A stretch of 37,180 nucleotides of DNA from a virus. The number at the start of each line of letters is the position of its first letter. Position 1 is the first letter of the stretch. Made by a program: the position numbers and the translations under genes. The stretch is taken from positions 1 through 37,180 of the IMG/VR virus record IMGVR_UViG_3300030406_000158. One strand, given 5' to 3'. The notes beneath the pieces are model-generated. The model was not told the origin of the DNA. It made no database searches and saw nothing but the letters and a program-made list of their open reading frames with translations. This document shows positions 1 to 37,180 of the stretch, one piece after another.

Positions 1-35
1 GGCTAGATGAGATCCGTCTGGTCAAGGCACGGTAA
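1..35 (+). CDS. 3' end of an upstream gene (partial)
   Basis: An open frame enters from the left edge and reads LDEIRLVKAR before a TAA at 33-35. The next gene starts 27 bases later behind its own ribosome binding site, which is the spacing expected of a neighbouring gene in this tightly packed arm. Only eleven codons are visible, so no function can be given. It could also be a chance open frame. Confidence 0.4.
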   Translation, partial: LDEIRLVKAR

Positions 36-62
36 TTAATTTTTTTTAGAAGGATAAATTGT

Positions 63-560
63 ATGAGTAAATTTAATAAGAAAACACGTCAAAAGATGGT
101 CGATGATTATCTGAATGACACAGGTAGAAATACTTTCAAAGCGGATGAGTTTATTACATGGTTGGATACACAGCCAGATCATCCATTACACGCATCGTTT
201 CATGGAAGAGACGGAGAGTTGTTGTGGCAAGCTAAGTTAAACTTGGCACGACAGTTTGTTTCTGGGTTACGCATTGTGATTAAAAGTGAAGTCATCGAAT
301 CAGCAGTGCCTTCAATCAAAGTCACAGAATATCCTGCATACATCTCGCCAGTTTCTACCAGAAAACTAGGCGGTGGTTATGAAGCGTTTGACCCTGATAG
401 TGAAAAGTCACAGGAAGAGTTACGTAGACAAGCAGGGGTATATCTAGCAGGGTGGCTAAACAGGTATAGAGGTTGCGCCGAACATATAGGCGTAGACCTA
501 ACACCCATTGAAGATATCGTTCGTATATTACGTGATGACAAAACAGTTGCCGCAGAGTAA
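63..560 (+). CDS. Conserved-looking phage protein of unknown function (165 aa)
   Basis: I do not recognise this family. The start is supported by AGAAGGAT about 8 bases before the ATG. The protein is soluble, with no signal peptide or membrane segment, and has a mixed-charge N-terminus (MSKFNKKTRQKMVDDYL), a central hydrophobic stretch near residues 75-85, and an acidic C-terminal helix-like region. It is the first complete gene of the rightward early/replication arm, so a role in host takeover or DNA metabolism is possible but rests on position only. Confidence 0.75.
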   Translation: MSKFNKKTRQKMVDDYLNDTGRNTFKADEFITWLDTQPDHPLHASFHGRDGELLWQAKLNLARQFVSGLRIVIKSEVIESAVPSIKVTEYPAYISPVSTRKLGGGYEAFDPDSEKSQEELRRQAGVYLAGWLNRYRGCAEHIGVDLTPIEDIVRILRDDKTVAAE

Positions 561-583
561 GCTATCTTTATTAGGAGGTGGTT

Positions 584-805
584 ATGGGAAACGAGCAGTT
601 AACAGAGTGGCAAGCCAAAATTCTAAAATTTTTAAAAACACAGGTCGATAACTTGCAAGACGAGAGTGGGCGTGAAGACGCAAGACCAAGGATACAGCAA
701 GAATTGTTTGCCGCTATGGAAGAACTAGACGATTACGTGGACGCCTTGAGGAGGACCGGAGTCGTTATAGAACACAGAAGAAGATCTTGGCAGGGTGTAG
801 TATGA
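584..805 (+). CDS. Small acidic helical protein, unknown function (73 aa)
   Basis: The ATG at 584 is preferred over the in-frame GTG at 578, because AGGAGG at 573-578 is ideally spaced for the ATG and overlaps the GTG. The product is 73 residues, predicted mostly helical (heptad-like leucines in LTEWQAKILKFLKTQVDNL) and acidic, with a basic end (EHRRRSWQGVV). No family is recognised. Its stop overlaps the next start in ATGA, so the two are probably translationally coupled. Confidence 0.65.
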   Translation: MGNEQLTEWQAKILKFLKTQVDNLQDESGREDARPRIQQELFAAMEELDDYVDALRRTGVVIEHRRRSWQGVV

Positions 806-972
806 GCCGTTGGACCAAGAACCAAAAAGAAATGCAAGGCTACAAACGTAAACTAGCGTATGGGTATCAGAAAGTTAGCCTTGCAAAAGCCCCTTGGGAT
901 GAAAAGAATAAAGAGATGGGGCAAGTTGTTGAGAGGAAACGTGGAAAAGAAAGGACTAAAAAACCGCGTTAA
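802..972 (+). CDS. Small very basic protein, unknown function (56 aa)
   Basis: The ATG at 802 overlaps the preceding stop (ATGA at 802-805); an upstream TTG at 787 is in frame but lacks a binding site. The product, MSRWTKNQKEMQGYKRKL onward, is rich in Lys and Arg and ends in a poly-basic tail, so nucleic-acid contact is plausible. No domain is recognised. It is a typical small phage early gene. Confidence 0.55.
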   Translation: MSRWTKNQKEMQGYKRKLAYGYQKVSLAKAPWDEKNKEMGQVVERKRGKERTKKPR

Positions 973-1016
973 AAACTCGCCCCTATAAACATAATACATA
1001 AAGATATGGAGTTGTC

Positions 1017-1223
1017 ATGGAATTTTTTACGTTGTTAACGATAGGCTACACCCTTGCGGAACATCAGATGTATCTTACTGTCTGGTTTCCTAGCGAGGAT
1101 GCTTGTTGGGATGTACTGCTAGCTAGTGGTGGGTTCTACGATCAGATCAATGCAACGGAAGGTCATTGTGATGTAAGCGAGGTCGCGTCACGAATAGTAA
1201 AGCCAAAATTAAGACCTTGGTAG
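1017..1223 (+). CDS. Small protein of unknown function (68 aa)
   Basis: The ATG at 1017 follows GGAG with about 5 bases spacing. The product starts MEFFTLLTIGYTLAEHQMYL and has two cysteines (in DACWDV and GHCDV) in its second half. The N-terminal hydrophobic stretch is short and interrupted by charge, so it may be a weak membrane-associated or export-like segment, but I cannot call it a signal peptide. The 45-base gap before it is AT-rich and holds no clear promoter. Function unknown. Confidence 0.6.
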   Translation: MEFFTLLTIGYTLAEHQMYLTVWFPSEDACWDVLLASGGFYDQINATEGHCDVSEVASRIVKPKLRPW

Positions 1224-1234
1224 GAGAACAGCAA

Positions 1235-1420
1235 ATGCCAAAATATACAGTAATAGCGGTGATGGAAGTAGGTTATAAAACCTCTATTGAAGCTAAAGAC
1301 GATGAAGATGCTTTTAAAAAAGCAGAAGAGTTAGAGTTGGAAGAATTTGAAAATACTGGCAGTGGTAGCTTCCGAATTTACGACACTTACAAAGAAGATG
1401 TGGAGGGTGACGATGACTGA
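1235..1420 (+). CDS. Small acidic protein, unknown function (61 aa)
   Basis: The ATG at 1235 is chosen because AGGAG at 1222-1226 lies 8 bases upstream; the longer in-frame start at 1217 would overlap that site. The product begins MPKYTVIAVMEVGYKTSIEA, a strand-rich half, followed by a strongly acidic helix (DDEDAFKKAEELELEEFE) and a tail ending in EGDDD. The acidity could indicate a DNA mimic, but there is no family match to support that. It overlaps the next gene by 8 bases. Confidence 0.6.
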   Translation: MPKYTVIAVMEVGYKTSIEAKDDEDAFKKAEELELEEFENTGSGSFRIYDTYKEDVEGDDD

Positions 1421-1853
1421 GAAAGAGAGCAAGGTATGGGAATACTTGATTAAAAATCGCAAAGCCGATTACGCTATCGTAGCGGATGAATGTGGTGTCG
1501 ATATAGAATTTGTAAAGAATATGGTATCGCGCATAAGTTCAGAAAATTGGCGTGAAGAAGTTAAGCCCGCCACACGCGCAGCCAAAAGAAGCAGGATACT
1601 AAACACAGCAAAAGATCTCGTTACTACAGATAGAGCCGAGCAACATGGTGATGCTGAAGCTAACTTTACGATGATTGCTTCGTACTGGAATACGCACCTT
1701 GGCACTATAGATTTTATAAAAGTAGATGATGTTCCAATTATGTTATCCCTGATGAAGATCGCAAGACTGCACGGGGACGGCACAAAGAACCTAGACAACT
1801 ACATAGATGTCTGTGGGTATATGTCATTGGGCGGCGAAATAGCCGAAACCTAA
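1413..1853 (+). CDS. DUF6378-like protein with N-terminal helix-turn-helix-like region (146 aa)
   Basis: The C-terminal half (about residues 70-146) carries the pattern I associate with the phage DUF6378/DUF1599-like families: TDRAEQHGDAEANFTMIA, then SYWNTHLG, then MLSLMKIARLHGDGTKNLDN and YIDVCGYMSLGGE. This is an all-helical domain often found beside phage nucleotide or DNA-modification enzymes, and a nucleotide-pyrophosphatase-like role is only a guess. Residues 1-45 (KVWEYLIKNRKADYAIVADE onward) resemble a small winged helix-turn-helix. The start at 1413 follows GGAGGG and overlaps the previous gene by 8 bases; the stop shares one base with the polymerase ATG (TAATG). Family call fairly sure, activity unsure. 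Confidence 0.75.
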   Translation: MTEKESKVWEYLIKNRKADYAIVADECGVDIEFVKNMVSRISSENWREEVKPATRAAKRSRILNTAKDLVTTDRAEQHGDAEANFTMIASYWNTHLGTIDFIKVDDVPIMLSLMKIARLHGDGTKNLDNYIDVCGYMSLGGEIAET

Positions 1854-3679
1854 TGGACATTTATACGCTAGACTTTGAAACGTATTACGCTCAAGATTAT
1901 TCGTTATCAAAGCTGACAACTGAAGAATATGTGCGAGACAAAAGGTTTGAGGTAATTGGACTTGCGATCAAAAAGAACGACAAGGCTACTAAATATATAA
2001 CCAATATAACCACTATCTCGAGTCTGTTATCGCACATAGACTTCTCTCAGTGTGGTATTCTCTGTCACAATACTATGTTTGATGGGGCAATACTTTCTTG
2101 GCGATATGGAGTGAAACCAAAAGCGTGGTTCGACACGATGTGCATGGCTCGTGCTTTGCATGGTGTGGAGACTAGCGCGTCTCTCAAAGCAGTAGCAGAA
2201 AGATATGGCGTCGGTGTTAAAGGAACTGAAGTACATGATGCCAAGGGCAAACGCCGTGCCGACTTTACAAAAGAAGAGACACTACGGTATGGCGAGTACG
2301 CCAAGAACGATGTGGAACTAACTTACAACCTTTTTAAAAAGATGGGCGCAAAGTTCCCCAAACAAGAGTTAAAACTTATTGATCTTACATTGCGTATGTT
2401 TATCGAGCCTACGCTTGACCTTGATCTTGGACTTCTGGAACAGCATCTCGAAGATACCAAAGAACGTAAAGACAAGTTGTTACGCGATGCAAATATAGAA
2501 GATAAAAAAGATTTGATGAGCAACCAAAAGTTTGCTGACATGCTACGAGATCTTTGTGTGGAACCGCCCATGAAGATTAGCGCTACGACAGGCAAAGAGA
2601 CCTATGCTTTTGCCAAGTCTGATGAAGCGTTCAAAGAATTACAAGAGCATGATGATGACAAGGTGCAATCTCTAGTAGCGGCTAGACTAGGTAATAAAAG
2701 TACGTTGGAAGAGACTCGCACTGAACGATTTATAAACATATCCAAGAGAGGATTGTTACCAGTTCCTGTTCGGTATTACGCCGCACATACAGGTAGGTGG
2801 GGAGGTTCTGACAAGATAAATCTACAAAACCTACCAAGCAGGGGACCGAACGCTAAGAAGTTGAAGAAGGCGATCATCGCCCCTGAAGGATACACTATAG
2901 TAGAGGCCGACAGCTCGCAGATAGAAGCGCGAGTATTGGCATGGTTTGCAGAGCAGAACGATCTTACCGCTGCGTTTGCAAATGGTGAGGATGTATATGT
3001 AAAGATGGCGTCACGTATATATCAATGTGACGAGGCGGATGTCACAAAGGATCAGCGGTTTGTTGGTAAGACTACGATTCTGGGCGCAGGGTATGGTATG
3101 GGTGCTGAGAAGTTTGGTACACAGTTAAAGACGTTTGGGTATGAAGTAGAACCTCATGAGGCCCGGAGAATAATACAGATATATCGTGACGCTAACTTTA
3201 AGATTAGCAAGGTGTGGAGAGACGCTAACTTTATGGTTCAGCAAATGTCTAACAACAGACAAACAGCTTTTGGTCGAGAAGGTGTTGTAAAAGTAGACGC
3301 ATCAAAACAGTCTTTAATTATGCCTAGTGGGTTAAGTATACTTTACGATCAGTTGGGTGCAGAAAAAACCGAAAACGGTTTGGAATATACCTACAAAACA
3401 AGGCGTGGGCGCACTAAGATATACGGCGGCAAGGTAATAGAAAATGTGTGTCAGGCAATAGCACGTTGCATTATAGGCGAACAAATGCTAAGAATTAATA
3501 AGAAATATAAAGTGGTGTTAACGGTACACGACTCAATAGTTTGCTGTGTGAAAGACAACGAAGTAGCAGCAGCTCAAGCGTATGTTGAGGAGTGCATGAG
3601 ATGGACACCCGATTGGGCAACAGGCTTACCTGTGGATTGTGAAAGCGGCACAGGGAAATCATACGGAGACTGCGAGTGA
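1853..3679 (+). CDS. Family A DNA polymerase with 3'-5' proofreading exonuclease (608 aa)
   Basis: This is the replicative phage DNA polymerase, PolI/T7 type. The exonuclease motifs are visible: TLDFET (D7, E9), CHNTMFD (N73, D77) and YAKND (Y149, D153). The polymerase motifs follow: GRWGGSDKINLQNLP; motif A VEADSSQIEARV (D353); motif B RFVGKTTILGAGYGMG (K406); motif C VLTVHDS (H559, D560). No 5'-3' nuclease domain is present, which suits the short length. The residue matching E. coli Phe762 in the O-helix appears to be Leu410 by hand alignment. No inserted DnaJ-like cysteine repeats (as known in SAR116 phage HMO-2011) are present. It starts in a TAATG overlap and its stop overlaps the next GTG. 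Confidence 0.97.
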   Translation: MDIYTLDFETYYAQDYSLSKLTTEEYVRDKRFEVIGLAIKKNDKATKYITNITTISSLLSHIDFSQCGILCHNTMFDGAILSWRYGVKPKAWFDTMCMARALHGVETSASLKAVAERYGVGVKGTEVHDAKGKRRADFTKEETLRYGEYAKNDVELTYNLFKKMGAKFPKQELKLIDLTLRMFIEPTLDLDLGLLEQHLEDTKERKDKLLRDANIEDKKDLMSNQKFADMLRDLCVEPPMKISATTGKETYAFAKSDEAFKELQEHDDDKVQSLVAARLGNKSTLEETRTERFINISKRGLLPVPVRYYAAHTGRWGGSDKINLQNLPSRGPNAKKLKKAIIAPEGYTIVEADSSQIEARVLAWFAEQNDLTAAFANGEDVYVKMASRIYQCDEADVTKDQRFVGKTTILGAGYGMGAEKFGTQLKTFGYEVEPHEARRIIQIYRDANFKISKVWRDANFMVQQMSNNRQTAFGREGVVKVDASKQSLIMPSGLSILYDQLGAEKTENGLEYTYKTRRGRTKIYGGKVIENVCQAIARCIIGEQMLRINKKYKVVLTVHDSIVCCVKDNEVAAAQAYVEECMRWTPDWATGLPVDCESGTGKSYGDCE

Positions 3680-4347
3680 GCATAGCACCTTGGTCTTTTA
3701 GTAAAGCGAAGGCATTTGATACGTGTCCGAAGCAGTTCTATCATGTGAACGTACTAAAAGAGTATCCTTTTGAAGAGACAGAAGCTATGCGGTATGGCAC
3801 TGAGTTTCACAAAGCTTGTGAAGATTACATAGGAAAAGATACACCACTACCAAAAAAGTTTGGGTTTATAGAACCTACACTAGACGCCTTGAATAGTAAG
3901 AGGGGTGTAAAGGTATGTGAAAAGAAGTTAGGACTAACTGAGGACTTGGAACCCTGCGGTTTCTTTGATAAGAGGGTATGGTTTAGAGGCATAGCTGACT
4001 TAATAATAGTTGACGTATTGGCAGGAGCGGCTTGGGTGATTGACTACAAGACAGGCCGATCATCCAAGTACGCTGATAAAGGACAGCTAGAGCTTATGGC
4101 TCTTTCAGTGTTTAAACATTACCCAGAGATAACCAAAATAAAAGCGGGTTTGCTTTTTGTGGTTGCAAAGAGTTTAATAAAAGAAACTTATGAAATTGAC
4201 TCAGAGTCAATTCTTTGGAAGAAATGGTTAACAAAGTATGCTAACATGAAAGTAGCGTTTGACAAAGATGTGTGGAACCCCCGCCCTTCTGGTTTGTGCA
4301 AACGTCATTGTCCAGTGTTGGAGTGTCCTCATAATGGGAGTAACTAA
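3676..4347 (+). CDS. PD-(D/E)XK nuclease, RecB/Cas4-like, probable 4Fe-4S protein (223 aa)
   Basis: This is a RecB-family exonuclease/Cas4-like nuclease. In order: PWSFSKAKAFDTCPKQFY (C17), YGTEFH (H45), FRGIADLI (D108), IDYKTG (D123, K125) and the QLELMA motif (Q137). These match the usual GxxxH, GxxD, DxK and Qxxx catalytic pattern. One N-terminal cysteine (C17) plus three at the C-terminus (C208, C212, C217 in GLCKRHCPVLECPH) is the arrangement that holds a 4Fe-4S cluster in Cas4 and AddB. It begins with GTG in a GTGA overlap with the polymerase stop, so it is probably translated with it. Likely role: 5' end processing, recombination or host DNA degradation. Confidence 0.92.
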   Translation: MSIAPWSFSKAKAFDTCPKQFYHVNVLKEYPFEETEAMRYGTEFHKACEDYIGKDTPLPKKFGFIEPTLDALNSKRGVKVCEKKLGLTEDLEPCGFFDKRVWFRGIADLIIVDVLAGAAWVIDYKTGRSSKYADKGQLELMALSVFKHYPEITKIKAGLLFVVAKSLIKETYEIDSESILWKKWLTKYANMKVAFDKDVWNPRPSGLCKRHCPVLECPHNGSN

Positions 4348-4610
4348 TGCCATATAAAAACAAGCCTAGACCTTATAAGAAAGAGTATAAGCAACAGAAA
4401 GCTAGAGGCGAACACGCTGACCGTATGGAAAGACAACGCGCTCGTAGAAAAATGGACAAGAAAAAAGTAAATAGAAAAGGAAAGGACATTGCACACAATA
4501 AAGCATTAAGTAGAGGTGGGTCTAATAAAGATGGCGTAAAGCTACAAAGCCCGTCAAAGAATAGAGCAGCAGGTGGCCGGATGAGTAAGCCACCACGCAA
4601 AAAGAAGTAG
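4347..4610 (+). CDS. Small, extremely basic HNH-like protein (87 aa)
   Basis: About a third of the residues are Lys or Arg. Residues 48-78 (KDIAHNKALSRGGSNKDG then VKLQSPSKNRAAGG) resemble the core of an HNH nuclease (DHxxPLSxGGxN...LxxxxxxxNxxKG), but the finger cysteines and the final His are missing, so it is either a degenerate HNH or a structural DNA-binding relative. The ATG shares a base with the nuclease stop (TAATG). Its position between the PD-(D/E)XK nuclease and the SNF2 helicase suggests a partner role in recombination or DNA processing. Coding is sure; nuclease activity is doubtful. Confidence 0.8.
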   Translation: MPYKNKPRPYKKEYKQQKARGEHADRMERQRARRKMDKKKVNRKGKDIAHNKALSRGGSNKDGVKLQSPSKNRAAGGRMSKPPRKKK

Positions 4611-4634
4611 CCACAAGCTACCACGGAGAACAAC

Positions 4635-6170
4635 ATGAAGATAATAAGGGATAAGGCGTTACTGCTCAAAGTTCGTAACCCTAAACAGATAACAACTGTA
4701 ATCCCAAAAAGTAAGGAAGTGTCTATGAACGAAGTTGTTGTAAATTGGGGTATTGATGAAGTTCATACCTTAAAAGATTTAAATATAAACATCCCGTCAC
4801 CTATCACTAAACGCTATAGCTGGCCCGGTCAGTACAAACCGTTCGAACATCAGAAAGATACAGCATCGTTTCTGACTATGAACAAGAAGTCATTTTGTTT
4901 TAACGAGCAGGGTACAGGTAAAACAGCGTCCTCCATATGGGCCGCTGATTACTTAATGAATCAAGGTAAGATAAATAGAGTATTAGTTGTATGCCCACTG
5001 TCGATTATGGAAAGTGCATGGAGAAATGATCTGTTTGCTTTTGCCATGCACAGAACAGTTGATGTCGCTTACGGTTCTAAAGAAAGGCGTAAAAAGATTA
5101 TAAACAGCGGTGCAGAGTTTATAATTATAAACTACGACGGTGTTGAGATAGTGAAAGATGATATAGCTAAAGGTGGATTTGATCTGTTCATTGTAGATGA
5201 AGCAACGCACTACAAAAACGTGCAGACAAAGAGATGGAAGACTCTCAACAGCATTATAGGAGAAGATGATTGGCTGTGGATGATGACAGGCACACCCGCA
5301 GCACAAAGTCCGTTAGATGCCTATGGCCTAGCTAAAATGGTTAATCCACTGGCGGTTCCAAGATTTTTTGGGTCTTGGCGAGACATAGTCATGTGGAAAG
5401 TCACACAGTTTAAATACAAACCAAAAGACACAGCCAAGGATACTGTGTTTAGAGCATTGCAACCCGCTATACGCTTTACAAAAGAAGAATGTTTAGATTT
5501 GCCTGACATGGTTTACACTAAGCGATTTGTAGACATGACAACACAACAGAAAAAGTATTATGAGACGCTTCGTAAGAAGATGGTTATGCAAGTAGTTGGC
5601 GAGGACATAACAGCCGCTAACGCCGCTATAAGTTTGAACAAGTTGTTACAAATAAGCGCAGGGGCAATCTACACAGATGAAGGCGATACGATACAATTTG
5701 ATATTAAGAATAGGTATCAGGTGTTGAGAGAAGTCATAGATGAAAGCAGTCAAAAGGTACTAGTATTTGTACCGTTTAGACACACTATTGACATGTTATC
5801 CGACAAGCTGCTGCAGGACCGGGTCACGTCCGAGATCATACGAGGAGATGTTTCTGCGCCTAAGCGTACAGACATATTCCAGCGCTTTCAATCAGATCCA
5901 GACCCTCGTGTTTTGATAATACAACCGCAAGCTGCTGCTCACGGTGTTACGCTTACTGCCGCCAATACTGTTGTGTGGTGGGGGCCAACCTCTTCGCTAG
6001 AGACATATGCACAGGCAAACGCACGGGTACATAGGTCAGGACAAAACCATAAGTGTACAGTTATACAGATAGCAGGGTCAAATGCTGAAAAGCGTATTTA
6101 CCGTCTTTTAGATGATCGTATCAACATACATACAGAAATGATAAATTTATACAAAGAAATACTTGACTAA
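4635..6170 (+). CDS. SNF2/SF2-family DNA helicase or translocase (511 aa)
   Basis: An ATP-driven DNA motor of superfamily 2. Residues 66-80 hold the Q-motif-like QYKPFEHQKDTASFL, and the Walker A motif is EQGTGKT (residues 91-97). DEAT (188-191) is Walker B, TGTP (218-221) is motif III, and QANARVHRSGQ (about 460-470) is motif VI in the form typical of SNF2 enzymes. GVTLTAANTVVWWG, just before it, is motif V. The start follows GGAG at 4625-4628. Phages with this gene generally use it in replication or recombination, and here it follows directly after the RecB-like nuclease and HNH-like protein. Confidence 0.93.
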   Translation: MKIIRDKALLLKVRNPKQITTVIPKSKEVSMNEVVVNWGIDEVHTLKDLNINIPSPITKRYSWPGQYKPFEHQKDTASFLTMNKKSFCFNEQGTGKTASSIWAADYLMNQGKINRVLVVCPLSIMESAWRNDLFAFAMHRTVDVAYGSKERRKKIINSGAEFIIINYDGVEIVKDDIAKGGFDLFIVDEATHYKNVQTKRWKTLNSIIGEDDWLWMMTGTPAAQSPLDAYGLAKMVNPLAVPRFFGSWRDIVMWKVTQFKYKPKDTAKDTVFRALQPAIRFTKEECLDLPDMVYTKRFVDMTTQQKKYYETLRKKMVMQVVGEDITAANAAISLNKLLQISAGAIYTDEGDTIQFDIKNRYQVLREVIDESSQKVLVFVPFRHTIDMLSDKLLQDRVTSEIIRGDVSAPKRTDIFQRFQSDPDPRVLIIQPQAAAHGVTLTAANTVVWWGPTSSLETYAQANARVHRSGQNHKCTVIQIAGSNAEKRIYRLLDDRINIHTEMINLYKEILD

Positions 6171-6190
6171 GTAGTATAAGTTACTATATG
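6163..6190 (+). promoter_or_regulatory. Candidate sigma70-like promoter
   Basis: TTGACT (6163-6168) and TATATG (6185-6190) are separated by 16 bases, in the 51-base gap between the helicase stop and the next ATG. It would give a second transcript for the HTH, ssDNA-binding and primase-helicase genes. It is found by eye only, and in AT-rich DNA such matches arise by chance. Confidence 0.35.
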
Positions 6191-6221
6191 TCAGTAAAGT
6201 ATCTATAAATGGAGAACACAA

Positions 6222-6614
6222 ATGACCGTTAGCGTCGATAAATTATTAAAGACTTTTATAAAGATAAGAAGTAAAAGATCTGAGTTGTCTGCAGAGTTCA
6301 AAGAAGCAGACGATAAACTATCTAAACAGCAAGATAAAATCAAAGCTGCTATGTTGGACTATTGCAAAGAGCAAGGGGTAGACAGTGTGAAAACCGCAAG
6401 TGGTATGTTTTACCGCACTGTCAGGCAACGCGTTTGGACTAATGACTGGGAAGCTATGTATGCTTTTGTAAAGGAGCATAACCTTCTAGAGTTTTTTGAA
6501 AAGCGCCTTAATCAAACCAACGTAAGGCAGTTCTTGGAAGAAAACCCTGATCTTCAACCTGCGGGTCTAAACGTGGACAGTGAGTACGTTGTTTCTGTGA
6601 GGAAAAACAAATGA
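6222..6614 (+). CDS. Coiled-coil early phage protein, function unassigned (130 aa)
   Basis: The N-terminal half (about residues 5-48) is a charged helical coiled coil (KLLKTFIKIRSKRSELSAEF). The rest has a pattern I recall from many phage early regions: VDSVKTASGMFYRTV, then FFEKRLNQTNVRQFLEENP, then AGLNVDSEYVVSVR. I cannot attach a firm family name. The shape (coiled coil plus small alpha/beta end) resembles Gam-like host-nuclease inhibitors, which is only a suggestion. GGAG lies 8 bases before the ATG. The gene overlaps the HTH gene by 4 bases (ATGA), and together they head the second replication group. Confidence 0.8.
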   Translation: MTVSVDKLLKTFIKIRSKRSELSAEFKEADDKLSKQQDKIKAAMLDYCKEQGVDSVKTASGMFYRTVRQRVWTNDWEAMYAFVKEHNLLEFFEKRLNQTNVRQFLEENPDLQPAGLNVDSEYVVSVRKNK

Positions 6615-6820
6615 TGCAAGTAGAAGATACTCCATATGTAAACATTAACAAGGTAGCGGATTACTTCCAAGTATCCGTATCTACTGTTAGGAAGTGGGTA
6701 AATAACGATTACATACCTGACGATACCTATATAAAGGTGGGTGAGGTGTATCGTTTTCGTTTAAACGATGTGGAATCAGCGTTGTCAAAAGTAACTAAGT
6801 CAGGACAAGCTGAATTCTAA
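6611..6820 (+). CDS. Excisionase/MerR-like helix-turn-helix DNA-binding protein (69 aa)
   Basis: Residues 8-60 match the small winged-helix fold of excisionases and MerR-type regulators: YVNINKVADYFQVSVSTVRK is the helix-turn-helix, followed by WVNNDYIPDDTYIKVGEVYR forming the wing. The family binds DNA to bend it or to regulate transcription. No integrase gene is visible, so a transcription or replication role is more likely than excision. The ATG at 6611 overlaps the previous stop; a second in-frame ATG follows at 6614 and could equally be used. The stop shares one base with the next ATG. Confidence 0.85.
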   Translation: MMQVEDTPYVNINKVADYFQVSVSTVRKWVNNDYIPDDTYIKVGEVYRFRLNDVESALSKVTKSGQAEF

Positions 6821-7542
6821 TGTCAGGTACAGCGTTTAACAATATAACTCTTGGGCCTTCCTTTTTTAAAATCCAAAAGGCTGTCGATGGTGAGCAGATC
6901 GGTGTTACTGCAGAACCATTAAATGTAGTTATTGTAAACGCTGCTAAGTTGGCTCGTACCTATTATGAGGCAGAGTACGATCCGACAAATCCATCTGCTC
7001 CTACATGTTGGTCGTCAGACACTGTAGTGCCTTCGCCTGATGTACCGTCGGGACAACGACAGGCTCACAGATGTATGAGTTGTGAGCAAAACATCAAAGG
7101 GTCAAGCAAGGGGGGTGGCCGAGCTTGTAGGTACTCACAACGTCTGGCTGTCATACTTGAGGAGCAGATGGATACAATTTATCAACTACGCATACCTGCA
7201 ACATCGATATTTGGAAAAGCGAGAGATGGTAACATGCCGATGCAAGCATACGCTAAGTATCTTCATGGGCATAAAACAAGTTCTATTTCTGTGGTAACGC
7301 AAGTTAGCTTTGATGCTAGTAGCACCACACCAAAGTTGTTTTTTAAGGCTCTACGTGCGCTCAACGACAAAGAGCAACAAAAAGCCTTAGAACAAAAGGG
7401 TAGCCCTGCTGCAAGCACGGCTGCATTACAGACTATGGTTGTTTTGGAAAAGACTTCTATAGATAAATCACCGTTCGAAGTAATGGACGGGTTCATATAT
7501 GAGGAGAACGACAATGGCGGAAGCCAATATACATTTAATTGA
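6820..7542 (+). CDS. Probable zinc-binding replication-region protein (240 aa)
   Basis: I do not recognise a named family. Four cysteines are spaced like a zinc knuckle or ribbon: C63 (PTCWSSD), C85 and C88 (HRCMSCEQN) and C103 (GRACRYS). A strand-rich core follows (RLAVILEEQMDTIYQLRIPA, then SSISVVTQVSFD). The C-terminus overlaps the next gene by 29 bases. Immediate linkage to the ssDNA-binding-like gene suggests that both handle single-stranded DNA at the phage fork, but this is inference from context. It starts at TAATG with no separate binding site, implying translational coupling to the HTH gene. Confidence 0.8.
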   Translation: MSGTAFNNITLGPSFFKIQKAVDGEQIGVTAEPLNVVIVNAAKLARTYYEAEYDPTNPSAPTCWSSDTVVPSPDVPSGQRQAHRCMSCEQNIKGSSKGGGRACRYSQRLAVILEEQMDTIYQLRIPATSIFGKARDGNMPMQAYAKYLHGHKTSSISVVTQVSFDASSTTPKLFFKALRALNDKEQQKALEQKGSPAASTAALQTMVVLEKTSIDKSPFEVMDGFIYEENDNGGSQYTFN

Positions 7543-8221
7543 GAACGTTGAAGCCCTATACCCAAAGTTAGATCAAACTTATAGGTATGATAATTCTATA
7601 CCACCTAATGGTAAGACAGTACCTTGTGGGCCAACTGAGGAAAACGCCAAGTTTGAGATGGACTTTAAAATGACAGAAAGTCAGGCTAAAGATCTGTACA
7701 AGCATATGGCTAAAGCCTACAAAGCTGAGGCGGCTAAAAATTGGCCAGCTATGCCGAAACCTGTAGAGGTCTTTGATAGAGATGACGAAGGTAACTTTAT
7801 CGGTTCGGTGCAGTTAAGAGGACAATTTAAGGGCAAGATCACTGATCCACCGTTGATTGTGGACTCACACAACAAGAAGTTACCACCTGAGTTTAGGCTC
7901 ACAACCGGTAGCCTCGTAAACTTAGGAGTGAATCTAGTCCCTTACAACATGAGTACTTGTGGTGTATCGTTACGTATAAAAGCTGTGCAAGTAATTAAAC
8001 TTGTCGAGAAGAAACAACATTCTCCTTTTGCTATGGTTGACGACGGTTGGTCTTTAGAAGATGAAGACGACCCATCCACAGTATTTTTAAGTGCAGCAGA
8101 TACTGCTCCCGTTGAGGAAGACGAAGTACCTGCACCGAAAAAGGTCTCCAAGAAAGCAGAGGGCGCTGCTCCGCCACCTGATGAAGACCTTGCGTCTATT
8201 GTTGATGATTGGGACGATTGA
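7514..8221 (+). CDS. DUF2815-like single-stranded DNA-binding protein (235 aa)
   Basis: The strand-rich body (ENVEALYPKLDQTYRYDN early; FIGSVQLRGQFKGK and LGVNLVPYNMSTCGVSLRIK later) resembles DUF2815 and T7 gp2.5-like OB-fold proteins. The end is very acidic (LEDEDDPS..., then DEDLASIVDDWDD), with a closing aromatic-acidic tail. Such tails on phage and bacterial SSBs recruit polymerase and helicase and regulate DNA binding. The ATG at 7514 is chosen because AGGAGA at 7502-7507 lies 6 bases upstream; that site lies inside the previous gene. Role: coating ssDNA during phage replication and recombination. Confidence 0.82.
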   Translation: MAEANIHLIENVEALYPKLDQTYRYDNSIPPNGKTVPCGPTEENAKFEMDFKMTESQAKDLYKHMAKAYKAEAAKNWPAMPKPVEVFDRDDEGNFIGSVQLRGQFKGKITDPPLIVDSHNKKLPPEFRLTTGSLVNLGVNLVPYNMSTCGVSLRIKAVQVIKLVEKKQHSPFAMVDDGWSLEDEDDPSTVFLSAADTAPVEEDEVPAPKKVSKKAEGAAPPPDEDLASIVDDWDD

Positions 8222-8231
8222 CAATAGGCAC

Positions 8232-8273
8232 TACCGTGGTGGGGTTTTTATACTTCTCCACTCCACCACGGTA
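8232..8273 (+). promoter_or_regulatory. Strong hairpin upstream of the primase-helicase gene
   Basis: TACCGTGGTGG (8232-8242) and CCACCACGGTA (8263-8273) are perfect inverted repeats. One G-T and one more G-C pair extend the stem to 13 bp around a 16-base loop (8245-8260). It fills most of the 69-base gap between the SSB-like stop and the primase-helicase start, ending 7 bases before that gene's GGAG. The bases after the stem (TATTTTG) make only a weak T-run, so attenuation, mRNA end protection or processing is as likely as full termination. Confidence 0.6.
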
Positions 8274-8290
8274 TATTTTGGAGCAGCATT

Positions 8291-10990
8291 ATGGAAACGG
8301 CAGAATTTTTACGGGGGGTACTAGGTAGTAACGGAAGCTACTGTGTATTCGCTGCGAGAGCGAAAGATAACATAAGAATACAAAAGTTCTACAACACCGT
8401 AGAGGAAGTAGAGCAAGCGGCACATAAGTATAATAATGATGGCCTAGACGTATATTTTGCACTCAGTACATTTAAAGAACCTACTAATCGTAAGGGCGAC
8501 AACGCTCAAGAGCTAAAAGCTTTATTTCTTGATCTGGATTGTGGGCCTTCAAAAGAGTATGCCACGCAGCAGCTCGCTGTGGCCGCATTGCGTAACTTCT
8601 GCAAAGATCTCTCCCTGCCTAAACCTACAATGGTTAACAGCGGGCGCGGTGTTCATGTATACTGGCCACTAACCGAAGCTATTTCGGCAGAGGAGTGGAT
8701 AGAAGCAGCAGAACGGTTAAAAAAGACTTGCGATACAAAAGGTTTGCTCGCTGATCCTGCAGTTACTGCAGATGTGGCCCGTATACTACGCATACCAAAA
8801 ACAAATAATTACAAAAGCGAATCGCCTCTTCCTGTATCCCTGTTAGGAGTGAGTGCGCTCGAACCTGTTTGCTTGTCTACGTTCATACAAAAACTAGACG
8901 TAGTTACAAAAACTACAACAAACGACGTTGACGCTCTCTTTCAGAACACCGTGCCTGATGAGAAACAGATAATAGAAATGTTATCTTTTCTAGATCCAGA
9001 AGACCGTGAAGAATGGGTATCGGTAGGGCATAGTTTAAAAGCAACAAGTGAAGATTTTCTACCTATATTTTTAAGGTTTTCAGAGGGAGCCTTTTGCGAA
9101 AAGAAACCCGCTAACTATAAGGGCGACGAAGATGTCGTAAAAGCTTGGGAATCTTTCAGCCCCAGTCGCACTAACTTCGGGTCTTTAGTAAACAGAGCAA
9201 GGGCAAAGGGTTTTGAAAACAGACTAGCATTTCGTTTTAAAGAGGCTGACAATAACGAGTGTGATATACCCACGTTCCCTAAACCTTATTTTAGAGGTGC
9301 AATGGGTGGGGTCTTCCTGCGTAGTAGTAACGCTGATGGAGATATAGAAGAAGAACAAATATATCATCACGATATTTATATCACTCGTCGCTTGCACGAC
9401 GAAGAACTTGGCGAAACACTTGTCTTTCGCTTACACTTACCCCGTGACGGTATACGTCAATTTACTGTGCCGCTTACACATGTAACTTCTAGAGAGGAGT
9501 TTCGCAAAAGTATGGCGCGAGAGGGCGTAACCGCATGGGGCAAAAACTTGGATAAACTTATGGCATATACAACAAAATGGGTAGATGAACTACAACACAC
9601 ATCAACAGCATCAGAAGCGCATAGACAATTTGGTTGGGTTGATGAAGACATGGAATCCTTCGTGCTAGGAGAAAGATTAGTTGAGGGAGATAAAATAACT
9701 TACAATCCACCCTCTTCAAAAACGGCAGGGTTTATGGACTCCTTTGAGCCAAAGGGATCAGAAGAGAAGAATATAGAACTTTTAAACTTCTACGATAGGG
9801 AAGGCTTTGAGATGCACCAATACGTAGTTGGTGTGGGTTTTGGATCTCCTCTGATGGCGTTAACAGGTTTAAACAGCATGGCGGTACATCTGTTTGGCGG
9901 CACAGGTGTAGGCAAGACAACAGCACAGTATGCGGCTATGTCTTTGTGGGGTAATCCAGAATTACTATCACTACAGAAATCAGATACTCACAACTCACGC
10001 ATGAACCGTGGTGAAGTTATGCACAGTCTACCTTTAATATCTGATGAGATGACTAACGTGACAAGCTCAGAGATGTCTGAGTATGTTTATCAAGTATCTG
10101 GGGGTCGTCAGAAGAATAGACTGTCAGCAAATGGTAACGAAGAGCGTGTGCGTGGCAAGCCGTGGAAACTGTTAGCTCTTAGCTCTGGTAACACAAGCGC
10201 GTGGGAGATACTGAGCCGTGACAAAGCCACGCCGAAAGCAGAGATGCAGAGGTTATTCGAAATAAAAGTTTTAAAACTAATATCTGGTGCAGAGGACACA
10301 CGAATTACAGCAGACTTGCACGAGGATATTCAAGTAAACTATGGCTGGATAGGACCAAAATACATACAATGGGTGATAAACAATAAAGAAGAAGCACGTA
10401 AAGTTGTGCAGTCTATAAAGACAAAGTTAGACGAAGCGGCGGGGCTTGGACCTGAGAATCGTTTCTGGTCTAACGGTAACGCTGTAATAATAGCAGGGTT
10501 GATGATTGCTAAGAAACTGGGGTTTGTTAATTACGACGTGGGTAAAGTGTACAAATGGGTGGTCAAAGAATTAATTCGTAGAAACACGTTTGTGAATGAC
10601 ATTGGAGCTTCTGTAGATGATACGTTAGGTAACTACATATCAGAGAACTACAATAACATACTTAAAATTGAGAGTACCGAGGACTTACGAGGTAGACACG
10701 ACAACGGTCTAGATCAATTAGTACCCGTCACTGCCGTACCACGTGGGCAGTTAGTGGCTAGGTATGAACCCGATACTAAGGAACTTTTCTTGCGTATCAA
10801 ACCTTTTAAGGATTGGTGTACAGATCAACAGATAAACTATGCGTCTCTAGTTGATGATCTTAAACAGAAGAAAAATGCAAGGCGTGTGAAAAAACGACTG
10901 ACTAAAGGCACAGACTTTAATATGCCTCCGCAGGACGTATTACAAATGAGGTTTGAAGGGTTTGATGAACCAGAAAGTAATGAAACTTGA
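8291..10990 (+). CDS. AEP-type primase fused to DUF927 helicase (899 aa)
   Basis: A two-enzyme replication protein. Residues 1-180 are an archaeo-eukaryotic primase domain: FLDLDCG (D81, D83) gives the metal-binding acids, NSGRGVHVYW (H122) the nucleotide-binding motif, and DPAVTADVARILRIPKTNNY the third conserved segment. Residues about 222-295 look like a PriCT-2 linker (FLDPEDREEWVSVGHSLK). A DUF927 P-loop helicase follows, with Walker A GGTGVGKT (536-543), Walker B PLISDE (about 580-585) and a downstream polar motif (ALSSGN). The protein would unwind the template and prime lagging-strand synthesis for the polymerase. GGAG lies 7 bases before the ATG. No frameshift is seen. Confidence 0.93.
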   Translation: METAEFLRGVLGSNGSYCVFAARAKDNIRIQKFYNTVEEVEQAAHKYNNDGLDVYFALSTFKEPTNRKGDNAQELKALFLDLDCGPSKEYATQQLAVAALRNFCKDLSLPKPTMVNSGRGVHVYWPLTEAISAEEWIEAAERLKKTCDTKGLLADPAVTADVARILRIPKTNNYKSESPLPVSLLGVSALEPVCLSTFIQKLDVVTKTTTNDVDALFQNTVPDEKQIIEMLSFLDPEDREEWVSVGHSLKATSEDFLPIFLRFSEGAFCEKKPANYKGDEDVVKAWESFSPSRTNFGSLVNRARAKGFENRLAFRFKEADNNECDIPTFPKPYFRGAMGGVFLRSSNADGDIEEEQIYHHDIYITRRLHDEELGETLVFRLHLPRDGIRQFTVPLTHVTSREEFRKSMAREGVTAWGKNLDKLMAYTTKWVDELQHTSTASEAHRQFGWVDEDMESFVLGERLVEGDKITYNPPSSKTAGFMDSFEPKGSEEKNIELLNFYDREGFEMHQYVVGVGFGSPLMALTGLNSMAVHLFGGTGVGKTTAQYAAMSLWGNPELLSLQKSDTHNSRMNRGEVMHSLPLISDEMTNVTSSEMSEYVYQVSGGRQKNRLSANGNEERVRGKPWKLLALSSGNTSAWEILSRDKATPKAEMQRLFEIKVLKLISGAEDTRITADLHEDIQVNYGWIGPKYIQWVINNKEEARKVVQSIKTKLDEAAGLGPENRFWSNGNAVIIAGLMIAKKLGFVNYDVGKVYKWVVKELIRRNTFVNDIGASVDDTLGNYISENYNNILKIESTEDLRGRHDNGLDQLVPVTAVPRGQLVARYEPDTKELFLRIKPFKDWCTDQQINYASLVDDLKQKKNARRVKKRLTKGTDFNMPPQDVLQMRFEGFDEPESNET

Positions 10991-11192
10991 CGACCTGAAC
11001 CCTGATGGGCTTAGAGTTACGATAAACTGGGAAGCTATGGATATAGGTTCTTCGTTCTTTTTGCCGTGTATAAACACAGAAAAAGGCACAAAACAGCTAA
11101 AAAGTGTTGCAAAAATGAAAGCATGGGAGTTTGAAGTGCAAATTTGCATAGAAAACAAAAAATTAGGTTTACGTGTGTGGAGAACTATGTGA
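10965..11192 (+). CDS. Small protein closing the replication arm, unknown function (75 aa)
   Basis: Reads GLRVTINWEAMDIGSSFFLP then KSVAKMKAWEFEVQICIENK, a small beta-rich protein with a charged C-terminus. No family recognised. The ATG at 10965 has AAGGG 4 bases upstream. An ATG at 10980 is an alternative start and gives an 11-base overlap with the primase-helicase, while an in-frame TTG lies at 10953. It is the last + strand gene before the terminator. Confidence 0.65.
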   Translation: MNQKVMKLDDLNPDGLRVTINWEAMDIGSSFFLPCINTEKGTKQLKSVAKMKAWEFEVQICIENKKLGLRVWRTM

Positions 11193-11260
11193 TACACAAG
11201 ATATGACAACTCGATACTCGATGTTGTTCTCCATTAGAACTGCCCTACTATATGTAGAGT

Positions 11261-11298
11261 ACCCCTACTGTGAGCTGCTCCGGTAGGGGTTCTTTTTC
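11261..11298 (+). terminator. Rho-independent terminator at the convergence of the two arms
   Basis: ACCCCTAC (11261-11268) pairs perfectly with GTAGGGGT (11283-11290), and two further pairs (one G-T, one G-C) close a 10-base loop. TTCTTTTTC follows the stem on the + strand. It ends the + strand replication transcript. On the - strand no T-run follows the stem, so it would stop the late transcript weakly at best. The surrounding 11193-11296 is the only non-coding stretch of about 100 bases in the window. Confidence 0.85.
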
Positions 11299-14200
11299 AA
11301 AACAAGTTAAAGCCTTGATCAAACTCTTCTAAACTTCGCTCCATGAACGGAGTGTAAGTCATGCCGCCACGCATCTTACCAGTGGTTCTGCCAAAGGAAG
11401 CAGCAGATCGTCGTTTAGTATCATTTGTTATTCTAGATTTAAACGCGCCCTCTGGTAACGATTCATTAAATTGATCTATTAAACGGTCTACGTTATCCAC
11501 TTCTTCAAAATCGCCCTCTCTCCTAGCCATGTTCCGTCTACGTAACAGCTTAGTGCGTCTATTATTTATGGCTTCTTGTCTGCGACGATTGTTTTTATTA
11601 AACTCCAAAGCTTGTATATAAGATTGGGGTGCAAATCCTAAACCCTGCATGACTACATTGTAAGGATTGATCTCTTCTGTAATTGGATCGCCTCTACGTG
11701 TGGTAGCCCCTTCAGTAGCAAAACGCTCCGCTTTAAACACGTTTCTTGCCGACGCAGGAGATATTGTCTCAAACCCTCTTCTCATAGTGCTGAAATCTCC
11801 GTCTGAAAAGCCATTATAAATGTCAGGAATACCTCTATATATCACTTGATTGCCTACACCAACAACTGGACCACCAAATTGTTCTATAAATGTAAAGAGA
11901 GGACTTTGATCTTTTTCTATAAGAGGTTTTCGATAGAGAAGGCTATTCATAGATATACGATTAGCTATGTCTGTGCCTAAAAGTTCGTTCGCTAGTCCAC
12001 CATAAACACCTTCACCTACTAATTTACGTGTAGCTGATTCGAAGTCATCTTCATCATCATCTGCAAACATGTTGTACAGCACTCCGAGAATACCCATTAA
12101 TGGCATACCACCAAGACCTGCCATGAGTCCTGTCATTACCATAAAATTTGCCAAGCCCTTTTGTGCCGCTCTACGCTCTTCAGGATTCATGTTTTTCATA
12201 GAATCTCTTGCTAGCCGGTACATCATATAATATTTACTCACCGCAAAGCGTTTAAATAAGAATATAACGTTACCAAAACCACCCTGTGCAAAAGTAGGAC
12301 GACCTGCAGCGGCTGTTCCACCTAAAGTAAATTCGGTGTCGTCTATGGCCTCTTGTGCCAGCCTGTCTGCAAAGTCAACGTCCAAAGTTTTGCCATCCTG
12401 TATCGCTTTTCTTGCGGATGCAAGGTATGCTGCAATGAACGTGGCCTCTCTATTAAATCGTTCTGAGTGATGAAACATGAAACTCATAAACCTATTGTAC
12501 GTTTCAAGAGGTGCATCTCTACCGACTTCTAAGGCTTCTTGAGTGTATGATTGGTTAAATTGTCCTTGCGACGTGGCCTTTTCTATAGCCCTATCTAAAT
12601 ATAGCTCTTTAAAATTATCGGGTAAAGCATCTCCAAAATTAGCGGCTGATCTACCTACAACACCCATATTTATCTCTTGAGGTGTTAACGTACCATCTGC
12701 CCCCGGAACCATAGCTGTGCGTTTCGTAGGGGCTTTAGCAAATAATTTTACTGCATCACCGTATGCTCTTGTCACATTGCTGATACCATGTTTGCCTGAA
12801 AGCACAGGCATGGAAGACATACCAACATCAAAAAACGTAATAAACGCGGAAGAAAAGTTAAATCCCATAGTCCAGCTAAAACCAAAGCTGTTAAGTATTT
12901 GAGACCATCTTGGTACATTTGGGGACTGGGCAAACTTTGCTATTTGATTCATCTTCTCTGCAATATTAGCCGTTGAAGGGTCAGTAAGATAACTTTGTTT
13001 TGATCCTTCTTCTCTAGGTTCTGCTAACTTCTTTCTAAAACCCTCTAACTTAGCGGCGTACTGCATCTGTACTAGCTGTCTGTTTAAATCGCGTCCTTTT
13101 TCTCTTAACATTGTATACGTGTCAAATTCTATGCCACCCATACCCGTAGGTGTGGTATCTCCCAAAAAGCCCCGTCTGTCTGCACGGCGTCTAAAGTTTT
13201 GCATAAAAGACCGTTCAGGCATGGCATCTAATGCTAGATCTATTACCGCTTGCAATGCATCTTTGTAATCTTCTTCAGTAGAAAATTTATCTTTGCGTAG
13301 GTTCACTGCATCTATAACTTGCAGAACGAATCTAGGTGGAGGGCTTCTTTCTATATCCATAGGTCTAGAAGCTAAAGTTACCTCAAAGTCTGTAGCCCCC
13401 GCTTCAGTCGCCCTATCTCTAGCTTGTTCTGCTTTTCTGAGCGTAGGGTAATATTCTATATAACGCTCTCCTGCCGCGTTTTGAGGGTTTAGTAAATCTG
13501 GACCAGTGTACACTAGCCTGTAATTACCTTTACGTGTGAGCGGAAAGTAAGGACGTATGACACCTGATTCTTTTTGCAACAGTTCTGCTAATTTTTTCAT
13601 AGAGCTTACTCTTGCCTCACCATCAGGCAAGGTAGTTTCTAGCCTTAACTCCAATGCTTTTATCACATCGTTGTAAGTATCCTGAAAATAATTTCTTGTT
13701 TGCTGGTACAGCTTCTGACCCTGAGAGTCTAATTGATTGTACAGTTCAAGCATATCTGCGTGTTCTGCTGTTCTTTGGGGATCGTTTTTATAAGTGCTAA
13801 CGTCTACAGAGGGATCAACACGCAAAAAGGTGCTGCGAGGCACAAGATTATTCAATATTCTAGACTGTTCAGGGTTGGCTTTTTTCCAACCACGTAGCTC
13901 TGCAGCCAAAGAATTTAATAAATCTGTTTTGTTTCGAAGTGTGCCGCTCATTTCATTTATTATAATGTTTAGCTCAGGTGCAAATGGTATTCTAGTTTTT
14001 GCATAGTCAGATAAAATATTTGCAGGAGCGAAAGAGGTAGCTAGTCTTCTAACGCTAGGCACAAGCCTTTCGTTAAATACTATATCTGTAAGATCAACGG
14101 CTGCGTTTTGTGTTGTTTCTGGCACTGCGTTTACCACGCTACCTAGTAACTTAGCCGAACCTGATTTCGTTGCATTTATTAATGGCATTCTTGGAGCGTC

Positions 14201-17200
14201 ACGATAATCTGGAGCGGGTGCTAGTATAGCGTCTATTATACGATCCGTTTCTGTAAGAGCAGATGTAGGAGGTAATTTAAGCGCTCTGCGTACAATTTGT
14301 CTAAAAGCACCGCGAAGTTTACTCCACAAAGAGGTTTTACCATCACTTGTTTTTGTCAGTGCTAACATTGTCTGGAACTGAGGATTGCTTAATGTTTCGG
14401 CAACAAACTCGTCTAGGTTTCTAGTGCCGTATACTTCGCCGATTTGATCGCGCACAGTGTTGAAGATAGCTTGTAATTGTTTTGTAGTTGGTGCAGACTT
14501 ATTTGCTATGGAAGCAGAAGTGACTGCGTGGCCCATTTCGTGCAGCAACGTATGAGCATTCATACCAGTATTTCTATTTATAAACACAGTATTTGTTTCA
14601 GGCTCAAAGAATCCTGTAACTTCGCGTCCTACTATAGGTTCAAGACTGTCAAGCACTTGTACCTTCGTAGTGCCTACTACTTTGTCAAATCTAGCGGCTA
14701 CCTGTCTTACCCGTTTTACAGGGCTAGTGACTGCTAGGATACGTAATGCTGATCCAATATTGTTGGTTTCCAACGCTTGTATAGCATCTGGTAAAAGGCG
14801 TAAGTCTAATGAAGCTACAGCTTTTTCTAAAAACATTCCGTCTCTAAAACGTCTTGCTGTTTCTGTCGTCGTATCTTCACCTTTAATGATTTTTAAATCA
14901 AATTCGTGTAACTGTTGCTTTGTAGGTTTTTGCTTTGGCCCTGTTGCCGCTTTCTCTTTTTCTCTAGCTTCAAGTATTTGTCTGTCAATGTTTTCAGAAG
15001 TTGCTTTTGATATTGGATTCTTTGCATAAGCGGTTTCATAATCTAACACTATATCCTGTGCTTGCTGAGACATGTTTGCTTTCACCCATTCGGAAGCTAG
15101 TCTAGCATTCTTCCGAGTCATGTCTTTGTAATATAAGTACTCTTCTAAAGGTGTGTCAGCGTCTTTAGATTGACTTTGAGAACCACCTTGTGATTTCAAA
15201 GCGCCTATAATTGTTAAGGCGTCTGCAGGTCTGCGTTTTTTAGTAAAGAATATATAGGCGGCTTTTGCCGCGTTATTACGATCCTTGGCTCTAGAGTTAA
15301 GCAAGTCCAAAACAACCTGTTTGTCTACGACAGTTGTTGTATCGGGTTCTCCGTCTCCTATAGCATCGTATTTTTTAGCAGCTTGTGTCTCTTCTTTTGA
15401 TATCTGTCCAACTCTATTTTTTGGCTCTTGTGCAAACTGAGTGTTCAGCTCGGCTTGTTTCTCTTGTTGAGCAACATCCGTCTCTTCCCGTACGACTGCT
15501 TTCACTGCTTCAGCTTTTGCTCTGGATTGTGGTGTATCTTCAACAACCACATCTTTCTCTGTTTCAACACCCGCTATACCTGCAGGTATGACTTGTCCTG
15601 TGTCAGTCACCTCCATTCCCGGTTCAAGTTTAAGCGTAGGTTTTGGCACAAGAGGCGCACGTAAATTAGGTGGATCTGTAAGGTCTGCGGATACTGTCTC
15701 TTTTTTTGGCCCAACGCGAGACAAGACTTTTTTTGGGCCTTCAGCTAGTAACTCTCTTACTTTAGCACTGGTGAACATTGGCGTCAGTGTATCTTCTTCT
15801 GCAAGAACACCAGCTTTTGCTAAGATTTTTGCATTCTTTTTTGTTATTAACTGCGCTTTGCCAGCGAGTTCTTTTTCTCTAGCTTTTTGTAGGATAGTTG
15901 CTACTTTTTTCTGTTCATCAGTTAGTGTATCTGACTCTGCGCCTGTTGTGTCTGTAGCACCATCAGTAGTTGACACACCGTCTCCCACTGGTCCATCGTC
16001 AAGTGATACAGACTCTTCGGTACTCTCAACTCCACTTCCAGTCCTTCCGCTTCCAGCCACGCTAGATTTACCACCCTCAGTGCTTCCTCTAACTCCTGTG
16101 GGTTCAGTGGTAGCTCCTCCGATAAATCTATCAATTTTTTCTCCTATATCAGGCGTTTTTTTCTTTACCACAGCGTTGTTAGCGTAGGCTCTTAAATCTT
16201 TTTGTACCTCTGGGTCAGCTATATCTTTACCTACTACTTTTTCACGCACTTTTGCTAGTTTGTTTACTCCCAGCTCTGTAAGCGCCTCATCTGTAACTAA
16301 AGTAGGTGTAGTATCCTCCGTAGTATCATCAAGTTCACTTGCCAGCTCTTGTTCAGCGTCTTTTCTTTTTTGTCTAACTTCTCCGATTCCTGTAACGGTA
16401 TCCCCGACTGCACCGACAGTAGATCGCACACCGCCACCAACTAACCCACCTGCAATGGCTGCTTCACGATATTCTGCGATAGCATCAGCACTGTCGATGG
16501 CTAATCCTGCTTGAGCGCGTTCAAGCATTTGTTGTCCAACTTCAGTTAGAGATTCTGTTCCTGCGCCTGTCCCTACACGAAATCCAGTTCTGACAAATAA
16601 GTTCTTACCTTGTGTTGTAAACAATGGACCTAAAGACCCACCTAACAAGATCTTGTCAGCTATACCTTCAAGAGCTGCTTGTCCAAACGTAGCTGCTAAA
16701 GCCGCTCCTACATCAACATTTTTTCTCCTGCCTGCAGCAACCTCATCTTCTTGTCTCTGTATATTGTTACCAAACAAAATCGGGGCAGTTACAGTACCCG
16801 CCGCTGCCGCGCCCACAATAAACGGAGCTGTAGGAGCAAGAACGGCTGTTGTAGCCGCCGCTCCAAGACCAAGACCTAATTGTGGTATTTGCTCACCAAA
16901 GACTTCACCCGCATAAGTAAGCCCTGAACTCAGCCCCGTTACATCTGTAGACTGCATACGTTTCGGTTGCTGTAATAATAATTCGTTTAGTTCTTGACGA
17001 GCGCCTTCTTCTACACTGAGACCGTAATTTTCTAAAAAATCAATACCAGTCTGCTCCCCAATCGTACCTAGAGTCTCGCCAATAGCTTCTTTAAATTGTT
17101 TCTTACCACGAGCAAATCCGCGACCTAAAGCCGTACCGTCATCAAATTCAGCCACAGAGCCTACGCCAAACTCTGCTTCTAACTGTGCTGTTGTGTCTTT

Positions 17201-17320
17201 CCTGTCTTGCTCTAACACTTGCCTCATTCTGGCAAATTCAGTGTCGCTAGGAACATCGCCTTTTATAGTAAAGTCGTATGCTTGTCCTGTCTGCTGGTCA
17301 ATATAGCTGTATACGCCCAT
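11297..17320 (-). CDS. Giant polyvalent internal/ejection protein with metallopeptidase motif (2007 aa)
   Basis: The last gene of the late arm. The N-terminus (GVYSYIDQQTGQAYDF then GDVPSDTEFARMRQVLE) resembles the opening domain of other marine phage internal virion proteins. Residues about 130-250 are hydrophobic and Ala/Gly-rich. A long low-complexity Thr/Asp/Lys-rich linker (about 330-640) follows. HEMGH at 927-931 with a later NLDEFVAETLSNP is a gluzincin-like zinc peptidase site. A hydrophobic patch (FMVMTGLMAGLGGMPLMGI) precedes an Arg-rich C-terminus that resembles phage PLxRFG/polyvalent proteins. Likely packed in the capsid and ejected with the DNA; the peptidase may cut peptidoglycan cross-links or host proteins (inference). 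AGGA lies about 8 bases upstream of the ATG. Confidence 0.88.
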   Translation of the reverse strand: MGVYSYIDQQTGQAYDFTIKGDVPSDTEFARMRQVLEQDRKDTTAQLEAEFGVGSVAEFDDGTALGRGFARGKKQFKEAIGETLGTIGEQTGIDFLENYGLSVEEGARQELNELLLQQPKRMQSTDVTGLSSGLTYAGEVFGEQIPQLGLGLGAAATTAVLAPTAPFIVGAAAAGTVTAPILFGNNIQRQEDEVAAGRRKNVDVGAALAATFGQAALEGIADKILLGGSLGPLFTTQGKNLFVRTGFRVGTGAGTESLTEVGQQMLERAQAGLAIDSADAIAEYREAAIAGGLVGGGVRSTVGAVGDTVTGIGEVRQKRKDAEQELASELDDTTEDTTPTLVTDEALTELGVNKLAKVREKVVGKDIADPEVQKDLRAYANNAVVKKKTPDIGEKIDRFIGGATTEPTGVRGSTEGGKSSVAGSGRTGSGVESTEESVSLDDGPVGDGVSTTDGATDTTGAESDTLTDEQKKVATILQKAREKELAGKAQLITKKNAKILAKAGVLAEEDTLTPMFTSAKVRELLAEGPKKVLSRVGPKKETVSADLTDPPNLRAPLVPKPTLKLEPGMEVTDTGQVIPAGIAGVETEKDVVVEDTPQSRAKAEAVKAVVREETDVAQQEKQAELNTQFAQEPKNRVGQISKEETQAAKKYDAIGDGEPDTTTVVDKQVVLDLLNSRAKDRNNAAKAAYIFFTKKRRPADALTIIGALKSQGGSQSQSKDADTPLEEYLYYKDMTRKNARLASEWVKANMSQQAQDIVLDYETAYAKNPISKATSENIDRQILEAREKEKAATGPKQKPTKQQLHEFDLKIIKGEDTTTETARRFRDGMFLEKAVASLDLRLLPDAIQALETNNIGSALRILAVTSPVKRVRQVAARFDKVVGTTKVQVLDSLEPIVGREVTGFFEPETNTVFINRNTGMNAHTLLHEMGHAVTSASIANKSAPTTKQLQAIFNTVRDQIGEVYGTRNLDEFVAETLSNPQFQTMLALTKTSDGKTSLWSKLRGAFRQIVRRALKLPPTSALTETDRIIDAILAPAPDYRDAPRMPLINATKSGSAKLLGSVVNAVPETTQNAAVDLTDIVFNERLVPSVRRLATSFAPANILSDYAKTRIPFAPELNIIINEMSGTLRNKTDLLNSLAAELRGWKKANPEQSRILNNLVPRSTFLRVDPSVDVSTYKNDPQRTAEHADMLELYNQLDSQGQKLYQQTRNYFQDTYNDVIKALELRLETTLPDGEARVSSMKKLAELLQKESGVIRPYFPLTRKGNYRLVYTGPDLLNPQNAAGERYIEYYPTLRKAEQARDRATEAGATDFEVTLASRPMDIERSPPPRFVLQVIDAVNLRKDKFSTEEDYKDALQAVIDLALDAMPERSFMQNFRRRADRRGFLGDTTPTGMGGIEFDTYTMLREKGRDLNRQLVQMQYAAKLEGFRKKLAEPREEGSKQSYLTDPSTANIAEKMNQIAKFAQSPNVPRWSQILNSFGFSWTMGFNFSSAFITFFDVGMSSMPVLSGKHGISNVTRAYGDAVKLFAKAPTKRTAMVPGADGTLTPQEINMGVVGRSAANFGDALPDNFKELYLDRAIEKATSQGQFNQSYTQEALEVGRDAPLETYNRFMSFMFHHSERFNREATFIAAYLASARKAIQDGKTLDVDFADRLAQEAIDDTEFTLGGTAAAGRPTFAQGGFGNVIFLFKRFAVSKYYMMYRLARDSMKNMNPEERRAAQKGLANFMVMTGLMAGLGGMPLMGILGVLYNMFADDDEDDFESATRKLVGEGVYGGLANELLGTDIANRISMNSLLYRKPLIEKDQSPLFTFIEQFGGPVVGVGNQVIYRGIPDIYNGFSDGDFSTMRRGFETISPASARNVFKAERFATEGATTRRGDPITEEINPYNVVMQGLGFAPQSYIQALEFNKNNRRRQEAINNRRTKLLRRRNMARREGDFEEVDNVDRLIDQFNESLPEGAFKSRITNDTKRRSAASFGRTTGKMRGGMTYTPFMERSLEEFDQGFNLF

Positions 17321-17329
17321 GACATAATC

Positions 17330-19135
17330 CTAAGTGTCTGCTGTATTAACTTTTTTTGCAGATGTTGATGTACCTGTTAGTAGATCTCTAAGATCTTGCA
17401 ATTCTTTCAACTGCTTTAACTCGTCAGGGGGTAAACTTCCTTTATCTTTAAGCTTTCTCATAAGCTTTTCATAATTACCTTCACCGTCCAACAATTTATA
17501 CTTTCTTTCAAGCTCTTCCATTGCAGCTTTATTTTTAGCAGCGTCGATACTTTGTTTTCTAAGGTCGAGATTTTGTAGCTGTACGTTTAGAAGTGCATTG
17601 CTACGTGCCGCTGCAGCTTTTTGAGCTGCTATTCTTTCTGACAAGCCTAATATGGCTATTTTATTTTTTCTGTAATCTTTCTTACGTTCTTTTTTAGCGT
17701 CTAGTGTGCCTATTGCAGCATCGGCAATACCTTGTCCAATAGTTGGGGTAGGCTTCATAAGAATAGATCCAAATCTAACAAGATCCATAATAGCGTCTTT
17801 TTCCTTGTCTTTTTCTATATCTTTAAGAAATTCTAATAATGCTCCGCTACTCTTTGCTTCTATGGCTGCTATCCTATCTAGCTCTGTCTTTAATGGATCT
17901 TTTCCGTCTTCCCCGTCTTCACCACCTTGTTCGGGTCTAGATGTATCACTACCTTTACCGCCTACGTCCACTCCAGTTAGTAGATTACGACCACTTACAT
18001 TAGGTTGATTAAGAGACTCTGCCACTGATCTTGTTACTGTAGCGTTATCTGTTGGGTTTAGATTTGCAATATCTTGCATTGTTTTGCTTGGTACGTACCC
18101 ATCTAACATGGAGTTTACATCTGCTGCTTGTTGATCGTTAAGAAGACCAGCTTCTACAGACTTTACCAAATCAGCCTCTGTAAGAGGTAGCCCCGCTTTG
18201 ACCCTAGCTACCATTTGGTTGTAGGTCATCGCAGGGATTGTGCCTTCGTCTATTAATTTTTCTGTTTTAGCTGGTAGGCCAGTATCTATTTCTGTTGCTG
18301 TAACTGCAGCGGTTGGATCTGAGGCTAATAGCCGACCTCCAGATAATAGGTTGCGACCACTTAGGTTACCTGATGGCGCTACGGTATCTATTTTAGGCTG
18401 CATTTCTGGTATGACTGTTTGATTTTGAGCAGTCGGTGGCATTAAACCTTTCGTTATAAAGTTAAGAGTATCTTCATCCATTAAACCAGAATCTACGTAA
18501 TCTTTGTAACTAAACAAACCCAGCGCCTCGCCAGACAATTTTGTTCCTTCTGGACCCACTCCTGCCGCTACTTTGCGATTTGCCATAAGGTCTTTAGCTT
18601 CGTCCAACGTATTCGGCAAAAGTGCTGATGGAATTCTTTTAGCAGCGGCTATTGCTTTGTCTATAATTAACTTATCGTTAGTCATATTAGGATCTAGAGG
18701 TGTAGTTGGTTGTCCTACCATATCACGCACAACACGCCCGTCTGGGTACACGTTGAATTTAAATCCGTCTATAACAACGGATTTCGGTAGTCCTGTGTTA
18801 GCTTTTATAACGCCACCACCTGCCATGCGTGTAGGTTGTTTTGGCATCATTGAAGCAATGCCTGTGTTCTCAGTCATGCTTGTTCTTGGAGCCATAGCCT
18901 GTGCCATCTGTGCTACCCCACCCATAGGCATACCTGCTGCTGCAACAGCTTCTTGTGCTACAGTAGGGGTGTTAGCCGCTTCAGCACGGGCTTGATCTGT
19001 CTGCATACGTTTTCTACGACTTAGCTCACTAAGGATTAAAAACTGCGGTATGTTACCAGACGGTCTTTGTATTTCTTTGACAAGTTGTTGTTGTGAAAAA
19101 TTTTTTAGGTCGTCTTGTATTTTTAAAATATTCAT
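17330..19135 (-). CDS. Predicted internal virion/ejection protein (601 aa)
   Basis: The N-terminal helical domain (DDLKNFSQQQLVKEIQRPSG then PQFLILSELSRRKRM) is a signature I associate with internal virion proteins of marine podoviruses. An Ala/Met/Gly-rich stretch (GMPMGGVAQMAQAMAP) and GGGVIKANTG follow. The middle is low-complexity, and a long C-terminal coiled coil (about residues 420-590) runs from LKTELDRIAAIEAK to ELKQLKELQDLRDLL. Coiled-coil, Ala-rich ejection proteins such as T7 gp15/gp16 or P22 gp16 have a similar make-up. The start shares one base with the preceding stop (TAATG). No catalytic motif is seen. Confidence 0.78.
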   Translation of the reverse strand: MNILKIQDDLKNFSQQQLVKEIQRPSGNIPQFLILSELSRRKRMQTDQARAEAANTPTVAQEAVAAAGMPMGGVAQMAQAMAPRTSMTENTGIASMMPKQPTRMAGGGVIKANTGLPKSVVIDGFKFNVYPDGRVVRDMVGQPTTPLDPNMTNDKLIIDKAIAAAKRIPSALLPNTLDEAKDLMANRKVAAGVGPEGTKLSGEALGLFSYKDYVDSGLMDEDTLNFITKGLMPPTAQNQTVIPEMQPKIDTVAPSGNLSGRNLLSGGRLLASDPTAAVTATEIDTGLPAKTEKLIDEGTIPAMTYNQMVARVKAGLPLTEADLVKSVEAGLLNDQQAADVNSMLDGYVPSKTMQDIANLNPTDNATVTRSVAESLNQPNVSGRNLLTGVDVGGKGSDTSRPEQGGEDGEDGKDPLKTELDRIAAIEAKSSGALLEFLKDIEKDKEKDAIMDLVRFGSILMKPTPTIGQGIADAAIGTLDAKKERKKDYRKNKIAILGLSERIAAQKAAAARSNALLNVQLQNLDLRKQSIDAAKNKAAMEELERKYKLLDGEGNYEKLMRKLKDKGSLPPDELKQLKELQDLRDLLTGTSTSAKKVNTADT

Positions 19136-19998
19136 TACATCATCCCACGGTAGAGACCTAACCCTGCTATACCTGCACCTAGTGCTTGTTGCATTGGGTT
19201 GTAATTTTGAAAGTTAGCTATTTCTCTATTAGGTTGTATAGGCACACCCTGTAATATGTTGGATAAGAACCCTAGTTGATCTTTAGTAAAGTTTTGCTGT
19301 GTTAAGAAATCTTGATAAGCAGTATCTAGCCCCGCTTGCCTCTCACCGAGCTGTGCTTTACCTATGCCTTCAAGAAGCTGTGCGGCTTGTATATCGCCCG
19401 CCCTGCGAGAACCACCCATTGTAGCTAACTGCCCAAGACCTGTCATGCCTACAGACCTATCTGCATCAAAACCTGCTCTGGCATCTCTAAAAGCCGCCTC
19501 TCTACCTGCGGCGTCTATATCACCCAACTGTTGTTGTAGGCCCTCTTGAGCAAGGTAGTCAGCAACTGCCGCTCTAGACCCACCAAACGCACCTGCATTC
19601 ACTGCATCTGCTGCTCTGGCTGCACCCATGCGGTTAAAGTCTCTTATTGCGGCCTCTTTCTGCCTGTCAACAACCGCCTCCATATACGGGTTCATATAGT
19701 CTTGAGCCACTTGTCCAGTAAACTGACCGCGCCGTGATATATCTCGTATACCACCGATCGCTTCGTCTAACTCAGGAAGCCCTCTACCCGCAACGTTTCT
19801 AACCATATTTCTAGAGTCAACTATGTCTTGAAAATCGTCAGATTGAGCTATTCTTTGGCCTCCATAAGGTTGGAACTGACCAAGAGACTCCGCTTCTGTA
19901 CGCTTTAACAAATTGTCTACAAACGGACGTGCATACTCTGGTAACTCAGTAATCTGCGTCTGTGTGCTAGATTGTGCTTGTTTATTACCCTTGCCCAT
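19135..19998 (-). CDS. Predicted DNA-ejection/internal virion protein (287 aa)
   Basis: The core YMNPYMEAVVDRQKEAAIRD followed by RAADAVNAGAFGGSRAAV is the signature of helical DNA-transfer/internal virion proteins in podoviruses. The N-terminus ITELPEYARPFVDNLLKRTE is also typical. The chain is Ala/Gly/Gln-rich and helical, ending in a short hydrophobic stretch (LGAGIAGLGLYRGMM) that could contact membrane. Its stop shares a base with the next ATG and its own start shares a base with the previous stop (TAATG), so the ejection genes appear translationally coupled. Confidence 0.82.
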   Translation of the reverse strand: MGKGNKQAQSSTQTQITELPEYARPFVDNLLKRTEAESLGQFQPYGGQRIAQSDDFQDIVDSRNMVRNVAGRGLPELDEAIGGIRDISRRGQFTGQVAQDYMNPYMEAVVDRQKEAAIRDFNRMGAARAADAVNAGAFGGSRAAVADYLAQEGLQQQLGDIDAAGREAAFRDARAGFDADRSVGMTGLGQLATMGGSRRAGDIQAAQLLEGIGKAQLGERQAGLDTAYQDFLTQQNFTKDQLGFLSNILQGVPIQPNREIANFQNYNPMQQALGAGIAGLGLYRGMM

Positions 19999-20438
19999 TA
20001 GTTTAACTCCATTTTATAAGCAATATAGTCTGGCTTCCATCCATACTTTCTGAGCCAACGACCCCAACCTTTTCTACCGTAACCTTCTAAATATTTGCAG
20101 TTATGAATTTTAGCATAGTGAGTTATCCTCTCCTGTGCCATAGATAACCACTCTTTCATTCTTGTACCGCCTATCCAATCCATAGCCATAGCGTTGCCTT
20201 GTGGGTACTCAATAAGCCTAGTTGTTATAGCTGCTACAACCTCGTCATCAGCAGTGTCTATGACAACCCATAACACTAGCTCGTCTTTTAATATACAATC
20301 CAATACATCGTTTACCTCGTATTTACCTTTTGCCGTACCGACTGACTTTTTTAGTACTTTTGCTACGCTGGGCCATATACCTTTGGCATAGTCCTTTGGT
20401 ATTGGAGAAAATATTAATCCTGTCTGTACATCTTTCAT
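19998..20438 (-). CDS. GNAT-fold-like virion-associated protein (146 aa)
   Basis: The body has a GNAT acetyltransferase-like layout: strand-rich VLWVVIDTADDEVVAAIT, a middle with WIGGTRMKEWLSMAQERI, then the closing motif CKYLEGYGRKGWGRWLRKYG and a C-terminal strand. Similar small GNAT-like proteins occur among phage internal virion genes, including near T7 gp13-type proteins. The acetyl-CoA loop (Q/RxxGxG/A) is not obvious, so catalytic activity is doubtful and a structural role is as likely. It overlaps its neighbour by ATGA at 20435-20438, with only a weak binding site. Confidence 0.7.
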   Translation of the reverse strand: MKDVQTGLIFSPIPKDYAKGIWPSVAKVLKKSVGTAKGKYEVNDVLDCILKDELVLWVVIDTADDEVVAAITTRLIEYPQGNAMAMDWIGGTRMKEWLSMAQERITHYAKIHNCKYLEGYGRKGWGRWLRKYGWKPDYIAYKMELN

Positions 20439-21622
20439 GATAAAGCAGTTCTCATAATATCTTCAGAGTCTATTTCTTTAGGTTGCATACGTGAACCTGT
20501 TGCAGCTTTGCGAACTTCTTCGCGCATGTTGTCTAACTTCTTTGCCCCTGCATCGCTAGAACCGTTACCGATCATAGCTACGGTAGGTGCGTCCACTACG
20601 TACTCGTCTTTACTTACTAACAAATCTTGTTTACCGTCTATGGTTGCAGGTATTGAGTCACTCATCCCGTCGCCACCACCCTCGATCTTGCCGTCTGCTT
20701 TACCAGTGATCTCGTCATACTCACCGCTTTTCACGTCTTCAATAAGATCATCTAGTGCTTCTTCACCATACTCCTCCACAAACATAGCAAGTGCGATAGC
20801 AGCTTGTTCTCTAGGCATGTTACCTTTCAAAGCGTTTACAGCGTTGATGATAATGTCTTTTTCGTTGACATCAGGCATATCCATTTGCTCTTCTGGCATA
20901 TCCCCGCCTTTAGCGAAAGTAGCTATACCGCCCTCAGATAACATTGAAGGATTTACATAGTCTGCCATACCGCCTTGGTTTAAGAATCGTGTTTGTAATT
21001 CTGCAGCAGCAGGGTTGCGGAATCCGTAATTAAACTCTGGGTCTACACCCGGCCTGTACCCTGCAAAAGGTGTATTTATATTTTGTTGGATGGGTACTGT
21101 TTCTCTTGGTTTAAAAGGCGCTCTTGGGGTTACCTCTTCACCTTGTTGGTTTATGGCGCTTCCAAACATTGTACCACCTGCTAAACCTGCTGTCGCCAGT
21201 GGGTTAGCCATTGCTGTTCCAGCGGCTGATTTCAGAGCAGGTAAGACATTATGTGCGCCACCTTTCTGGAATATGCTTTTTGCCGCTTCTGTAGGCACTG
21301 CTAGTTTTGTGGTTATACCCTCTGTAGCGCCCTTTCCCATTGCATCTGCTAAAGATTGAAAGCCCTTTGGCGTTGCGCGAGCGGTTGCAGATGAAGCTAC
21401 ACCTAGAGGTTTTGCTAGACCACCTAGTAACTTACCTCCGAAGTAAGAAGTAAGACCTGTGCCTACGGCTTCCTCAAAAGAATCCCCTTGCGCTAGACTA
21501 CCTAGACCAGAACCGATAGCCCCTGCTACAAGAGGGTTTGCTAGTACCGCTGTTGCCCCTGTACCCGCTAATGCGGGTAAGAATGCTGAACCTAAAAAGC
21601 TACCTAAAAGGGGAAGTACCAT
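20435..21622 (-). CDS. Gly/Ala-rich virion protein with marine-phage C-terminal motif (395 aa)
   Basis: The start at 21622 (MVLPLLGSFLGSAFLPALAG) is chosen because GGAG lies 6 bases upstream; a longer TTG start at 21637 overlaps that site. The N-terminus (about 1-55) is hydrophobic and Gly/Ala-rich, compatible with membrane insertion. The C-terminal motif MSDSIPATIDGKQDLLVSKD then EYVVDAPTVAMIGNGSSDAG and KKLDNMREEVRKA is widespread in marine phage late regions, usually without an assigned role. Its position between the endolysin and the ejection proteins suggests a virion or ejection component. Confidence 0.78.
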   Translation of the reverse strand: MVLPLLGSFLGSAFLPALAGTGATAVLANPLVAGAIGSGLGSLAQGDSFEEAVGTGLTSYFGGKLLGGLAKPLGVASSATARATPKGFQSLADAMGKGATEGITTKLAVPTEAAKSIFQKGGAHNVLPALKSAAGTAMANPLATAGLAGGTMFGSAINQQGEEVTPRAPFKPRETVPIQQNINTPFAGYRPGVDPEFNYGFRNPAAAELQTRFLNQGGMADYVNPSMLSEGGIATFAKGGDMPEEQMDMPDVNEKDIIINAVNALKGNMPREQAAIALAMFVEEYGEEALDDLIEDVKSGEYDEITGKADGKIEGGGDGMSDSIPATIDGKQDLLVSKDEYVVDAPTVAMIGNGSSDAGAKKLDNMREEVRKAATGSRMQPKEIDSEDIMRTALS

Positions 21623-21664
21623 ACTTATCTCCAACAAGTCTGTGTGTATAATAGCATCTGTGTA

Positions 21665-22276
21665 CTAAGATATCCACTCATAAATCTTCTTCGTTTCCTT
21701 TGCACGATGGTCTAATCCGTTATAGCCACCATTCACCACTCTGGTCACACGTTTGATTGTGTCATCATTTACACCTTCATCGCATATTTTCCATATATTA
21801 TTACGTTTAAAGAACCACAAAGCCGAATCCATTGCGTAGTCATTTGCTACAAGATCAGGGTCATCCATAACGTCTGGTAGCCTCATATCGCTTGCAAAAG
21901 CTCTATAATTATCTCTGTGCGTGAGTTGTAAAAATCCTCGGCCTCGCCATGCGTAGCCTGATCCTTGATTACCGCCACGGTGTCCGTACACCTTATCAGC
22001 AAGGGCTTGAGGATTTCTTGCATACGGCTCTGCCTCTTCTTTTGTTTTAAAATACTTACCAAACACCTTGAGACAAGCATCTACAGAATAGTTTAAGTTC
22101 TCTGATGTGTACTTAAAAGATCCGCTTTCATGCACAGTCTGGCCTAGCAAATGTGCGCCTCTTTCTGGAGACAACTCGTAGTGTGTTACTATTGCTTTGG
22201 CTGTGTTGGGGCCAAATGCACCATCAGGAGTAACACCACACTTTTCCTGCAACTGTTTTAATGCTTCAAACGCCAT
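21665..22276 (-). CDS. Endolysin, GH19 (chitinase-like) with N-terminal peptidoglycan-binding region (203 aa)
   Basis: Cell-wall hydrolase for host lysis. Residues 7-30 (KQLQEKCGVTPDGAFGPNTA) are a PG_binding_1-like repeat. The GH19 core has the catalytic acid in QTVHESGSF (E50), a second conserved acid in SENLNYS (E59), and the family motif YAWRGRGFLQLTHRDNY (about 108-124). GH19 endolysins cleave between peptidoglycan sugars. The ATG at 22276 is favoured over the adjacent GTG at 22279; AGGAGA lies upstream, and the ATG overlaps the holin stop (TGATG). There is no signal peptide, so it depends on the neighbouring holin. Confidence 0.93.
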   Translation of the reverse strand: MAFEALKQLQEKCGVTPDGAFGPNTAKAIVTHYELSPERGAHLLGQTVHESGSFKYTSENLNYSVDACLKVFGKYFKTKEEAEPYARNPQALADKVYGHRGGNQGSGYAWRGRGFLQLTHRDNYRAFASDMRLPDVMDDPDLVANDYAMDSALWFFKRNNIWKICDEGVNDDTIKRVTRVVNGGYNGLDHRAKETKKIYEWIS

Positions 22277-22659
22277 CACTTTCTCCTCACAAACTGCTTG
22301 TACCCTTTCACACCGAAAGAGGCTGAAATTGCTATACCCAAGCTGTAAAAATACCAGTCTGGTGCTTTGTGAAGCTGTTCAAAGCCCCTGTCTACAATAC
22401 CCTCTGCACCCGGAATAAATGCAAGCACAAGCGGGATTGACAACACAATAACGAAAAATTCGTCTTTCCAGCTCGAACCGCTGTTTTCTGCCATGATACG
22501 TTCCCAATCAGCCACAGACGTCTTTTCAGATAATAATATCTTGGCTTTCGCCTCGGCCTCAGTAAGTTTTAGTTTTGCTTCTGCAGCTTGTTTTGTAGTC
22601 TTTGCATCAAGCCAACTACTAGCCAGACCTGCTACTGGTCCTAATAACTGTCCTATCAT
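22276..22659 (-). CDS. Holin, GTA 3TM-like (127 aa)
   Basis: Resembles the GTA_holin_3TM family. An N-terminal helix (GQLLGPVAGLASSWLD) is followed by a charged helical stretch (AAEAKLKLTEAEAKAKILL). The conserved segment SSWKDEFFVIVLSIPLVLAF contains a membrane span (about 68-85), then FEQLHKAPDWYFYSLGIAIS holds the second (about 101-117), and the chain ends GVKGYKQFVRRK. It would form inner-membrane lesions that release the endolysin encoded immediately after it. Overlaps: 4 bases with the EF-hand gene (ATGA) and 1 base with the endolysin. Confidence 0.88.
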   Translation of the reverse strand: MIGQLLGPVAGLASSWLDAKTTKQAAEAKLKLTEAEAKAKILLSEKTSVADWERIMAENSGSSWKDEFFVIVLSIPLVLAFIPGAEGIVDRGFEQLHKAPDWYFYSLGIAISASFGVKGYKQFVRRK

Positions 22660-22961
22660 TGTCCTTTACCCATGTTCGTAAACCCATAGTAAGCCGCAAC
22701 TATAGCAGCAATACTGACGTAGTATATATTGCTCATGCTTGATAGCATTTCTGATGCCCGTGGTAGCTCCATCCATTCTGTAAAAACGACGCCGAATGGA
22801 AATAAAAGCATACCTGTAAGACTAAACCATGCCATACGTCTTTGTGCATCACGTTTGGCATCTGCGTCCATCATAATTCTACGGCGATCCTCAAGCATTA
22901 TTTCTCGTTCTTCTGGATCTATTTTTCCGTTGTCGTTTAAATCGTATTTTTGCTTGGGCAT
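22656..22961 (-). CDS. EF-hand membrane protein of the lysis cassette (101 aa)
   Basis: Residues 7-18 (DLNDNGKIDPEE) form a textbook EF-hand calcium loop, with D, N, N, G, I, D and E at loop positions 1, 3, 5, 6, 8, 9 and 12. A basic helix (EDRRRIMMDADAKRDAQRR) follows, then two membrane spans (about 44-62 and 79-96). The ATG has AGGAG 8 bases upstream. Placement before the holin suggests a second holin, antiholin or calcium-sensing lysis regulator; the function is inference. Its start lies 71 bases inside the preceding gene. Confidence 0.85.
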   Translation of the reverse strand: MPKQKYDLNDNGKIDPEEREIMLEDRRRIMMDADAKRDAQRRMAWFSLTGMLLFPFGVVFTEWMELPRASEMLSSMSNIYYVSIAAIVAAYYGFTNMGKGQ

Positions 22962-23139
22962 CTGCGTACTCCTGTATTATTTGCCTATTATACCCTAATA
23001 TAATTAGTTTACCATTTTTATCGTATGCTGCAAATTTTTTGCCTCTTTCTATGATTGTTGGGCGTTCACCTCTAGGCAAGCTACTTTCATCGAGTTGTGT
23101 GTCACTAGTATTTTTGCTTTTTCTGCCTGTGCTAGACAT
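22891..23139 (-). CDS. Small basic protein overlapping the EF-hand gene (82 aa)
   Basis: Begins MSSTGRKSKNTSDTQLDESS and contains ERGKKFAAYDKNGKLIILGY then IIQEYADAQAKIRFKRQRKN, with a very basic end. GGAT lies about 9 bases before the ATG. Its last 71 bases overlap the EF-hand gene in another frame, which is unusual here, where overlaps are mostly 1-11 bases. The 82-base gap upstream (23140-23221) is AT-rich and may hold a - strand promoter, but no clear pair of elements is visible. Function unknown. Confidence 0.6.
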   Translation of the reverse strand: MSSTGRKSKNTSDTQLDESSLPRGERPTIIERGKKFAAYDKNGKLIILGYNRQIIQEYADAQAKIRFKRQRKNRSRRTRNNA

Positions 23140-23221
23140 TGTTCTTTATCCGAATAGGTTCCTATCTGATAATAATGCAAGTTGTCTGTGTTTATAAAAT
23201 GTAAAAATATTAAAACATATA

Positions 23222-23662
23222 TCATGGAAAATAATCCCTCACATCAATCCACTCCATATAATGCAAGTAACCAGCAGCTCCAACAAACGTAAAAATTAAT
23301 AGAACAACTATACCCGCTATTGTAATCATTAGCTCCTGCTGTGCTATGGCATCTCTTCTAGCTTGCGCTTCTGCTTCTCTTTTCTCCTGCAACACTTCTC
23401 TGCGTATCTTTAAAAGTGTCTGCCAATGAGATGGTCCTAATGTTTCAGATATGTACTTTTTTAACTCTTCTTCAGCTTCAGCGGCCTGTCTAAGTTTAGC
23501 AAACCTCTCCATTGCAATAGCGTTTACATTCTTTCCGCTAACGCCTTTTTGTTGTAGTTTTTTCTTAGCACTATCGGTTGCATCAAAAAACTGTCCAATT
23601 TGTTTAGATAGTGAAGCCACGGATTTGCCTGCGGCCAATCCAGTTTTTAGTCCGGCGAGCAA
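23222..23662 (-). CDS. Coiled-coil protein with C-terminal membrane span, lysis-cassette candidate (146 aa, unusual start)
   Basis: LAGLKTGLAAGKSVASLSKQ opens the protein. A charged coiled coil (about 45-105, e.g. QAAEAEEELKKYISE and LQEKREAEAQARRD) follows, then one strong membrane span (about 110-132, ELMITIAGIVVLLIFTFVG) and a short tail ending DVRDYFP. A Shine-Dalgarno sequence GGGAGG lies 5 bases before ATC at 23677, which is in frame and would give IDPITLLAGLKTG. The first recognised start codon is the TTG at 23662, about 20 bases from that site. There is an in-frame TGA just upstream, so no ATG or GTG start is possible. Possible holin, spanin-like or virion membrane protein. Confidence 0.75.
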   Translation of the reverse strand: MLAGLKTGLAAGKSVASLSKQIGQFFDATDSAKKKLQQKGVSGKNVNAIAMERFAKLRQAAEAEEELKKYISETLGPSHWQTLLKIRREVLQEKREAEAQARRDAIAQQELMITIAGIVVLLIFTFVGAAGYLHYMEWIDVRDYFP

Positions 23663-23679
23663 AGTAATAGGATCGATTT

Positions 23680-24096
23680 TTACCTCCCATCAGACATTGT
23701 TGGGCGTCTTGCTAGAAACTCTAATGTGTTTTCTAAAGTCTTCACTCTAGATTGTAGCTTAACAATCGCCATCATGTGCGAGGCCATCCCACCTACGTCC
23801 TCATGGATTTGATCTATATCTTCCCAAATTTCATTATCGCCATCTTCTATATCCTCATAGACTTCTACAAGTATATCGATCATTTCATCAATTTGTTCAC
23901 TGTTTTGCTGAACATCTCGAATTAAGTTTGTCCTGTCTGTAGCATTGTTCTCTATAGTCAACGTCTCAACTTGCTCTGTTAGCCCTTCAATAATTGACGC
24001 TTGACTCGACGCATACCATATGGCCCCGCTTATGGTTCCCACAGTGGCTATAACCATAGTCCCTGCAGTCAGAATATTTACTTTAGGTAGTTCCAT
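23680..24096 (-). CDS. Membrane-anchored coiled-coil protein, possible spanin-like (138 aa)
   Basis: One N-terminal membrane span (about residues 8-29, ILTAGTMVIATVGTISGAIW) is followed by a long acidic coiled coil (LTEQVETLTIENNATDRTNL, then DEMIDILVEVYEDIED) and a second helix near the C-terminus (QSRVKTLENTLEFLA). This is the shape of an inner-membrane spanin, but no outer-membrane lipoprotein partner with a lipobox is visible nearby, so the spanin label is tentative. The start shares one base with the zinc-ribbon stop (TGATG), and the stop overlaps the next gene's leader. Confidence 0.75.
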   Translation of the reverse strand: MELPKVNILTAGTMVIATVGTISGAIWYASSQASIIEGLTEQVETLTIENNATDRTNLIRDVQQNSEQIDEMIDILVEVYEDIEDGDNEIWEDIDQIHEDVGGMASHMMAIVKLQSRVKTLENTLEFLARRPTMSDGR

Positions 24097-24323
24097 CAGG
24101 TAGATCCACTTATCTGTGCAGGTGCTGTTACTGTTATAGTCGTAGCTCGCACCTCACTACCTGTCCAGTTCTCGCCACAATCTGGACACTTTCCATCAGG
24201 ATATGACGCTATCTCTGCAGGTGTATCTACTAAGTTTCCGCAGCTTTCACACTGCACAACATCTGTAGAGGTAGAGGGTGACCACTTTGAGCCATCAGGC
24301 ATGTTTATAACTGTATCAGACAT
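24096..24323 (-). CDS. Small zinc-ribbon protein in the late operon (75 aa)
   Basis: Two knuckles, CESC (C25, C28) and CPDC (C46, C49), enclose a short loop, as in rubredoxin-like zinc ribbons. The sequence opens MSDTVINMPDGSKWSPSTS and closes with a Thr-rich, strand-like tail. AGGAG lies upstream of the ATG. It lies between tail and lysis genes, so it could be a small virion component or a regulator of late expression; the sequence does not decide. Confidence 0.75.
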   Translation of the reverse strand: MSDTVINMPDGSKWSPSTSTDVVQCESCGNLVDTPAEIASYPDGKCPDCGENWTGSEVRATTITVTAPAQISGST

Positions 24324-24332
24324 AACAACTCC

Positions 24333-24821
24333 TTATGTTATACTAACTGTTACCCCACCCACACCAGAAGTAGCAGATGCAGCGGTTCCAGTCAAAGAAT
24401 AGGCAGAGTCTGTGCTAACATTTCCAACCTGACCTTGACCTGTGAAAAATACTGGCTGCTCTACTTCTGCAGAAGCATCAAAGGTTATAACCTGACCTAC
24501 CTGCCCTGTAGCAGAGTTAAAAAACTCAATACTTACTGGCACTGTCACATTAGGATCTATGGTAATTCTAACTTCACCTGTGGATAGCATCCACATATCG
24601 CCCGGTTGTAGACCTGCTGCATAGGCTTCTACGTTATTAGCAAACTGTCGTATGCCACCACCTTCAGGTTTTAAATTTAACTCGTTAGCGGTTACTTTGC
24701 CCGGATTTGATAGCTGTTCTTGAAAAAGAGAAAAAGCCCTAACGACTTCACGCATATAGTTTGGATCATATTCTCTTGGTGGTACACCAAAGAAGTATCG
24801 TGGAAGTGGATTGTCTGCCAT
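24333..24821 (-). CDS. Tail-associated virion protein, unassigned (162 aa)
   Basis: The N-terminus FFGVPPREYDPNYMREVVRA then FSLFQEQLSNPGKV resembles small tail/fibre-associated proteins of marine podoviruses. The rest is strand-rich and Val/Ser/Gly-rich (VTVPVSIEFFNSATGQVGQV, TGTAASATSGVGGVTVS). There is no membrane segment. It overlaps the nozzle-like gene by 1 base (TAATG), so it is probably translated with it. An adaptor or fibre-attachment role is inference from position. Confidence 0.72.
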   Translation of the reverse strand: MADNPLPRYFFGVPPREYDPNYMREVVRAFSLFQEQLSNPGKVTANELNLKPEGGGIRQFANNVEAYAAGLQPGDMWMLSTGEVRITIDPNVTVPVSIEFFNSATGQVGQVITFDASAEVEQPVFFTGQGQVGNVSTDSAYSLTGTAASATSGVGGVTVSIT

Positions 24822-26743
24822 TATCTTTTACCATCAGGCCGAATATCTAATCTATTTAAACCTGTTCTCCATGTTGTACCCACTTGATCAGAGCTTATTT
24901 TTAAAGCTACGGCTCTACCTCGAACCCTAAGATCTACCTTTTCTGTATATTGTTCTACAGGCACGGAAGATGACTTTACAATATTTGCTGTGTCTGTGCT
25001 TACTTGTAAGCCCCCGTTGTAGTTAAAAGCATCGATAGTAAAGTCTGCTTGTGGTGCAGGATTTGTGCTTGTTCTGAAAGTTATGTCGGGTATTAGTTTC
25101 CTAACATAGCTAAATACTTCACCATCTCCCAGATCTATTGGAGCAGACTGTATAAACGATTCTAATGCAGCGGGTGTTGCGCCACTTTGGTCGTCTATAC
25201 CAAACTCATGAGAGTAAAGTTTACCGTCTGTACCTGCAGCTATTGGAAAGTCGTCTATACCCCTGTCAATCCACGCTGTTCGATTAAGAGTGCCGTAATA
25301 CCAAATATCCATTTCGTAGTTATAGACAACATATTTATCAATATTATCGCTGTTTAATGATGGGTAGAACCACCATATTTCTTGAAACCCAGAATTAACG
25401 CCAACAAATATTTTTGTAGCTTGATCATTGTTAATATCTGTTAGTATCTTCTCTTTTACAGTGCAGTTAAGCTGATTTACGTTACCTCTGTACACATAGA
25501 ACTGATCAACGCCCATCCAGTACACGCTATCTCCAATAGCTACAGCAGCGTTGGGGCTACGAATAGTTATGTTCTCAGACACCCTGTTGATACCAAAAGT
25601 ATAAGGTGGGCCGATAAACTGCATTGAGTGTAACGCTTGGTCTGTAAATACAAGTATCTCTTGTCTTGTCTCAACAGCTTGCACTATGGCTGTACCAGAA
25701 CCTATGCGAAGATCTCCTGCTGTATTCGTAGTGCTTGGTGTCCAGTCAGCAGGGTTTTCTTGATCTGAAAATCTAATAAGCAGAGGGTCTTGAGCGTTGG
25801 AGCCAATAGGATTGCATCCAAAAGCTATAACATGCCTATCGATGTCCGATACCATTACCTGTTTTGCGATTGTTGGTGTGTTGCTTGCGCCTGTGAGAGA
25901 GGATAAGTACACGCCTCTTTGCGCTGTTGTGCCAGAAGTATCCCAATAAAATACAGAACCGTCTCTTATACAGAAGACTAAATCTTCTCCAAAAGTATCA
26001 TGCTGCCAAAGTCTTAAATTTTCTGACAATACATTAATTGTAGCTCTTGAGTTCCAAGCACCTCTAGACCAAGTACCTGCGCCCCAACCGTTGCCAAATG
26101 TAGACGTATCTACACCTGTCTGCACTTGATAGGCTGCAACTGCAGAGGAACCACCTGTGTTAGTATCCCCTGACGTGGCAACAACTAAAGCTGCGCTGTC
26201 GTCTATAACTCCATTGTTATAGTATTGATTTACGTTTGTAGTAGCTGCTCTAGCATTTATCGTATATGTACTTGTCGTTGGAGCGGTTTGAATCTGATAC
26301 TCTTGATTCAGGACATCGGCTGTTATAGCCCCACCTAGACTAGCGGCTCCGCTAAAAGTAACAAAATCCCCTACCCTAGCTTCGTGATTTGTATCTGTTA
26401 CAGTTATAACACTGCTACCTTGACTAGCAGAAAATGTGACATCTCCTGCTGCAGTGGTGTTTCTGATAGGTGTAATATCGTAGTACACACCACCGTCTTC
26501 TATGTAGTATTTAAGATGCGTCCCCACACCAATAAGCCTGTCGGATTCTAATGTAAGCCAAGGCTTTAAAGCACGGGCAGAACCTATAAATTGGTTGTCA
26601 CCCTTTTTTGCCCAACCACCTATTTTCTCTGGGTAACCGACACGAAATCGTATTTTATCTCCGTCACTCCAACCGTTTTCGTTGGCATAATCAGGAAGTT
26701 CTGTGTTTATTCCGGGTCTAAATTCAAGTTTCTGTAAAACCAT
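24821..26743 (-). CDS. Tail nozzle/DNA-stabilisation-like protein (640 aa)
   Basis: Matches the general form of phage tail nozzle or packaged-DNA stabilisation proteins (P22 gp10/T7 gp12-like): an all-beta chain with repeated propeller-like strands. It begins KLEFRPGINTELPDYANENG then GYPEKIGGWAKKG, with later segments DPLLIRFSDQENPADWTPST, EILVFTDQALHSMQFIGPPY and FGINRVSENITIRSPNAA, which I associate with this family in marine podoviruses. An internal Ser/Thr-rich insertion (about residues 100-200) looks like an added beta domain. It would form the tail tip that holds DNA in. A weak binding site (AGGTG) precedes the ATG. Confidence 0.8.
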   Translation of the reverse strand: MVLQKLEFRPGINTELPDYANENGWSDGDKIRFRVGYPEKIGGWAKKGDNQFIGSARALKPWLTLESDRLIGVGTHLKYYIEDGGVYYDITPIRNTTAAGDVTFSASQGSSVITVTDTNHEARVGDFVTFSGAASLGGAITADVLNQEYQIQTAPTTSTYTINARAATTNVNQYYNNGVIDDSAALVVATSGDTNTGGSSAVAAYQVQTGVDTSTFGNGWGAGTWSRGAWNSRATINVLSENLRLWQHDTFGEDLVFCIRDGSVFYWDTSGTTAQRGVYLSSLTGASNTPTIAKQVMVSDIDRHVIAFGCNPIGSNAQDPLLIRFSDQENPADWTPSTTNTAGDLRIGSGTAIVQAVETRQEILVFTDQALHSMQFIGPPYTFGINRVSENITIRSPNAAVAIGDSVYWMGVDQFYVYRGNVNQLNCTVKEKILTDINNDQATKIFVGVNSGFQEIWWFYPSLNSDNIDKYVVYNYEMDIWYYGTLNRTAWIDRGIDDFPIAAGTDGKLYSHEFGIDDQSGATPAALESFIQSAPIDLGDGEVFSYVRKLIPDITFRTSTNPAPQADFTIDAFNYNGGLQVSTDTANIVKSSSVPVEQYTEKVDLRVRGRAVALKISSDQVGTTWRTGLNRLDIRPDGKR

Positions 26744-26750
26744 TTTTCAC

Positions 26751-27485
26751 CTAGTTTATTGTTAGTGTATAAGTACCTGCTGTACTATAAGTGACTGAAC
26801 TACTACCTGCTGGGGTTATTACTACGCGACCATCTCCGCCTTTGCCTCCACTATAATTAAAAGGAGTGCCTACGCCACCTGCCCCAACAACTATTGTAAT
26901 CGTTGTTCCGGGCAAAAGAGTAACGGTCCCAGAGCCTGTAGATGATGCACCTCCACCTGAACCTGCTCCACCACTGCTGTCAAGAAAACCGGGTGTATCA
27001 CCACCTGCACCGCCTCCACCTGCGCCAGAGCTAGGCGCATCACCATAAGTTGTAAATGATCCGCCTGAATTAGCTCCTCTACCATTAGGAAAACCTGTCC
27101 CACCTGCACCAACACTAGACGAAGCGCCTACTCGAGAAGAATGATCGTATGGAGAGACATTCCCATTTAAACCACCCAGTCCTCCAGCCTGAGATACGGT
27201 TGAAAACCCAGAGCCAGAGATAGAGGATGTGCCTCCACTTGCTGCTCTACCAGATCCATAACCGTTTTCTCGGCCCCATCCTCCTGCGCCACCGCCACCT
27301 AAAATGGTGTAGGTAAAAGTCGTAACATTCGACGTACCTCGAAAATCACTTATAGAGATAGGATTTCCTAGAGAAGGCACACCACTAGCAGCAGAATAAT
27401 ACTCTCTCAAACTTGCGGGGTTAGAACCACCAAATTCTCCCTGTATCTGACCTATACTTAGCGGGCCTGTGGTAGGTAAAGCCAT
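26751..27485 (-). CDS. Glycine-rich tail fibre/adhesin-like protein (244 aa)
   Basis: Residues 1-50 (GPLSIGQIQGEFGGSNPASL then SAASGVPSLGNPISISDFRG) are a conserved N-terminal phage fibre attachment domain. Residues about 60-215 are dominated by Gly and Ser (LGGGGAGGWGRENGYGSGR, SSGAGGGGAGGDTPG, VGAGGVGTPF), like the polyglycine type II helix bundle of receptor-binding adhesins such as Salmonella phage S16 gp38. The C-terminus closes with beta strands. It probably contacts the host surface. It shares 1 base with the fibre gene stop (TAATG). Confidence 0.8.
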   Translation of the reverse strand: MALPTTGPLSIGQIQGEFGGSNPASLREYYSAASGVPSLGNPISISDFRGTSNVTTFTYTILGGGGAGGWGRENGYGSGRAASGGTSSISGSGFSTVSQAGGLGGLNGNVSPYDHSSRVGASSSVGAGGTGFPNGRGANSGGSFTTYGDAPSSGAGGGGAGGDTPGFLDSSGGAGSGGGASSTGSGTVTLLPGTTITIVVGAGGVGTPFNYSGGKGGDGRVVITPAGSSSVTYSTAGTYTLTIN

Positions 27486-28222
27486 TATGCACTTCCAAAC
27501 GCTGTTACATCACCCTCAGCTACTGTTGCTCCTGTAGATGTTATCTTAAACCTATTGGTTCCACTGTATGCAAATTTTAACTCGCTTCCTGACTCGGTAA
27601 TAGTCCAATTACCCAAAGATATTGTATTTGCTTTAACTTCACCGCTAGCCCCATAAACAATAGCCTTTGAAGCAACAACGGTATTTGCTTGTGCGCCATC
27701 TAGTAAGTTTAAATCAGCGGCTTCTAGAGTAGTGGTTATGCCATCAAGCACATTAAGTTCAGCAGCAGTTGATGTTACGAGAACTCCGTTCTGTTTAAGC
27801 TGACCTAATTCAGAACTAAGTGACAGGTTTACAACATTATTATTTCCGTCTGCATATATAATAGCAAAAGAACCCGTAGCTACGTTTGCTGTAGTTGCAC
27901 CAGAACCCTGAGAGAATGTAACTGTTTTGGTTGCATCATTTTTTACATAATAAACTTTCTGTGCGTCTGCAGGAAGTATGGTGATAGTATGAGCCGCTGC
28001 TAAAGTGCCGCTACAAAGAAGAACTTTGTTTTGTCCGTCTGATGTAGCACCATTGCTTGTTGTAAGATTGCTGGATGTTCCTACAAGACTTAAAGAAACA
28101 ACACCATTGATAGCTCGATCAATTATGTCACTGTTCGTATTTACAGTGATACCCCAGCTTCCAGCTTGCTCACCACTGGCAGGTTTTTCTATACCTGTGT
28201 TTGTTGTAAATGTACTGGGCAT
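27485..28222 (-). CDS. Tail fibre protein (245 aa)
   Basis: The N-terminus STFTTNTGIEKPASGEQAGS then WGITVNTNSDIIDRAINGV is a common fibre attachment domain. The shaft contains two copies of the AAELNVLDGI/AADLNLLDGA motif widely seen in phage fibres, and a beta-rich knob follows to the C-terminus (ISLGNWTITESGSELKFAYS). AGGAG lies 7 bases before the ATG. It probably forms a trimeric fibre that presents the neighbouring Gly-rich adhesin. Confidence 0.83.
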   Translation of the reverse strand: MPSTFTTNTGIEKPASGEQAGSWGITVNTNSDIIDRAINGVVSLSLVGTSSNLTTSNGATSDGQNKVLLCSGTLAAAHTITILPADAQKVYYVKNDATKTVTFSQGSGATTANVATGSFAIIYADGNNNVVNLSLSSELGQLKQNGVLVTSTAAELNVLDGITTTLEAADLNLLDGAQANTVVASKAIVYGASGEVKANTISLGNWTITESGSELKFAYSGTNRFKITSTGATVAEGDVTAFGSA

Positions 28223-28231
28223 GCTATGCTC

Positions 28232-29218
28232 CTATGCTGCTACGTCTAAATCTGTCCATACAAGTTCTGGTTCTTCAGTTAAATCAACCTCAGTATACAC
28301 ATCATCCACTGGAACGTCTATAACCAAGGCTGAGTATGGGTCTACAGGCACTCCTATTAAGTCTACTGGTGTATAATGTCTAGTTGTGCCGACCACACCA
28401 AGGCCAGAGACGCCAGTTACTTGTACTGAAGCGATACCTACTATTGATGCACTTCCTACGCCACCAGTAGCGCCTACGCCTGTAACATCTACACTTGAAA
28501 CTGGATTGACTGAAGAAGTAGCACCCGTTGCGCTTACGCCTGTGACTGCTGTATTTGCGTTTGCTGCTACAACGATAGACCCGACATTAGCGCTACCCTG
28601 CAGTCCTGTTGCAGGTATACTGGCTGCGCCAACTATAGTTACGTCATTCGTAGAACTGTTGGCTGCTATGCCTGTCACAGACACGTCTACAGCTATGCTT
28701 GCAGTGGCTGCTCCTACAGAGGCCGTAGCACTCACACCTGTGACATCAATCTCAGTATCTGCAAGTATGACTGGAGAGCCTACAGAAACAGTAGCCTCAA
28801 GACCCGTTGCAGGGACGTTTGCCAAGCCTTCGACAGTGACAGAACCAGAAGTTGTATTAGATGATACGCCTGTTACGGAAACAATCGTCTGGTTAGCTGT
28901 TGTGACTGAGCCTATGCCTGTAGTTGCTTCGAGACCCGATACTGATGCTTGATTAGGTAGGCTTGCTATTGCCGAGCCTACAGAGCCAGTGGCTGCAACG
29001 CCTGTGGCACTAGTATTACCAATGCCTGTAACGGTAAGAGTTCCAACTCCACCTGTAGAGCCAAGACCTGTCTGTGGTGTATCTACAGCACCTGTTACCG
29101 TAGTAGCGGCTGTAGAGGCTGTCGCGCTTAACCCAGTAACAGAGACAGTAACCGGAACGACTACTCCTGCCTGATCATCAGCTATCGGAGCCGATGCTAC
29201 TGGGTGAAAGCCAAACAT
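28232..29218 (-). CDS. Protein built of twelve 22-residue repeats, fibre-region (328 aa)
   Basis: Residues 1-24 (MFGFHPVASAPIADDQAGVV...) are unique. Residues 25-284 are twelve repeats of the type xxVTGVSATxSVGxAxVxxxA, all 22 long except one of 20. Residues 285-328 are an acidic tail (PVDDVYTEVDLTEEPELVW). The low Cys/Trp content, high Val/Thr/Gly/Ala and strict period suggest an elongated beta structure such as a solenoid or trimeric shaft. No family is named. It lies among tail fibre genes, so a shaft or adhesin role is likely. The start has AGGAAC upstream. Confidence 0.8.
   Translation of the reverse strand: MFGFHPVASAPIADDQAGVVVPVTVSVTGLSATASTAATTVTGAVDTPQTGLGSTGGVGTLTVTGIGNTSATGVAATGSVGSAIASLPNQASVSGLEATTGIGSVTTANQTIVSVTGVSSNTTSGSVTVEGLANVPATGLEATVSVGSPVILADTEIDVTGVSATASVGAATASIAVDVSVTGIAANSSTNDVTIVGAASIPATGLQGSANVGSIVVAANANTAVTGVSATGATSSVNPVSSVDVTGVGATGGVGSASIVGIASVQVTGVSGLGVVGTTRHYTPVDLIGVPVDPYSALVIDVPVDDVYTEVDLTEEPELVWTDLDVAA
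28367..29146 (-). repeat. 66-bp (22-codon) tandem coding repeats, x12
   Basis: The units are residues 25-46, 47-68, 69-90 and so on to 265-284 of the enclosing gene. Every third unit (3, 6, 9) opens with TSATGV, VPATGL or IPATGL instead of VTG, and the units before them (2, 5, 8, 11) all end in G(I/L/A)(G/A)(N/S). There is therefore a 66-residue super-period. Codons differ between copies, so this is an old protein-level repeat rather than a fresh DNA duplication. Confidence 0.8.
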
Positions 29219-29228
29219 CTAAGTGTTC

Positions 29229-29543
29229 CTACGACTCTCTTGCGGCTACCCAGTCAGAAACCATCTTTTTGACTTCATCGGTAGTCATTTCTACGTCATC
29301 TTTGCTAGGATCATCACTCGGCTTTGTAAAAGCATTATCGCTATGTATTGCTAAAACTCTAGTCTCTAGCTCTGTCGCTGTAAGCTCTGTAACTGTATCT
29401 GGAATATAGTATTCTCTATCAGCCTCATCTGGAGACCAACCGATTCTGGTGTGATCTGATTTACCCCAGTATCCACCATCTTCTATCCACTCAGGAGTTC
29501 TCATACCCCCTGCAGTCATATGCATTTTGTATTCAAGTATCAT
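29229..29543 (-). CDS. Small acidic protein paired with the coiled-coil gene (104 aa)
   Basis: Contains GGMRTPEWIEDGGYWGKSDH and DREYYIPDTVTELTATELET and is acidic at the C-terminus. It starts in an 11-base overlap with the preceding gene (ATGATACTTGA), with GGAG upstream in the end of that gene. No family recognised. Phage tail-assembly chaperones often occur as an overlapping pair of genes, but this pair sits among fibre genes and no slippery heptamer is evident, so I do not call it that. Possibly a fibre assembly helper. Confidence 0.7.
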   Translation of the reverse strand: MILEYKMHMTAGGMRTPEWIEDGGYWGKSDHTRIGWSPDEADREYYIPDTVTELTATELETRVLAIHSDNAFTKPSDDPSKDDVEMTTDEVKKMVSDWVAARES

Positions 29544-30378
29544 CTTTTTTCTCCGTTTTTTCTAGTCTTAACATATATTCGGGGTTCAGAAAATCTGATT
29601 TACCAAATATTCTTTCGGCAGTTTTATCTGCATTCTTATAATACTTATCCGCCATTAGATCCATAAACTCCTCTAAATCATTAGAATGAGGTAAATCATG
29701 GTTTTTTATCTTCTGTGCAGTGTGCTGTATGTACCCAGACACTTCAGTCATAGCTACCTGTGGGTGAACACCATATTGCTGCATGTATTCTATCGTTGAG
29801 GTAGAAACCCTGCCGCCATCCATCAGGTTTCGGTACATAAGCTCAAAGCCACGGCGCACATGATGGCGCTTCTCTTCTCTCTCGAAAGACTCTTCATCCC
29901 ACTCGTCTATATCCCACTTCTCTTTTATGTTCTCGTAGCTATCAATAAGCACTGCTATATCTTTGATAGAGCCGTTTATCTTATGCTCCATCATTGTCAG
30001 GCCATGACGAGCTGCTTTAAGCTTTGCTTCAGAAACAATGTCATCCTCTTCTTCGAGGTCTAATATTTCTACACGTTTCTCAGCATGTGATACTTGTGCT
30101 TCTGCAAGTGCCATCTTACGCTTTTCTACTTCTGCGGTAATCTGTCGAAGCATACGCATAGGAGAGTGACCGTTGAGCATAGTAAGTGTCATCATAGACA
30201 GGGTTGTCGCTGAGTTATTACGATCAAAAGCTCTGGTTGCCTGATCTATCTCTGGTAACTTCTCTGCCACCCGCGCAGCAGCTACCTGATTGATATTTTC
30301 AGATGACTCTATAGGCAACGAAAATGTTATTGGTTTCGTTACTACATTAGTCTTCTTTTTAGTTTTAGTCTTTCCCAT
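29533..30378 (-). CDS. Charged coiled-coil protein in the fibre cluster (281 aa)
   Basis: Basic N-terminus (MGKTKTKKKTNVVTKPITFS), then long helices: TRAFDRNNSATTLSMMTLTM, LRQITAEVEKRKMALAEAQV and IVSEAKLKAARHGLTMMEHK. An acidic stretch (EKWDIDEWDEESFEREEKRH) and further helices follow. There is no membrane segment. AAGGAG lies 7 bases before the ATG, so unlike the gene before it this one is independently initiated. Helical content in an otherwise beta-rich tail fibre region suggests an assembly chaperone or scaffold, by context only. Confidence 0.72.
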   Translation of the reverse strand: MGKTKTKKKTNVVTKPITFSLPIESSENINQVAAARVAEKLPEIDQATRAFDRNNSATTLSMMTLTMLNGHSPMRMLRQITAEVEKRKMALAEAQVSHAEKRVEILDLEEEDDIVSEAKLKAARHGLTMMEHKINGSIKDIAVLIDSYENIKEKWDIDEWDEESFEREEKRHHVRRGFELMYRNLMDGGRVSTSTIEYMQQYGVHPQVAMTEVSGYIQHTAQKIKNHDLPHSNDLEEFMDLMADKYYKNADKTAERIFGKSDFLNPEYMLRLEKTEKKDDT

Positions 30379-30389
30379 TTTTTTCTCCT

Positions 30390-31490
30390 TTAAGACGCAT
30401 TACCCGAACTTGCTCCCATTTTCACTCTGCTTTCCAGTATATCTCCAAAATCAGTAGCATTGGCGGGAGTTTGAATTGTAAATTTATCCATATCAACTCC
30501 AGAAATATGAATACCTATTGTGCTGTTACTAGTACAAGCTTTAGCGTTGGATGCTGTTAATAAATCACCAAAGTCAGTTCCATTGCCTGTGGTTTGAATA
30601 GTTATATATTCCATGTTTTTATAACTCTGTGCGGATGAACCTCCACAAAAAACACCTCTGGTCGCATCTGAACAAGCTGTATTTCGGCTAACAGCAAGCA
30701 ACAGATCGCCAAAGTCGGTTCCATTGCCGGGAGTTGCTATCGTAAAATAGTCTATTGTATTGGTGGTACTGCCTCCAATGCCACCCCCAAAAACAGCTCT
30801 TGTTGCGTCTGCTACTCCACCTCCATGCATACCCTGACCTACCCCAGTAAGATCACCAAAGTCTGTGGCGTTACCGGTATTAGCTACTGTTACATAATCA
30901 ACTATATTACCATATCCAGAAGTGCTATAACCACCTGCATTGAGAAGTCTTGTTCCATTACTAGCAGCGGCGACTACATTTCTACCTACCGTTAGGTCGC
31001 CAAAATCTGTACAGTTGCCGGGAGTTGATGGAGTAACGTAGTCCATAACGGGGCTTCTGTTTGGAGCAGAGCTAGAATATCCACCAGAAAAAATAGCTCT
31101 AGTAGAAGAACCACCTGCACTATGATGCGTTCTATCTACCGTCATGTCGCCAAAGTTTGCGGAGTTACCCCCACTTCCGCTTATATCAAAGTAAAGGAGG
31201 TCATTATAGCTAGAACCTGTACCTGATACAATACCTCTATCACCGCCCCAAGCAATTCCTGCGGGAGCAGTATATACACCAAGTTCTTTAAACCCACCGT
31301 CCATATACCTGTATAGTTTATCGTTACCAGTGTCCCACCAGTAATCTCCATTGTTAGGGGAAGATGGCTCTGAACCACTAGCAGTATATCCTTGTTCTGC
31401 TAAAATACCGCCCACTTTAAGTTTGTTAGGTAAGTCAACAGCATCTGTAGGAAGATCGCCAAATATTTCGTCTACTTTAATTGTACTCAT
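30390..31490 (-). CDS. Kelch-like repeat fibre protein, copy 6 (type A N-terminus, 366 aa)
   Basis: Residues 1-75 form a fibre-like N-terminal domain (MSTIKVDEIFGDLPTDAVD, then YWWDTGNDKLYRYMDGGFKE). Six units of about 48 residues follow, each reading like TRAVFGGG...NTIDYFTIATPGNGTDFGDL. The FGGG/SGG turn and the spaced tyrosines resemble Kelch blades, so a six-bladed beta-propeller is the natural reading. It ends SSGNAS with a TAA, 11 bases before the next ATG. It is the last copy of the array. A receptor- or glycan-binding role is inference. Confidence 0.85.
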   Translation of the reverse strand: MSTIKVDEIFGDLPTDAVDLPNKLKVGGILAEQGYTASGSEPSSPNNGDYWWDTGNDKLYRYMDGGFKELGVYTAPAGIAWGGDRGIVSGTGSSYNDLLYFDISGSGGNSANFGDMTVDRTHHSAGGSSTRAIFSGGYSSSAPNRSPVMDYVTPSTPGNCTDFGDLTVGRNVVAAASNGTRLLNAGGYSTSGYGNIVDYVTVANTGNATDFGDLTGVGQGMHGGGVADATRAVFGGGIGGSTTNTIDYFTIATPGNGTDFGDLLLAVSRNTACSDATRGVFCGGSSAQSYKNMEYITIQTTGNGTDFGDLLTASNAKACTSNSTIGIHISGVDMDKFTIQTPANATDFGDILESRVKMGASSGNAS

Positions 31491-32653
31491 GAAGCTGATC
31501 CTGATGTCGCGTCAATATATTGGGATATACTTTGCATGTCTCCATGATCAGTAGCATTTGCGGGAGTTTGGATAGTCACTCTTTCTATTACATTTATAAG
31601 GTATGGGCTACTAGAAGTGGCATAACCTCCTATAAAAGTACCATAAGTACCATCTGATGCCGAGCCATGTCTACATCGAGCAGTTAGGTCTCCAAAATCA
31701 GTTCCATTACCTGCGGTTTGAGTGGTAAAATAAGTTATATGGTTTAAAAAAGGTGCGCTACTTATCCCACCCGAAGTCAGACCTCTTGTAGTATCAGCAC
31801 AAGAAGCATGTTCAAAAGAGTGTGCAGTGATTTGAGTTCCAAAGTTAGTTGCATTTCCCGGAGTAGCAATAGACACATATTCTATATCGTTCTTAGATGT
31901 GTCTGTACCTTGAACGTACACAGCGCGGGTAGCATCGTTAAAAGCAGAACCTCCCGCATCGGCGGCGGTGAGATCTCCAAAGTCGGTAGCGTTACCTGTG
32001 TTAGCTATTGTAATATAATCAATAATATTACCACTTCCACCACCATGTAGATTCCCTCCCATAAACAAACCGTAGGTATCGTTGCCAGCAGATGCAAGTG
32101 AATCCCTGCTACTCGCACCAGTGCTACTAAAAGGGTATGTGGTTAAATCACCAAAGTCAGTAGCATTTCCTATTGTTGCAGTAGTTATGTAGTCTATTGT
32201 GTTGTACGCAGTTGAGCTAACTTTACCTCCTGCAAATACAGCTCTAGTTCCGTTACTCACTCCTGCTCCATCTTCCCTAGCTTGAGTTAGATCTCCAAAA
32301 TCAGCAGCGTTACTTGAGCTTGATATATCAAAGTAGTCTATTTCACGATCATATGGAGAAGGGTAGTTAAAGCGTCCTATATAAACAGCCCTAGATCCAC
32401 CCCAAGTAAAAGCAGGGGCAGTTGTACCCAACCAGTCCTTCCACTCTCCATTAATATAAACTTTATATACACTGTTGGTTGTGTCTAACCACGCATCTCC
32501 ATTCGATGGACTAGAAGGTTCATTTGCACCTTCTGTATGCTTATGAGGACTTAGACCACTGTCAGATCCTGCTATGTTAAAACCATTGGTAAAGTCAGGC
32601 GCACCTGTCCCTGCCCTGTCTGTGAGTGTCTCTATGCCCGCAACATCACTCAT
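31487..32653 (-). CDS. Kelch-like repeat fibre protein, copy 5 (type B N-terminus, 388 aa)
   Basis: The N-terminal domain differs from that of copy 6: MSDVAGIETLTDRAGTGAP, then HTEGANEPSSPSNGDAWLDT and VYKVYINGEWKDWLG. Six repeat units follow (for example TRAVFAGGKVSSTAYNTIDY then GNATDFGDLT); one reads NFGTQI instead of FGDL and another DHGDM. The last residues are SGSAS, encoded by the same bases that form the AGGAT binding site of the next gene, which it overlaps by ATGA. It pairs with copy 6 in the same order (B then A) as copies 3 and 4. Confidence 0.85.
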   Translation of the reverse strand: MSDVAGIETLTDRAGTGAPDFTNGFNIAGSDSGLSPHKHTEGANEPSSPSNGDAWLDTTNSVYKVYINGEWKDWLGTTAPAFTWGGSRAVYIGRFNYPSPYDREIDYFDISSSSNAADFGDLTQAREDGAGVSNGTRAVFAGGKVSSTAYNTIDYITTATIGNATDFGDLTTYPFSSTGASSRDSLASAGNDTYGLFMGGNLHGGGSGNIIDYITIANTGNATDFGDLTAADAGGSAFNDATRAVYVQGTDTSKNDIEYVSIATPGNATNFGTQITAHSFEHASCADTTRGLTSGGISSAPFLNHITYFTTQTAGNGTDFGDLTARCRHGSASDGTYGTFIGGYATSSSPYLINVIERVTIQTPANATDHGDMQSISQYIDATSGSAS

Positions 32654-33768
32654 GATGGGTTTCCTGAAAATGCGGTGTGATTATGTGTCGTTTCTAAAAG
32701 ATCTCCAAGATCTGTAGCATTACCCAAAGTTTGGATAGTTACATACTCTATGATATTTAACTTACCACTTCCATTACCTGCGGTATCACCACCACAAAAA
32801 GCACCTCTAGTTTCATTAGGACATGCATGAACTCTCATTCTGTTTCCAGAAAGGTCTCCAAAGTCTGCTGCGTTGGCCAAAGTTTGTATGGTAACGTAAT
32901 CTATAGTCTTTATTTTTGTAGTAGCTCCATCAGGAGTACCGCCCCCAAATAGACCCCTCGTAGCATCTGCACATGCTCCCGACTGTCCTCTTGTTGTAGT
33001 TCCATTTCCAAAATCTGAAGCATTTCCTGCACTGGCAGTGCTATAATAATCTATTCGATTGGTATATGTGATAGACCCTTCGATACCACCGTGGACAATA
33101 GCTCTTGTTAAGTCACTGCAAGAAGCACTAAGCCACATTGTACCATTAAGATCTCCCCAATCAGCGGCGTTACCAGTAGTTGCAATGGTTACATATTGTA
33201 TTTCATTTATTGGGCCGGGATACCCACCATTTACAAACGCTTTTGTACCATCAGAACATGCCGTGGAATAAAAAACGCCAGTGTTTAAATCGCCAAAATC
33301 AACAGCATTTCCGGGGGTAGCTATGGTAATGTAGTCTATAACATTTGTACCACCTTGGCCACCCATAGTTAAACCTCTTGCAGAACTGCTAGCTCCTTGC
33401 GTAAGCTCTCTTGTTACTGTTAGATCACCAAAGTCTTGAGAGTTGCCCGCTGTAGTAATGTCAAAATATTGAATGACATTTGATCTTGATATAGTAGGTG
33501 TTTCACCTCCTGATACAATACCTCGATCACCACTCCAAGCATTACCAGAAGGAGCAGCTATAGTTAGTTCTTTAAACTCACCATTAATATATCGATAAAG
33601 TTTGTCATTACTGCTGTCCCACCAGAAGTCACCTGTTGAAGGGCTACTAGGTTCAGTACCAGAGGCAGTATATCCTTGAACAATACTATCTCCACCTATC
33701 TTGAAGTTATTGGGCAGGTTAATTGCATTGCTTCTATTCTTTATTGTGTCGACTTTTATTGTACTCAT
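32650..33768 (-). CDS. Kelch-like repeat fibre protein, copy 4 (type A N-terminus, 372 aa)
   Basis: The start at 33768 (MSTIKVDTIKNRSNAINLPN) is chosen over an upstream in-frame start at 33795, because it matches copy 6, overlaps the previous stop by ATGA, and has AGGAG 7 bases before it. The attachment-like segment is FWWDSSNDKLYRYINGEFKE. Six repeat units follow; one reads DWGDL and one FGNGT in place of FGDLT. It ends AFSGNPS. Most closely related to copy 6 by its N-terminus. Confidence 0.85.
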   Translation of the reverse strand: MSTIKVDTIKNRSNAINLPNNFKIGGDSIVQGYTASGTEPSSPSTGDFWWDSSNDKLYRYINGEFKELTIAAPSGNAWSGDRGIVSGGETPTISRSNVIQYFDITTAGNSQDFGDLTVTRELTQGASSSARGLTMGGQGGTNVIDYITIATPGNAVDFGDLNTGVFYSTACSDGTKAFVNGGYPGPINEIQYVTIATTGNAADWGDLNGTMWLSASCSDLTRAIVHGGIEGSITYTNRIDYYSTASAGNASDFGNGTTTRGQSGACADATRGLFGGGTPDGATTKIKTIDYVTIQTLANAADFGDLSGNRMRVHACPNETRGAFCGGDTAGNGSGKLNIIEYVTIQTLGNATDLGDLLETTHNHTAFSGNPS

Positions 33769-34898
33769 GATGCTGCTCCTGAAACTCCCGCACAATAATC
33801 TTGATTGCTTGTTAAGTCACCAAAATCTGTGGCGTTTCCGGGAGAGCTAATTGTAACGTATTGTATGACGTTCTGATCTCCAGTACCATCGTTAGACCTA
33901 CCTCCTATACAGACTCCACGGGAATTTGATGCGTTCGATGCTTGTCCATTATAAGCTATAGTTTTGATAAGATCACCAAAATCTGAAGAATTACCTGCTG
34001 TTGCTATAGTTAATTTGTCTATATTAGTATTCCAAGTACTGCTTGCTCTATTACCACCCATCAAAAGACCTGTAGTATTATCACTACATACTCCATTCCC
34101 ACCTCCATAGTGATTTTCAGTTAGGTCACCAATGTCTGTAGCATTTCCTAGTGTTCCCATAGTAATTTTATCCATTATGTTAGTGCCAGCCGTAGTATAG
34201 CCTCCCAAAAATATACCATGTGTAAGATCGTTAGTAGAACTAAGAAAATATCTTCCAGCAGTTAAATCACCAAAGTCGGAAGCATTTCCCGCTGTTTGTA
34301 TTGTTACATACTGTATTACATTATTACTAGAGGAATCACCTCCTCCAACTATGGCTTTGGTGGCATCAGAAACAGACGCTGCGTAAGAACGAGTTTGATC
34401 TAGATCTCCAAAATCAACAGTATTTCCCAATGTTGCAAAGGCCCAGTACTGAATAGTATTTTGATTGAGTCCACCCAATAACAAACCTCTACTACCATCA
34501 CCTGCAGCAGTTCCTCTCCGTACACCAGAAAGAAGATCGCCAAAGTCTGTTGCATTGCCAGATGTAACAGAAAGATCAAAATAATCCATCTCTGCTCTAC
34601 CTGCGATATCGCCTTCTCCACCTAGACGCATACCTCTAGTACCCCACCAAGAGGCACTAACAGCAGAAGTGCCTAGCCAATCTTTCCAAGCGTTGTCCAT
34701 GTAAACTTTATAAACGGTGTTCTCGGTATCCCACCAAGTGTCTCCGTTGCTAGGACTGCTTGGCTCTGTGTCTCCCTCTGTGTGCGTGAAAGGATTTATG
34801 CCACTGTCAGATCCTGCAAAGTTTACGCCGTTTGTAAAATTAGGAGCGCCTGTACCCGCTCTGTCTGTAATCGTTATTATTCTGTCTACTTCACTCAT
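33765..34898 (-). CDS. Kelch-like repeat fibre protein, copy 3 (type B N-terminus, 377 aa)
   Basis: The start at 34898 (MSEVDRIITITDRAGTGAPN) follows AGGAG by 7 bases; the longer in-frame start at 34931 would read through that site. The N-terminal domain matches copy 5 (HTEGDTEPSSPSNGDTWWDT, then VYKVYMDNAWKDWLG). Six repeat units follow (GSRGLLLGGLNQNTIQYWAF, ATKAIVGGGDSSSNNVIQYV and so on). It ends AGVSGAAS, whose codons include the ribosome binding site of copy 4. Confidence 0.85.
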   Translation of the reverse strand: MSEVDRIITITDRAGTGAPNFTNGVNFAGSDSGINPFTHTEGDTEPSSPSNGDTWWDTENTVYKVYMDNAWKDWLGTSAVSASWWGTRGMRLGGEGDIAGRAEMDYFDLSVTSGNATDFGDLLSGVRRGTAAGDGSRGLLLGGLNQNTIQYWAFATLGNTVDFGDLDQTRSYAASVSDATKAIVGGGDSSSNNVIQYVTIQTAGNASDFGDLTAGRYFLSSTNDLTHGIFLGGYTTAGTNIMDKITMGTLGNATDIGDLTENHYGGGNGVCSDNTTGLLMGGNRASSTWNTNIDKLTIATAGNSSDFGDLIKTIAYNGQASNASNSRGVCIGGRSNDGTGDQNVIQYVTISSPGNATDFGDLTSNQDYCAGVSGAAS

Positions 34899-34900
34899 TG

Positions 34901-36052
34901 CTAGTCTCCTGACATTGAGGTATGTTCCCACCTCTCCAAGGTCATATCACCATAATCTGTTGCATTTCCGGGAGTTTGAACAGTCACATAATCTATAACA
35001 TTAATTCTAGCAGCAGTTTCTTCGTAACCACCTGAAATTAATGCTCTGGTTGTATCGGCGCAACAAGCTGCGCGAACTATAGCGTTACTCGCATCACCAA
35101 AATCAGTTCCGTTCCCTGCGGTTTGGATCGTTATGTATTCTATATTATTGTAACGATTGCTACCATCCCAACCGCCTACAAATATACCTCTTGTAGCATC
35201 ATTTGTACCGGCCATCTGGCCTCTTGCCGAAGATAGGTCTCCGAAGTCAGTGGCGTTTCCGGGTGAGGCTGTAGTTATATATTCTATTTTATTTTCATAA
35301 CCGCTGTTGTTAGTCTCTCCTACAGCACAAACGGATCTTGTAGCATCGCTGCAGGAAGCATTATAGCTACTATTGACAGTCATATCACCAAAGTCTGTAG
35401 AATTACCTGTTGTGGCAATAACAGTTTGCATTATAGTATTATGGTAAGTAGGAGAAACGCCGTACCTTGTTCCAGCCCATGTTAAAGCCCTAGTGCCATC
35501 AGAACATGACGTGTGATTATAAAGACCAAAAATTAAATTACCAAAATCGGTAGCATTTCCTGTGGTTCCTATAGTTATGTAATCTATTGTGTCGAAAGTA
35601 GCGGTGGGCAAGCCCCCAAGAAATAAACCTCTAGTTTTATTGCTACCAGATGTTATACGATCCCTTGCTATTGTCAAATCACCAAAATCAACAGCGTTTC
35701 CTGTTGTTTGAATAGCGCTGTAATCAATGGCATTGCTTCGCGCTCCACTGACGTTATAATCTCCCCCTCCAAAAATAGCTCTACTACCACTCCAAGGGTT
35801 ACCAGATGCTGCAGAAGCGTTTAGCTCAATCTCTTTAAACTCACCGTTTATATAAACAAAAACTTTATCGTTACCACTGTCCCACCACAAAGCCCCATTT
35901 TTAGGGTTACTAGGCTCTGTAGCAGAAGATGTATATTCGTGTGTGTTTAGTGTGCTTATGGCGGCGTTACTGCCTACAGTTGGTTGAACAGGCAAATTTG
36001 GTTTACCTGATCCTGCTGCGTTGGTTATGTTATCTACTTTTAATTCTGTCAT
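34901..36052 (-). CDS. Kelch-like repeat fibre protein, copy 2 (type C N-terminus, 383 aa)
   Basis: A third N-terminal type: MTELKVDNITNAAGSGKPNL, then STLNTHEYTSSATEPSNPKN and DKVFVYINGEFKEIEL. Six repeat units follow, among them TRGLFLGGLPTATFDTIDYI and TRGIFVGGWDGSNRYNNIEY. Its final residues are MSGD and the stop is TAG, two bases before the next ATG; the usual SGAAS end is lost, but the AGGAG-to-ATG spacing of 7 is kept. It starts by ATGA overlap with copy 1 behind AGGAG. Confidence 0.85.
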   Translation of the reverse strand: MTELKVDNITNAAGSGKPNLPVQPTVGSNAAISTLNTHEYTSSATEPSNPKNGALWWDSGNDKVFVYINGEFKEIELNASAASGNPWSGSRAIFGGGDYNVSGARSNAIDYSAIQTTGNAVDFGDLTIARDRITSGSNKTRGLFLGGLPTATFDTIDYITIGTTGNATDFGNLIFGLYNHTSCSDGTRALTWAGTRYGVSPTYHNTIMQTVIATTGNSTDFGDMTVNSSYNASCSDATRSVCAVGETNNSGYENKIEYITTASPGNATDFGDLSSARGQMAGTNDATRGIFVGGWDGSNRYNNIEYITIQTAGNGTDFGDASNAIVRAACCADTTRALISGGYEETAARINVIDYVTVQTPGNATDYGDMTLERWEHTSMSGD

Positions 36053-37180
36053 GATGCTGCTCCTGATAAAGCTCCACCTTGATACCTACCAGTTGATAGA
36101 TCTCCAAAATCGGTGGCATTTCCTGTTGTAGCTATAGTAACTTTTTGTATTACATTTGAACTTCCGCTACTACCGCTACCACCAAAGAAAACACCTATAG
36201 TTGCATTATTGGTTCCGCTCACGTTGTAGGCTCCAGCAAGTAGATCGCCAAAATCTGTAGCATTTCCAGTGCTGGAAATAGTTATATAGTCTATTACATT
36301 ACTAAAACTTCCAGTGTAACCCCCTGCAAATAAACCTCTTCCTTCTGCACTAGAACAACCTGCATTACCGGCCCATCTTGCTACCGTTAAGTCTCCAAAG
36401 TCTGTAGCATTACCCGGGGTGTCCATTGTCCAATAATCTAAAACATTACTATTACTGCTAGGTAATTGTCCACCACCCCTAACTCCACGAGTTGCATCTC
36501 CAACAAACACCGGGATCTCTATTGTTTCAGTAAGATCACCAAAATCAGTACCGTTGCCGGGGGTGGCAATAGTAACATACTCTATAACATTACTTTTAGA
36601 AGAAACGTTGTAAGCACCGCCACCATATGTACATCTGCTTCCATTAGAATTTGCGCCTATAAATCTCATATTGGCTGTGGTGTCGCCAAAATCTGTAGCA
36701 TTAGCAGCGGTTGAGGTTGTAACCTTATCAATAGTATTTGTAAAATCAACGCCATCACCAAGATAATTGTCTTGTTCACCTGCAATCATAAGACCTGTTG
36801 ATCCATCTGACGCACCATCAAGAGATTTTCTCTTTGTGGTTAAATTTCCAAAATCTGTAGCGTTACCTGCGGAAGTTATGTTTATCTGCTCTATTTGATC
36901 GTCTGGGTTATTAGAACTAGTACGTCCACCAAAAAACAAACCTCTATCCCCATACCAAGCACTAGATGGATAAGCAGTATTTAAAGTTATCTCTTTGAAC
37001 TCGCCGTTTATGTAGACCTTTACTTTACTGTTGGCGCTGTCCCACCAGATAGCTCCGTTTTTAGGGCTACTTGGTTCTGTTCCTGACGATGTGTAAGAAT
37101 GAGTGTTTAAAGTGCTTAAAGCAGATCCACCAGAATGCGTGGGGCTGACAGGAAAGTTAGGCTTACCTGTCCCCGCTAAA
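36049..37180 (-). CDS. Kelch-like repeat fibre protein, copy 1 (type C N-terminus, partial at right edge)
   Basis: The frame is open from 36049 to the window edge. The ATG at 36939 is internal; upstream codons continue with GTGKPNFPVSPTHSGG, TYTSSGTEPSSPKNGAIWWD-like residues (36940-37179) and VKVYINGEFKEITLNTA, matching copy 2. By that comparison only about eleven N-terminal residues are missing. Six repeat units are present (DRGLFFGGRTSSNNPDD, TRGVRGGGQLPSSNSNVLDY and others). It ends ALSGAAS overlapping the next ATG. Confidence 0.82.
   Translation of the reverse strand, partial: LAGTGKPNFPVSPTHSGGSALSTLNTHSYTSSGTEPSSPKNGAIWWDSANSKVKVYINGEFKEITLNTAYPSSAWYGDRGLFFGGRTSSNNPDDQIEQINITSAGNATDFGNLTTKRKSLDGASDGSTGLMIAGEQDNYLGDGVDFTNTIDKVTTSTAANATDFGDTTANMRFIGANSNGSRCTYGGGAYNVSSKSNVIEYVTIATPGNGTDFGDLTETIEIPVFVGDATRGVRGGGQLPSSNSNVLDYWTMDTPGNATDFGDLTVARWAGNAGCSSAEGRGLFAGGYTGSFSNVIDYITISSTGNATDFGDLLAGAYNVSGTNNATIGVFFGGSGSSGSSNVIQKVTIATTGNATDFGDLSTGRYQGGALSGAAS

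Follow-up and report, generated by a model that had tools for sequence, protein, structure and literature searches.

The window analysed here, a stretch of 37,180 nucleotides from an uncultured virus, carries six consecutive paralogous ORFs on the minus strand between positions 30390 and 37180, as seen in the ORF list and in a landmark search. What do these genes encode, and why does one phage carry six of them? The reading that we hold to be quite probable is that they are putative tail-fibre receptor-binding proteins with stems locked to their position and heads exchanged horizontally, perhaps assembled as heteromers; tail location, binding and oligomeric state are what we infer in this reading.

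Layout of the array and its neighbourhood

The six genes are tightly packed, with an ATGA overlap at four of the five junctions and a two-base gap between genes 2 and 3 (Table 1). Their proteins share 37–47% identity with that of gene 2. The GNATDFGD landmark occurs six times in each gene, and all 36 copies predicted for six tandem paralogues of six Kelch-like units were recovered. A unit HMM agrees with six per gene, except for the weak first unit of gene 6, which falls below threshold although its landmark is present. In L009 and L010, the closest relatives, other genes bound the array, which again has exactly six members; the number six is thus not an artefact of the cut window edge.

Table 1. 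Coordinates of the array genes, their stem and head portions, and two further genes of the window.
Feature	Position	Strand	Stem	Head	Remarks
Gene 1	36049..37179	-	class A, ~36991-37179	~36049-36990	no start codon (5' end cut by contig end)
Gene 2	34901..36052	-	class A, ~35831-36052	~34901-35830	protein used for structure prediction
Gene 3	33765..34898	-	class B, ~34680-34898	~33765-34679	
Gene 4	32650..33768	-	class C, ~33568-33768	~32650-33567	
Gene 5	31487..32653	-	class B, ~32435-32653	~31487-32434	
Gene 6	30390..31490	-	class C, ~31284-31490	~30390-31283	
Downstream neighbour	29533..30378	-			PHROG_1409; conserved; dS 0.42 to L010, background reference
Tail 'stabilization/needle head' protein	24821..26743	-			tblastn matches in short-tailed phages

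Because of the tail protein listed in Table 1, the genome can be placed among short-tailed phages related to DSL-LC04, HTVC023P and CRP-901: in tblastn, this protein is 40% identical to Phage DSL-LC04 over 100% of the query and 31–34% identical to HTVC023P, HTVC027P, CRP-901 and MinM2. The gene directly upstream of the array in relatives matches PHROG_677, ‘baseplate wedge tail fiber protein connector’ (9e-21 in L020 and L026, 3e-19 in L030, 1e-7 in L010), and in L030 it is preceded by a central tail fibre J gene. Judged by these relatives, the array would lie in a tail-fibre locus behind the connector gene, the contig at hand ending within gene 1. A scan of genomes with the A1 alignment yielded eight bacterial loci, several of which are perhaps phage contigs binned into MAGs; gammaproteobacteria, for example those of Porticoccaceae MAGs, are weakly hinted at as hosts.

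The family is large in IMG/VR, with more than 500 matching stretches in each scan as a lower bound, yet cultured phages hardly contain it and most of it has no name in databases. The six proteins had no match to the Pfam Kelch models PF01344 and PF13964 at an E value of 1; among 81 homologues, Kelch_1 was found in three and Kelch_6 in one (best E value 0.0056). Other Pfam matches of the six proteins, such as OxoDH_E1alpha_N on the repeat motif, were short and rejected as spurious, and the phage tail collar domain PF07484 was found by Pfam in neither the six proteins nor the 81 homologues. Array proteins of the window had no tblastn match among 50,697 phage records; proteins of relatives matched only Synechococcus phage S-SKS1, weakly, and stem queries gave only weak matches, in Bacillus phage Troll, EBPR podovirus 2 and others. 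No relative was found by sequence among solved structures. Gene 5 matches PHROG_19111, annotated as of unknown function (E value 7.6e-9), and a fold match links the family to the uncultured phage protein A0A6J7WZC1 (E value 3.9e-36, 34% identity).

Predicted propeller heads on three classes of stems

AlphaFold2 predicts the protein of gene 2 with high confidence (pLDDT 92) as a closed propeller of six four-stranded blades. At the N-terminal end of the domain, blade 1 contributes only three strands; the ring is closed by a C-terminal strand (378-382) that follows blade 6 and completes blade 1. The model superimposes on Keap1, KLHL12 and the designed protein SAKe with Z scores of 38–40 and 1.9–2.2 A over 273–287 residues. 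These results support a Kelch-type closed six-bladed beta-propeller as the predicted fold of each head. They bear out the original prediction that the constant number of units reflects a fixed fold, a propeller or a ring, for which a different fold had been named beforehand as refuting. Unit counts that vary, the second outcome named in advance as refuting, were not seen either: across the family, 283 of 322 distinct complete related ORFs contain six (256 ORFs), twelve (26) or eighteen (1) units. Going by these counts, twelve or eighteen units may form two or three separate six-bladed rings; an AlphaFold2 model of a 12-unit relative, built from 21 sequences, has a pLDDT of 38 and speaks neither for nor against this.

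Within the units, a GG doublet marks the end of strand 2, with G at 1725 of 2078 and 1951 of 2080 unit positions. Variation is concentrated in two loops, DA and BC (mean entropy 3.00 and 2.75), as compared with 1.32 for CD and 0.82 for strand 4. The length of CD is constant in 1634 of 1647 cases, and that of BC ranges from 1 to 22. The strong variability foreseen between GG and (I/M)xY is confirmed, and in the predicted structure these loops share one face of the propeller with the DA loops. This BC/DA face is likely the putative binding face of the head.

Each head is preceded by an N-terminal stem of about 70 residues. The first ~40 stem residues have low confidence in the gene 2 model, so that the attachment is not visible in it. 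Three stem classes (A, B and C) can be told apart; genes 1 to 6 carry them in the order A-A-B-C-B-C, with each class present twice, as it is in relatives. All six-gene banks are AABCBC or AABBCC and hence 2:2:2. The commonest tandem size among related arrays is three, and the order A-B-C is found in 12 bounded and 6 cut arrays; equal numbers are broken in A-C-B-B, A-B-C-B-C, A-A-B-C-B, A-C-A-B-B-B-C and C-B. The stem tree requires 4 class changes, compared with 40.8 when classes are shuffled, and the head tree requires 40 changes of stem class, compared with 41.0 expected at random. As far as these trees tell, stem class is decoupled from the phylogeny of the heads.

Head exchange and candidate assemblies

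We compared identity and dS position by position in four pairs of syntenic banks (window/L009, window/L186, L030/L154 and L034/L032). Stems are 73–97% identical at every position of the six-gene banks; heads are either 85–95% or at most 54% identical. Between the window and L009, stem and head identities are 92% and 47% at gene 1, 86% and 39% at gene 3, 87% and 38–39% at gene 4, and 87% and 54% at gene 6, and the head of gene 4 is 66% identical to that of the seventh gene of L026. Genes 2 and 5 show the opposite pattern, with head dS of 0.08 and 0.09 and stem dS of 0.39 and 0.40. Within the same gene, head dS is either 1.7–2.5 or 0.08–0.09, compared with 0.2–0.5 for stems, and lies far above or far below the local background of 0.31–0.42 given by three neighbouring genes. 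Islands of DNA identity (1-213, 1052-2520, 3398-3627 and 4513 onward in the reverse-complemented window) begin and end near gene junctions and stem ends. Together with a 45-column profile, these comparisons indicate that heads are replaced wholesale between phages, with junctions at the stem/head border, and that stems stay in place. A PHROG scan of window proteins found no reverse transcriptase of a diversity-generating retroelement, in a contig that ends in gene 1; what is exchanged is whole heads. The stem/head architecture and the swapping of heads were absent from the original prediction, made from the sequence alone.

We propose that the six genes encode receptor-binding proteins of the tail-fibre tip, in which a short N-terminal stem would anchor each protein at a set point of the tail apparatus, with the closed propeller as its head. 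Since A, B and C hold their positions and stay together, they probably occupy three different sites of the virion or join in a single mixed oligomer, and the six-gene bank would be two complete A/B/C sets. Recombination at the stem/head junction would carry whole head cassettes from phage to phage and from one stem class to another; conserved stem DNA and the conserved junction of gene end and next stem could provide the flanking homology for it.

Could the heads instead have diverged by fast point mutation under selection, without exchange? The variable loops are indeed the most diverse positions, but heads regroup across stem classes, and within single genes the dS of the stem contrasts with that of the head. 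Point mutation is rejected on this contrast as the cause of the head differences; we give it hardly any weight. It also seems improbable that the proteins merely decorate the virion, act as accessory adhesins for mucus or particles, or form a reserve from which a single one enters the virion. The Kelch protein CBB_552 of the jumbo phage CBB, present in the virion with no known role, offers a parallel (PMC5259590); however, the genes lie directly behind the fibre connector in relatives, strong exchange of heads on conserved stems fits a change of host range, and the four ATGA overlaps suggest that the set is co-translated.

How tip proteins of three classes would be assembled is a closer matter. 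One plausible arrangement, to which we give a little less than an even chance, is a homotrimer per stem class at its own attachment point, making three (here six) separate kinds of fibre, each with a different receptor. Homotrimers are the known form of receptor-binding proteins with a stem and a propeller head (phi11 Gp45 forms six trimers per baseplate; PMC4901313) and accommodate unequal class numbers more easily, but by themselves they leave the near-constant co-presence and order of the three classes unexplained. That regularity, with one of each class in the triads and 2:2:2 in the six-gene banks, would follow from an obligate A:B:C heterotrimer carrying three different propellers per fibre tip, of which a 2A:2B:2C bank could make two of fixed or as many as eight of mixed composition. 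The virophage DSLV2, with three consecutive tail genes in position-specific clades and a 1:1:1 assembly, is a precedent (PMC12724248), although its proteins resemble T4 gp37 and carry a collar domain, which was not found here, and some arrays have unequal class numbers; we regard this heterotrimer as possible, but well short of even. More tentative still, and on the unlikely side, is the idea of an ‘assortable’ host recognition, in which tips mixed from three obligatory stem classes with different exchangeable propellers would give 2A:2B:2C banks a combinatorial repertoire, renewed by community-wide exchange of heads.

With receptor-binding tips as the preferred reading, the family offers a clear natural record of tail-fibre modularity in uncultured, mostly aquatic phages, pointing to a modular route for changing which host surface can be gripped. 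The sequence itself reveals the unit of exchange (an entire six-bladed head), the junction (where the ~70-residue stem ends) and the fixed part (the three classes of stem), and head cassettes can for this reason serve as candidate markers of host range in metagenomes.

Comparison with known systems

Kelch proteins, tandem fibre paralogues and the swapping of fibre modules are each already known in phages; their combination appears to be undescribed. We found no account of such a bank in the open-access papers searched. The original prediction needs correcting in that the bank is not unique: six genes also occur in L009/L010, L030, L154 and L186, seven in L026 and nine in L146. PHROG_19111 and A0A6J7WZC1 belong to the same repeat family, with no array context described.

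The window proteins share with Keap1, KLHL12 and SAKe the six four-stranded blades, the GG after strand 2 and a terminal strand that closes the first blade. They differ in sequence (11–14% identity), have DFGD where Kelch has a Trp segment and do not match the Pfam Kelch models. Host recognition by a propeller head on a stem, as proposed here, is found in phi11 Gp45 and also in PRD1 P2, PhiKZ gp131C and the K1F endosialidase (PMC4901313). However, the propeller of phi11 is five-bladed, that of PRD1 P2 distorted five-bladed and that of PhiKZ gp131C seven-bladed, none has these Kelch-like repeats, and proteins of the phi11 type are encoded by a single gene rather than by a bank of paralogues. 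Clustered Kelch-propeller proteins, one of them in the virion, are encoded by CBB_550, CBB_552 and CBB_554 of vB_PcaM_CBB (PMC5259590); this phage is a jumbo myovirus, for which neither A/B/C stems nor head exchange has been described.

Position-specific clades link the A-B-C triads, with their 4 changes in the stem tree, to the three consecutive tail genes of DSLV2, whose tripartite tail proteins were found by experiment to be heterotrimeric (PMC12724248). The DSLV2 fibres, in contrast, lack propellers, and head exchange has not been described for them. In the cultured Pelagibacter phage HTVC023P, four tandem fibre-like paralogues (gp59-gp62, annotated as hypothetical) sit at the same locus, upstream of the tail protein homologue. 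Their IKVD-type N-termini are similar to the stems of the window, but their glycine-rich heads are unrelated and without Kelch units. A conserved attachment part with an exchangeable tip, as seen in tail-fibre and receptor-binding proteins, is also what the family of the window displays in its conserved stems and exchanged heads.

The gene bank and its predicted propeller

The original prediction of six consecutive paralogues with six Kelch-like units each in the window, a virus record of 37,180 bases, was borne out by ORF positions and landmark counts: the ORFs lie head to tail, and every protein contains exactly six GNATDFGD-type landmarks. The start codon of gene 1 is absent because the contig ends inside the gene. 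Four of the five junctions are ATGA overlaps, and a 2-base gap separates genes 2 and 3. Loci L009 and L010, the closest relatives (92% protein identity at gene 2), contain six-gene arrays with other genes on both sides.

To count units, an HMM of one unit was applied to every ORF of the relatives fetched; the counts refer to complete ORFs. After collapsing at 90% identity, six units were found in 167 of 203 ORFs, twelve in 20 and eighteen in one; in the wider locus set, 256 of 322 distinct complete ORFs had six units, 26 twelve and one eighteen. The constant unit number initially proposed thus mostly holds across relatives, at six or its multiples, as ring closure predicts. Off-count ORFs inspected in the 203-ORF set mostly had one weak unit below threshold (a gap of ~50 residues) or were neighbouring frameshifted pieces, as in L024, L027 and L077, where members are split by frameshifts or sequencing errors. 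ORFs with 12 or 18 units (L025, L053, L076 and other loci) apparently encode two or three heads in tandem.

The AlphaFold2 model of gene 2 (alignment of 81 sequences, mean pLDDT 92) has six blades of four strands each. Blade 1 has only three strands at the N-terminal side, and its fourth comes from the C-terminal end of the chain (378-382). The suggested propeller or closed ring was thus modelled as a closed six-bladed propeller. Its top structural matches are Kelch propellers, namely Keap1, KLHL12 and the designed SAKe proteins (Foldseek E about 1e-18 to 1e-16; Z 38-40, 1.9-2.2 A over 273-287 residues). Sequence identity to these matches is 10-14%, and Pfam Kelch models did not recognize any of the six window proteins. 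This indicates a Kelch-type fold built from a distinct repeat sequence.

In an alignment of 2,125 units, the DA and BC loops had mean column entropies of 3.00 and 2.75 bits, compared with 1.32 for the CD loop and 0.82 for strand 4. CD loop length was constant (1634 of 1647 cases); that of the BC loop ranged from 1 to 22. In Kelch propellers, the BC and DA loops share one face, which is the ligand face in Keap1; this face of the head is thus the likely binding surface.

Stem classes and head exchange

The first ~70 residues lie outside the propeller and form a stem. Among 86 proteins with such a stem, we distinguished three classes, A (consensus like MteiKVDtitN.AGtGkPN), B (MSef...kItDrAGTGAPnFt.G) and C (MSTlKVdtI.N.gsavdfPn). 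The stem tree required 4 class changes versus 40.8 with shuffled labels; as it has few columns and many weak forks, and as classes were assigned from stem motif patterns, this is a consistency result rather than an independent test. A-B-C is the arrangement of 12 arrays bounded by other genes and of six cut ones. Six-gene banks have two members per class, arranged A-A-B-C-B-C in the window, L009 and L186 and A-A-B-B-C-C in L030 and L154; A-B-C-B-C, A-C-B-B, A-A-B-C-B, A-C-A-B-B-B-C and C-B were also found. Three genes is the commonest tandem size among 70 bounded arrays (31), with six genes in three, seven in one and nine in one. A second scheme, usually of three genes in fixed order, occurs in L043, L050, L057, L060, L066, L069 and L071, with other N-termini (fibronectin-like, 'MPNYSGVWxLxxQYQA', 'PVxPAGPYxDGAAxGVW').

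When the heads of these 86 proteins were placed on a tree, stem class required 40 changes versus 41.0 with shuffled labels: heads and stems have separate histories. Compared place by place with L009, the window has stems of 85-92% identity in all six genes, whereas head identity reaches 93% and 95% at places 2 and 5 but is 38-54% at the other four. Stem dS (0.21-0.53) is close to that of three neighbouring genes (0.31-0.42); head dS is 1.7-2.5 at places 1, 3, 4 and 6 but drops to 0.08-0.09 at places 2 and 5, so even the similar heads have a history that differs from, and is younger than, that of their stems. Similarly, the six stems of L030 and L154 are 88-97% identical and their heads all 39-52%, and at place 3 of L009 and L186 an 85% identical head (dS 0.19) sits on 75% identical stems (dS 0.65). 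DNA identity to L009 drops where the stem ends (some 215-240 bases from the gene start) and recovers at the gene end, but genes 2 and 5 show a rise at the stem end instead. The simplest account would be head replacement by recombination, for which stems and gene junctions would provide the flanking homology; the exonuclease and Gp2.5-like annealing protein of the window could conceivably serve in this.

Phage type and genomic setting

The window also encodes a DNA polymerase, helicase, primase, endolysin, DNA ejection protein and a 2007-residue DarB-like protein, and matches of its tail 'stabilization' protein point to a short-tailed phage. The cultured Pelagibacter phage HTVC023P has a similar tandem bank in the equivalent place, four paralogues (gp59-gp62) with IKVD-type N-termini, but with glycine-rich rather than Kelch-type heads. 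In L010, L020, L026 and L030, the array is immediately preceded by a gene that matches PHROG_677, a tail-fibre connector. A siphovirus J-type tail fibre gene lies upstream in L030, so arrays of this sort may be spread over different types of tailed phage. The repeat family was also seen on bacterial-genome contigs, L192 (Desulfobacter vibrioformis) and L188 (Epulopiscium sp.; 12, 12, 6 and 12 units); it may extend beyond phages, or these may be prophages. At the record end of Synechococcus phage S-SKS1 (L103, NC_020851), a partly unannotated stretch holds numerous weak units of this family, spread over several frames; a fragment is listed in BFVD as M4QT40.

Features of the window and of related loci
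Feature	Coordinates	Strand	Observation
Exonuclease gene	window 3676-4347
Gp2.5-like annealing protein gene	window 7499-8221
Tail 'stabilization' protein	window 24821-26743		40% identical to Phage DSL-LC04 counterpart; 31-34% to HTVC023P, Roseobacter phage CRP-901, Synechococcus phage MinM2
Replaced gene near bank	window 26751-27485	-	47% identical to L010 gene at same place; adjoining 27485-28222, 96%
VTGVSATxxVG-like repeat gene	window 28232-29218	-	dS to L010 0.056 vs 0.3-0.4 in other neighbours, so seems recently exchanged; similar genes in same region of HTVC023P (gp68) and in DSL-LC04
Six-gene bank	window 37179-30390	-
Gene end (example)	window around 36049-36066	-	Where a gene end reads TCAGGAGCAGCATCATGA, AGGAG (likely ribosome-binding site of next gene) consists of codons for conserved C-terminal Ser-Gly of preceding gene
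Nine six-unit paralogues, one contig	L146 3299-13233		Stems of other kinds (FNTDSxxLEYY-type segments)
Genes between stem-A and stem-C members	L012 4422-7226 (also L022)		Different fibre gene (S74 endosialidase chaperone domain) and Phage_tail_APC/fibre assembly protein; two fibre types thus interleaved

Proposed function and known systems

The six proteins are most likely receptor-binding tips. The stem would hold a class-specific place, the head would bind the cell surface through its BC/DA face, and head exchange would change specificity. A, B and C may form one heterotrimer, as demonstrated for three consecutive tail proteins of virophage DSLV2 (PMC12724248). Alternatively, they may form three homotrimers; the propeller-bearing receptor protein of phage phi11 has been demonstrated to be a homotrimer (PMC4901313).

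Kelch proteins have already been described in phages (CBB; PMC5259590), and there are precedents for phage Kelch propellers, tandem fibre paralogues, fibre-module exchange and three-gene tails taken singly. We found no account, within the open literature searched, of a Kelch-head family that is large and nearly uncultured, follows a three-class rule for its stems and has heads completely decoupled from them; the combination, rather than its single elements, thus appears to be new.
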